Of a stretch of 64,000 nucleotides of DNA, positions 1-64,000 are shown one piece after another. Source of the DNA: Protonemura montana (lineage: Eukaryota; Arthropoda; Insecta; Plecoptera; Nemouridae); assembly GCA_947568835.1 (NCBI GenBank), contig OX387606.1, forward strand, positions 23,429,225 to 23,493,224, in the 5' to 3' direction. The notes under the pieces were generated by a model. That model saw only the letters and a list, made by a program, of their open reading frames with translations, was not told where the DNA came from and searched no databases. Position 1 is the stretch's first letter. Each line of letters starts with the position of its first letter. Both the position numbers and the translations under genes were made by a program.

Positions 1-1196
1 CAACAAACCCCCATTCAGGCGAAATAATGGGAGTAATCTCTCAATCCCAATTACACGAGTACCGTTCCTGCTCGCTCTGTCTCTCTCTCTCTCTATGTCT
101 TTACGTGCCACCGGGTGAGAAGGGTTGTAATGCATATCGTTCTCTGTTTCCATTGTTTCTGCAGAAGGTTCTCGCTAATCTAATTGATTGATTATTCGCA
201 AACCAAGACGATAGTGTTTCGTTCTCTCTATAGAAACGGTTCGTGCGCCGCCCACGTTCCTCACCGGCGCTGCCGTCGCGCCTCGTGCAAACCATGGCTC
301 AGTCGCCAAGCGCTTTCGGAAACGCAGCAACAATTAAAAACTGCTTGTAAAACTTTCGGGCGCGTTTAACTCAGAAATAATCCTGTTAAAGGCCCGCTAA
401 CTCGAATGATGGCCGCCGTATAGGCTCGAGAGCCACGGGCATGCCGGCAGAAAACGTGCCACGGTATTCTATTATTCGCGTTTACGGGTGGTCGCTAGAT
501 GGGGAAATGAATGGATTCTGAAATAAATTACGTTAAGTGATAGTTTCCTGTTATAAACGAGATTATTTCGATCGTTAGCGTTTTGCCAGTGAATGTGGTG
601 GCAACATTCGAGGTCGCATGTCTGCCACTAGTTTCACCTCGTCCCATGCGCGGTGCAGGTATCGGACGAGCGAGGGTGCTGTTGGCGTGTCCACCGTTGC
701 ACTCCATGATTCATCGTAATGATGATAATTCTAATGAACAATGATGGAGCCTGCAGGGGGGGGGGAGGGGGCTTTAAATTGAGTTACTCGTTTGCTCGCT
801 GCTCATGTCGCTGGCAAAGAAGCCGCTGGAAGTTTGCGGACACGAAAGGGTATCCCAAAATGGCGTGTGCATGGTCGTCAAAATGCTCCGCTGTGCAGTC
901 GCACACGATTAGCATGGCGCGGATCCGTAATGATTTGCCTGTCAGTGTATAATGCCTTCATTGTGGGTCGAACCAGGTTTGAGCATGTTTGAAGCTTACT
1001 GTTAAACGTCCTGCTGAGCGGACGACCTGGAAACACGTGGTGCCGGTAGCTGAAGTCAGGTGGCGCTTGCGACTGCGATTCTAAATAAACCTAGATAATA
1101 ATTAAGAAATAACGACTCAAAATATCGATAAATATTTGTCGATTATTGAGGTGAGCGTAAAAGAAGATTCACTCAGTAACTCTTAAGACTCCAAAC
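1..1196. other. intergenic, no gene seen
   Basis: No reading frame here looks like a conserved protein. A short CT microsatellite lies near 75-95 and a G-rich tract near 756-770. The rest looks like ordinary non-repetitive DNA. Confidence 0.6.
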
Positions 1197-1208
1197 AGGA
1201 GCAACCAC

Positions 1209-1258
<50 letters not shown>

Positions 1259-1403
1259 GAACACTTTAACCGTCTCAAAAATGTATGTTATATATTTCTC
1301 TAATATTTCTCTATAATGACTCTATATTTCATAATAATAAAATACCCCGCGTATTGCAAGCGTTTGCAATTAAAATAAGATTTCATCAAAAGGAGCAACC
1401 ACT
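1197..1403 (-). mobile_element. Partial tRNA/TIR-family element with target-site duplication
   Basis: A 13-bp direct repeat, AGGAGCAACCACT, flanks the insert at 1197-1209 and 1391-1403 and looks like a target-site duplication. The insert starts with a (TTA)n run (about 1210-1256). It then shows the family's inverted-repeat motif (ACCGTCTCAAAAAT) and the outer flank motif TACCCCGCG..TTGCAAGCG, both shared with the fuller copy at 2207-2452. The tRNA-like centre is missing, so this is a decayed or internally deleted copy. Confidence 0.7.
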
Positions 1404-2206
1404 ATTTTCGTCAGGTGGTATTTCCAGCGAAGACAATCGACATTGGCGCTGTAACTCTTGACTAAACCTGTCAACTCAATAGCCCTTTTTTTACTTCTAA
1501 CGCAGATGACCGTTCGACTTTTCCCTCGCCGTCTAGTACCATTTAGTCCCGATTGATTTGCTGCGTCGTGCGCTGCCGGTAAATTTGCAGCCTTAACACA
1601 TTGCCGTCGTCGCCCGTGAAAGGGTTCGGGATTGCAAGGCGAGTTTCATTCGTGTGCAGTTCAAATTAAATTGGCACATCCGGATCCGGCTTCCGGTCCC
1701 CGTCGACGCCAGGCGCGGCGACATAAAAATACAGAAAAGCAGATACAGCGTGGACGCCTCTGTCCGGGCAGGAACTGAATCCAGTTGCCCGATAAAAGCT
1801 GCTACAAAAGCAAAAAATCATGATCCTCGCGTGTCTTTCATTCCAAACGGGCCATTGTTCAAACTGCGCTCAATTATACAAATGAAATGTACGTTGTAGA
1901 TTGCTGTAATTGCAAATCATCGAAAGAGTGCGCCGTCGGTCAGTAGCGCTGGCTTTATACGTTTAGCGAGAGTCCCAGCGCTCATTTTTAACCTTCTCCC
2001 GAGCAAAACGAGCCGGTAAAGCGTGATAATGGTAGCTACCACCAGATGGAGCTCGCGGCCGTCTATTAAAAAAAAAACCCAGAAGTTCAAAATATCAAAA
2101 AATGTGTATCAATCGTTGAAATATTTGAATCGATTTGAGCTAATCCTGACTCAAATGCAAATCAAATGCGTGATAGAAGGAAATGTTGTTTTTAGATGAA
2201 ATCTGA
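1404..2206. other. intergenic, no gene seen
   Basis: No convincing coding sequence. The short open frames lack recognisable motifs or splice context. Confidence 0.5.
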
Positions 2207-2452
2207 TTTAAATTGCAAACGCTTGCAATGCGCGGGGTATTTTATTATTATCAACACTATAACCGTCTCAAAAATTGATGACCAAACGGGGACTTGAACC
2301 CCGATCTCCACCTGTCGCAGGTGTTGCTCTAACCCATTGAGCTACCTGCGTCACTGACTTTTCGAGAGGATTTTAGTATATTTGATGAGAATGACGGATC
2401 TCCAAGAAGGATCTACAAGCCATCAATTTTTGAGACGGTTATAGTGTTGATA
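2207..2452 (-). mobile_element. tRNA-derived element with 32-bp terminal inverted repeats
   Basis: Arms at 2249-2280 and 2421-2452 are perfect 32/32 inverted repeats (TATCAACACTATAACC...). Between them, on the minus strand, is a tRNA-like segment of about 70 nt. It has an A-box-like AGCTCAATGGGTTAGAGC and a B-box GGGGTTCAAGTCCCC. The acceptor stem does not pair and position 33 of the anticodon loop is not T, so it is not a functional tRNA gene. Outside the left arm is the family flank TTGCAAACGCTTGCAATGCG. Related copies lie near 1.2, 31.0, 56.0 and 56.8 kb. SINEs do not normally have such inverted repeats, so the class is uncertain. Confidence 0.75.
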
Positions 2453-3895
2453 AAAATTAAAAAAATAAATGTTGTTTATTTCAATTTTAAGAAGATGGTG
2501 ACCCCATCTTGTTGCAACTGCAACTTTCGTCGGTGAAGTAGTTAATTAGCCGGTACATTAACATCAGCGCTGGTACTCTTACTAACTCTGAACCCAATGT
2601 CGCCAGATGCAACGCCGGCAGACCTTGGCGCTGCAAGACTGGGTCAGTCGCCGCCGCGTCATAACTCACTGCACGTGAGATCGCACCAACGCCTCCCCCG
2701 AGGGGTGGCACCGACACACTTCCGTGGAGATGTGTTGCATTATTTCTATGATTGAAAGAATCATTAATATAGCATTGTTGTCGTAATCATCCAACAATGA
2801 GCGCTGCAAACAAAAGCGATTGTTTGGGAGCATGAGAGTCTTTTGTGTCGCTTGCAGCCCCCGTGTAGGGAAGCGGTTCATTCAGTACCCATCATCTCTC
2901 CGGCGGCGGCGTCGACGGCGGCGTCGGCGGCGGCACCGCACTCGTCTTGCTCGTGAAGTAACGAATTGCCGTCCTTTATGCGCGTACAATGGCATGCAGG
3001 TGAGCTGTGCAAAGCGGCGCGTGCAAACCTAGTTACATGCTTCGGTATTATCATGTCGTCTTTACCAGCAACGGTGCAAGTCGCTGTGCACACGTCTGAA
3101 GGGACTGGAAATCTGTGTCGGTCCTCTGGGAACGGTTGGCTGAGAGTTTCAATGGTTGACCAACCGAAAGGAAAGTGGATTTTAAAGAAACTGTGTTGGA
3201 AAAACCGGGGTAGCAAGTTGATTCAAATAGTTACCATGAAAGTAAACAATATCAGTTTCTAGTCGGCATCTCTTTCATGCAAATCAAATAAAAACAGTAC
3301 TTACACCAAGGTTATTTAGTTCCAATTAGGTCACAAAACTCAAATATCGGGAAGCGTTTAAGTCATGGTTTTTTTTGGGCTTATCACGAAATTAGATACT
3401 TTAAAAACTCGGCTTCTTAATAATTTTCACCTTGAACAAGTAAGTGAAGGTACATTTCACCCAAAATCAGGCTCTGGTTTCGCTGGTACAATGCACAGCA
3501 GCCATAGATATCTCAGTGCACAACAGGACATAAATCTAGAAATTGTACAATGTATATGTATATTCTAAAATAAAGTGAAATCTACTGAAATATAGCGTAA
3601 ACTTTGGCAAGCACAATGCCTACAGGGGCTTTATTTAATTGAAATATAATTCCAAGTGCTCTGCTACGCCTGTGCAATCAAATTAAAATTACATCAAGTG
3701 TAGGGAGCGCAATTTTGTACTTTAGCACAACAACAATAACGTAATTGTATATCCGGTAGACAGTGGAGGCGGGGGATTGTTTCGTACCAACATGAAGAGG
3801 GTGGTGGGGGGGGGGGGGGGGGCGTCGTTTGCGATCGCGGTGGAGGCGCCGAGTGGACCAGGTTGACTCAAGTGGTTGACTGGCAGAGCTCTTTT
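2453..3895. other. intergenic with simple repeats
   Basis: A GGC/GTC triplet-rich tract lies at about 2897-2935 and a run of 17 G at 3806-3822. No gene is recognised. Confidence 0.5.
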
Positions 3896-3896
3896 T

Positions 3897-4247
3897 AATT
3901 TCCATGACAACCCTTGTTTCACCCACCCATTACTATTACATTGTGATGAACTGCCCGATGCCGGGCACGGGTTACTTGTTTTAAATTGCCATGACAACCC
4001 TTGTTTCACCCACCCATTACTATTACATTGTGATGAACTGCCCGATGCCGGGCACGGGTTACTTGTTTTAAATTGCCATGACAACCCTTGTTTCACCCAC
4101 CCATTACTATTACATTGTGATGAACTGCCCGATGCCGGGCACGGGTTACTTGTTTTAGATTGCCATGACAACCCTTGTTTCACCCACCCATTACTATTAC
4201 ATTGTGATGAACTGCCCGATGCCAGGCACCGGGTTACTTGTTTTTCA
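3897..4247. repeat. 87-bp minisatellite, 4 copies
   Basis: CATGACAACCCTTG recurs at 3903, 3990, 4077 and 4164, exactly 87 bp apart, with near-identical units. Because 87 is a multiple of 3, open frames persist on both strands. Those repetitive peptides are by-products, not evidence of a gene. Confidence 0.95.
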
Positions 4248-6861
4248 AAACTCTTTGGCACGTGATTTTCTCGGCACTCATCATTCGTTTGGAAATGTAT
4301 GACTCATAGATTACTTGTTCCCGGTCATAGCAATTTCATGAAATGTTTCTCATTTACAATCGTTGTAAATTGATCTTAATGGTAAAACATAAACACGCTA
4401 ATGTAAAAAGGGTGAAAACAGTTTTGTCAACGCCTTCACGTCCACCGACTCTTTCCAGGGGTGTTAAAAGTTAGAACAGAAGCAGATTGATGATATTTTG
4501 TAGCGACCGATGGGTGGGTGGTTGTCTGGTCTGGTGGAGGAGTGGGTGGTAGAGTGGGTGGGCCAGTGGTGGAAAATATCGTCAGTGGAAGCTACTACCT
4601 ACCAGTGCACAAGTGCTGGTGCAGCGCGGAGCGAGGGGGAGGAGGGGAAGCAGAGGGCGCTGTTAACTGGATCAATGTATGCCAATAGGTGGGTGGTCAA
4701 AAGTGTCCTATGATCGCTTTAAATGGTCGAGCAGGTCCTGTTTGGTCATGTGCAGGACGCGGCAAGCTTAGAAAACCATTCTCTGAAAAATGTGGGTTGT
4801 TTGAATGGGAACATATCCCAACTTTACTCAAAGCAATAATAAAGCATTCAAACTATTCTGCATACTTTGTTTAGCATAGCGTTCAAAAAACCAACCTCGT
4901 TATAACTTTTTTTTTAGCTTGTGCTCGAGTTGGATAAAGTAGTCAAGAGTCTGAGACTAATATAGACGGATAGATATTAATTGAATAAAATAAAATGCAA
5001 GAGATGGACGTATTTCATGTGACTGTCGGACATTACAGTTTTAATTTAAGTATCGTAAAGTCTCCGTGGCAGCCAATATCCAGGTGATTTGAAATCAGTG
5101 GCACCCAAGATGTTACCTGGAGTTGACAGGCCGTCCTTTCCAAGGGGTATACAAAGTTTCCGCGAGTGACCAGAGCACTGAGCCCTGACAAGCAAATAAA
5201 AGCCAAACTGTAGCCAAGTCGGGCATTGAAAATGAATGCTGCGTTGATTGGTGACTTGAACTTATGGTAAATAGGTCGGTCAAATCACGCAAATAATTCC
5301 TTGAGCTGGTTTGTTCGGGTCACACCCATCGTCGGCGTTGTCAGGATCCAGAGCCGTGTGGTGGGGTAAGGACGTGGGCATGATCACACATTTTCCTAGA
5401 TGGTAGATTTTTTAAAACAGTAAAAGCGTTATGGCTAAAGATATAGCCAGAGACCCAGCGCTAAAGTTGAGCTATCTAATGAGAAAGCGAGTCGGCAACA
5501 CGTGGTCACGGTAGATGCCACCCGAAGGCGTATTGCGATCGTCCTTTTTGACAAATCTCCTAACAAATTAAATAATAACGACACAAAATATCATTACCCA
5601 AATCTGGTAATTCCGCGTGTGGCCTATAACCTCGTTCAATAATTTGCAGTTTCTCTGCGTAGAACTTACGTGATGTACGTCTCACGACTCCATGTTGGTT
5701 TTCAAGTATATCGTCAGGTCACAAGCAAAGGTCACGCGGCAGTTTCATTCTCTTCTGTCACTCCATAAAACTGCACTGCAATTGCACGCACAAAAACACA
5801 CAAACCGACTTTACTAACGACTGGCCAAGCCACACAAATCTATGAAATACACTAACAAAACTACTTGCGTACAAACGTTGAGTACAAGGATTTTAAAGCA
5901 ACTTCGCTAGCATCGAGGCAAGCTCTAACTGGCAGGCGGCTAGCTATAGTAGTTGGCCAGGCTAGCTGAGAGCTCTGACTTGCTTCGCATTCATCATGTA
6001 TGTGTATACTCATATTTACGAGCCCGCCTACCCTCCGTTAGGTACACTAGAATTAATTTGAGTTAGCCACTTTCTGGAGTGCTTGTACCAACTTAGAAAA
6101 CATGATACCGTGATGCTACTGTTAACTATCTGATTTAAAAGCAACAAAATAATGTTTTGCTTTGGTTGAAACATTTAATGATTTCAGTAAAAATAAATAT
6201 CGAATGAAAAAATAATAAATTATAATCAACCAAAATTCAAATTATTATATTTTGGATTACTTTTAACTTTTACCAGGTTGGCATGCACCCAAGCTTGCAA
6301 ACCGCTCTTTGACAGCCATTGCTAGAATCCGCTAGTGTACGGTAGGTATTTAGCAGAAGTCATTACGACTTTTAGTTTTGTATTTAAGTTCTTCTTTTTC
6401 AATAGATTTAATTTCATGTAAAAACTGATCAATTCACAAAGAATTTAAATGCGTGATGTATTGTTCCTTCATAATTTCTTGGTTAATTTTCAAACTCCCG
6501 GTGAAGACTAGCTTTATTTTGCATTCTAAAGTTGGCAATATGTAGTCAAAGTTCACCAGGCTGTGGCAAGGTTAGACTAACACGACTGTAGCAAGAACAT
6601 AATTTTGCGATAGTAGCTGGGGCTACGATGCTGCGCGTTATATTTTATATTGGCTAAATTACTATTGGTTGTTTTCTGACTATTATAGTTATTATCGTTA
6701 TTTTCAAAGTGATTGACTAATAATCTCTGTAAATCCAAGCTCAAACCAAGGGTTAGGTTGACTTGATGCTTATGTTAATGCTAACTAAATGGATTCGAAT
6801 GTGCCTGCTCGTGACATAGCTCAGAATATACTCTTATCGTTCAACTGTGATTATTTGTTTC
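4248..6861. other. intergenic, no gene seen
   Basis: A G/T-rich stretch lies near 4500-4570. The 6.0-6.9 kb portion is AT-rich. No coding region or clear repeat was identified. Confidence 0.5.
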
Positions 6862-6894
6862 ATGACTTGAAATATTTAATAGCACCATATTAAT

Positions 6895-7604
6895 GTGGAG
6901 AAATGTAAAGTAGTAAGCTTTGGTAAAGGAAAGAAAGAAATTGAAAACAAATATGAAGTTCAAGAAGGAAGTCTCGAAGTTGTGAATAATTACAAGTACT
7001 TAGGAGTGGTTTTCAGCAATAATCTGGCATGGAAAGATCAAATCAAAAGAGTGACCAGAAGAGGCATAAGTACACTAAATTTTGTTATGAGGCAGTTAAG
7101 AGGAATGGGTAGTGCAGTAAAAGAAAAGGCATATTTTGCTTCGGTGAGACCAGGGACAGAATACGGTGCCTCGGTATGGGATCCCCATAAGAAATCAGAA
7201 GTCAAGGAATTGGAAAAGGTACAAAGACTGGCAGCAAGAAGAGTAACTGGAAGAATGAAAAAGACGAGATTGTTTGTAAAGGATAGTGGGGAAAGTGTAA
7301 GAATGTGGGAAAGACCTTCAATTATGATGAGAGAATTAGGATGGGTATCGCTAGTAGAAAGAAGAAAAATTGATAGATTATGCAATTTCTTTAGAACAAT
7401 GACAGGAAGCAGTGGATGGAAAGAGTTGAGGGAAAAGATAGAAATGGATGGAAACAAGTTTGGGTGTCGAAGACAAGCATGAAGATAAAGAGTATTAAGA
7501 AAGACACAGGAAAATATTCTTTTTTAAACAGAACGAGTAAAGATTGGAATGAATTGAAGAAATGTGCAATGGAAGGGACCGAAAATAACGTAAACATTTT
7601 TTAG
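6895..7604 (+). pseudogene. Non-LTR retrotransposon reverse transcriptase, C-terminal remnant
   Basis: The translated product resembles the segment after the catalytic core of a LINE-type reverse transcriptase. It has a KYLGVVFSNNLAW thumb-like motif, then YGASVWDP, then VQRLAARRVTG. The main frame runs 6895-7482. The usual ending (FLNRTSKDWNELKK) continues in another frame to 7604, so there is a frameshift around 7440-7480. The catalytic FADD region and all upstream domains are absent, as in a 5'-truncated insertion. An A/T-rich 3' tail follows to about 7735. No activity is expected. Confidence 0.8.
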
Positions 7605-7734
7605 AAGAAATTTGTTGGAATTAGTATTATAAAATAGTTTAAGTAAGTAGTTTAAGTTTTATTTTTCTGCCACCCGTATGTAACATGCAAATAGCAGTTT
7701 TTTTTTTCTAGGAAAAAAAATGAATAAATTAATT

Positions 7735-7790
7735 AATGAGTGCATTGGGGCCGTTGAGTGCATTGGGGCCGTTGAGTGCATTGCAACCTA
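7735..7790. repeat. 21-bp tandem repeat, about 2.5 copies
   Basis: TGAGTGCATTGGGGCCGT recurs in tandem just after the 3' tail of the reverse-transcriptase remnant. Confidence 0.85.
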
Positions 7791-8014
7791 TCCTTGAGAC
7801 CACGACGTAGAGTGATGTCACGTGAAAAAAAAGCGAACAAATTCGCTGCAAAAAAACTGAAAACTCGGTTTTTTTAAACAGCGAAGTTTGTGAACCTGCC
7901 AAACATTTTAGGAATAATATATAATAAAAATAGGTCGTGGGATAATTCGAGTGGGCATGCGCCGCACACCTGGCATACCCTGACTGCACGCCCCTGGTCA
8001 GGATCTCTGGTCCA

Positions 8015-8545
8015 AAGATATTTATAATTATTTGTTTGTGGTGTTTAACGACGCACTGTTTTGACATCTGGCCATGCTGCACTGGTCTAATGGCGTCGGT
8101 GAATGAGTGGATGATGATGAAGATGATGATGAACCTAACCTAGCCTAGAAGGGAAGAGAAGAAACCCGGTGTCGGCACGTAGCTTACTCCTGTTGAAGAG
8201 CACCAAGGGGACCACCGGCTAAACGTCCCTTCCAAAGGACGGTACAACTCAAACAGCAGGATTCCTCCACAAATCCATGCTGTCGAGAGGTTGATAAGCA
8301 AGGCGAGTGAATTTGCTGTACTAACTTTCATCCCTCCAACCTCTCTCCCGAACAGAACTGGTCATGTGTATGACGGTCACCCATCCAATACCTGACCTAG
8401 CGCAGTGTTGCTTAACTTTCATCCCTCCAACCTCTCACCCGAACAAAACTGGTCATGTGTATGACGGTCTCCCATCCAAAACCTGACTCAGCGCAGTGTT
8501 GCTTAACTTCGGTGATCTAACGAAAACCGGTATTTCAAACACGCA
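8015..8545 (-). mobile_element. 5S-rRNA-derived SINE, copy 1 (two 5S units)
   Basis: Read on the minus strand, the element starts with a 5S-rRNA-like head containing AAGTTAAGCAACACTGCGCT (box A region) and GGATGGGAGACC-type box C. A body follows (CGACAGCATGGATTTGTGGA, CCTTCGGAAGGGACG-like) and then a tail ending AAACACCACAAA with a GAT/CAT triplet run. Two head units are present. Other copies lie at about 16.0, 19.3, 27.6, 44.9, 47.7, 51.6 and 60.7 kb. Confidence 0.85.
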
Positions 8546-11500
8546 AACCTTTTGGTATATGATCCAAAGAAGCGTTGAAATTCTAAAGTGTTAATTAGTA
8601 TGACAAGTTGAGCATGACATTCTGGGATCTAATTCCATTTGGTTCGGGACTGGAATGCAATAGTGCACTCTGCACTGTGCATTCATTGTCACTATATTTG
8701 AATATTATTTCCTCTACTGGTTTGGTATTTAAAGAAGCAACGGTGGTAATGTTCACGAAGTTGGCGCTGCGGTGTTGGTGTTTCGGTTTAGTGCTTCTCC
8801 ACAAACGAATTAATTACGTCGCGATGACGTCGACTCGGCCGCTGCAAGTTGCAGCTAATGCACTTTAAATTGTGGCAAAGCATGCTCCGTTTAGCCCGCA
8901 GTTTGTCGAGGAGCGAGAGTCGAACACACGCCCCCGTCACATTGTTGCAGCCGTCGCCATTTCAGATTTTAATAACTACACGGAGGCAACTTTGCGCCCT
9001 TTCGAACGCTTGGCAGCAAGATTATGGAAATGTCGCGGAAGGAAAACTAAGTTGTGTATCTGAATGGGTAATTTCTTATTGCAAAAAAAGGTTGATAAAA
9101 GAAACTATGGTCTTGCCTTAAACAGAAAGGAGTCTTGCTAGGTCGGTCGGTCCTGCAGTCAAAGAGAATACATACACATAAAGAATAATATTGCATGCAT
9201 AAGAGAAAAGAAGTATAACCTCAAAGTTTTCATGGAGACAGACAACAAAAGTAAGATAACTCGGAATTGAAGAAAAATTTTCGGTTTTTTTTTGTTTCCC
9301 TCTAAGAAAATTCGATTTTCCAAAAGAGCGAATCTGCACCTAGGTATCCATGCGAGCGCCTGGGACTTTGCTTGGCAGAATACATTTTCACACGTCGTCC
9401 TGCCGTGTTTTCTTTCCGGCACTGGATGGCAGTGCTGCCAATTGTTTTGCAAGGACGCCGACGTGAAAAAGGTCGCCAAAGTTGAGACTTTATGGAAACC
9501 AAAATATTTGTCCTAGCACGAATGATTGTCACTGCCCGATGGCGCATTTCGAGCGGCAAAAAGAGCGGGAAATTATTGCAAATTGCAATGAACTTGAATT
9601 TGAACAGGTAATGCCGAGCCGCACGTGTTTTTTTTTTAGAAACCTGCACGTGCGATGCAAGTTCGGTGCAAAACCAATTAAAATATTCGTTTTAAAAAAA
9701 AATTTCAAATTAATTTCCCCACGAACCTGTAATGCGCTCGCTACTAACACAGATGGCCATGTCAAAAAACAACCGGCTGAAAATGTCCCGGACCCAGATC
9801 ACCGTGGTCGCCTCACCCAAAACAAGAGCCACTCGTTTTTTTTTTCAGGACAAATCTGTCGGGCCGTGTCCAGGACGATGCAAATCCTTGTCGCCGACGC
9901 GCTGACGAAAAGTGGAGCGACGTTTTATTCGCGTCTCCGGCCGTCACCACGACGGCGTCGGCCCAAGTGAAGGGTATTCCGACAATTAGGTCTGACAAGT
10001 TTTGTCACTGCTGTGCTGTGTTGTTTCCTTCCCGTCCCCGCCCCAACCGCCCAACGCCACTGCTCTTCGCTGGTGGTTAGCCTAATCCCTTGGTATGCCG
10101 TGGCGCGATAATCTAGAGCTGTATTCGTGCTCTCAACAGGGGTAATAAATATTCCACTTTGCACCGTGCATATAATGGTAGGCTCGAGCATGTCTCCGGC
10201 AAGTGTCAGCCGTCAGATGCGAAAACAAGGAATGTCGCTTGAAAATGCTAAAATATCGCGTCAGGCGCACGGCGATTTGTCAATAGCCGCCGCGTGGTAC
10301 TGTGTGTATTAAACATGGGGAGTGACAACAATGCCGCGAAAGCCTAATTGTGTTTGACGGCGAAACGGATGCAACGTCATCGCTGTCACATTATGAGAGT
10401 TTTCTGCGTAGCGAAGTTCCTGAACGGGGACGGGGTGTGGGGGCGTTTGTCTTGCTTGGCGTTGACCCATCACCGACAGACGCCGCCAGTAGATTGTCAA
10501 ACGAGTGACTGCAAGCACGCGAAACTTTCGCCCCGCTATCGAGTGTAATGCTACTTGTTTAAAGAGTAATTATTGGCACTTTATGGCAGACCGACAGCTA
10601 ATTAGCCTGCTCGTTAGGGCTCCTCGATCAGCGGCACAAAAAGAACATAGTGTTTCTACAGCCGAGCGTCTTCCTTTATAATCACAGCCCGTTGGTCGGA
10701 TCATCTCAACTTTGAAAGCTCTCGGTCGCTGTGTGTGTATAAAGCTAGAAAGTTTTCGGTAGCCAAACTATCGAGAAATGGGTGATGAAACAAAAACAAA
10801 CAAGCCTCGCGAGCGCGCGCGCACGGCTATACAAGAAGTTATCTGGTGTACATTAGCGCTGTATACGCTTTTCCTAGAACAAAAACATGCATTTGTTTTT
10901 TTGTTTCGTCCCCCGGCCCCTTTAGGCGCAAACTAGCTAGATTAAGGGGGGCTTTGAGTTTGCCAAGCGGGAGATGGACCAACTAAGTTCGGACAGCAGT
11001 TAGCGCTGTGCCGTCGGACGAAAGAATCGAGCCTCAGGGTCCAATTGTGGCCAACCCGGCGCCTCCACTGCAGCGCTTCGCCGGGCACCGCGATGTAATT
11101 CGCTTTGGTGCACGGCGTGATTAAAGTCTGAATCATTCTGCTAGCGTCGACTCGGGAGAAATCAAACGGGAGGCGGTGAAATATCTTTGATTATCATTTC
11201 CTTCGTGCGCTGAGCATCTGCGTTAACGTAATTAACTTTGATTCGCTGGAAATTGAGAGCGGTGAAACAGACTTTTGTGCGTGCTGCGCTGTCAGAGCGT
11301 GCTTCAGTATATATATTCGTGGTCGCTGCGATGACAGACGAGCTCCGCGTGCAGATATGTTTTCATTTATTTTAATAACAGCTACAATTGCTGTCTTCTC
11401 ATGGCTGCTATGAAAATAAACAAAATAATAGAAAATTTTGTAATAATACCTACCGTTGCTTGCAATTTATACTTATTAGTTTTAACGTTTGTAGCTCGCC

Positions 11501-14500
11501 TAGCGCGGCAGTCGTTAATTTCCTTTTCCCCCCACGTTCCCCCTCGTTCCCCCTTGGTTCCCCTTACATATCCTTGATGACAGAAAGCAAGTTATGAACA
11601 GAAAAATACACAGCGCCCGAGACCGGAGCATCTTCGGCACGGCGGAAACAGCCGCTTAAACCCGAGGAGTAACGCGCAATAAAAGGTATATAGGTGCAAT
11701 AAAGGTAAATCAGCGTTAAACCGTATTTCACTTCTATCTTTTTACTCTTGCTCGAGCTGCAATTCCCATCTCAGCAAATAAATTCTTCTTTAAGAATTGT
11801 CATTTTTTTCCTTTGCCCCGACATAAATAATAACCCTGGCAAGTTTGCGCTGCGTTGTTTCTGTTGGGGTTCAAGACAGAGCGTCGCAGAGTGCCAGCAT
11901 GAGAGCCGAGTTCACGTTCGTGGCCAAGCAGAAACGACGCCATCAGGCTCTGATTTGCATTCATTTTAATTCCCGAATCCATAATCAAAGCCGGCGACTG
12001 CTCGACTCGTGATTTCGATTGTGTATTCAGGCTTGGCGATTCAGTCGCCAGGCCAGACCGCGGGGCTCGAAATGAATTACATCTTCCAGTGAAAGCCGCG
12101 ATCAGAACGAGAATAACGTCGTCCGATTTGAAATCGCTTTGTCTTCTTCCGTGTCTTTGATTGTGAAGCTCTTGTCTCAGAGGCGCCTCCCATGTCGTCG
12201 CCTGCGTCGAGGACCGGTCCACGAAATCGGTTTTAATTTAACTAAGTTAGCTGACATATCTTGCCGCTGCACAAGTCACAGGGGAGGTGTTTTCTTATGC
12301 CATTATGGAGCGCGAGTAGCTAAATCTACCGAGCCATTATAGCGTGATGGCTTAGCGGCGGATCAAGGTATCCTTGTGGGCGTAATGTGGATTATGTAAA
12401 TGTTAATACAAGTACTTTACGCAAAGCGCTTTATTTGAAGATATAAAGTCTGGAGCGGGGCGACGTCGAGGTAATCACTTTTCAAATAATCATTTCTTGC
12501 TTAGGCAAGCGTCACCGGTTCATTTAAATTTCTTCCCGTCTTCGTTCCGGCTTCGGTGACGTCGTCAGCTCGAGGGTAAACCTGCCTCGATGTCCCAGCG
12601 GCTCTCGACCGCGGTCTTCAGATCAGAGTCTCTCTTGGATTGTCTAAGTACAATAGCTGCAGCGCTACCGGCGAGTCGAGCTCGAACTAATGCGCGCTGA
12701 CATCGCCGACTGAGCTGCAGATTACTCTCAGGATTGTTCTCCGTAAATCACGAAAACTCGCCAAGAGAGAAAATTGGGAAAAATGTTTCAATAGTATCTC
12801 CCATTTGTTTGGGGTGGGGAGGGGGGGATAGGGAGGGGGAGGCGTTGTAACGGGTTTCCTCTCAGCTCCCACCCGAGTGCCCCGAGTGCCCGAAGTGAAG
12901 GCCCACGACGAAGACGACGGCGACGTGGGAACCTTATTGTTTTCGAAGAAAAGACGAGCCAGAGTGAGAAATGGTTTTTAATTAATTTTGCCCCAAGTTA
13001 CGGTTATATAAGTTGTTCCTTTTATATATATATAGTACACGCTGTTATGTTTCGAGTTGTGCTAGGGGCAGGATGTAACGACGTCTCCTGTGGATTCCGA
13101 ACTCATTTCGCTGTCCTCCGAACGAGGACTGCGTCGTGGTGACGAGGAGAGGACAGCGCCGAGTATTGAGTTATGTCTTTTGGGTGCGACGACGGCAACC
13201 TGCTGGGATTAATATCAAGCACGGCTTCGACGCATCCTATCACAACGTCGTCGTCGAGGAAATTAATATCTCTGCCCAGCGTGCGGAGCCGCGATATGAC
13301 CCGGGGAAAGAGAAGAATCCATTTTTGATTGGAAAAGGAAGAATGTTTTTATTTAATAAAGGTAGGCACAAAAGAAACTGGGCTCGGGCAGAGATATAAC
13401 GAATTCTTTGATTTCCAATAAACCGTGATTTCGGGCGAATCTAAATCTGGATTTGCATGTTTTGCGAGCAGAACGCCTCTGTCCGCCTCGTCGCCCGGTT
13501 ACGAGTCAAAATATCGCGTCATGCCCCGAAAGACGGCGCGGCGTAAAAGCTAATGGGGTGTGATTTGTTTCATTAGCTGCGGCGAGTGTCAATAACGTCG
13601 AGCGCGACACTCGACGTAGACAGCGCCGCCTGGTGGCAGGCGATCCAAGCTCGTCTCATTAATTCGGTTGCCGCGTCCACACACCGCAGCGAAAAAAAAC
13701 CGAGCACGTCAAAATGCGAGAGTTTTTCAAATGAATCCGTTTCTTTTCTCAGTGTAGCGGTGCATGGTAGATACCTCGTTCTACCTCGGCACACAATGGG
13801 ATGAATGGAGTTCATATACGAGGAAATATGTTGCCGAATCCATCAATACTAGAACATGGCGTGTTTCTTTTCCTCGCTCTCACAAGATACGATACAGATA
13901 TCTAAATGGAATTTCCACTTTCTTTTGCAGGGCAAGCAAAGGCCGGACTGGCATATTATATCCTAGAGGTATTCCGCACAATTCGTGCTCCCCATATGCT
14001 GAGTGGGATGCGTGAAACTGTTCTCGGTAGCGGCCAAGGTATTGCTTTCGTTGCGCACTTTCGCGTGCTGCAGACGTGGGTCGCTGGCGAAAAGAAATCC
14101 CCGCACCCAAAGTTTGAATAATAAAAAAAGTTTCTTTTATTTCCCTCTTTCCCGCGAACACAGAGAGAAACACGGACAAAAGAAAATGCTAAATCTTTGG
14201 CGTTTATACGAATTCTTATTATAATCAAAACCCATATAGTCAAGTAGAGTCTACTTTGATATCATATCTTTGAAGTCATCTCATATCGTTAGGCAGCACA
14301 AAAACAGACCTTTAAACGAAAAGTATCGCCTTCTGTCTTAGAGAGAACACGAGATTGCTTTCCAGTTCTCACAAGAATATATAAATCTGCAAACTATATT
14401 TCTGCATTCTTTATGAAGCATCCGCTTGGGTCGACAGTGCATCTTAAAACTGCACTTGGCACAAAAGTGCACAGCACTCGCAAGACCATCAAGGAAGCGC

Positions 14501-15995
14501 GGCAGCGGACTTGCGCACCAGCACAGAATTAACTATTCTTTCTTGAGACGTCCAAAACGAATTGGCCGTATTTCTTATACTTTGCCCGAGTTATGCTTCC
14601 CTTGTTCTAAAAGCAGGGGGAAGAGGGGAAGAGGCTAGACAGCGTTGGGTGCATATTCAGGAGGTAGCAGGACTCTGGTTTGTGCGGCAAACGCGTCGCA
14701 ACGTCGATTAGCACGGCAACTTGGCGGCGTCCCGACGCCCGAGCCAAGCGGACGGCGTTAAAGGATTAAAGCCCGGGCTTGTCGCGAGCATTCAAGTTGT
14801 GGGTCACAGTCACCCTTCCCGTTCCCGAGTCTCTTCCGCACCCTACAATACATGCACAGAGTCCCTAATCCTGAATAATGTTGAATGTTAATCTTGTTGC
14901 TAATCTTGACTACACTCTAGATTGAGATGACGACTGCTTCGAGCCGTCAAAGACAAGCTGGGTACTCGTTGCCGGCGGCGATGACTCGGTGAATTTGACA
15001 GTGCACAAACAGAGGATGCCGATCAAGATGAGAGTGCGGATCTAGTGCGAAGATCCGCACGTGAACCATGCGATATTTTCCGGTCAAAAGATGCGACGGA
15101 AATAAAGTTCTATTCCCAAGATCGGATTCGCGGCGTGGTCGCCTTTTTTAAGTTGGAAACTTTGTGTCCCACCCGCAGGTGAGAATCATAATAATATTTC
15201 AGGATAAATGGCTCGGTTATAAAAGTTGTCCCGGACTTATTCTATCGAATCAGCGGGCCATTTTCGGGAGCGCACACGACGTAGGAAATCTCGTTCCGCC
15301 GGAAGTGACGTATGTGACGTCCCACGAGGGCCCTAGAGGAAAATCTGTCAGCTACTAACAACGGGGCAAAACGCCTCGCCTCGTGTCGGCCGGCAAACTT
15401 CGGGTCTGTCGGATTGGCAAAAAGTTGTGCTCGACGCAGTGCTAAGGAGAGGTGCAAAAGATTTTTGTGCAAGTCTGGAGGGCCCTACTTTAACTTTCGG
15501 GTGATTAAGGCGCGGGCGGGGGGGGGGAGAGATGGTGGAGGGTGAGAGAGTTAGTGCCCACATATAAAACTAGAGGCGTACGTTTCATCGTGCCCTTAAG
15601 ATAAACTCAAACTTTGTCTTTCGAAGGGAAGCGGGCGCCTGACAAAAGGCAATAGTCATTTACATTTTCATCTGTGGAAATTAAGTCGCGTTTGGTAACA
15701 TCGTGATGGCGTGGGAGGCCATCATACCTAGATTATTTTCAAGGCAAATTAAACAAAAGAATCACTCTTGTTCGTGTGCACGACTCCTGTTTTCAAACTC
15801 CTCCTTCAATTTGTAACCGACATTGCTAATTTAGTCTGCGCGTTCTTCGGAGAGCAAAGATATTGTTATACCCGAGATATTGCTGTCACTAATTTGCCAA
15901 GAATTGTATCTCATGTAAAATACACCCAATGTTATAATGGGTAGTTAGCACTTCACCGCTTGTTCGTCAGGAAGAAAGTTTACTAAATTTATATT
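8546..15995. other. long intergenic stretch, no gene recognised
   Basis: CpG-rich, mostly non-repetitive DNA, especially 10-15.5 kb. Isolated splice-like sites exist, for example a strong pyrimidine tract plus AG at about 13930. No chain of phase-compatible exons was found. A poly-G/A tract lies near 15516. Regulatory DNA or untranslated transcripts cannot be excluded. Confidence 0.5.
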
Positions 15996-16420
15996 TAATT
16001 GTGGTTTTTAGCGACGCACTGTTTTGACATCTAGCCATGCGGCACTGGTCTAATGGCGTCGGTGAATGAGTGGATGATGATGAGGATGATGATGAACCCA
16101 ACTTAGCTCAGAATGGAGGAGCGGAAACCCGGTGCCGGCACGTAGCCTATTCCTGTCGAAGACCAAGGGGACCACTGGCTTAACGTCCCTTCCGAAGGAC
16201 GGTGCAACTCAAACAGCAGGATTCCTCCACAAATCCATGCTGTCGAGAGGTTGATAAGCAAGGCGAATGAAGTTGCTGTACTAACTTTCATCCCTCTAGC
16301 CTCTCTCCCGAACAGAACTGGTCATGTGTATGATGGCCACCCATCCAATACCTGACTCAGCGCAGTGTTGCTTAACTTCGGTGATCTCATGAGAACCGGT
16401 GTTTCCGACACGGCAAACCG
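15996..16420 (-). mobile_element. 5S-rRNA-derived SINE, copy 2 (one 5S unit)
   Basis: Full-length member in the same orientation as copy 1. It has the tail motif GTGGTTTTTAGCGACGCACTG, a GATGATGAGGAT triplet tract, the body, and a single 5S head ending in ACCGGTGTTTCCGACACG. With one head unit it is the basic form of the family. Confidence 0.85.
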
Positions 16421-19314
16421 TTCGGTGGTTTCCTCAAAAACTCTCTTCTATCAATGATACTGTCACTTTGCTAGCAGAAACCCTGACCCTAAGGTCAAGT
16501 AGGCAGGGCAGAGAAGTGGATAGCTACGTAACTGCAACACTTAGTATTTCGGGTCTGCCTTTGTGCTTATAGGTTAAGTCAGAGTCACAGTGCTAATGTT
16601 AAACGTTCTGCTGAGCAAACGAGCCGGCAACACGTGGTAATATGGCGCTTTCTGCCGTTTGTTTTACGCAAAATTTGACAGTTAAATTACGACTCAAAAT
16701 ATCGATACATTTCTATCAGTCGTTGAAATTAGGATCATTGTAGATTATTTTTGAGCTTCTAATCCAGTTTCAATGCGAGAAATAACAAAATAAAATGTCT
16801 TAAATGTCAAAAAGGCTATGAAATAATATTCCCGTTGTTGGTATGTTAGCCAATCGTTCGGCTGGGACTCCGACTCAACCTACAAACCCAATAAATCCAT
16901 TGCTTCGATATAGAATATTGGTACTTATATGGCTTTCCGAATGAAAGTAATTGCCAATTAAGTACTTACCCTGTGTGGGAGACAAACATTTGAGAGGGAG
17001 TTTGCTCCGCTGCGTCCACGTGCACTTATTGGTGGGGTGCGCGATTCTTCACCCAGTTCACTTGAACGTCGATAGCGAAGGGTTTCAGACAGACGACAGT
17101 CAGTCTCGAGCTAGTCCCGGCCCTTGAATGCAATCAATTCTGTTCGCAAGGGAACGGAATGCAGAGGTCGAACTGTTGCGACAAGAATGCAATGGTTTCG
17201 TTTCCTTCCTTGGCCTAAAAAAGGTCTAACAAAGCATATTCATTTACCTGTAGCGACCATGGACACGTCGACCGTTCGATCGGTAATGTTGATAGATGCA
17301 CTGCGAGCTAGGTACAATACTAAAAACTAGTTTTTATATGCGAGGGGGAATGTCCTCGTATCCTCAGGTGACTTTGACATTCAAAGATACTTTTAAAACA
17401 GTCTAAAACGTAGACTTCATTGGGATCAAAGAGGCTTGAATCGCGTTCTTTTTTAGCAAAAATAGTATTGGCTCTGAAAATTGAACATGCTTTTTTTTGT
17501 GAACTTTCGGGCGATATTAAAAATTAATGTAGGTACTCAGTAGGTAAAGGTCAGGTGGCAAACCATTATTATCAAACAATTGTGTACAGGGTCTATGTTT
17601 TTTCAGTCAATTAGAAGTTGTTAAACATTTATTACGTCCATATCTCGTCTTATCACATTCAGACTTTACACAACCAACGCCCATTTCTTGTGTAGGTATC
17701 AAAAGTCTAAAATATCAAAAGTCTTTGAGGTTAAAGTAGTTCCATAGCAGGAAGTAGGTGCAACAAATACCCACTGAGTACAGGAAAACACGACCACGAA
17801 ACAAGTTCTCGTCACTGCGCTCACGTCTAAGATGTTATCAAATTAACACCCATTCATTTCCCGACACACTAAATATCATTTGCAAGCAACGCTGCATGCT
17901 ATCTAGCGAACTTTTTTACTTTGCGGCGATGACTAATGGGTCACTTTACTTCAAGAAGAGATAGGAGCTCGGTACTTGCAATGTACAGCACAGCGACCGA
18001 GGGAAAAGTTTCATAATCATAAATCTATTGCAGTCGTGCATTACTTTCTCCTGTGGTCATTCCCTAGTACCCGTGCAGCCAGTAAGTACACAGCATTATG
18101 CTAAACACAATACTTTGAAAAAGTCGCCAGGAATTCCATCCCCTACAGCACGCGGTAGTCGGATTATTAAAGTCGAACTACTAGAACGAAACGTACGCAG
18201 CGAAATGTTGCAGCGAGTTCACCAGCGAGTTACGCATTAAAGCGTGAACAATTATTACAAAAGAAGTGGGACCTAGAGGAGCAATTTTGGGCCTGGCAGA
18301 GTGTAATTAAAATTGTAATAATTGTACATTGTACGCGAGAGAGTGCGAAAGTCAAGAGAGAGAGAGAAACATCCCACACATAGTTCGCAGCTCTCGGCTC
18401 AGCAGCAAAAGGGATGAAGCGGAAAATATACCCTCGCGAGCTCTGAAACTCTGCAAGTATTTATATACTTTGATGCATTTCGTATTAAATTATAATAAAC
18501 CATGCGGCGGTGGTGGCAGTGGTGATGCGGTGCCGGGGTATTAGACCTCCTGTTCGCGACTGCTAGCTGTTTTATGGCACGACTAGAACACGTTTTGTCG
18601 GAGACAGTTCTGCAACAGATGTCTTCATTAGATTACACTACGACGTCGACGACATTGTGGATAAAAACACTTGCTATAAACGCGCCGAGAGTTCCGCAAC
18701 GGGTGCGCGTCTCCCCGTCCCGTCCCGTCCCGGCCCGGCCCGACCCGGCCAGAGATCCAGCTAAGAGTTATTACCGGGTGACATATAATGATCATAGCGC
18801 CAAGACAAGGCTTGACTGTTGCGATTTACGACCGTCGTCGGTGTCGTGTTCCCCTTTTCTTGCACGCACATGATGGTAAAATATTAATTCGATTGCAACG
18901 AAGGTAGGTCATATAGCTGCGAATGCTAGTGACGCTGACGATGCCGTTAGTATGGTGATGTGCCACGGGTAATGCGGGCTGGAAACAGGGATGTTGCCGC
19001 TCTGTTTCATAATCGGTCTGTTTCGATAATGAAGAGAATACATTACGGTGGCTGTAATGAGCGTTTCCTATCGACACAAAAAGCACTTGTTGGATGTATG
19101 TGCGGTGTAATTACGTACCGTACCTATACAGATAACGACGGCGAGGGTGAGCAATACGGGTGGTGCTCTACTTTCCAGTCTAGCTACTGGTTTAGAGGGT
19201 GGCAGTGGTGTGAATTGGGAGGATAGGACCTGGTGCAGATATTTTTCTAAGGGGACCAATGACATATTAAATCCGTAGGCACATGCCTGTATTGATTTTG
19301 TGTATTGAATTGAT
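16421..19314. other. intergenic, no gene recognised
   Basis: No conserved coding signal. A C/G-rich run of CCCGTCCCGTCCCGGCC type lies near 18715-18750, and a GA-rich tract near 18350. Confidence 0.5.
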
Positions 19315-19835
19315 TGATTTGTGGTGTTTAACGACGCACTGTTTTGACATCTGGCCATGCGGCACTGGTCTAATGGCGTCGGTGAATGAGTGGATGATGA
19401 TGATGATGATGAACCTAATCTAGCCTAGAAGGGAGGAGGGGAAACCCGATACCGGCACGTAGCCTACTCCTGTCGAACAGCACCAAGGGGACCACCGGCT
19501 TAACGTCCCTTCCGAAGGACGGTACAATACGAACAACAGGATTCCTCCACAAATCCATGCTGTTGAGAGGTTGATAAGCAAGGCGAATGAAGTTGCTGTA
19601 CTAACTTTCATCCCTCCAACCTCTCTCCCGAACAGAACTGGTCATGTGTATAATGGTTACCCATCCAATACCTGACCCAGCGCATTGTTGCTTAACTTTT
19701 ATCCCTCAACCTCTCTCCCGAACAGAACTAGTCATGTGTATGATGGTCAACCAACACCTGACCCAGCGCAGTGTTGCTTAACTTCGGTGATCTCACGAGA
19801 ACCGGTATTTCCAGCACGCCAAACCGTTCTGTATC
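19315..19835 (-). mobile_element. 5S-rRNA-derived SINE, copy 3 (two 5S units)
   Basis: Same structure as copies 1 and 2, with two head units joined about 90 bp apart. The element ends in CCGGTATTTCCAGCACGCC, the start of the 5S-like head on the minus strand. Confidence 0.85.
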
Positions 19836-20187
19836 AGTGAATTCCAGGGATGAGTAACACATATTTTGGGATTTGAAAATTAGCACATTCAAAACCAAGG
19901 TATCTGTAAAACAACTTTTCTCCTCTTCTCAAAAAAGGCAAAGTTGTAAAAATAAATGTATATATTTATATCGATATATTTTCTTATACCTATAAGTAAT
20001 ATTAGATAATATTAAAAATAACATTTTTAATTAATAAGAGTCAACAGTGTCGATATTGGTAACTAGTTTTGGTTTCATTGTCATGTGCAAGGAATGTTCC
20101 ATTCAATAAATCATGATAATAATACTATGTTCAGCTAGTTTTTTAATTGATTTTTTGGATAAGACTTTCCAAGCTTTCAGGCCTGCG
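19836..20187. other. RMDN1 3' flank
   Basis: AT-rich sequence downstream of the RMDN1 stop codon. No clear gene or repeat; it probably includes the 3' UTR. Confidence 0.5.
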
Positions 20188-22451
20188 TCATGGTTTAACA
20201 GTCTTCAGCAGCTCTTGGGCCTCCTTTTTGTCCTGGAAATGAAATGCAAGACGAGTAAGTCAATGACATTTTGCAAACCTGAAGCAAGTGAAGTTGGGCA
20301 ACGCTCGTAAAAATAGAAAATAGTTTTCAGCGCAAGGTTTCAATCAAAAGCACGTTTTTTACGATATAGAAAAATGAAACGATTTTGTCTGAACTCATCG
20401 AGTTCATTGATCCATTCATTCATTCATTGATCTAGACTCAAATTTTCAACGGAGATTAGCACAAGAAAATTATTAACAGCTACAACATTTTTTTTTTGTG
20501 TGGCAGCAAAGTGTCAATGCACTTTGCATTTTTTTTTTTTTCAGTTATCATTTTTCTCAAAATTGATTAAAATATAAGAAAATCGGTAGAAACAATTTGA
20601 CTTTTAAGCAGAAATTAAGCCCCAGTTTGACTCGATGTTGGTAAAATCTGGCATCAAGTTGGTTGTCAAGCTAAAACGCTCCAAGCGTTTGCAATCGCCT
20701 AAGTGAGCTCAAATCAACGCGCTGCCCTAGTTTCCACGGCAACTCCATGGCTAGCAAAAGGCTGCTTATTCTGCAGTTTACCCACCTGGTGGTCTTCATC
20801 AGTACGTGCCGGTCGTGCGATTGTCTGCTCCAGGAATACACGAGCCTTGTCCGGGTCACCTAGCCGCAGGTACGTCTTGCCCAGCATCAACAGGTTGCGG
20901 CTGTCATTCAGTAAATTAATCAATAGTGGCATTCGTGCGTGGCAACATTTTTTAGAAATAAGAGAGTAATAACATTCAAATGAGATACAAAAAAACCTTG
21001 TCGAAATTCAACTATTAAAACAAAAGAGTTGTTAACTATGATTGTTTTTAGACATGTGGTTCTTTTGTTATCGGAAAATTGTCAGGACTGCTCTCACCCT
21101 TGAAAAAGTAACAGGTACAAGTTACAAAACGTCTGTAAATTCTGTTGTTCTTTACTTAGCATTCGGAACCCAGTTGAAAAAGTTTTTGCTAAGTTATTAA
21201 CTAGATTGCAATATGGATGTTGATTTCTTTTAGGAAATTGAAAAGCTTATCAATCTGTTCGAGATCATCTCCAATGTCTCTGTATTTCGAAGTGGCGTAC
21301 TTCAAAACCTCGTTACATGCGTCACACCTGGGTGAGATTTTGTCCATGAAAGATAAAAGGTAGTGTGTAGCAAGTGAACCACTGTGCCTGGGTTGTAGCT
21401 CGTACCTATAAAAGTTTGGTTCTACTTCTTCAGCTCGGAGGAAATATTGGAGCGCTTCTTCGAACGAAGAGGTGGGTGGAGCTGCGAAAAGAGCCGCCGC
21501 AATCTTCCGCTGGTACCACGGTAATTCGGCTACGGCAAAGCACCTACAAGCGAAACTTGTTAGGTTTTGCTTCGATTAAAATACAGTTGGATATATCATA
21601 GCCGGGTTTGTAACTCCGTGCTTACCACGCTCCCAGAATGTAAAGCGATGTACCGTCGCTGGGGTTCAGCTCTGTGGCCAACTAAAGCAGAATAAGTATA
21701 AGGAACAAAATGAGCAAATGGAGACATTGGCTCTAAAAAACAAAAAATACTGTTTAAAATTAATAAGCTAACTCACAATCATGTGCTCTTTGAATTTCAG
21801 TGACTGGTTCAACCGGGCTTTGATTCCGTCAAGAGCTGCGTTCTCGTCGAGAAGCAAAGCATACCACTTCTGAACTGCAAAGTTTTTGTCATCTGCTGCC
21901 ATCGCTCGCTTTGCAATTTCAAACGCACTGCGAATGTTCTCCTTTCGCTTGTTTGATTTGTCAGTCTTGGCATCGTTGTAAATGGCTCGGCAAATGCGCC
22001 ACAGAATTTCGGCATTGTCAGAGTCCTGCATTCACACACAATGATTTTAGTGGCTGATTAACAACTTCATCAATAAAAGTAAATCAGTCCAATCAACTTG
22101 GACTCATACCTGTGAGCTTTTCAGAACATCAAGAATTTCTGCAAACTTATTTTGATTAAAGAGATCATCAGCTTCAATCAACAGAGAACCAATGTCATTT
22201 GTAATGACTTCCTCCATCTTCTTTCGACACTCGGCAACTGACGGTGAATGCTGTTGCAGAAAATAATATGCAGCAAACGAGAGCAAAGCTGTATGGAACC
22301 GTATCCAATGTGAATCTGGAACTTTTGCATTCAAGGCAGTTGCACTGTTGAATGTGCCACTTCTGTCCAATCTCGGCAACACTTTTTTTGGCAATAGCCT
22401 GGGAACAACAAACCCACTCCTACACAACGATGATACACAACTCCGAAACAT
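20188..22451 (-). CDS. RMDN1: Regulator of microtubule dynamics protein 1 (TPR-like)
   Basis: The translated product matches RMDN1/FAM82B, a TPR-like protein associated with mitochondria and microtubules. Six coding exons: 22110-22451, 21777-22025, 21626-21681, 21406-21543, 20786-20900 and 20188-20232. All have GT-AG borders and matching phases, giving 314 aa, the length I recall for vertebrate RMDN1. The N-terminus is Arg-rich and presequence-like (MFRSCVSSLCRSGF), followed by a hydrophobic LLSFAAYYFL segment. Diagnostic stretches are LLIEADDLFNQNKFAEIL, WRICRAIYNDAK, PWYQRKIAAALFAAPP, NFYS/RNLLMLGKTYLRL, and a terminal EAQELLKTVKP. Introns are short (82-95 bp) except introns 4 and 5; intron 4 holds a repeat. 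THOC5 ends about 1.1 kb upstream on the same strand. No defect was seen. Confidence 0.95.
21040..21225 (+). repeat. Foldback-family arm in RMDN1 intron 4
   Basis: Contains the family signature GTCAGGACTGCTCTCACCC, then AAGTAACAGGTACAAGTTAC and CACTTAGCATTC-like sequence. Copies lie near 27.1, 31.9, 43.1, 50.9, 61.7 and 63.6 kb. Confidence 0.8.
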
Positions 22452-23545
22452 ATGGTTTTCTTATCACTTTATCTGCTTGCTTGAATTAATCAATCGGACT
22501 TCGACTGCAAGAGGTCAGTCGATAAAAAAAATGTGTTCTGTGCTAGGTTTTCCTTACTTTTGACCTATCTGGTCTAAAACTAACCACACTTTTCTGAAGA
22601 TTTCTAGGTTTTTTGACAAACTTCAGTTCTTCACAACCCACATTCACAAATTGCAGTGAAAACAGATGCAGTTTAGGTTCTTAGACAACAAAAATGTTTC
22701 ACTACATCCGATATATCAATTGTGATTTGTGCAGTTTCACTCTATACCACACAATTTGGTATCTCAGGCTTAGAGAGGACAGCTACCACTCCTCTCATCT
22801 TTGCTACTCTCTATCTTTGTCCTTGTAGCTTAAAACATGGACTTTAATTTATAAAACCCTGAATTATTCCATCTTGTGATTGGCACATGACATCATAAAA
22901 ATAATTGTGCACATTGATCACAGTACTTTAATGTCAACATTATTATCTAATGCCTCAACGCTAATACTTATGGCAAATTAGAAATGAATGACAGGGATTT
23001 TCTAAAGCCCTCGAGAAAGAAATGGCAACCCATTGACAACCAGGTAGTAATAAGATCTTTGATCAAAATGAAGTGCAAATTGCTGCCATCTTTGTATTGG
23101 CAGCAAAATAATCAACTTTTCTTCAGTATGATCAAGTAACTACAAATCGTATCAAATTTCCATTTACCCACTGTGCTCGTAATTTTTCTCGTTAGGCTCC
23201 CTTGCAAGGTAAGTAAAGGAATGATGGATGGAAATTAGAGAATCAAACTAGGTCGATAAAACAATACAGAGGAATGTTGCAGGACACACACATTTTAATT
23301 TGAGACAAATGAGTTGCAGTGCTGACCATTTGCACAGATTAAGCAAAATATGAAAACCAAATTAGTAAGCTAATTAGTTGACACATTTACAAATGAAAAA
23401 AAAGACAGAAAGCAAAGTTTTTGCATAATCTTCTTATTCTTCCTATGTAGTGTTGTTGTTGCTAAAATTGATTACTAAGTTTCAATCAATCAAACATCAA
23501 ATCTGCTTCCAAGAGCATTGCAGCTCGATAAGAGCCGCAAGATAT
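22452..23545. other. RMDN1-THOC5 intergenic space
   Basis: About 1.1 kb of AT-rich single-copy DNA. It should include the RMDN1 promoter and the THOC5 3' UTR. No other gene was seen. Confidence 0.6.
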
Positions 23546-26500
23546 CTATCGGTGCGTGAACACGCCTCCACCGGCTTGCAGGTACTTGAACGGCATCGCC
23601 CGCTCTCTGCCCCTGACCGCTCGGAAAAACACCTTGTCCCTCTGGAACTCCACGATCTCCAGCTCTGGGTCGCCATCCTCGATCGCCGATGAGGCCTCCA
23701 GGAAGATGTCGAACAACGCTTGCAAGCGCATCACTTGCGCAGAGAGCAATGGCGGACATTCGGAGCTGTACACGTTCAACTCACGCTCCATGTCCTGTGA
23801 AATTATCGTTGTGCTCTCGTGTGAAATTGTGTCAAGCACAGCGCCATAGTCACAGCGCTTCTGTCTAGCACTGGCTGATACCAGGGGCCTAACTGGTAGC
23901 AACCAACTCCTGTAAAGACTTTCCGTGATTTCACACAAATATTTTAGGCAAATTTTAGGAAAACACCACCGCTCTAGGTTGGGGTTACTGCTTGGTGCTA
24001 TGGTGGTGCTAGTTAGCACGGTGCTACTGACAGTAATACCAGGGTTACGAATCACTGCTCTAGGTCGGGGTTACTGCTTGGTGCTATGGTGGTGCTCGTT
24101 AGCACGGTGCTACTGACAGTAATACCAGGGTCACTGCTTGGTGCTATGGTGGTGCTAGTTAGCACGGTGCTACTGACAGTAATACCAGGGTCACTGCTTG
24201 GTGCTATGGTGGTGCTAGTTAGCACGGTGCCACTGACAGTAATACCAGGGTCACTGCTCGGTGCTATGGTGGTGCTAGTTAGCACGGTGCTACTGACAGT
24301 AATACCAGGGTTACGAATCACCACTCTAGGTCAGGGTCACTGCTTGGTGCTATGGTGGTGCTTGTTAGCACGGTGCTACTGACAGTAATACCAGGGTCAC
24401 TGCTTGGTGCTATGGTGGTGCTAGTTAGCACGGTGCTACTGACAGTAGTACCGTGGTGCTAGTTAGCACGGTGCTACTGACAGTAGTACCAGGGTTACGA
24501 ATCACCGCTCTAGGTCGGAGTCACTGCTTGGTGCTATGGTGGTGCTCGTTAGCTCAGTACTAGGTCACGCAAGTTGCGAGTGCCATCCCCACTCACCCTG
24601 ACTGCATTGCAGTTGCGTGCAGTTAGCTCCTTCAGCCAGTTGACTTGCAGACAGAAGACGGCTTGAGCCGCAGGGTAGTCGGCCTTCACAGTTAGCAGCG
24701 CTGTCAACTTGGCTGCAAGCAATCAGAATACGTTGGCGAACGAGGGAAACAAACCGCAATCCAAGCCCAGAAGAACCAAACAATTTTCATGGAACCTTCA
24801 CCGTAATTTGACCAATTTTACGAAAGCTAGAATGAGAAACGTGACTCCAGGTTTTGCTCGGCCCGAAACCGGAAATTTGAACTGTGGTGACATAAGATAG
24901 CAGAATTGAGAAGCTCTGTCAGGCGATCTCAGTATCTCCATGGCTACCAAACGTTGAATCTACCATAGAACCTCCTATGCTAGACCATGATATACCCGTG
25001 GTAACATAAGATAGCAGAATTGAGAAGCTCTGTCAGGCGATCTCAGCATCTCCATGGCTATCAAACGTTGAATCTACCATTGAACCTATGCTAGGCTATG
25101 ATATACCCGTGGTAACATAAGATAGCAGAATTGAGAAGCTCTGTCAGGCGATCTCAGCATCTCCATGGCTACCAAACGTTGAATCTACCATTGAACCTAT
25201 GCTAGGCTATGATATACCCGTGGTAACATAAGATAGCAGAATTGAGAAGCTCTGTCAGGCGATCTCAGCATCTCCATGGCTACCAAACGTTGAATCTAAC
25301 ATTGAATCTCCTATGCTAGGCCATGATATACCCGTGGTAACATAAGATAGCAGAATTGAGAAGCTCTGTCAGGCGATCTCATCATCTCCATGGCTACCAA
25401 ACGTTGAATCTAACATTGAATCTCCTATGCTAGGCCATGATATACCCGTGGTAACATAAGATAGCAGAATTGAGAAGCTCTGTCAGGCGATCTCATCATC
25501 TCCATAGCTACCAAACATTTTAACCGTTTCTGAAATGATTACCCGAAAGCCTTGTTGTTTCTTGGAACTGCTGTTGGAGCCAAAATAATATTCCCAGAAC
25601 TGGAATATAAACAAGATTAAAACAGGAACCGGAACCCGATCCAAAAGTTTCAGACCCAAAAAAGTTTAAAAAATAAAGAACCCGACCAAAAACCAGTAAT
25701 GTTATCAATTTCGGTTTGGAACCGGGTTCTTTTCAGATAAAATTTAATCAAAAATGTCTTTAATATGACAGGACAAAGCCTTCTGCAATCATCAACAAAT
25801 TAAAGTTAAAATTTGCATCTTTTAAAATATCCTCATTTAAATATTGTTGCAAACTGCACGTTTGCAATTGGTTTAAAAGCTTCTAGCAGCATTGGTAAGC
25901 GCATTATTATGTTCTTTTCTGGCCATGTAAGACTCAAATTATATCCCGGCAAGTTACGACCTCTTACATTGCCAAGCAAGATCTTTCGGCCGAGCACAAG
26001 TAACTGTCTAAATTCTGGTCGTAACATTCTCTCAAAATATCAGCCAAACCGGATTTTTTATTTTTGCCTTGTTGCCTTCTTAAAGAGCCCGCTAAACCTG
26101 GAACGATGTGGCCCAAATGATCTCCAAGCCCGTATTTATTGGTAAAAATGACCACCCAATGAAAATGTATCTCCCTAGGTACAATAGCGGCATGGGCCAT
26201 CAAGCCTTCTTGTACCTCCCTAGGTACAATAGCCACATGGGCCATCAAGCCTTCTTGTATCTCCCTAGGTACAATAGCCACATGGGCCATCCAGCCTTCT
26301 TGTACCTCCCTGGGTACAATAGTGACATGGGCCATCCAGCCTTCTTGTACCTCCCTAGGTACAATAGTGACATGGGCCATCAAGCCTTCTTGTACCTCCC
26401 TGGGTACAATAGCAACATGGGCCATCCAGCCTTCTTGTACCTCCCTGGGTACAATAGCAACATGGGCCATCAAGCCTTCTTGTACCTCCCTGGGTACAAT

Positions 26501-29500
26501 AGTGACATGGGCCATCAAGCCTTCTTGTACCTCCCTGGGTACAATAGTGACATGGGCCATCAAGCCTTCTTGTACCTCCCTAGGTACAATAGCAACATGG
26601 GCCATCAAGCCTTCTTGTACCTCCCTGGGTACAATAGCAACATGGGCCATCAAGCCTTCTTGTACCTCCCTGGGTACAATAGCAACATGGGCCATCAAGC
26701 CTTCTTGTACCTCCCTGGGTACAATAGCAACATTGGCCATCAAGCCTTCTTGGCCCGATCAATTAAGACTGTGCAATGCACTGCCCCACGATATAATGAC
26801 TACATTTCCAAAAAATGTGAAATACCACTGTAAATTTATAAACTAACCACAAAATTCTATGTAATTATATTGTAAATTCTATAAACACTAAATGTAATTC
26901 TATTAGCCTCGGGTAATTATTGTAATACCAAAGCTATTAATAAACAAATACATAAATAAATAAAGCAAGACCTAAATAGCATCGATGAAATTGGCCCTTA
27001 GACCAAGGAAAAAAGGACCGGGACAATGATAGTTTCGACAATGTACTGATTCTCTTTGTTCCGCCAGCGCAATTCTGAGATTTTGCTCCATAGTTGTCTG
27101 TCGATAAGCATCCATTTGTTCCAACACAAACCAACTGGGTTTTGAATGCTAAGTAAAGAACAAATAAATTTCCCAATTTATCACAAATCAATTTTGTTGT
27201 TCTTCACTTAGCATTCAAAACCCAGTTGAAATAGTTTTTGTTAAAACTAGTGCTCAGTTTACATCAAGTAGATATGAGTCTAAAAACAATCGTGCATTTG
27301 TTCCGTTGCAATCGTCAGCAACACTAGCAGATATCGATTGAGAAATCGTTGTCCACATCAATAAACAATCGAGGGATTGCAGTGCTGTCCTACCAGTTCC
27401 CCTAGCGAGCACTGCCTTGTAGAACGTGTCAGACTTCTGAGACACGTTGTCGGCGATGAGCTGGCTCGTGTGCGGCTGCCGTACGTAGTCCTCCCAGACG
27501 AGCGGAGCGAACTCGCGGAGCGTGGAGCCGAGCTTGGCAGGGAACAGCGTGCGCATCGGCTGACCGACCAGCACTTGCCCCGACTCTGTAGCCCGAAACA
27601 AAGGAGTTGCAGGTAATGTGCATAGAATCTACTCCTGTCGAAGAGCACTAAGGGGACCACCGGCTTAACGTCCCTTCCGAAGGACAGTACAAGGTGAACA
27701 ACAGAATTCCTCCGCATATTCATGCTGTCGAGAGGTTGATAAGCAAGGCGAGTGAAGTTGTTGTACCTACTAACTTTCATCCCGCCAACCTCTCTTTCGA
27801 ACAGAACTGGTCATGTGTATGATGGTCGGCCATCCAATACCTGTCCCAGCGCACTGTTGCTCAACTTTGGTGATCTCACGAGGACCAGTATTTCATACAA
27901 GCCAAATCATGTCAATGGTTAGGATACCTCAAAGTACCATCTTGGTAGCCAGAAGCAGCCGGGATACGAAGAAGTAAGCTCACCCAGCTGCTGGATCTGC
28001 TGACACAACGACAGCCTCGACTCCAGCCGCCGCTTGATTCGACGAAACAACGTCTCGCTGCCGATGGCTGCGTGTCCGTCGTTAACCGACTCCTTGCCGG
28101 CCAATCGCTGGGCCCAGACATACGGCAGACCAAGGTCGGCGGGAATATCGTCCAATCCAGCTCGGCGGAGGCACGAGGAGGCGGCGGCATCACAAGCCGC
28201 CTCCCCCTGCGTGCCCGGCAGCAGCACTGACAGGATGCGGTGGGGGGAGATCAGTTCGCTGATAACAAGACGTGACAGTTCAAGGTTAGTGCGCACCCTT
28301 CTGGGATAAACCTGTCGAGAGGCTACCAGGAGGGTCTTTGTTAGGACCATGCTCTTATTGATGGAGCAACTCTCATGCAAATATCATACTCAAGTGGAAA
28401 AGGATTGCTACAACTTTGATTGGACTGTGGACTTACGCTAGATTCACTGATCTCAAATAACCTAGATCGCCAGAGAGAGACTTTGAAGCCAAGGATGCCA
28501 GTTTGATAGTCCCTGATTTTAAGATTTTTCCAAAAGCCTGTGCTATTTTTAGGGTTTTCATCGGTAGTTTTCGTGGTGGATTTGGTCTCCACCATTTTAA
28601 TAGTCAGATCAGTGGATGGCAATTCAGTCACAATGGCAGTTTTTGTCACCCCCGCAGTAACTAGGAGTAGCAAAAATGGTGGCCTAGAGGTTTACCCACA
28701 ATTGACATACTAATAAACAAAAGCACTAGCATTGGCACAGTGACAAAGAAAATGTAAGCAAATTTAACTCAACTGGATTTTGAATCTGACTGTATACAAA
28801 GTAGACTTTGCCTCAGCTGCCACTTGTGTTTTCAGAAGATTTAATTTAAGATTATATTATAGTTAGTGACATGTTTACATAAACATTTCCACAGAATTCT
28901 ATGTTTAATTTTACTCTTGCTAATTCCATAAACTATAAGTGAGGTAGCAGTGCTTTATAACCGCCTGAACGGGCACTTAATCTACAAACAGAGCACTCAA
29001 AAACGTCCCACCTCGTCAATCAGAAAAGATTGTCCGTCATGTTTGTTATAATAACGCTCTGTGATTGGTTTGACATAAGCACATAAGGGTTAAGATTCTT
29101 TGAACATAGTTATATGTTGCGCATAAGTGCTATGCTCGTTGTGTTGATTGTGTGCAGTCCCATATGATAACCAAGTTTTAAGATCCTTGTGTGCTATGCT
29201 TGTGTTCGTGCTTATTGGTATGTCAATTGCGAGTAGACCTTAAAAACACAGTTAAATCAACAAGAAATCAACTCACGTTGCAGCCACCCCATGAACTGCA
29301 TGAGTGGACTCCACTTTCGCCGCCACAGTGACGACCGAGAGGTTGGTAAGGTGCGAGAACGAGAGTCTTATGGAGCTGCCCTCGGGGAGGCGGAGCGTCA
29401 CTTCCACGACGAATGGGTGAGCCAGGAGCAATAAGGCCCGCCTCTCAGCCAGACGGTCTCTGGCCGACGCCTTTCTACGACGCCCACTTTCCTCTTCCTG

Positions 29501-32500
29501 CAACCCCATCGTGAACAAGGAATGAATCAGAGTGACTGTGAGTTTTCACAGCCTTTTAGTTCTACTCCTTGCAGATCCGTCATTCTCATCAAATACACTA
29601 AAATCGTCTCAAAGAGCATGTGTCCAAGTAGCTCAATGCTACTGAGTGCTGAGTGCTATGCTATGATTTGCTCCTCACCTGGAAGCTCTCCTGCTCCGAG
29701 TCCGAGTCGTCGTCCACGGCTGGCTGCAACTCGGTTGCTAGGCAACGAGCCGCTGCGTCTTCATCGCCACGCACAGCGATGTTCACCGTTGGATCTGCTC
29801 AGGGGGGGAAACAATCAACGTACGGTTAACTGCCACACGGAGAATCGGAGAATCGCAGACCAAATACCAGGGCTCAAGAGGCAACAAATTAAAAATAACG
29901 GGACATACTTCGAGCGCTGAGCTCAAATTTCCTCGAGGGTTGATTTAAGTCATGGACATCGGTAACCAAGATGTATAAATTGGCATTGTAAGGCGAGTTT
30001 AGAGGTTAAGGCAGAGTCCCAGCGTTAATTCTCTAAGTTCCAGCTTTGGGTTGACAGTTTTTAGTCAAATTAGTGCATATATTATATTTGTTTGCTCACT
30101 TTTCTTTTCCTTCAATTCCACCTGATCAACATAACTTAAAACCATCTCTAAGGTGTTTCTCTCCACTTCCTTTCCATTTACATTCACTGAGACCTAGAGT
30201 TGGCAATTTCCTCTCTTTCATTTTACCGTTGAGTGTAGGTTCTAGGTAGAGAAACAACGTCAATGTTACCGTCTCTGCGTGAAAGATGGCCGCCAAATGA
30301 TTACCTTACCGACAAAAATGCAGAGTACCGGAACATCACGTTAAGTGGAGCCACTGTCGTTTGAAATTTAATTTCGATATTTCTCGTAGGTTAACTCGCT
30401 TTTGAGACTTTTCATGCTCAAAAAATCTTCATCAATGTTTACCTCAACAATTGATAACAATGTAACAATATGACAAAGCGAGTAACCTACGATAAATATC
30501 GAAATTAAATTTCATACGTAAGTGGCTCCACTTAACGTGACGTTCCGGTACTCTGCATTTTTGTCGGTAAGGTAGTCATTTGGCGGCCATCTTTCACGCA
30601 GAGACTGTAACATTGACGTTGAAACTCTACCTAGAACCTACACTCAACGGTTGTACCAATGATGAATTGATTTCTTTTCACTTCATCACCCTCACTATTT
30701 CTCTAAACGATATATCATTCTTTCCTAGCTCTACTTACCTACTTTTTATGTCCGTAAAAACTCTCTTTTCTTTATTCCATTTCAAACCTTTGTTTTATTC
30801 ACTGTCAAGTGTCCCACATCCACTAATTTGTCAGCTAACTCACAATCTATTTTTTATTCTATTTATCGAAATAATTCTTTCTATTTGATCGGTCCAATAC
30901 CAAATTATAATTTTACACATCACCTTGATCATGAGGTTATAATTTCTCTGTTATATGTATTCTAATAGCTTGATAGCTAAATAAATTAGGACATGAACTC
31001 TTATTTAAATTGCAAACGCTCGCAATGCGCGGGGTATTTTATTATTAACAACACTATAACCGTCTCAAAAATTGATGCCCAAACGCGGACTCAAACCCTG
31101 ATCTCCACCTGTCGCGGGTGTTGCTCTGAACCATTGAGCTACTTGGACCCCGATCTCCACCTGTCGCGGGTGTTGTTCTGAACCATTGAGCTACTCGTAC
31201 CCCGATCTCCACCTGTCGCGGGTGTTGCTCTGAACCATTGAGCTACTTGGACCCCGATCTCCACCTGTCGCGGGTGTTGCTCTGAACCATTGAGCTACTT
31301 GGACCCCGATCTCCACCTGTCGCGGGTGTTGCTCTGAACCATTGAGCTACTTGGACACTTGCTTTTTGAAACGATTCTAGTGTATTTTTAGGTATTTTAT
31401 TTTTTGGTGTATTTTTATTTTTAGTTTATTTTAAGGTTATAGTGTTGTTAATAAAAAAAAAAAAAAAAAAAGCTAAATAAATATTCATTAATTCGCTCAC
31501 CGCACGCCTTCTTGTACGAGTCTGCGCGCACGTAAATGATGTACAGCGGCGTGGGGAGCATTCGCGCAAGCGCGTGCAGCCTCCGAGACTTGTCAAGCGG
31601 CAAGTCGAAGAAGTCTTGCAGCGGCGCGGTGGCGGCAAGGATCTCGTCCAGCTGCGGACGCAGGTTGTCCAACCGTGCCGACTGCGCCACGATCTCCTTG
31701 TCTGCCGACCGCCGCTTCTCCTCCAGCTCCTGGCACTGCACCGAGATGTCCTTGCGCTGGTACAGCTCCCACTCAAGGCGTGCCAACTTCAGTTGGTGGT
31801 CGTCTTTCTTGGTTACCGTCTAGAGGAAAAGGGGGCGTTACCCTTTTTGATTGTTTTTAGACTCATGTCTACTTGATGTAACCTTAGCGCTAGTTTAAAC
31901 AAAAACTATTTGAACTATTTTTTGGATAATAATTGGATAATAAATGTTATTACTATATATAATATATAATATATTTATATTTTTAATTTATATATAATAT
32001 ATATAATTTTATACTTATATAATAAGTAATTGGATAGTTAGTAAAATATGCCAATTTGTTCAGGAGTTCATTTCAGAAAATACTAATACGTTAGTTTTTT
32101 AGTTATTGACCCTAAATTATTTTATTTAGATGCATTTAGGAAGCTTGAACTAGGTAATTAATATAATTTTTTGTGGTTTGCTTGTTATCGGAAAATTGTC
32201 AGGACTGCTCTTAGCCTAGTTAAAGTAACAGGTACAAGTTACAAAACGTTGGGAAATTTAGTTGTTCTTCACTTAGCATTCAAACCCCTGTTGAAATATT
32301 TTTTGTCAAGGTGTTTCCCTCGTTTTCTGCAGAGATTGATTCACTAATGGACTGGTAAATTTTAATCTTGTTCTTCACTCACGGCTCTAGAGATGTTTGC
32401 AGGTGCTTCCTTGAAGAATTCATCAACTGGTACAAGCTCAATTTCCTCATCTTTAGATCTGTGAACAGATTGTTAAGCAAAGGATGATCATTTCTAAAAA

Positions 32501-33213
32501 GGAACTTTAAGTAAGCAGTTATTTATGCTTATATCATAACTTCTATAATGCAAAAGACTGATCTAAATCATTATAGGATTTTAGAATTCTGAACTCACTT
32601 GAACTTGAGACACTTGTTAACTTCCATTTTCAGATGTAACATTTCATAATTAAGATTCTGCAACTGTAAGTGGTCACTGTCAACCTGTTGCTTCACTTTG
32701 TTCAAAATCTCGCGATAATGTTTCGTGCGGAATTTTTCCAGGCGGTTGAGTTTCTTTAACACCACAAACAGAAGAGCGCCCTGTATTCGTAGCTCAGCTA
32801 TTTCAGCTTTAGCTTTGTCACCTTTCTGTGTCTTAAGCTTCAATATTTCGTTAGAAATCTTGCGGAATTCATTGCAAGTCTTGCTGTATAGGGTGTGATC
32901 CTCGTCTGGATCTCTGGCAAGAGATTCCTTGGATTCGTAGTCGATTACGCTCTGAAATGATACAAAGCTGGATTCACGCTACTACCGACTGTGTTGCTTA
33001 CGCTTAATTCGGATAGAAAATAGCTATCCGACATTTTATGTTTGTGGGTAACAGCAACCGTTTCGAACTAACCTGATACATGTCAACATTTTCTGGCTTA
33101 GAAGCGATTTCTATCTTGGAGGTTACAGGGGGCGCGGTTGTTGGGTTGGATTCGGCTTCAACAAGGACGGTTTTCCTCCGCTTTCTAATCGGAACTTCTG
33201 ATTCTTTCACCAT
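23546..33213 (-). CDS. THOC5: THO complex subunit 5
   Basis: Nuclear THO/TREX subunit acting in mRNA export. Ten coding exons: 33073-33213, 32599-32951, 32383-32458, 31501-31819, 29679-29794, 29277-29497, 27984-28258, 27394-27585, 24597-24712 and 23546-23794. All have GT-AG borders and phases that join, giving about 685 aa, close to the vertebrate length I recall. Family stretches in order: a basic N-terminal RKRRK; KKLNRLEKFRTKHYREIL; DHLQLQNLNYEMLHLK coiled coil; DEFFKEAPANISRA; ARLEWELYQRKDISVQC; LPTPLYIIYVRADSYKKACG; an acidic DDDSDSEQES linker; GLPYVWAQRLAG; and a C-terminal PFKYLQAGGGVFTHR. An in-frame ATG at 33294 would add 27 residues; 33213 fits the family length better. Introns 4, 5, 7, 8 and 9 carry repeats. 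RAD1 ends only about 290 bp upstream. Confidence 0.95.
23985..24570. repeat. 60-bp minisatellite in THOC5 intron 9
   Basis: About nine units of GGTGCTATGGTGGTGCTAGT type, 60 bp each with some partial units. The last unit lies only about 25 bp from the exon 9 splice donor (24591-24596). The period is a multiple of 3, so open frames appear on both strands as artefacts. Confidence 0.9.
24887..25515. repeat. 111-114-bp minisatellite in THOC5 intron 8
   Basis: ACATAAGATAGCAGAATTGA recurs at spacings of 114, 111, 111, 114 and 114 bp, giving six units. The 3-bp length variation reflects a CTC insertion/deletion near the unit end (CTCCTATGC versus CTATGC). Confidence 0.95.
26165..26757. repeat. 45-bp minisatellite in THOC5 intron 8
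   Basis: About 13 units of 45 bp based on CTCCCTGGGTACAATAGCAA with ATGGGCCATCAAGCCTTCTT. The period equals 15 codons, so all units stay in frame on both strands and produce long repetitive open frames. These lie inside an intron and are not taken as genes. Confidence 0.9.
27100..27290. repeat. Inverted pair of foldback-family arms (THOC5 intron 8)
   Basis: AACTGGGTTTTGAATGCTAA at about 27128 is answered by its reverse complement TTAGCATTCAAAACCCAGTT at about 27210. The sequence can therefore fold into a hairpin. It is a short head-to-head copy of the foldback family. Confidence 0.8.
27622..27905 (-). mobile_element. 5S-rRNA-derived SINE, copy 4 (truncated, THOC5 intron 7)
   Basis: Retains the 5S head and about half of the body (CATGCTGTCGAGAGGTTGAT, CCTTCCGAAGGACAG) but lacks the tail. 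It lies wholly within the 398-bp intron 7. Confidence 0.85.
29523..29665 (+). mobile_element. tRNA/TIR-family fragment filling THOC5 intron 5
   Basis: AATCAGAGTGACTGTGAG, CTCCTTGCAGATCCGTCATT and GTCCAAGTAGCTCAATG match the left half and tRNA start of the family at 56.9 kb. The fragment takes up most of the 181-bp intron, so the intron's present length comes mainly from the insertion. Confidence 0.75.
30225..30651. mobile_element. Foldback/MITE-like element, about 170-bp inverted arms (THOC5 intron 4)
   Basis: The left arm begins ACCGTTGAGTGTAGGTTCTA and the right arm ends with its reverse complement. Similarity continues inwards through AAAGATGGCCGCCAAATGA, AATGCAGAGTACCGGAAC and AATTTAATTTCGATAT, to about 30410 and from about 30475. 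The loop is roughly 65 bp. No target-site duplication is obvious and no protein is encoded. Confidence 0.9.
31003..31455 (-). mobile_element. tRNA/TIR-family element with five 52-bp tRNA-head units (THOC5 intron 4)
   Basis: The outer flank TTGCAAACGCTCGCAATGCG and left arm (31045-31077) are followed by GATCTCCACCTGTCGCGGGT repeated at 31100, 31152, 31204, 31256 and 31308, exactly 52 bp apart. The right arm survives only as GGTTATAGTGTTGTTAA at 31434-31450, next to a poly-A run. The repeat lies on the minus strand, co-directional with THOC5. Confidence 0.9.
31850..32310. mobile_element. Foldback-family element (THOC5 intron 3)
   Basis: The left end TTTTTAGACTCATGTCTACT is in minus orientation. 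The right part (GTCAGGACTGCTCTTAGCC, CACTTAGCATTCAAACCCC) is in plus orientation. AT-only sequence (about 31920-32040) sits between the arms. This matches the head-to-head layout at 50.9 and 63.6 kb. Confidence 0.75.
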
Positions 33214-33467
33214 TTTCTTTATCTTATCCAAAAGAAAATAGTCAAATACTAGTTGAAGGCTGTTCGCGATTTGCAACTGTAGGACACTAGTCATGTGAAT
33301 AAAATCAATAGTGTTATCAAATTGACGGACGGCGTCAGCGAAGCAAACGCTAACCTAACCTTTCTGAAACTGAACCTATCCGGAACGGGAAGAGGTACCC
33401 GGCCAAGGAGGGAACTTTAAGCAATTTAAAAATACAAATTAACTAGTTACGCACAGCAGGACATTTT

Positions 33468-33476
33468 TTATTTATT
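33468..33476 (-). promoter_or_regulatory. Probable RAD1 polyadenylation signal
   Basis: AATAAATAAA on the minus strand lies about 30 bp past the RAD1 stop codon. If used, the RAD1 transcript would end less than 250 bp before the THOC5 start codon. Confidence 0.5.
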
Positions 33477-33505
33477 ACATCGTCATATTCCCAAAAACTT
33501 ACGAG

Positions 33506-36500
33506 TCATAATTCTAAGTCAGGATCAAGAGCTGGAATACACTGAAAAAAAAAACATCAACTTATCATTTCACTGATAAATTCCCTTAAAATATTAAATT
33601 TAACACCCAAAATTAGTATCCACAATATGCTTACAGTAAACTCGATGTGACAGGTATGGGGCGAGACCGGTACTGTGATCTGACAGCTCAATAAGCCTGT
33701 TTGGTCTATAGAGAGAGCCACCTTTCTTGCAGAAGCCAGCATTTTCACTAGTGGCTTGATCTGAGTTGTGCGATAATTAACGGTATAGTCGTTGGGGCAG
33801 CTGAACAACTCGATCGCATCCACGTCACGAGGCACGTCAATTTGCGTGAGAATGTAGTCACCAGCCGTGGAAATGCGGAACTGAGGAGTGGTCGATGATA
33901 ATCTCACTTCCACCAAGTCCGTATTGGCAACAAGCCCCGTCAAAATGTCCCGCAGAAAATCGGCTTGCAGGATTACTTTGTTGGCCTTGGCAGCGTCCAC
34001 CAGCATGTCGTTCAGTTCGAGCGGCTCCATCGTCTTCAGACTACAGTCGGTAACTGCACCCTCCTCCTCGAGCCTGGCGGTTGAAAAATTAGCAAAGTTC
34101 GACAGATTCTAAGTAACTCAGATCGAGAAAAACAGATAAAAGTCATCACTGCATGTAAAACAGAGTAAAAAACTTACAACAACTTCAACCGAGAATCATG
34201 CTCTTGATAGCACATCTTCAAAGCTGTAGACGTACTTCCGAATATGTCAAAACAGGCCAAAAGATCCTTGAGGTTGATTCGGAACGCAATTTGATCCTCT
34301 CTCAAAACAAAATGCTGAAATATTTCGCCCTGAATAAATGCATGTGCCTCTACGCATTTTGAATCTTCCACTGTCACTTTGATTCCTTTTTTGGTGACAA
34401 CAAATGTGGAAATCTGAAAATAAACAATTAAAATATGTTGCAGCTTCCAATGAGATGTTTCACAAGGCGATTGGTGTTCATTGACGCTCTGAAATCAGGA
34501 TCCAGCCTTCAATTCCAACATGTAGATGTTTCCCAAGAGCCAAGACCTAGCAATTTTTGTATTTATATTTATAGAGCGCTAAGACCAAGCTTACCTCTCA
34601 TCAAGATTAGCAAGCTTAAAAGAGCTCAGCACATAGCAGCTTTTTACAAATTGTGAATAGAGCAAAAAGAATTGCAGGCCTCAAGACATCTCAGCTGCTC
34701 CACAATGCTGATGGATTGAATCTGCTCCAACAGAATCTTGTCTAAAGCTGTTGTTTTCAACACATAGACATGTTAAACATCACATTTCCAAGAATGCAGA
34801 GGGCAAATATAATATCCCGTCATTACCCTGCATGTAAATTTATAACATAATTATTAAAGTGATTACAAATAAAGATGTCACCTTGCGTGCAGAAACCTGT
34901 GATTTTACTTTAAGAAGAAATGGCGTGATCAATCTCTCCACACCTGACTGTAACGACAACAGCCCTGTGGCAATTCCACCACCCCCGGTTTGCCACCCTC
35001 CCTTTCTACCCCCCTTGAAATCTTGTAAGGAGTACACCAAGGCTCGGTACTCTCTCCACTGCTTTTCCTGATCTACGTAAACGACCTCCCTCAATATATC
35101 AACCAAGGCAAACTCTTCCAATTCGCAGACGATACCACCCACCTCCTTACCTGCCCCAAATCGCAATCAATTTCCACCCTCACCCAAACGGCCAACGCGC
35201 AAACATCCAACATATCCTCCTACTGCCTCCACAACAGACTAGCCATTCAACCATCCAAATCCCATTACATCCATTTCCACACAAAAAACAACACCCCCGA
35301 ATTCTCACCACTCATTCGAATAAACAACAAGGTAGTTCCCAGCGCAACCACCACCAAATTCCTGGGAATCCATATTGCCCCCAACCTAGACTGGTCCGAC
35401 CACATTCAAACAACCCTTAATAAAATAAAAATCAGCTGCTCCTCCTCCGTAGACTAAAACCAATTACCAACACCCACTCATTAAAACTTATGTACCATGT
35501 CCACCTCCACTCCCACCTCTCCTATGGCCTCCTCTTCAGGGGAACCTCACCCCATGCACAACGAATATTCGAAATGCAAAAACAGGCAGTACGCATCATT
35601 GCAAGCATCGCCCGCCGCAAAACTTGCAGACCTCACTTCACAACCCACAAAATCTTTACCCTCACCTGTACCACCATCCAGATAGCCAGCACCCTCGTAC
35701 GATCCCACCCTGAACTCTTCCCCCAGAATTCCTCCATCCACACTCACGCAACAAGGAGTAGAAAAGAAATTTGCAACGTTCCACACCACACCTCCCTCTT
35801 CACACATAGTACTCTCTACTTATGTACAAAAATATTCAACCACCTCCTTACGTACATCAAAGAATCCTCCCTACGCAGCACCTTCGACTCCTACCTACGA
35901 AACTTTCTCATCCAAAACCCTTTCTACAACCTAGAGGAATACCTCAACTCTACACCACACCATGTCCCCCTGGCCCATCAACAATGAAGTCAATGATGAT
36001 AATGACGACTTAGAACAAACCACCTAACTATAGATGCTAATTCCTAATCATTACTTTTAGTATACCATTATTATTGACATTATACATAAGTTATTGTCAT
36101 ATTAGAATCTAAGATTATTATATTTTACAACCTATACTATACCATTAAGCCACTATCCTTACCATTACTACCACTTTTATATTTATCATGTTATTATATT
36201 ATATTAAAGTATATACAACTCTACCATTATTACTATTTTATCACCTTTATTTACTTTTCCATGTTATAAACGGTACAATATTACCACGTCACCTATTTAT
36301 AAAAATCTTTACTAGAATAGGCCCATACAACTACAATGTATTGGCAGCAGCCAATAACAAATATTACCAAATATTACCAAATTAGAGTTAAGAATGTTCA
36401 GTAAACTTCTAATCACATTAAAATCAAGAGTCAAAGAAAAAAGTTTTTCAATGGAACTGACAAGATTTTGACTAAAAAACTGTTTTTATTCTGTACAAGA

Positions 36501-37127
36501 ATTTTTTAACAGCTGACTTGACAAATATTACAATACTGTAATCAATCTGATACTTATAAATAAATTAAATTAAATTAAAAAATGAAAACGTCAGAGTCCG
36601 AGTGTTGGTAATCTCAACCGACAGTTTAAGCTACATTTATCATCATATTTTTTACTTCATAACTCCAGCCTACAGATTCTAAGGTGCTGTGTGTGTTGAC
36701 TTGAACATTTGTTTAATCTAGCAAACCAGTATCATCAATGCCGGTATTCTTCATATTGCAATCGTTGACAGCGTGTTGTGTGCTCAGTCTATAATTTACA
36801 TGCAACTGGAGGAATCAACAATGCAGACAGCGGTTGTAGTTTAGGCTTACGGCTGTAAAATCGAGTTGCATGCTGATTTCCAATCTCTTTCAATGATTCT
36901 GGTAATAGATGTTAAACTTAGAATATTGGTTGTACAATCGGTGATCCTTTTTTCTGCCTACCATACCCAACTTGACATAGCTAGTTCTTTGTAACAAACG
37001 TTGTAAAATCACTTACGTCATTGAAGTGGATGCTCTTTAAAAGCACAGAAATATTTTTCACGTTATCCAAATTTATAACAAATTTATAATCGTCGTCCAA
37101 AGAACCAAGTTGACTAGCCAAAACCAT
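33506..37127 (-). CDS. RAD1: RAD1 checkpoint clamp component (9-1-1 complex)
   Basis: The translated product matches RAD1, the PCNA-like subunit that with RAD9 and HUS1 is loaded on damaged DNA to activate ATR signalling. Four coding exons: 37017-37127, 34178-34413, 33635-34073 and 33506-33541. All have GT-AG borders and phases that agree, giving 273 aa (vertebrate RAD1 is about 280). Family stretches are NLDNVKNISVLLKSIHF, KKGIKVTVEDSKCVEAHAFI, QIAFRINLKDLLACFDIFG, PQFRISTAGDYILTQIDVP and a short acidic tail PALDPDLEL. The start is the Met before VLASQLGSLDDDY; the upstream Met at 37229 would add an unrelated leader. Intron 1 (2.6 kb) holds an antisense reverse-transcriptase remnant; introns 2 and 3 are about 100 bp. 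Confidence 0.95.
34990..36010 (+). pseudogene. Non-LTR retrotransposon reverse transcriptase remnant in RAD1 intron 1
   Basis: Plus-strand frame with GVHQGSVLSPLLFLIYVNDL (RT palm motif), then FADDT (catalytic FxDD), then KFLGIHIAPNLDW. It breaks near 35450 and continues in a second frame (35490-35987) with SYGLLFRG, MQKQAVRIIA and an ending FLIQNPFYNLEEYL. The pattern fits Jockey/BS-like elements. The endonuclease part is missing and at least one frameshift is present. It is antisense to RAD1. Confidence 0.9.
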
Positions 37128-37734
37128 GATCGCGCCAAATTGGAAATCAGCTGTCAGAAAGCACGTGCCACACAAAGACCAACCAATGTGAAGTACGCCC
37201 GCGGCACGGTAAACGGGCTCGGGAACCATCTCAACAGAACGCAGAAAAAAAAGGTGCAGCTTTATCTTGTTAACACGGCCGATATTTAAGCGTGACTACG
37301 TTCAACTACCGCGTAGGCACGTAGGTCAACTACCGTACTGACCATACTTTACATGCAAGAAAACACTTTATCTGAGACGATTCAACAAGTTAACAATACG
37401 TGTGCTTGTTTAACGCCACTGTGTATTAAAAATGTTTCTCACATCTAGTTCGCATGCCGGGGGTCGGCGCTGTTGTTTGAGTGACGGGTTCGCTTGTACC
37501 AGGACTGGACTCAACGCTGGAACCCTGGACGGAGTCCTCCAAAAATGTCTGTTTCACGTCTCTCTTTATTTGGGTTGTGTTTTCATATCTAATTTACATG
37601 CTGAAAGACTAAACAGATTGGGATGGAAGTATTTTTTTTTTTCCGTCGCACAGTGTTCAAGAACATAATATTTTAGCATACATGTTTGGCTCACTCCATA
37701 ATGGTTTTATTTTTAAAATAAAGCCGGAGTCTTG
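37128..37734. other. RAD1 upstream region
   Basis: No coding exon recognised. It should contain the RAD1 promoter and 5' UTR. No clear core promoter motif was picked out. Confidence 0.5.
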
Positions 37735-37797
37735 GAAATAGTCAGGTTATAAAATCATATCATAAAATACAATAAAATGTTTTAGTTTACAGTATAG

Positions 37798-38525
37798 TTA
37801 TAAACAGTTTGTTCTTTTTAAATAGTCATTAATGCTATAGAAAGCGTTATTCATTAGGTAGTGTTTTATTTTACATTTGTACACATCTCTGCTTACATCT
37901 AGAGTTTTGAGATGATTCGGGAGACCGTTGTATATATGGACTCCAATTGTTACTGTGAGGCGGCTCATTGGTGGATGCATATCGTCACGGGACCTTGTGT
38001 TCTTGTCATGGATCGTATTATTTTTTGAGAAGTGTGTTGGCAATATGTTTAGAAGGTACAAGCATGATAACGTTAGAATCTGTTTCCTTACGAATATTTT
38101 CTTGCATGACACCTTTCTTCCAACTCTCTGTCTGATGCGTAGCGCTCTTTTCTGTTTCCTAAAAATTCGTTCGGCAAATGTTGACCCTCCCCACAAGACA
38201 ATGCCATAGGTAATTAGGGATTGTATGTTTGCGAAGAACGCGATTCTTCGCGTCGCCTCATTGTTGAATCTGGATATTATTCTAAGTGCGTAGCAGGCTG
38301 AACTGAGCTTTTTTTCTAAGTCTATCAGGTGTGGTTTCCACTTCAGTTTAAAATCTATTGTGAATCCCAGAAATTTACTATTCGCTATTATTTCCATTTC
38401 CTGGCACTCCAGCTGTTTCCCAATCGTGTGGAATGTCATTATTTGGGCTTTGTCTTCGTTTGATTTTAGCTTATTAGCAGAGAAATAGTTGTTAATGCAT
38501 TCTGAGACTTCGGTAAGGTTTGTGA
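37798..38525 (-). pseudogene. Non-LTR retrotransposon reverse transcriptase, C-terminal remnant
   Basis: Minus-strand frame with SKFLGFTIDFKLKWKPHL, SLITYGIVLWGGS, RKQKRALRI and an ending VYKCKIKHYLMNNAFYSI, the usual C-terminal signature of Jockey/BS-type reverse transcriptases. Frame continuity extends upstream to about 38525 (NNYFSANKLKSNEDKAQIM), but the FADD block is absent. A related, more decayed copy lies at 62.7-63.2 kb. Confidence 0.85.
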
Positions 38526-38816
38526 TAAGGTGATAAGGTTCGGTAAGGTTCGGTCATCTTGCGACTTATATATTTTATTTTGCATTAGTCTAATGACGAG
38601 TGCTAAAAACGCCGCCTCCTCTCACGCCTCCAAACGCGCCTCCAAAAAAATGAACTCTAGGGAATTATCTGAACTATTGGATGATAATAAGTCGCACTCT
38701 GTCCTTTGTTTCCTGTAGGCTGTAGGGCTTGTTACACATTTGCCATTTTGGAGAGCAAATCCGGACATGCCTCCCGATATAATGCGCTTTAAGACGTAGT
38801 CACGTAAAAAACTCAT

Positions 38817-39430
38817 CGGGGGCTGGTAGCACCCGATGTCATATTACGCGCTGCTCAATTAGTGTTGTAGGAAAAAGTGGCAAAAGATTTTAACATAAAT
38901 AATCGAACATTGACTCGGTATTGTCATAAAGTAACTGATGCAGATTTTAATTAAATTAATTATATGATCACATGACGGAATTTCTCACTGAGACAACTAG
39001 CCTCAGTGTGTGAGACAACTAGCATCAGTGTCTGAGACAACTAGCCTCAGTGTGTGAGACAACTAGCCTCGGTGTGTGAGACAACTAGCATCAGTGTGTG
39101 AGACAACTAGCCTCAGTGTGTGAGACAACTAGCATCAGTGTCTGAGACAACTAGCCTCAGTGTGTGAGACAACTAGCATCAGTGTGTGAGACAACTAGCC
39201 TCAGTGTCTGAGACAACTTGACCCACACGTGGGGTTAAAAGTCTCAAACATTTTTAGGTCAACTAAGAGACATAGCAATTCAACTGACAGTCTAATAAAT
39301 CGCAAAAAAAATCACATTATAACCAAATGTATATTTATCAATCAAAAAATATAACGTAAGAATAACTTCATTTTTCTAGAAGATATGCACACATAGGTAG
39401 ATTTTGAGACAACTAGACCCCTCCTCCCCT
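38817..39430 (+). mobile_element. pogo-like transposase scrap plus 22-bp satellite
   Basis: The coding trace reads LVAPDVILRAA.., then VAKDFNINNRTLTRYCHKVTDADFN. This resembles the N-terminal helix-turn-helix of pogo/psq-type DDE transposases, but it is broken by a stop. It is followed by the 22-bp array and a shared non-coding block (TTATAACCAAATGTATATTT) ending GAGACAACTAGACCCCTCCT. A sister copy lies at 62.2-62.69 kb. Confidence 0.65.
38990..39209. repeat. 22-bp tandem repeat, 10 copies
   Basis: Units of GAGACAACTAGCCTCAGTGT plus two bases, 22 bp each, with two main variants (GCCTCAGTGTGT and GCATCAGTGTCT). Ten units are followed by a terminal GAGACAACTTGACCC. The sister element at 62.44 kb has a single unit plus the same terminal sequence. 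Confidence 0.95.
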
Positions 39431-41073
39431 ACTATAAGCTATAATCCCTATTTCCGTCATGCGCTAGGAATTCGAATGCGATAACGCTGCTTCGACAGCC
39501 GCTAGAGGGGAAAAACTAGCAGTTTTTGGACAGAGAATTGCATCGATTCACCTCTATGTTTACAATTAGGTAATGCTCGTGAACCGCTTAGCTCATTAAA
39601 GATAGAGCGTTCGTGATTTTTTTCAAAACAAATATTTACATAATCTAGTGTTCGGTCTTCGTTTTAATACGAAGTTTGCACTCCGAAAAAAGATATCAGC
39701 AATTGTGATAAAAAAATATAAAATGCATTTATGTGTGAACCAAATCGAATTTCGAAAAAGTCGTGAACACAAAACATTGTTTCTGTGTCAACAACATAAG
39801 TATTAAATTTCAAGTTTTTAGCTCAAGTCGTTTCGTGGCAATCTTGGCATAAGCTGAAAAACAGTCCCTTCTTCTTCGGTCAATTGCATAAAGAATATTG
39901 ATTGGAACCGATTGAAACGTACAGGGCGGTAGGAGCACACATACACCTACCCAAAGAATTTTGAATCTTATTTTTAGGCCAAACGATACGGCAGCTGTGA
40001 ACAAAAGATGTGAAATTGTAGCGAAATGTTGCATTGTGAATCGACGGAGAGGATTAGATGATTATAATCAAAAATAATCGCTGTAGCATATTCACACGGT
40101 TCACGAGCGACTGTCGACGATAATTCACGTATGAAACTCCTATCATATTGATGTAATACATAATTGTTAAATCGACTGAGACCAAAACACAAATTGTTTG
40201 AGAGCAAAACGCTGGAAAAATATCCATATTGCTGTTTTTATTATATTTTTAGCGCCAGTTAGAATGTAGTGTGTCCACAATGCCGTGCCATTGCAACGAT
40301 CGGCATTTATTGCCTGGCTCTAATATTTGAAATGTTACCAATAACTTGTTCCATTTTATTCCCGCTGAAAAAACACATTAGTGTATTCCCATTTTGTCTC
40401 TGTTTTGTTTACCTGTACATACTAATAAAGTGGTCATGAATTATTGATTCAAAGTAAGTACACACTTGAAGCCGCTTGTTGTTGCCGTTGACTGGTTTTC
40501 GCATGAATGGTAATCGAGGATGATTACAATTAAAACCGAGCGCCTGTGAGCGTGGTCACTTCACAACAAATACCAGATTAACCAGATTAACCAGATCAAC
40601 CGCAAAGTCAACCGGTGGGACACGTCATCAAAGGCTAACTAAGCTAAGGATCATACCAACTAGCACTGCTGGTGAAGGTAGGTACGCGTTTACCTTGATG
40701 CATCCACCAAATATGCAAATATTTTTTAAGAAAATATCCAGCCCCAGATAAGAGACGTTAGGAGAACTAAATTGATCGCAAGTTTCCGGAGAGGAGAGTC
40801 CGTGAATATCACCCGATCTCTTGGGTGGCAGCGATCCAATACAAACACCAAGACAGTCGCTCGAAGCAAGCACGCCACTGGGCTCGTTGGCACGCCACTG
40901 GGCTCGTTGCATTCGAGATGCATTCGCTTGGACGCACAGTGACAAGCTCGTCGAGTTCCCTGCACCCCTCGGCAAATTCCACGGACCCAACGTTCCGTTT
41001 AAAATGAAAGATCTTGTCTTAAGTTCAAGATCACGGATTTGCTCTGTGCATAAATAGGTGCTGTGAGGGGTGA
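39431..41073. other. intergenic, no gene recognised
   Basis: Single-copy AT-rich DNA. A 9-10-bp AACCAGATTA repeat lies near 40571 and a short duplication of CACGCCACTGGGCTCGTTG near 40868-40909. Confidence 0.5.
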
Positions 41074-41145
41074 GGGGGGGGGGGGGGGGGGGGGGGGTTG
41101 TCGTCGCTTGAGAGGGTGCGAAGGAGCTGGCACCACGGGTGTCGT

Positions 41146-41179
<34 letters not shown>
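41074..41179. repeat. G24 and C32 runs, 50 bp apart
   Basis: A run of 24 G (41074-41097) and a run of 32 C (41148-41179) on the same strand are separated by 50 bp of mixed sequence. Together they could form a GC-only hairpin; each alone could form a G-quadruplex or i-motif. Run lengths may be inaccurate in an assembly. Confidence 0.85.
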
Positions 41180-41183
<4 letters not shown>

Positions 41184-41521
41184 CGCCAATGACCGGCGAA
41201 CACTGAAAGAGGAAAGTAAACGGGGCATATTATGGATCCCGTGGGTTTCCGGGGATCGACTCACCGCTCTAAGGCTAGTAATTCTGGTCCACGCTAGCAT
41301 TTTCATTTCAGTAATAACTTCCGTGCGCTCGTTACCCCCCTCTCGACCCCCCCCCCCCCCTAATTGACTCGTCTTGTTTTCACGCGGCATGATTGATGTT
41401 GTCACAGATTGATCCGATAAAACTTTGATTTAAATCACATAGCGCATGCGTGGCCTGATTGAAGGTTCAATCACAAATCGTTTAATTTTAGCGCGTGATC
41501 ATTTTCCGCTGTCGTCCGCTT

Positions 41522-42112
41522 TTATCTCGAACACTTTGCAAACGTATCGAGTAGGCAGTGATCGAGTCTGTGATATCGCCGTCGTGGGAGGCGACCACGA
41601 GTGCTACACGGAGGCGCTCGACGTGGCCTCGTCCGCTTGTGCACGAACGCCAGGTCGCGAGCGCTGCACGACGGCGTCTCGGGCGCCGGCGAGACCTTGT
41701 CGAAGATGCCAAAGTCCACGTCGTAGCTGTTGTGCTCGTCGTTGTAGCTGATGATAGGTTGAAATCGTCGACCCCAGAGCACCTCGTTGGGCAGGTACGA
41801 GGTCATCGCCTGCACACGCTGGTCGGTTGACTCGATTGTGCCCTCCAGAATGGCGACGATCTCGAACTTGGCCTGCGCTATTTCCTCTGCAGACAAATCG
41901 TACAGCGGGCTGTCCACGTCGATGTAGTGTACCACCATTTCTGGCCACATCAGGTAAAAGTGCGGCTTCGCGGTGTTGATCTTGAGCTCGCACCGGAACG
42001 GCGACAGCACCTCGTCCTGCATTGTGGTGTTCGTAACGATAAACTGAAGAGTTGGCTTTGCCTCTATGATCCGCGACTTCTGGATGTCTCCGATCCACAT
42101 CATCAGGCAGAG
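41522..42112 (-). pseudogene. Inward-rectifier potassium channel (Kir), C-terminal exon only
   Basis: The translated product matches the cytoplasmic domain of Kir (KCNJ) channels. It has CLMMWIGDIQKSRIIEA at the start, then VVHYIDVDSPLYDLSAE, FEIVAILEGTIESTDQ, SYLPNEVLWGRRFQPII, and PSCSARDL, the conserved end of the domain. The membrane segments and the GYG filter are not found in the window. An in-frame stop lies just upstream, with no clear AG acceptor nearby. After SARDL the sequence becomes Arg-rich and unlike the family. It may be an isolated exon copy, or the last exon of a gene whose other exons are far away or missing. Confidence 0.75.
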
Positions 42113-42385
42113 TAATTAACCGATTAATTAAGATGTAGCCAAGATTTAGGAAACTTAAGTAAAAGAAATTAAAATTGAAAACTGAAAATAACTGTCCCAT
42201 GCATCTGTTACAAACATAAGGCTTGAAGCTGGCAACACCGTGTGAATTCAACTAACTTCACGGCTGTCTTGCCAGCCAGCCTGACAGGGTCCCGCGTTGT
42301 TGCCAGACTCGTCGAGTGTTGGCTAATTGAGAACAACTGAAGACAGATTTGTCCGTCACGTGTAAAGCTGACGTCATCACTGCGT

Positions 42386-42472
42386 TCCCCTGTCAACGAG
42401 GGGGTCAAAGGACTGACACTCTGAACAGAGTCCTTATGGTCATGGCTGGTTCACCCCCTCGTTGAAAGGGGA
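42386..42472. repeat. 87-bp imperfect hairpin
   Basis: Arms TCCCCTGTCAACGAGGGGGT (42386-42405) and ACCCCCTCGTTGAAAGGGGA (42453-42472) pair with one mismatch. The loop itself contains a complementary pair (GGACT...AGTCC). Confidence 0.8.
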
Positions 42473-43084
42473 TGGTTCCTAGGTCGGTTTGTTCATGGCA
42501 AGGGTTGCCGTCGTCGGGCAAAGAAGAAGTGAAAAGCGGAAAAAAATTTCTGTTTTCTAACTGAGTTCTTTTCTTTACTTAACTTAATGATTGTTTACAA
42601 TTGAGTTATAATATGAGTTACAACACCTCAGAATAATGTGAAAATATTACCAAAGAAAAAAAAAATATATTTTTTTTAATTGTCTACAGAAAACAACCAT
42701 TATCGTTAAAGATTTCAGTTGTTAATATTATTTTTTAAATTATCTTGCAACTTGTTTTTCAGTGAGATAGTTATTCTTGATGTATTGATATTGTTTGTTT
42801 CAGTGCATGGATTTCCTCCCCAGTGAATGCAAGCCTGGACAAATATGTCAAAGAACAGTTTATGGAAAGTATGACTTTTACTAATAAAGTTGATCGAAGA
42901 GTGATTCAAGCATCATCCCAGCCAGTGACAAAGTTTTCATCAACTTTTTCTCAGTATATTGAATCGGTTTCACATGTCAGGTACAATTACCAAGTAAATC
43001 ACACATAAATATCACATATAGTTGTGTTAATAAAAAAAACATTTAGAACGGCTTAGGTTTTAAACACATGTGTAATTGATATAA
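42473..43084. other. intergenic, AT-rich
   Basis: No gene recognised; poly-A/T tracts near 42652-42680. Confidence 0.5.
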
Positions 43085-43240
43085 TCTTAGCACTAGTTTT
43101 AACATAAACTATTTCAACTGGGTTTTGAATGCTAAGTGAAGAGCAACTAAATTTCCCAACGTTTCGAAACATGTACCTGTTACTTTATCAAGAGTAAGAG
43201 CAGTCCTGATATTTCTCCGAAAACAAAAGAACCACAGGGA
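43085..43240 (-). repeat. Foldback-family arm, single
   Basis: CACTAGTTTTAACATAAACTA, then CAACTGGGTTTTGAATGCTA and GTACCTGTTACTTTATCAAG, in minus orientation. No partner arm lies next to it. Confidence 0.8.
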
Positions 43241-43578
43241 AAAGTAAAATTTTGAAATAAATTGCAGCACGAGCAAGACTTTAATGAATTTCATACAAAA
43301 CACTCTTCGTGAAAAAAGTGAGTCCAGACAAGGCTTTGTTCCACTGGAAGGTGCCTGGTAGGTGGTGGGAGGTAGAGATGGCGCACGGGTGTGGACCTTA
43401 CGAAGAGGTCAAGATATATCTGAAAACAAGTGGACAGTGAAGAAACACAAGTAAAAAAAAACAAACAGAAACCAGAATTGAAGGTTTTTCCAGATGGCAT
43501 AATTGAGCCATTCATCACTCTCACTGCCTTTTATCTTTAAATGAATAACTTTGACAGAAGACAGAATGGTACGTCATT

Positions 43579-43842
43579 TTAGCTGCTATAGCTTATCAGG
43601 AAAACACACTGAAAACTCGGTTTTTTTAAGCGAGATTTGAGGTTAGAGTCGGACGATTTCGATGAGTGTCTAACTATGCCACGGGCCTCAGTGCACGCGA
43701 ACATTGTGCAGTTGTCATGGGTCCAGCTCTCCCCGGCGACTCGGGTTCGACCCTCGATCACACACCCGGTCTGCTCCCAGCGGCCGCAGCATGTGAAGGA
43801 GTCGGACGCTAGATCAATAATAGACCAGCCTATGAAAAGCAA
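43579..43842 (-). CDS. VWC-like exon, gene unidentified
   Basis: After an acceptor-like TTGCTTTTCATAG near 43830, a frame encodes DSFTCCGRWEQTGCVIEGRT, then VAGESWTHDNCTMFACTEA. The cysteine spacing and the GESWxxDNC core resemble a von Willebrand factor type C or arthropod single-VWC domain. Such proteins are secreted; Vago-type ones act in immunity and stress responses. No signal peptide exon or downstream partner is visible, and the frame ends at 43579 without a clear donor. It could be a terminal exon or a stray exon copy. Confidence 0.4.
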   Translation of the reverse strand: MLFIGWSIIDLASDSFTCCGRWEQTGCVIEGRTRVAGESWTHDNCTMFACTEARGIVRHSSKSSDSNLKSRLKKPSFQCVFLISYSS

Positions 43843-44755
43843 GGGGAAGTGAGGTTATGTAGTTTGTGTTGCAGACGTGTCGTGATGCGATGCTGGTCTT
43901 CAGCTATGAGTTGTGTATGCAGAATGTAGCTCGACAAAGTGGACTGCGTTTTGACCGATCGCTTTAAAGGCTCCAACTGTCACAACAAACAAACGAATGA
44001 ATGGTGGGGTGTAAAGATGCTTCAATCTTAAGATTATATATCACGTGATAAAATTTCTGAGAATATAGCACCTAAGTGAACTTGCGGCAGGTACAATGTC
44101 ACAGCCCAGAAAAACAGAGAGCGGAAACGGGAAGTGGCAAAGAATGAAACAAGAAATGAGGAGGTGAACTTAAAGATGTTGAAAGATATACATCGCACAG
44201 ATTATTTCCATCCTAAGACAGTGTCCCGTGACAACGACGGTGTAGGCTAGTCCTGGTCTGGGTCCTCGCTAGGAGCCTGTCAGGTATAGCAGACCTTGAC
44301 AGGGATTGAAACCTTCCCAACCAGCATGGCCTCCTGAATCATTGGATTATGCAAACCCTTTCACCACGGTAAGGGCCTTGAAGAAATTTTTCTCATTGTG
44401 GTAATCTTCATTTAAAAATTGAACAGAGTCCTATTGTGATTTTAATCTTAAGACTCTCTTTGAGTTGAAAGACAATAGTGTCAGACAAAACTGTAGATTA
44501 TTTTTATTTATACAATTTTTTTTTTTAACAATTTTCTATGCTAAAACTCTGTTCTCCTTGTTTTCCGTGATGTCTAAATTTAATTGCTTGACATTTGTAA
44601 AGTGTCATTGATTTAGAGAATAATAAATCCCGAGACTGAACCGAGTTTATGCCAAATTAAGCCTGATGTTGGTGAAATCAAGACCTGAAAATTTAGGAAG
44701 AAATTGCAATTAGAAATTTCTGCAAACCGATTTGAATGTCGTTTTTTCCATTCAC
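43843..44755. other. intergenic, no gene recognised
   Basis: Mixed single-copy DNA. The UBA3 exon expected next after 44756 is not found here. Confidence 0.5.
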
Positions 44756-46291
44756 CAGTATGTGACGCCGGGGAAGCTGAATTGCGCCGCGCGTTCTACT
44801 GCCTTCTCGTGGACCCAGTTGATGTGTGCAGGATCGTCCTCATCAAGGGGGCCCTGGAAACACAGATAGATGTCAAAACTTGCATTTCCAAACACAGATC
44901 ATCCTTGATTGATTTGTGAGTTTGAACGACGCACTGTTTTGACATCTGGCCATGCGGCACTGATATCATGGAGTTGATGAATAACAAGATGATTATGAAC
45001 CTAACCTAGCCTAGAAGGGAGGAGGGGAAACCCGGTGCCGGCACATAGCCCACTCCTGTCGAAGACGAAGGGGACCACCGGCTTAACGTCCCTTCCGAAG
45101 GACGGTACAACGCAAACAACAGGATTCCTCCACAAATCCATGCTGTCGAGAGGTTGATAAGCAAGGTGAGTGAAGTTTCTGTACTAACTTTCATCCCTTC
45201 AACCTCTCTCCCAAACAGAACTGGTCATGTGTATGATGGCCACCCAAAAATACCTAGCCCAGCGCAGTGTTGCTTAACTTTCATCCCTCCAACCTCTCTC
45301 CCAATCAGAACTGGTCATGTGTATGATGGTCACCCATCCAATACCTAACCCAGCGCAGTGTTGCTTAACTTTCATACCTCCAACCTCTCTCCCGAACAGA
45401 ACTGGTCATGTGATGGTCACCCATCCAACACTTGACTCAGCGCAGTGTTGCTTAACTTTCATCCCTCCAACCTCTCTCCTGAACAGAACTGGTCATGTGT
45501 ATGATGGTCACCCATCCAATACCTGACCCAGCGCAGTGTTGCGTAACTTTCATCCCTCCAACCTCTCTCCCGAACAGAACTGGTAATGTGTATGATGGTC
45601 ACCCATCCAATACCTGACCCAGCGCATTGTTGCTTAACTTCGGTGAACTCATGAGGACTGGTGTTTCCAACACGAGAGAGGAAAAAGAAGATGGCAGAGA
45701 AAACTGTGTTGATTATCAGCAGGGCGAGCGAGATGAGAATAAATTCCAAACGACGACATCCAGTGGAGAAGGTGAATTATCTCTTGGAACATTGAAACCA
45801 CAAGGCTGTGAATACTCACAGTCACTCTGATTCCAGTGACGCTGTACTTTCTGTCTTGTTCACCAAATACTCTGCAATCGCTCAAAACGGTCGACCCAAT
45901 TAGCACGGATGGTTGGGGCAACACCTGCAACAGGTGGCAAACAAGCTTTGATTCAGTAAAATCTGATATAAATTGCAAATGCTTTATTATTTAAATGCTT
46001 CAAATGCTTTAGTTTTGATATCCAAATTGGAAACACACTAATCTTCTCATCGCAAGCATATGCAATTTAAATACAAGAATCAACATACAAAGTTTCAAGT
46101 CAGCCTCGTGGCTTTTTACCTGGTACGACTTGTCTCGCGGCCACTTCAACAGCTTGACGTACTCGACGCAATGCTCAGGAAGCCGCAGCGTTGATGCAAG
46201 CGTGCAGAGCGGGTACGTGACTTGTGGCGGGAACAGAGCAAGCGTAGACTAGACACAAGCGTTGCAGCCTGCAGGCGGGGAGCAATGACAT
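44756..46291 (-). pseudogene. UBA3: NEDD8-activating enzyme E1 catalytic subunit (UBA3), two orphan exons
   Basis: UBA3 with NAE1 activates NEDD8. Exon A (about 46120-46248) reads STLALFPPQVTYPLCTLAS, then LRLPEHCVEYVKLLKW. Exon B (44756-44853) reads GPLDEDDPAHINW, then EKAVERAAQFSFPGVTY. They are consecutive in the family, and the splice sites between them are intact and phase 0. Just upstream of exon A, the family's PGMTACIEC-like region can be traced but carries a TAG in frame and a frame change. An AG at 46249 could alternatively be the real acceptor. Neither the upstream adenylation-domain exons nor the downstream exons were found. The intron holds SINE copy 5. Best explained as a partial duplicate. 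Confidence 0.75.
44915..45676 (-). mobile_element. 5S-rRNA-derived SINE, copy 5 (five 5S units)
   Basis: Complete tail and body (44915-45190), then five head units at roughly 91-bp spacing, one of them 4 bp short. The element ends GGTGTTTCCAACACG. It sits in the intron between the two UBA3 exons. Confidence 0.9.
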
Positions 46292-47184
46292 CTGAAACAG
46301 GGATCCACAATCCTCTAAGATATATATGGAGAACCTAAAGTTGAACTACGTGTTATTTATAGAGATACGTGTTTTTAGCATTAATTTTATCGAAATTTTA
46401 GTGCTAATTATTTGAATTTTAGCGTTTATAACTAAATAGAAAAAAGGGCTTTTGCGATCTAGATTCGAAAGGAATGCGGATTTTGGGCAAGCACTGCGAT
46501 CTCTAATAAAGAAGTTATCAAAAAAAATAACAATAAAGCAAATATTAAGTTTAGGTCCTCAACATCGGTATTTGTAAGGGACTTGGAACAAAACTAATAG
46601 CACAAATCAATATTTTACATAAATGCCACCATGAAATACATTGTATGGCAGTATGAGCGACACCTACTACTTGATAAAACTGAACATTGAACAAATTTCA
46701 ATGATAGCTTCCTTCATTCTTGTTCCTTTGTCAGTCAGCACCAGGTTTTATTGACTAAAAAACCTTTCTGCATCAACACTGTTCACTGGGGCTCAAATAG
46801 TTTGTAAAGTCAGAACTGCAAATGAGGGGTTTGAGATTTTTATATCCATTATAATTTGAATTAGACCCACTGCCTGGTACTAACAACATACTTTGCATGA
46901 TTGTCTTTTTTCTCCCAGACAAGTCTGTGTTCCAGATTCCACACATCAAGATAGATCCAATAGTCACAAAGAGTTGCTTTGCTTGATCCTCAAAAGTCGA
47001 AAATTTATTACACCCCATTGAAATTTGAAATCCCAGCTAATTTCTACACCACATTACTGATTGAACTCAACAGGCAGCCTGAATACATGTGGTGTCAGCG
47101 CTCACATGACTAGTGGATACTTAGCTCGCAAAATCTAAAACGCCATCTAAAGGCACCAACTCAACATAGCGCAACGAGAAAACA
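46292..47184. other. no gene recognised
   Basis: AT-rich single-copy DNA. The missing upstream UBA3 exon was looked for here and not found. Confidence 0.5.
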
Positions 47185-47662
47185 GCCTACAAAACTCATA
47201 AGCGCTAGCCTTCAAAAATACGTGATGTACTGAACGAGACAGGCTAACAGTAAAAAAATTTGTGTTATCATTTATTTGCGAGAAAATGAAGGGGGGCTAC
47301 TCCCTTGAAACTTCACAGATGATAGAGTACGTGATGGGCTTCGATCTGTGATGGTCTAAATTTTTGGCCCAGCCCTGGACAAAAATGAGAAAAAGCCTAC
47401 AAAACTCATAAGCTCTAGCCTTCAAAAATACGTGATGTACTGAACGAAACAGACATAACAATAAAAAAATTTGGTTTCCATTTATTTGCGAGAAAATGAA
47501 GGGGGGGTACTCCATTGAAAGTTTCACAGATGATAGAGTACGTGATAAGCTTTCGATCCGTGATAGTCTAAATTTTTGGCCCAGCCTTGGACAAAAAAAG
47601 GCTAACTTTAACAACATTTTTGTTATCATTTATTAGCGAGAAAATGAAGGGGGGGTACTCCC
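47185..47662. repeat. 210-bp tandem repeat, about 2.3 copies
   Basis: AAAACTCATAAGC recurs at 47191 and 47401. Each unit contains GCGAGAAAATGAAGGGGGG and TAAATTTTTGGCCCAGCC. An inverted relative lies at about 59990-60225. The last unit runs directly into SINE copy 6. Confidence 0.85.
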
Positions 47663-47663
47663 T

Positions 47664-48900
47664 GTTTGGCGTGTTGGAAACACCGGTTCTCGTTAAATCA
47701 CCGAAGTTAAGCAACACTGCGCTGGGTCAGGTATTGTATGGGTGACCATCACACACATGACCAGTTCTGTTCGGGAGAGAGGTTGGAGGGATGAAAGTTA
47801 AGCAACACTACGCTGGGTCAGGTATTGGATGGGTGACCATCATACACATGACCAGTTCTGTTCGGGAGAGAGGTTGGAGGGATGGAAGTTAAGCAACACT
47901 ACGCTGGGTCAGGTATTGGATGGGTGACCATCATACACATGACCAGTTCTGTTCGGGAGAGAGGTTGGAGGGATGGAAGTTAAGCAACACTGCGCTGGGT
48001 CAGGTATTGGATGGGTGACCATCATACACATGACCAGTTCTGTTCGGGAGAGAGGTTAGAGGGATGGAAGTTAAGCAACACTGCGCTGGGTTAGGTATTG
48101 GATGGGTGACCATCATACACATGACCAGTTATGTTCGGGAGAGAGGTTGGAGGGATGAAAGTTAAGCAACACTGCGCTGAGTTAGGTATTGGATGGGTGA
48201 CCATCATACACATGACCTGTTCTGTTCGGGAGAGAGGTTGGAGGGATCAAAGTTAAGCAACACTGCGCTGGGTCAGGTTTTGGATGGGTGACAATCATAC
48301 ACATGACCAGTTCTGTTCGGGAGAGAGGTTGGAGGGATCAAAGTTAGGCAACACTGCGCTGGGTCAGGTATTGGATGGGTGACCATCATACACATGACCA
48401 GTTCTGTTCGGGAGAGAGGTTGGAGGGATGAAAGTTAAGCAACACTGCGCTGGGTCATGTATTGGATGGGTGACCATCATACACATGACCAGTTCTGTTC
48501 GGGAGAGAGGTTGGAGGGATGAAAGTTAAGCAACACTGCGCTGAGTCAGGTATTGGATGGGTGACCATCATACACATGACCAGTTCTGTTCGGGAGAGAG
48601 GTTGGAGGGATGAAAGTTAGTACAGCAACTTCACTCGCCTTGCTTATTAACCTCTCGACAGCATGGATTTGTGGAGGAATCCTGTTGTTCGCGTTGTACC
48701 GTCCTTCGGAAGGGACGTTAAGCCAGTGGTCCAAGCTTTTCAACAGAAGTAGGGTACGTGTAGTCACCTGGTTTCCCCGTCTCCCTTCTAGGCTAGGTTA
48801 GATTAATCATCATCCTCATAATCATCCGCTCATTCACCGTCGCCATTAGACCAGTGCCGCATGCAGTTGTATAACAGTGCGTCGCTAAACCCCAATAATT
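47664..48900 (+). mobile_element. 5S-rRNA-derived SINE, copy 6 (ten 91-bp 5S units)
   Basis: The head begins TTTGGCGTGTTGGAAACACC. AAGTTAAGCAACAC then starts at 47704, 47795, 47886, 47977, 48068, 48159, 48250, 48341, 48432 and 48523, exactly 91 bp apart. The eleventh position (48614) reads AAGTTAGTACAGC and passes into the body and tail. Each unit spans the 5S box A, intermediate element and box C (GGATGGGTGACC). It is the only copy on the plus strand. Confidence 0.95.
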
Positions 48901-50685
48901 AATCATTCAATCAATAGGTTTTCGTTTGGAAGTTGAAGCCGGGTTTAGTTACTCAAGATAGCAAGAAATCGTGTCGTGGATAATTTTAAACCCATTTAGA
49001 ACATTCGGGCACAAAATTTCCTTCTACCTCGAGAAACCTCGTTATGCTGTCACCATTTTACAAGATGTTTCAATTCGACTATCTGAATGGGCTGCTTGTT
49101 GGGGTCCGGCCCAACCAGCGGCACATTCTGATTAAACATGGCCGACATTTAAACACCCCTTAGGAGGCTACTATCATGCCCGCTAAGCCAATCAAGAACC
49201 CAGCAATGGACCATGTAATTTAAGGCCATTCGCGCAAATTCGAACATAAAGAAATGAAAAATATTGCGAGTAATTAAAAGAAATACAAGAACAATTTAAA
49301 TCTAGGCTCAAAATAAAATAAATCACATCAAAACACACAAAAATTACTTATAAACTGAGAATGCATTAAAAGGACACAATTACGACTAAAATAATAAACA
49401 TACCAGAGAAGCGTGAATGTCTAAACCAGCTGTAACTACCAGACGAAAACCCGGTCCAACTAAAAAATATTGTACAATTAAAAGAACATACAGAGGTACC
49501 TTTAGGTGGAAGGAAAATTTGGGCAGGATTTTCTGAAGGGGTTAAACGGCGTCTAATTTCCAACACACATACGACTTCTTGCTACCTTGAGTAACTTAAT
49601 GTGTACAATAATAAGAATATACTGACGTACCTTTAGGCGGAAGGAAAATTTGGAAGTGGAAGTTACAGGAATTCCAGATTTACAAGCACCGCAAACTCGT
49701 GAAATTTCTTTTCATCCAGGGATCCCAATTAAAAGGCTATAGGGTTGTAAATTTTTATATCACAACACAACATATATAATGACAATAATATCGCCATCAA
49801 ATACAATTCAAATGCTTTAACAATATCTGAATTACTATTTACGTGTTTGTGTTTACGTAAATCTTGCTAACTATGAGAGTGATTCATTTGATATTTAGAA
49901 GCGTTTGTTCCGTGAGGTCAGTGGTCATGGCCGATCATAATCTGTATTTTGTGGAGATTATAATCAATCGCCCAGCATTAGCTTGACTTAAGACGCGCGA
50001 AAACCATGAAAAACGAACGTCCGAGGCGGGCCTCACGGGTGCAAACAGGAACATTATGCAGGCGAGCGATAAAGTCCTATGGCTTGTAAATTTGGTCACA
50101 TGAATCTCAAAGCAACTGAGGAAACCCTACTCTCCCTTATGACTCTATCTGCTATGATTTTATGTTGGCTCTATTTACCACAATATTACAAAATGTTCTA
50201 GGCGTAAGGCGAGCTAAGAGAAAAACGCAACATGAGAGAAGACAAAAAAAATGGACATGAAAACTAGAAGATCAAATTAACCTAATTCCAGCAACCCTCA
50301 ACGATGGACAAAGCGACAAAGAAACAACCATTCGACACCAAAACCTAACAAACCTAACAAACCTAACAAACCTAACAAACCTAACAAACCTACTACGGTT
50401 CGGTACCGAACCAATCTAACTGTGAAGAACGAAACAGCCTCTAGCAAGAACCTACAACAATCCAAAACTTGGACAGGAAGTCTAACAACAATGGCCTTGT
50501 CCCCAAATTTTTCTCAACTTCTCTCATGTCACACAAATTAATCAATAATTATGAATATTTCCCGAACTCGAGACTTGAACAGCCTCTGAACTGACGTGAC
50601 GTTAAGCCCCGCAAAGCAAGCAATGAAAGATATTAACTAACAAACAAAAGTTGCCCCATGTTTCCTCAGAGCCCCGATAAAACTC
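48901..50685. other. dispersed repeat units, no gene recognised
   Basis: Copies of a family marked by TTACTCAAGRTAGCAAGAAAT lie at about 48930-49080 (plus) and 49380-49690 (minus), with relatives at 59580-59890. Six tandem copies of a 9-bp AACCTAACA unit lie at 50340-50393. Confidence 0.65.
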
Positions 50686-53600
50686 TCACAGCGCGTCCTC
50701 GCTACAATTTCCAGGGCTTGAAGCAAGGTCTCGTCGGAGGAAGCCAAGATGCATCGGCTTCAAGCAGCGGCTCGTGGAGTTCACCTGAAGACAACAGAAT
50801 AAAGTCATATTAGACTCGTTGCCAGGTACATGACGACTCTTGCACTCAGTAAAACATGCTCCGGACAGCGACGTTTACTCGGGAAAAATTGCGCAAAACC
50901 AGTTTTCAAACTTGGGAAAACATTAGCTATGTAGAAAAACTATTTTAAATGGGTTTTGAAAGCTTAGTAAAGTATAAAACGTTTCGTAACTTGTACCTGT
51001 TACTTTATCAAGGGTTAGAGCAGTCCTGACAATTTTCCAATAACAAAAGAACCACACAAAATTATAACAATTTCCTAGTTCAAGCTTCCTAAATGCATTC
51101 AAAGAAAATAATCAGGGTCAATAACTCAAAAACTAATGTATTTTGTATTGTCAGGACTGCTTTAACCCTTGATAAAGTAACAGGTACAAGTTACGAAACG
51201 TCGGGAAATTCAGTTGTTCTTCACTTAGCATTCAAAACCCAGTTGAAATAGTTTTTGATATAACTATTGCTAAGTTTACATCAAGTAGACATGAGTCTAA
51301 AAACTATCATTAGCTTTGTTCGTTGGTCATGAACCTGTGGATTATATCTCTTAGACGGAGACAAAATGTATCCAGTTTTTGACGCGATACGTCTTTGAAA
51401 AGCCAATTCTAGGGCGAGAGATTACGGACTTGTATTGGAAGGCTCGCATGCCGACTTACATCTATCGACGCTGCTGTAGAGACGTCTTGATGTCGCTTGT
51501 AGGAGATCGGATTACGTCCCACCGCGGACAGCTTTCCATGCAAACCAAGGCAGAGTGGAAACCTGCGTGAAAAGAAAGGCCGCAGATTAGGCAACACATC
51601 TATGTTATTATTATTATTTGCGGTGTTTAACGACACACTGTTTTGACAACGTGCCATGCAGCACTGGTCTGATGGCGTCGGTGAATGAGTGGATGATGAT
51701 GATGAACCTAACCTAGCCTAGAAGGGAGGAGGGGAAACTCGGTGCCGGCACGTAGCCTACTCCTGTCGAAGACCAAGGGGACCACCGGCTTACGTCCCTT
51801 CCGAAGGACAGTACAACGCGAACAACAGGATTCCTCCACAAATCCATGCTGTCGAGAGGTTGATAAGCAAGGCGAGTGAAGTTGCTGTATCAACTTTCAT
51901 CCCTCCAACCTCTCTCCCGAACAGAACTGGTCATGTGTATGATGGTCACCCATCCAATACCTGACTCAGCACAGTGTTGCTTAACTTTGGTGATCTAACG
52001 AGAACCGGTGTTTCTAACACGACAAACCGTTGATCAATTATGTTCCCGCTAGACGGTTGCTAGCAACAACTTTTTGTGGCTAAGTCCAAGTATGTGCCTC
52101 GTAAGCTAACAACTGGGGGTCGATTCCACGAATGGGAACAAAGTTTCTAGAGGGTAGTTGTGTACGCTCTCAGTCGATTGAATTCTCACTGATGTACATG
52201 TCGAATTAAAATGTCGGCTTACAATCAAAGTTACGGTTTGGAGCAGTGAGCTTTACGTCCATGCAGTTGCGTACCTGTAGTTTTGTTGTCGAATATATTC
52301 CATCGTACGACACTTGTCGCGGGGGAAGCCTGGGGGCTCAGGTTCCTCGAGGTCTTCACCGTCACTTTCTTCAATCGTGAATGACAACCGCCGACTGCAG
52401 ACAAAACCAGAAACACGTTAGTCACGATCGACAGTGGCTTGCAACGCCACTGGGACGGGTAGACGCGAAATTTAAACGAGCAAAGCACAACGGACGGACT
52501 CGTTTAGTGCAAGGTAAGTTGCAGTGGTGTAGACGAGGGTGTACGCGGGTATTAGCCGTATACCCAAAAAACTTTTAGACACCGAGCGTATACCCAAAAA
52601 AATTACAGGGTATACGCCCAGTAAATACACTTTGCAAAACTTTAAAATGCGTTATGCAACGACAATTCTTAATCTCCCTACAACATGCACTATAAAAACT
52701 CGAAAAGCAAAGTTTATTCCGAAAAGTGGGTAGTCCGTGTATGGTAGCGGTTCGTATGATCTGGATGGGTATGCAATGGTTTTTCCAAGCAGTCAACATA
52801 CTCATTCAACCCACCCGAGGAAAGCGCGATTGCAGCGACCCCAACACCAAGTAGTAGTTTTAGTGTTGATAGGAATGAACTATCTATGAATTATAACTAG
52901 TGAATAGACTAGAAGTACCTAGCTAGTACCTAACCTAGTGATGACCACGGCATTTGGAACTCATAGCCTGATAACCCAGCGTATACCCAAAAAAAAATGT
53001 AGGACTACACCACTGGTAAGTTGGAAGAATCGATTCCTGCAGCAGATTTATTGTGGAAAATGCCGATCAAATCTTGGCTTACCATCGGTCAGTCGAGCAG
53101 CATGTCGATCTTCATTCTTCGTTTTGGTCTCGAGCGACAAGTGTTACGGGCGCAGATTCTGTAGCCTCGGGCGGTCAGCTGGAAATCAAAGGACAAAAAT
53201 AAAACAAACGTTGGGCTGACAAATTTCACCGGGAAGAGATGCACAGAGTTTCAAAATATTCCCGAAGCAAACAACGGTTATTATGTAAATCTAGTCAAGA
53301 GTGCTTCATCGGTCTCGACTCAACTTGTTTAATAATTTGTAATGTTTATTTGTTGGCTCACCTTTGTTGCCGTGGCGACTGGCTAGGTACTGGGAGTCGA
53401 ACCAGAACCCTCTTCTAAACTCCGTTCCATCTTTGTTGCCGAGATGATGATCCAGTTGGTAGCCATGGGGTTGATGCAACAATCGGCCAGTCGTGTTGGT
53501 AGCCATGGGGTTGATGCAACAATCGGCCAGTCGTGTTGGTAGCAGTGTTCACGGAGACACTTGACGTTCGCAACAATGAAATCAAAAAAGTTTTTGTTAT

Positions 53601-56600
53601 TGCCTGGCATTTGATTATCAGGCGCTGAAAGGTAAAGGCTCCGTCATTAGGTTCCTGCGACATGGATTACAAGAACAAAGTTAGTGAAACAGAACGCAAT
53701 TGTAAAAATTACATCAAACGCAATTAGTACAGTCGGGTACAAAATCAAAAACATAGTCGCAAACAGGTACATTAACAAACATTGACACAAACATTAACAC
53801 AAACATTGACACAAACATTAACACAAACATTGACACAATCATTGACACAAACATTGACACAAACAGGAACATTTAAAGGCACAAAATTTGTTACAATCTC
53901 ACACTTGACAACCACAACAGTTCCTGCTTCCATACTCTCGTTCCCTCCACGATTCCTCCAGTTCAGATCGTGCCAGCAATACGGACCGGCAGCATAAACG
54001 CAGTAAAAACGCAGTAAAATCGCAGAGTAAACGCAGAATAAACGCATTATAAACGCATCAAAAATGCAGAGTAAACGCAGTAAAAACGCAGTATAAACGC
54101 ATCAAAAACGCAGTATAAACGCTGTAAAAACGCAGTATAAACGCATCAAGAACGCATCAAGAACGCAGTATAAACGCAGTATAAACGCAGTATAAACGCA
54201 GTAAAAACGCAGTAAAAACGCAGTATAAACGCATCAAAAACGCAGTATAAACGCTGTAAAAACGCAGTATAAACGCATCAAGAACGCATCAAGAACGCAG
54301 TATAAACGCAGTATAAACGCAGTATAAACGCAGTAAAAACGCAGTAAAAACGCAGTATAAACGCATCAAAAACGCAGAATAAACGCAAGACTAATCACGG
54401 TACCGAAGCGAAATCGTAATGAACGCTGAGGAAAGAGGTCGTAGGATAAGCGCTTCGAGTGTGAGTGAGTGTGTGTGTGTGTGTAAGCTATCTTGTGACG
54501 TTCTTCCTCCGGCTCCTGCTGCGTCTCCCGGCGTGATCCTCGGCGTAGATGCGATCGCTGACCTGAAAGGCTGGAAAGTAACTTTGGTGAATCTCGAAGC
54601 TGACGCTGGAAGCTGGGAGCTCGAAGACGCGGACTTAGCTGCAAAACTACCCCAAGCCGTAACGTTACCCCACCCTACGCTGGCCGAAGCAGACCTTCTG
54701 TCTTGCGGCTAAAGTAGCTACCCACCAACCCATTGGTGACCATCCTGATGGTCCTGTTCCCCTCCATCGTGTCTGAGTGATTAGACAAGAGGATCGCTTG
54801 ACGTCAATCATCCCCCCTTGCCTCCAGGACACGTTCGAGCACGACCCTCCCTAGTACGAAACCCTCCCGAGAACACCCAAGAGGGAAGGCAAGCCATTGA
54901 CCCTCGGGACCTAGAGTAGAGAACGGCGTTGATGGATGCTCGAAGACTCGAAGACTCGTTGACTCGACGGCCTAACCCACCCCGAGGCCAGCAAACCCTC
55001 CTCGTCGTAGAGGGACGGTATACTACTGGGCTATTCCCGACCGCCGCAATGCCTCCCACGACGCCCTACTCCTAACAAAAACCCTCCCATTTATAACTGT
55101 TGGGCCCCGGGATCCCCGATATCCTCCACCTGCCCTAACCCCACCAACAGGCCTCCTGCCGAGCTAAGTTTCCTACTCCCACCCTTTAGGCCAGTTACCC
55201 CACTCGTCGCGATGGAACAGGGGATCTACTTGGGCTTTCCCTTACTTATCCCCTGCATACGACCCACCATTAAGAAAACACGACGCCCTAACCTAGCGCT
55301 CCCACCCTTTAGCTGAGTCCCCATGCCATGTCCCCATGCCATGCAATCATGCGGTGCCCACATGCCATGCAGAAGATGAAGACTCGTTGCTCGTGGACCC
55401 GTTGGCTCGTGGATGACTGCTACCTGTAGATACCTGTTGCCTAACTGGTTGTGTGTTTGTGTGTTTGTTTGTGTAAGGCCTTGAAGCGCTAACCCTAGAC
55501 CACTTAGCTGACGTTGAACGCAAACATCCCGGCCGACCGAGGTAACGGATTACGCGCCCGTGTCCCGATTCCGATAGCGACGAGAAACGCGGGCGAGTCT
55601 CGGCGTCGTAGTCTCGGCGTCGAAGTCGACTCAATCTCGGCGGGGCCTGCAACCAACCAAGATACACTCGAATCAATAACCAGCTTTAGTTTTAATTTGA
55701 TTGTGGAATTCAAAATTGATGCAATTGCTCGCAATTGGTCCCCGGGGTAGTTTATTGTTAGGAACATAATTAACCCAACATAAATTAGTGGCTGGTCGAA
55801 GTCTCGAACCCGGTCCGTCTGGTCTTGGTGTTGCTCAAACATCCAACTGAGCTAATAGGACAAGAGCTTTTCAAGACGATTTTAATGCGTTGAATACAAA
55901 TGACGGGTGAATGACCAAGAGACCGTGCATGGTCACAGTCACTCTGATTCTATCCACATCCATTCAAGCTCGGTGACTCAATGCTTGCAATGGGCAAAGT
56001 ATTTTTTTATTAAGAACACTAATAACCTCTAAAAAATGGATGATCCAACGGGGACTGGGATCTCGATCTCCACCTGTCACGGGTGTTGCTCTAACCAATT
56101 GAGCTACTTGGACAGAAGACTTACTTTGGAGAGGATTTGAGTGAATTTGATGAGAACGACGAATCTCCAAGGAGTAGAACCAAGATCACCAATTTCTGAG
56201 AGGTTTTTTGTGTTTCTAATAATAAAACATGTCATCGTTAAATTTTGTTCGGCAATATGAAAGGAGAAAACACAATTTAAATTTTGTTAAATTCAGTAGT
56301 CGATTGGGGCAGCCCCAGGAATTGAAATGAGCCTAAATGATGACAAAAAAGCACGCTGTGTCTCCGACTACCTCAACGATACAAACAGGGGAGGAGACTG
56401 GCAAAGTACTGGAGAGCAAGGCAACAGGTGATGAAGGATGATGGAATCTCCATTCGTGGAACGACAATTGAAAAAAACCCTTTCCAAAATTAGGATCCAA
56501 GTCTTGGCTGTTAGGTGCTATGTTTCCTTACGATGGTAAAAGATACAAGGTCGTGTGTTCAATTGAAATAAGAAATCAAATCTGTTGTAACAGATAGAAA

Positions 56601-59600
56601 ACCCGGGATGATTCTTCGGAAGTTTGGCAGGCCGTGACGAATTGTTGTTCTTTAAAACAAAGCATCCAAACAAATGGAACGTTTGCACTCTCAAAAACAA
56701 GTTACTTGAGGAAAAACTTCACGGCAAGAGAGGGTCTTTATGAAGCAAAAAAACGCTTTTTTATTATTATGAACACTATAACAGTCTCAAAATTGATGCA
56801 AGTTAAATAATATTTTAACTAAATAAAACGCGTCCAACGTCAAATTGGAGTTACTCGAGATTGAATGGTTGTGACGTGATATAGCGTCACTGGAATCAGA
56901 GTGACTGTGAGTATTTACAGCCTCGTGGTTCTACTCCTTGAAGATCTGTCATTCTCATCAAAAACACTGAAATCCTCTCAAAAAGCCAGTGCCCAAGTAG
57001 CTCAATTGGTTAGAGCAACACCCGCGACAGGTGGAGATCGGGGTCCAAGTAGCTCAATGGGTTAGAGCAACACCCGCGACAGGTGGAGATCGGGGTCCAA
57101 GTAGCTCAATTGGTTAGAGCAACACCCGCGACAGGTGGAGATCGGGGTCCAAGTAGCTCAATTGGTTAGAGCAACACCCGCGACAGGTGGAGATCGGATT
57201 GACTAAATGATTGTCTAAACTCTTAAGGTCTAATCTTCTAAAGAAAGAAACGCAGGTAACCAGAAATTAAATAAACTAGCCAACACGCGAGGAATATACA
57301 ACCAATATTTGTAGCAGGTTTTGCGAAATGAAGAGGAATGACAAAGCATTGAAAGACTCACCCAAACAATGAAGCGACGACTCCATCTTGTCTTTCATGG
57401 GCGGGAAATGTTCCTCCATGTTGCTGCTCTCGTGTTGAAGGCGTCCCATGTCTGAAAAACACACGCCATTATTGGACAATGAAACACATTCTAACCACGA
57501 CTCCTCGTTGCCTGCAACAAGTGCAATTGTACGCCATTCGTTCAGCAAAGCTACAACAGCGTTTTGAAGTTAATTGCAAAAATAATGTCAAAATGAAGTG
57601 GATATTGAAATAAACGATAGCAGTAAATCTAATAATGATTGTAATAGCGTCTCTGATATTGCGTCCCCGTATTTTCTCTGCTGTTATAAATTGAAGCCAA
57701 ATAGATTATTTATAATAAAAAAGGCTGGGTTAAATGACCTCGGGTAAATTTTAATGCATACTAATAACATAAATGTGGCGACCGAGAGTCGAGCTGCGAC
57801 GGTTGAATTATTTAGTTGAATTGTAAAAAACGTAAAATGTCAACTTACCGAAATAATTTGAGAGACATTTTGAGCCAACAGCAAGCAAGTTGATCTTCCA
57901 CAGAGTTGTCTTGGCCAAGAGACGAGAAGACAGCACAACGTTCTCGTCGGAGAGTTCAGAAGCGAATGCCCGAGCTCCGCTAAAAACACCCAGTAAACGG
58001 TCGGGGAGTTTTGGCGGGAAGTGGACTACCTGCTAATTTAACAACGCTACCTGGCTGCATGCAGTGGTACTCAGCCGAACTGCTCGGAAAATATGAACAC
58101 ATTCAAGAGAAAACATATTCCTCGGCGCAATTTTCCTTGCACGCACGAAACAAATTTATAAACCGTACAATTTCACAAAATAAATATAGTTTGGTAAATA
58201 TGTTAAAACCCTAGCTACTTACCCAGTTGCATGCATAGATGGATAGCTCGCTAGGCAGATAAATGATGGCGTTATAATAGCAGTGTTTTATGCGGTTGAT
58301 CTTTATAATTACAAGAGCATAGCGCTAGATTTTATTAGAATCGTAGTGTGCAATGTCATTGTCAACGGTCTTTAAAATTATTATTTAAGAAAAAAATATG
58401 AAAATTAGGAATTCCTTTTTCTCAAAATACTTTTGGTAGCTCTGAAAAAGGCTCGAAGCCTAAGATAAGTGAATATTTGATGAGTTTTCTTGCTTACTTT
58501 CCTATTCTAGTGGATTTATTTGATCGTGTAGCATTTTGTTAGTTTGGATAAAACTTTGATATCGACGGCCTACATAATTGGTGGATATATACATAGACAA
58601 TAGGTCTAACTAAACGAGGCAGTTATTTTCTATAAATAGCTGAACAACGGTCAATGCGTACCCCATCTATACCTAATCACATACCTGTCCTTTGTGAGGT
58701 AAAAATTTGCTGAGAAATATGTGACCCTCTCCGCAGAGAGGTATGCCAATATGTCAAAAGTGATTGAAAACGGTCAAAGTTATTTAAAGCTTAATTCGTG
58801 ATTAGATCGTGAATCAGCAGTGTACAGGATTTTAGCTCGTCGAAAGATAAAACCAAGAAAGCCAAACAAAATGTGAAAACTGTGTAATTTCATGTAACAA
58901 TGGTTGTTGGTATGTAAGTACATCGGTAAGTGGCCTGTCTTTTCCGCGACATTCACTTGGAAATCGACACCCCAAATAGAGATTGTGAAAATTGATTGGA
59001 AACAACTGGAAATGGTTGTAAAATTAACATTATTTGTAAGCTTTATCCAACGTGACGTTCATACGGCGGTTTGTTGGAGTTACAAAAGAGAGTTTTTTTG
59101 CTCAAACTATCTGTCGAGAAAACATTTAGAAACATTCAAACGAGATCACACAAATAAATAACAGTAAAATCGTACTTACAATCATTTAAATGAGAAGGCA
59201 CATAATTAGTTTCAGACCAATCTTTCATATCTTGTCCTGGCCGTATCAATGCAGTTCGAATTCTAGTTGCGAATTAAAATTTCTGTTGTTACTGTTACGT
59301 AAACCTTCTCACTAAGCATTCACTGATAACTTGTAAAATTATTTAAGTAAATAAACACCCGTAGTATGATAAATAAATGTGAAATCATTTTCGTTTGCAA
59401 TAGGTCGATGACATTTCCTCTACAAACGTAAAGGTTAATATTTCAAAACAGCTGTTCTGGCGCAAGGAACGGTAGAATCGTAGAATCAAACGGGCAATGA
59501 CAACGCCGTGTCGTAACGCAATTCTGTGTGCTCGTGGGTTGCATACATACGGGCGACGGCAGTGGATAACCCAAGAAATCGTATTGGTGTTGGGTTTAGA

Positions 59601-60559
59601 CGCCGTTTAACCCCTTCAGAAAATCCGGCCCACATTTTCCTTTTGCCTGAAGTTACCTCTGTATGTTCTTATCATTTTACAAAGATTTTTGAGTTGGGCC
59701 GGGATTTCGTTTGGTAGTTACAGCCGGTTTAGTAACTCAAGGTAACAAGAAATTGTGTCTTTGTTGGGTGTTGGATGCTTGAAAACCCATTTTGAAAATT
59801 TTGGCACAAAATTTGCGTCTACCTCAAGGGACCTTATTTTGTTTTTATAATTTTACAAGATTTTGAGTTTCACACGATTTTATTCTGGTAGATGCAGTCG
59901 ATTTGCCGTTTCATTTTCAACTGATCATAGAAATCTCGATGTAGCCTCCAGGCTACATCGAGATTTCTATGGCTTTATCGAGATTTTTTTTGTCCAAGGC
60001 TGGGCCAAAAATTAAGACCATCACGGATCGAAAGCCCATCATGTACTCTATCATCTGTGAAAATTTCAAGGGAGAACCCCCCCTTCATTTTCTCGCAAAT
60101 AATTGAAAAGCAAATTTTGGTCAAAGTTAGCCTATTTTTGTCCAAGGCTGGGCTTAAAATTTAGACCATCACGGATCGAAAGCCCATCACGTGTTCTATT
60201 AACTGTGAAAAATTCAATGATGTTACTATTTGCTTTCATGCGTTATTAAGGGTGGAATATTTATGTGCTGTTCCTTTTGTACACAATTTTTTTACTGCGG
60301 TTTGTTCACATAGTCTGCTAAGCAATTCCGAGCTTTTGAAGGCGAAGGCTGAGGCTAACTTCCCACGAACGATACACAGGCAGAAAAATGCAACATGAAG
60401 TGGATAGTATCACAGATAGTTAATAAAGTAAGTCAAAATGTCAACACATTTTGTAATACTTACGGCTGAATCACTTATTGTCTCCCCTTCATCATTTTCT
60501 TCCATCGTATCAAGCTGTTTTAGCGAGTCCGAAAAGTCGAATCTGATGTTTTGTTCATC
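50686..60559 (-). CDS. Unidentified multi-exon gene, frame broken in the middle
   Basis: Probable exons: 60464-60559 (starts MNKTSDFDFSDSLKQLDT), 57849-58029, 57362-57451, 53362-53624, 53083-53178, 52275-52394, 51460-51562 and 50686-50784 (ends SSPGNCSEDAL, stop). All have GT-AG borders. Phases agree from exon 1 to 4 and from 6 to 8. Exons 2-3 look helical (ENVVLSSRLLAKTTLWKINL, LQHESSNMEEHFPPMKDK). Exon 6 is acidic with an RRLSF site. Exon 4 contains two direct 40-bp units (53456-53535). Reading through them gives a stop, whereas without those 80 bp the exon stays open (REHCYQLDHHLGNK). Exon 5 (96 nt) has no frame linking 4 and 6. I recognise no family, domain or signal peptide. It could be a decaying gene, an assembly error, or two genes. 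Confidence 0.45.
50930..51310. mobile_element. Foldback-family element, head-to-head arms
   Basis: The minus-orientation arm (AACTTGTACCTGTTACTTTA at about 50990) is followed from about 51147 by a plus-orientation arm (GTCAGGACTGCTTTAACCC, ACAGGTACAAGTTACGAAAC). The latter ends in AAGTAGACATGAGTCTAAAA. The arms are inverted copies around a central AT-rich section. Confidence 0.85.
51612..52028 (-). mobile_element. 5S-rRNA-derived SINE, copy 7 (one 5S unit)
   Basis: Full-length basic form ending GGTGTTTCTAACACG. It lies in the proposed intron between the 51.5 and 52.3 kb exons of the unidentified gene. Confidence 0.85.
52586..52617. repeat. Perfect 10-bp-arm hairpin
   Basis: GCGTATACCC (52586-52595) pairs with GGGTATACGC (52608-52617) around a 12-nt A-rich loop. 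The motif CGTATACCCAAAAAA also occurs near 52557 and 52980. Confidence 0.85.
53456..53535. repeat. Two direct 40-bp units inside a coding exon
   Basis: The unit TTGGTAGCCATGGGGTTGAT plus 20 more bases occurs at 53456-53495 and 53496-53535, followed by a partial third start at 53536. The 80-bp length is not a multiple of 3 and disrupts the proposed exon 4 of the unidentified gene. Confidence 0.9.
53771..53866. repeat. 12-bp tandem repeat
   Basis: About eight units of CATTGACACAAA / CATTAACACAAA in irregular alternation. Confidence 0.9.
53994..54387. repeat. 11-bp tandem repeat with higher-order duplication
   Basis: Thirty or more units of AAACGCAGTAT type, with variants such as AAACGCATCAA and AAACGCTGTAA. 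A block of variants at about 54070-54200 is repeated in the same order at about 54200-54350, showing a second round of duplication of a multi-unit block. Confidence 0.9.
54388..55774. other. GC-rich block, origin unknown
   Basis: Distinctly more GC-rich than its surroundings and between two AT-rich zones. A TG microsatellite lies at about 54470-54484. A plus-strand open stretch at 54500-54712 (ADLKGWKVTLVNLEADAG) ends in a stop and matches no family I know. An acceptor-like site near 55650 on the minus strand leads into an Arg-rich frame. It lies within the proposed intron between exons 3 and 4 of the unidentified gene. Confidence 0.4.
55775..56220 (-). mobile_element. Two tRNA-derived elements in tandem
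   Basis: At 55790-55870, minus strand, TTAGCTCAGTTGGATG and GGGTTCGAGACTTCGAC form A- and B-box-like motifs of a different tRNA-derived unit. At 55970-56220 is a copy of the TIR family, with inverted arms at about 56012-56039 and 56189-56215 and a single tRNA-like core between them. Confidence 0.7.
56765..57200 (+). mobile_element. tRNA/TIR-family element with four 52-bp tRNA-head units
   Basis: The left arm GAACACTATAACAGTCTCAA and the family spacer (GGAATCAGAGTGACTGTGAG, GATCTGTCATTCTCATC) are followed by CAAGTAGCTCAATTGGTTAG units at 56994, 57046, 57098 and 57150, exactly 52 bp apart. The last unit ends after GGAGATCGG with no right arm. The tRNA strand is plus, opposite to the 31-kb array. 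Confidence 0.9.
59580..59890 (+). repeat. Dispersed repeat units
   Basis: Contains AACCCCTTCAGAAAATCC, CTCTGTATGTTCTTATCA and TAACAAGAAATTGTGTC. Matching units lie at 49.4-49.7 kb (reverse) and 48.93-49.08 kb (forward). Confidence 0.75.
59926..59971. repeat. Perfect 46-bp palindrome
   Basis: Arms of 22 bp (CATAGAAATCTCGATGTAGC + CT and its exact reverse complement) are separated by only CC. It lies just before the 210-bp-family relative at 59990. Confidence 0.95.
59990..60225. repeat. Inverted relative of the 210-bp repeat
   Basis: GTCCAAGGCTGGGCCAAAAA, CGGATCGAAAGCCCATC and CCCCCCTTCATTTTCTCGC are reverse complements of motifs in 47185-47662. Two partial units are present. Confidence 0.85.
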
Positions 60560-60689
60560 TGACAGCTGAGCGGGATTCTTTGTAGGTTGTAATTTTACCT
60601 ACTAGGTGGCTACAAGTTGCTCTAGCACTTGGAAATTCGGTAAAATCGAAGGACAAAGATGATTTTAAACTTGATCAAACTGCAATTAA

Positions 60690-61022
60690 CCGTCCAACGA
60701 ACGACGCATTGATTTGATAACGGACCCTGTCTATGGATCTGGAATCTGACAGCACTGGTCTAACGACGATGGTGAAGAGAGGTGATGGTGGGAGAGAGAT
60801 GGTGAAGAGATGGTAAGCCAAACATAGCCTGGAAGTTGGAGAAACAAGAGGAATTTCGGAGCTGAAATTTAGCCAACTCCTGTCGGAAGGTACCTTCCAT
60901 TGGCGTAGCGTCCCCTACAAAGGATGGTATAACTCGAACAACACCATTTCTGACGACCTGATCCAGCGCAGTGCTGATGAACTTCTGTATGAACTGGTGA
61001 TTCCAACACGTCAAACCGTTAG
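60690..61022 (-). mobile_element. Diverged 5S-rRNA-derived SINE, copy 8
   Basis: The same order of landmarks as the other copies is visible: an ACGACGCATTG tail, CAGCACTGGTCTAACG, a GGTGA/GATGG tract, CCAACTCCTGTCGG, AAGGATGGTATAACTCGAAC, and a GGTGATTCCAACACG end. There are many substitutions and the 5S head is shortened. It probably represents an older subfamily. Confidence 0.7.
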
Positions 61023-61386
61023 GCTATTTCTGAAAGTAACCTGTTTGTTTGTTTGTTTATTTGTTGCCAACTGACAAAATACATTGTTTTTGTATGGGCC
61101 ATAAGAACTAGAGATTTAGGAAATGTAACATAGTAGTTATAGTAGTTGTAACCTGTAGTTACCGTACTACCATGCCAGGCGTGGACTCCTGAGAGATTGC
61201 CTAGGAGGGTCTGCAAAATGCGGCAATAAAATAAGGTTGGGGGGGGGGGGGGGGGGGACATAAAAAAACCTCACAGAATAAACATAACTGGATCCCGTAC
61301 AGACAAGGAAAAAAAATAAGACTATTTTTTACGACAATTTTAGCATTTTCTTAGCAATTTAAATTTCTAAGCATCACACGTGTTCA

Positions 61387-61616
61387 AGAGGTTCTTGATT
61401 GGGCGGTCGAAGCCATCCCGACCATCGACTTCACATTCGGAACTATCGGGGAGCACCAAGACAAAGAACAGCTACTAGCCACACGATTTGCGTCATCCTG
61501 GCAGATTCCCGGCACGCAAAAACTGCATTGCTTCGTACCCGTGTCTGAGCACTCAGTAGCCACGCGGGTGTTCTCCTCCTCGCCGTTGTTCGAAGAAACC
61601 AGAGTGATAGGTTAGT
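61387..61616 (+). other. Open coding-like stretch, unidentified
   Basis: Plus-strand frame of about 78 codons with VQEVLDWAVEAIPTIDF, SWQIPGTQKLHCFVPV and VATRVFSSSPLFEETRVIG, followed by a donor-like AG-GTTAGT. The IPGTxxxHxF block feels like a transposon-associated protein, but I cannot name a family. No start codon or linked exon was found. The minus strand of the same stretch is also partly open. Confidence 0.35.
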
Positions 61617-61669
61617 GAATGATTGTATCACATAACGTTAGGATAACCTCGAAAAATTGGCGTTTTTTC

Positions 61670-62000
61670 CATACACATCATTAGTTAGTTAAAAAACGCC
61701 AATGTATTCGAGATCTTATTTCAGAAAATACATCATACATTAATTTTTAAGTTATTAACCATGATTATTTTATTTGGATGAATTTAGGAAGCTTGAATCA
61801 GGTAATTGTTATAATTTTATGTGGTTCTTTTGTTATTGAAAAATTGTCAGGACTGCTCTAACCCTTGAAGAAGTAACAGGTAAAAGTTACGAAACGTCGG
61901 GAAATTTAGTAGCCCTTTACTTAGCATTCAAAACCCAGTTGAAATAGTTTTTCTTAAAACTAGTGCTAAGGATAAATCAAGTAGACATGAGTCTAAAAAC
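61670..62000 (+). mobile_element. Foldback-family arm, plus orientation
   Basis: A long arm from AAAAAACGCCAATG through GTCAGGACTGCTCTAACCC to AAGTAGACATGAGTCTAAAA. It matches the plus arm of the element at the window end and at 51.15-51.31 kb. Confidence 0.85.
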
Positions 62001-62159
62001 CATCATAAACATATTGTTTGTTTATCATTTTTCTTTCATGATGAATTTATGCACGAGAAGTATATTAATTTTAACTGTAAAGCTGCAAGTCTATGATGGG
62101 TCTAGTTGTCACAGAATGACATAACCCCAGAAGTAGCTTTCAGTATAAGTTCATTTTGT

Positions 62160-62690
62160 TTTCAAGCTCCGTAATTGATCGTTTTGTTCTTCATTTTCAG
62201 AGGAAATTTACAAAAATGTACCAATTACGAGTGTATAACGAGTTTATAAAAGAAATATTTAATCATAGGGGGCTGGTAGCATCCGATGTCATGTTACGCG
62301 CTGCTCAATTTGTGTTGCAGGAAAAAGTGGCAAAAGATTTTGACATAAATTATCGATCGTTGATTCGGTAATGTCTTAAAGTAACTGACGCAGATTTTAA
62401 TTAAATTAATTATTTTATCACAAGAAGAAATTTCTCACTGAGACAACTAGCCTCAGTGTGTGAGACAACTTGACCCACACGTGGGGTTTAAAGTCTTAAA
62501 CATTTACACGTAAACTAAGAACATAGCAATTCAACTGACAGTCTAATAAATCGCAAAAAAATTTCACATTATAACCAAATGTATATTTATCAATCAAAAA
62601 AATATAACGTAAGAATTACTTCATTTTTTAAAAAGATATGAACACATAGATAGATTTTGAGACAACTAGACCCCTCCTACCCTATTTCAA
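62160..62690 (+). mobile_element. pogo-like transposase scrap, sister of the 38.8-kb copy
   Basis: After an acceptor-like TTCATTTTCAG, a frame encodes MYQLRVYNEFIKEIFNHRGL, then DVMLRAAQFVLQEK and AKDFDINYRSLIR, stop. The last part aligns with the helix-turn-helix trace at 38.8 kb. The downstream non-coding block is shared, but the 22-bp satellite is present only once (62440). Confidence 0.65.
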
Positions 62691-62696
62691 TGACGG

Positions 62697-63275
62697 ACCC
62701 GACGTTGCTTGGAGTGCTGTGTAGATAAGTATACTATGCCTATATGGAGGCCAAACTGACTTATGGAATAATCTTATGGGGAGGCTCTACAAAAACAAAA
62801 AGACTGTTCCTCTTACAAAAAAAGAGCACAACGACAAATGGCAAATGTCAGCTCTGAGTTTTGGGTGATAGACTCGTGTAGAACCCTTTTTAGAAACTTA
62901 AAATTACCGACGTTAACATGTTGATATATTTTTAATGTAATTATGTATGTGGGTTAATGACAAGAGATTGGTTAAGTCAAAAATTAATGCCTATCAAACA
63001 AGACAAAAATCGCAATATTATCTCGATTAAAATACTGGTTCTACATTTAAAAAAGGACCTGCTTTTGCTGCAAGTCTATAATTCACTTCCACCAGAGCTG
63101 AAAGAAAATTAGGGTTCAGCATTTAAACAGGGTTTGAAGCGCTACCTTATGAAAAGCTGTTTTTACAACATAAAAGAATGTCTTGAAAATTCAAAATGAC
63201 TTTCCTGTATGACATTCTCATGTTGCTTATGGAATAAAAATATTATTAAATTATTATTATTATTATTATTACTAA
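62697..63275 (+). pseudogene. Non-LTR reverse transcriptase remnant with (TTA)n tail
   Basis: Scattered frames give LTYGIILWGGS, then VYNSLPPELKEN and LKRYLMKSCFYNIKECLEN, the C-terminal landmarks also seen at 37.8-38.4 kb. It ends in an AATTATTATTATT tail at about 63240-63270. There are many stops and frameshifts. Confidence 0.8.
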
Positions 63276-63589
63276 TAATACCGAAATGCAATTACTCAAA
63301 ATTTCGGAAGCTCGATTCCGAGAATGGTCAAATAACTTGGCTAGCTGGCATAGGTGTGAATTGTAAGCAAACAATACTAAAGCATTAGTGTACCTGCACG
63401 GTATTGCATAGATGCAATGTGTCGGGAGACATAAGATACCTCTTGCATGATAAAAATAAACTGTTTTTTGCGATTTAGTAATTAATCGGGATCACCGAAA
63501 TCGATCCAAGGTAACGAGTGACGATTAGATTTTTCCAGTCGCGAATTCCATCTGCCCCCGGGGAAGCTCCCCTTTAACTAAACTTATAT

Positions 63590-64000
63590 CTTGTCTTATG
63601 ATTGATTTAAACTCATATCTACTTGATGTAAACTCAGCACTAGTTTTGATAAAAACTATTTCAACTGGGTTTTCAATGCTAAGTGAAGAACAACTAAATT
63701 TCCCAACGTTTCGTAACTTGTACCTGTTACTTTATCAAGGGTAAGAGCAGTCCTGACAATTTTCCAATAACAAAATATAACAATTTAAATATAAATAACA
63801 ATATATACAACAATATAGATATATATTGTTGTTTTTTCCATACACATAATTGGTTAGTTAGTAAAAAACGCCAAGTGTTCGGGATTTTATTTCAGAAAAT
63901 ACCTAATACATTGGTTTTTAAGTTATTGACCCTGATTATTTTATTTAGATGCATTTAGGAAGCTTGAACTTGGTAATTGTTATAATTTTATGTGGTTCTT
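63590..64000. mobile_element. Foldback-family element cut by the window end
   Basis: A minus arm (63600-63770) is followed by an AT-rich centre containing AACAATATAGATATATATTG. A plus arm then starts near 63850 and runs past position 64000. Confidence 0.85.

Follow-up and report, generated by a model that had tools for sequence, protein, structure and literature searches.

SINEs derived from 5S rRNA (SINE3), among them HaSE3, PxSE4 and PxSE5 of Lepidoptera, are built from a 5S head, which contains boxes A, IE and C, and a non-coding body, and are flanked by target-site duplications (TSDs). In the main text of two papers on such elements in insects (PMC3272025, PMC8010984), the word 'tandem' occurs 0 times, and no mention of a repeated promoter region was seen. 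Type 1 promoters need upstream signals, and presumably little or no activity is left to a copy after retroposition, as stated in the text of PMC3272025. Tandem arrays made from a portion of a SINE have been described in squamates, where these satellites (sSats) derive from tRNA SINEs. According to the text of PMC10702118, they carry extended SINE sequence at the array end (at both ends in minor variants), show a subtelomeric bias and alternating unit subvariants, and vary in unit number by locus; the main snake unit (67 nt) contains box B only, and some gecko units include the greater part of the head. The main text of that paper uses the word 'retrotransposition' 0 times, and no statement of retroposed arrays was seen there.

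The second close precedent is found in the L1Md elements of the mouse, whose 5' tandem promoter units (monomers) vary in number and in which 5' ends fall inside units. The text of PMC6454616 sets out two proposed modes of growth and a proposed buffering against 5' truncation, in that monomer duplication is said to preserve promoters through truncation-prone retroposition; additive activity of the monomers is attributed there to earlier work.

We analysed a stretch of 64,000 nucleotides of Protonemura montana (the window; C4:23429225-23493224), which stops ∼2.4 Mb short of the end of the 25,858,110-base contig C4 in a genome of 258,480,905 bases and 34 contigs. At 47660-48908 on the + strand, the window contains a SINE copy in which a 5S rRNA-like head is followed by ten 91-bp units and then by a body with an AT-rich tail. 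This copy probably belongs to a 5S-derived SINE whose internal-promoter segment turned into a tandem array; such arrays can be retroposed as a whole, are altered in place and are found mostly near chromosome ends. Copies of the element in the window are as follows.

8035..8557, - strand: two-unit copy (TRF, RF00001, head, unit and body matches)
15993..16425, - strand: one-unit copy (RF00001, head, unit and body matches)
19309..19832, - strand: two-unit copy (TRF, RF00001, head, unit and body matches)
27629..27906, - strand: decayed one-unit copy (sequence matches)
44905..45674, - strand: five-unit copy (TRF, unit matches, array reading)
47660..47703, + strand: 5S rRNA-like head of the ten-unit copy, to the AAGTTA opening unit 1 (Rfam RF00001 47660-47776; head match 47664-47703, 92%)
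47704..48613, + strand: ten tandem 91-bp units (TRF; motif every 91 bp; unit matches)
48614..48908, + strand: SINE body and AT-rich (AATC-like) 3' tail (body match 48614-48908, 89%)
51616..52031, - strand: one-unit copy at 51.6 kb (RF00001, head, unit and body matches, flank alignments)
60798..61020, - strand: copy fragment with pieces of head, unit and body (sequence matches)

TRF reports the array at 47704-48619 with a period of 91, 10.1 copies, 96% matches and 0% indels. The motif AAGTTAAGCAACAC opens 10/10 units at exact 91-bp steps, nine times exactly and once (48341) with one mismatch; at ≤2 mismatches it is matched 23 times across the window, compared to a mean of 0.78 in shuffled sequence. 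The head of the ten-unit copy (47660-47776) matches RF00001 with 46.9 bits (gathering score 38), and all six RF00001 matches in the window exceed the gathering score. The head thus contains box A, IE and box C in 5S spacing, as in SINE3 elements: the stretch from box A to box C is ungapped in 4/5 of the RF00001 alignments shown, the 19-kb copy being 4 bases short there. These features support a 5S-derived, SINE-like family. Each unit begins at the 5S sequence AAGTTAAGC (box A), spans the IE and box C region and includes ∼43 bp after it. Box A, IE and box C bear their usual 5S names and coordinates, and their placing on the 91-bp unit follows the RF00001 5S alignments. The unit-unit junction lies at AAGTTA, a hexamer that is present both at box A in the head and at the start of the body. 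The first 91-bp duplication would have arisen between these two hexamers, the junction itself being read directly in the sequence. An alignment of the first 45 bases of the unit with the body beyond AAGTTA was trivial under free end gaps, was equalled in 1000/1000 shuffles and carries no information on homology there.

The agreement of TRF, motif steps and RF00001 head confirms the ten-unit 5S-derived array of the preliminary description, including the AAGTTA-to-AAGTTA junction. Its 'ten exact 91-bp copies' are strictly spaced but not exact, as the units are 96% alike and 94–97% identical to unit 1. The other copies that it named were found as claimed (one-unit copies at 16.0 and 51.6 kb, two-unit copies at 8.0 and 19.3 kb and a five-unit copy at 44.9 kb); it overlooked the two worn ones at 27.63–27.91 and 60.80–61.02 kb, and also the larger dispersed repeat within which the ten-unit copy lies (see below).

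Junctions were counted over the whole genome at ≤2 mismatches, with reversed-pattern controls of 0. This yielded 26,614 unit-unit, 9,449 unit-body and 10,702 head-unit junctions, part of the last belonging to a second array type. That second form, seen in L060 (C1:923300-924600) and L061 (C1:1224900-1226200), has 92-bp units that extend from the 5S start as far as box C, with ACC joining one unit to the next; the genome contains 2,502 junctions of this type at ≤2 mismatches. Copy classes were counted with exact 14+14-letter ends and a 76–84-base gap, again over the whole genome. There were 941 one-unit copies with head and body, about as many head-linked copies with n≥2 (990), and 2,074 body-linked copies with n≥2, head present or not; ratios between these classes are approximate because the flanking words differ among patterns. 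Three consecutive consensus units (≤2 mismatches over 273 bases) were found at 652 places, overlaps counted apart (control 0).

Among the loci examined, n ranges from 1 to 22, the longest array having 22 unit matches (L059); L076 runs to the edge of its locus. For sSats, arrays of tens to hundreds of units are expected to be more homogeneous than short ones, whereas the short loci examined here gave 22 units at most. Tandem repeats of the SINE portion with extended SINE sequence at the array end are present, as in the sSats. Arrays without a body occur in L023, L059, L060, L069, L071, L072, L074, L075 (one of two) and L078; among these, L059, L071, L072 and L074 also have no head match, and the bases before the first unit of L059 resemble a broken head. 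A 5' end within a unit is seen in 14/22 listed headless copies or arrays. The preliminary description had named a satellite unlinked to SINE bodies as the finding that would speak against it; these four loci are of that kind, whereas the 2,074 body-linked copies with n≥2 are not. Its proposal that the element multiplies its own putative TFIIIA-binding module, by template switching or unequal exchange, is borne out in part: units are multiplied genome-wide and unit number changes in an exchange-like manner, while template switching would be one conceivable source of the first duplication. In L042 (C1:8952000-8960000), two inverted copies with 3 and 5 units have a common 5' flank and different 3' flanks. 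Unit position 22 is A in 21/32 one-unit copies and mostly G in array units; by this position, the array-bearing copies may form a separate, younger subfamily.

TSDs of at least 8 bp were sought in copies with a body reaching at least position 260 and with enough flank, 73 copies being kept. Such TSDs flank 11/35 dispersed one-unit copies, as in SINE3 elements, and 3/6 two-unit, 4/24 n≥3 and 0/8 no-unit copies, compared to 1.2% of mismatched flanks; 12 of the 24 n≥3 copies are copies of two nested insertions, with TSDs in 0/12. The most informative copy, L010 (C1, 490 kb), lies between 14-bp TSDs: unit bases 53-91 come first, then seven complete units and the body. A one-unit RNA cut at base 53 would be without bases 1-52, and the template of L010 therefore had at least two units. 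Judged from its ends, the multi-unit array of this one copy was itself retroposed, and L010 is the sole clean proof of a multi-unit template. The other n≥3 copies with TSDs, namely L077 (n=5, cut at base 6), L070 (n=7, full head) and one L042 copy (n=3), are not proof by themselves because later growth in place is possible. L013, which begins at base 62, comprises two complete units plus a body and has no TSD. Multi-unit elements would thus be transcribed and retroposed as arrays, the retroposition being demonstrated for one copy and the transcription presumed. Five of the 14 unit-internal 5' ends lie ≤5 bp from position 44, the expected start of RNA from the next unit (binomial p 0.02; the range was chosen post hoc and L030 is doubtful), which is a hint that RNAs may start from internal units.

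The surroundings of the ten-unit copy recur elsewhere in the genome and define the following feature.

47107..50302, no strand: part of a larger dispersed repeat carrying the ten-unit copy, outer ends not found (flank alignments to L001-L008, L063 and L067; junction pattern)

In the compared loci, the left flank of the ten-unit copy is present in 10/10 and the right flank in 9/10 cases (L067 ends short); the flank-head junction of the larger repeat occurs 45 times in the genome. The repeat spans 47107-52366, or perhaps as far as 57.2 kb, and carries two SINE insertions that face each other; no stop-free frame longer than 115 aa was found in 44000-57500. The second insertion is the 51.6-kb copy, which has the larger repeat as its neighbourhood like the ten-unit copy.

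The two nested insertions permit one and the same array to be compared across loci. The ten-unit insertion has n=10 in the window, compared to 8, 8, 3, 6 (broken), 13, 9, 3, 7 (broken), 13 and 10 in L001-L008, L063 and L067. The first unit carries one and the same pair of variants in 11/11 copies of this insertion, and the inner units vary in number and order. The 51.6-kb insertion has n=1 in the window compared to 10, 9 and 10 in L062, L064 and L065; a four-unit block is present twice in L062, and L064 has the same arrangement minus one unit. Unit variation was further analysed in the 42 arrays of three or more whole units (355 units in total), in which 3/151 multi-site unit haplotypes were common to independent insertions. 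In a subset of 13 arrays (88 units), located in the window or in loci L009-L058, the latter chosen by exact body junctions on C1, 74/191 rare-variant pairs fell within one array (mean 17, maximum 34 in 1000 shuffles). Mean unit divergence within these 13 arrays was 5.47%, compared to 5.50% after shuffling, with 917/2000 shuffles as low; most unit differences are therefore not explained by local growth. In the 42 arrays, divergence was 3.9% within and 4.3% between insertions and 9.8% among one-unit copies, the array values being lowered by the choice of many of these arrays for their likeness to the unit. Apparent half units (matches to 42-91 and 1-48 in the unit search) were read as edges of the scoring window.

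From these patterns, local duplication of units is real, yet leaves most unit differences unexplained. Once inserted, arrays would gain and lose units by unequal exchange or slippage at the DNA level, as suggested by the differing n of the same insertion, the block duplications and the private variants. Growth in place from one-unit inserts as the sole mode is ruled out by L010; retroposition of ready-made arrays as the sole mode is ruled out by the differences in n within the same insertion together with the private variants.

Other tandem repeats in the window were detected by TRF.

24068-24490: array of 60-bp units
24884-25516: 114-bp array, 5.6 copies
26166-26752: 45-bp array, 13 copies
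38989-39218: 22-bp array, 10.5 copies
53989-54387: 11-bp array, 36 copies

In addition, 52-bp tandem units with a tRNA-like box A are found at 31095-31356 (- strand) and 56993-57197 (+ strand). In the 31.1-kb array, the last 52-bp unit alone runs into a box-B-like stretch (Rfam tRNA match 31076-31148). Genome-wide, the unit-unit junction of this family occurs 14,103 times and its terminal module 2,244 times. At C1 20.98 and 22.42 Mb, a tRNA-like array lies ∼5 kb from the larger-repeat junction, as in the window; at C1 25.10, 26.09 and 28.87 Mb, the 52-bp arrays form inverted pairs ∼0.6–0.9 kb apart, as in a fold-back element. The 52-bp units thus make up a second family of Pol III type in which promoter pieces are tandemly repeated.

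The tandem form is more subtelomeric than the one-unit SINE, a comparison made on C1 alone. With C1 divided into the left 2.5 Mb, the interior and the region beyond 29.12 Mb (limits set after the lists had been seen), the whole lists for C1 place one-unit head-bearing copies at 2/44/19 (left/interior/right) and head-linked copies with n≥2 at 16/11/60, a contrast between two headed patterns with a Fisher odds ratio of 14.5 (p 1.8e-12). Body-linked copies with n≥2, with or without a head, are distributed 14/6/80 among the matches listed (to 31.95 Mb). Set against the headed one-unit copies, this body-linked set gives, among the matches listed, an odds ratio of 33 (p 1.2e-17), although unlike patterns are compared; both the one-/multi-unit ratio and the C1 contrast are weaker once a head is demanded in both patterns. 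Across the genome, 31/34 loci with three perfect units lie <4 Mb from a contig end, where 14.5 were expected (34 loci from 51 zero-mismatch places). Arrays thus lie mostly near chromosome ends, where some are without head or body and look satellite-like.

Variation in the ICR compared to the rest of the unit is 2.3% versus 2.0% in arrays and 6.6% versus 4.7% in one-unit copies. The ICR is no better conserved than the rest, and there is thus no sign of selection on the promoter boxes. The typed consensus of head, units and 5' body has no T run above 3; it therefore contains no TTTT Pol III stop, and Pol III could read through. In the window's own array, TTTT occurs in unit 7 (48278), and it is also found in the body (48737). 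Since retroposed type 1 promoters are presumably silent or weak, promoter redundancy is an attractive, if putative, reading of the arrays. The advantage would be that a reverse transcription stopping inside the array still leaves whole box A-IE-C units in the new copy, on the model put forward for mouse L1 monomers.

Several of these observations would also be expected of a passive SINE-derived satellite, in which one-unit SINEs insert, unequal exchange at chromosome ends expands the 91-bp unit, the promoter content is incidental and arrays are not retroposed. The strong chromosome-end bias, the array-private variants and block duplications, the arrays without head match or body, the promoter boxes without extra constraint and the squamate precedent as described in PMC10702118 are all in its favour. 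Such an account is at odds with L010, in which a 5' end inside a unit is followed by seven complete units and the body, with 14-bp TSDs on both sides. It also sits poorly with the head-linked copies with n≥2 being about half as numerous as the body-linked ones (990 and 2,074), as 5' truncation inside arrays predicts, although decay of the exact head word would likewise lower the first count. We therefore regard a purely passive satellite as unlikely.

A retroposing, array-bearing SINE also has to be weighed against the larger dispersed repeat as the vehicle that spreads multi-unit arrays. This repeat is present as 45 copies of the flank-head junction, and 16/16 places with a 100% match to the window's whole first unit adjoin that junction. 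However, 45 carriers are too few for ∼2,074 exact-ended body-linked multi-unit copies, independent insertions have their own flanks and private unit variants, and independent multi-unit insertions with TSDs exist, which makes spread by the larger repeat very improbable. Collapse or expansion of tandem repeats during assembly has still less to recommend it and can hardly be the explanation: tandem arrays are prone to misassembly in general and nothing specific was found, whereas units within arrays differ by array-private variants and the junctions occur tens of thousands of times on several contigs.

Beyond the array-bearing SINE itself, we advance a more tentative reading, which has less than an even chance of being right. 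A Pol III retroposon may here be evolving in the manner of mouse L1, with promoter units selected to keep 5'-truncated copies transcribable, internal units starting RNAs of their own, and arrays later released at chromosome ends as satellites that carry promoters; at least one further family of Pol III type, with the 52-bp tRNA-like units, may do likewise. If true, the promoter-monomer strategy of mouse L1 would extend to Pol III elements, and SINE retroposition and the birth of subtelomeric satellites would be tied together within one family. It raises the testable question of whether multiplying the internal promoter helps a retroposon to survive 5' truncation, for which this genome supplies copies in the thousands, n extending from 1 to above 20 and one insertion being represented at many n.

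Compared with the known systems, the family agrees with the lepidopteran SINE3 elements in its 5S head, non-coding body and TSDs and departs from them in its array. The traits given above for the squamate sSats recur here, from the tandem SINE portion with extended sequence at the array end to the subtelomeric bias, the alternating subvariants and the locus-dependent n; the differences are the 5S SINE origin, an A-IE-C region in every unit and the evidence of one retroposed array. With the L1Md monomers, the family has in common variable tandem promoter units with 5' ends inside units (L010; 14/22 headless copies), two modes of growth and the proposed buffering. L1Md is an autonomous Pol II LINE with units of ∼200 bp, whereas the present element is non-autonomous, with a 5S-type head and a putative Pol III type 1 promoter, and the longest stop-free frames in 44000-57500 do not exceed 115 aa. 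PcH-sat, as described in the text of PMC11121367, likewise is a satellite from part of a SINE, the limpet Nin-SINE, but is without boxes A and B and is pericentromeric. The plant Cassandra arrays (PMC7215508) resemble the present ones, in the account given there, by a retroelement-borne 5S promoter in tandem arrays with unequal exchange proposed; they differ in that Cassandra is an LTR retroelement and its unit consists of LTR and internal domain rather than a 91-bp promoter segment. Dimeric or twin SINEs, such as Alu (PMC10702118), Culex Twin (named in a title cited by PMC8010984) and cockroach Sbg9 (PMC9191728), also unite two or more SINE or Pol III promoter regions in one element, but in a fixed make-up rather than a variable array.

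The preliminary description was aware of no promoter-array forms, a statement that calls for qualification, as subtelomeric satellites derived from SINEs have been published for squamates, according to PMC10702118. No description of a 5S SINE with a promoter array was recognised in the literature searched by listings and abstract starts, subscription papers lying mostly outside it. SINE-derived satellites and L1 monomers are thus already known; what appears new here is that a SINE of 5S (type 1) descent has a box A-IE-C region, with presumed promoter function, in each unit, together with the evidence of a retroposed array.
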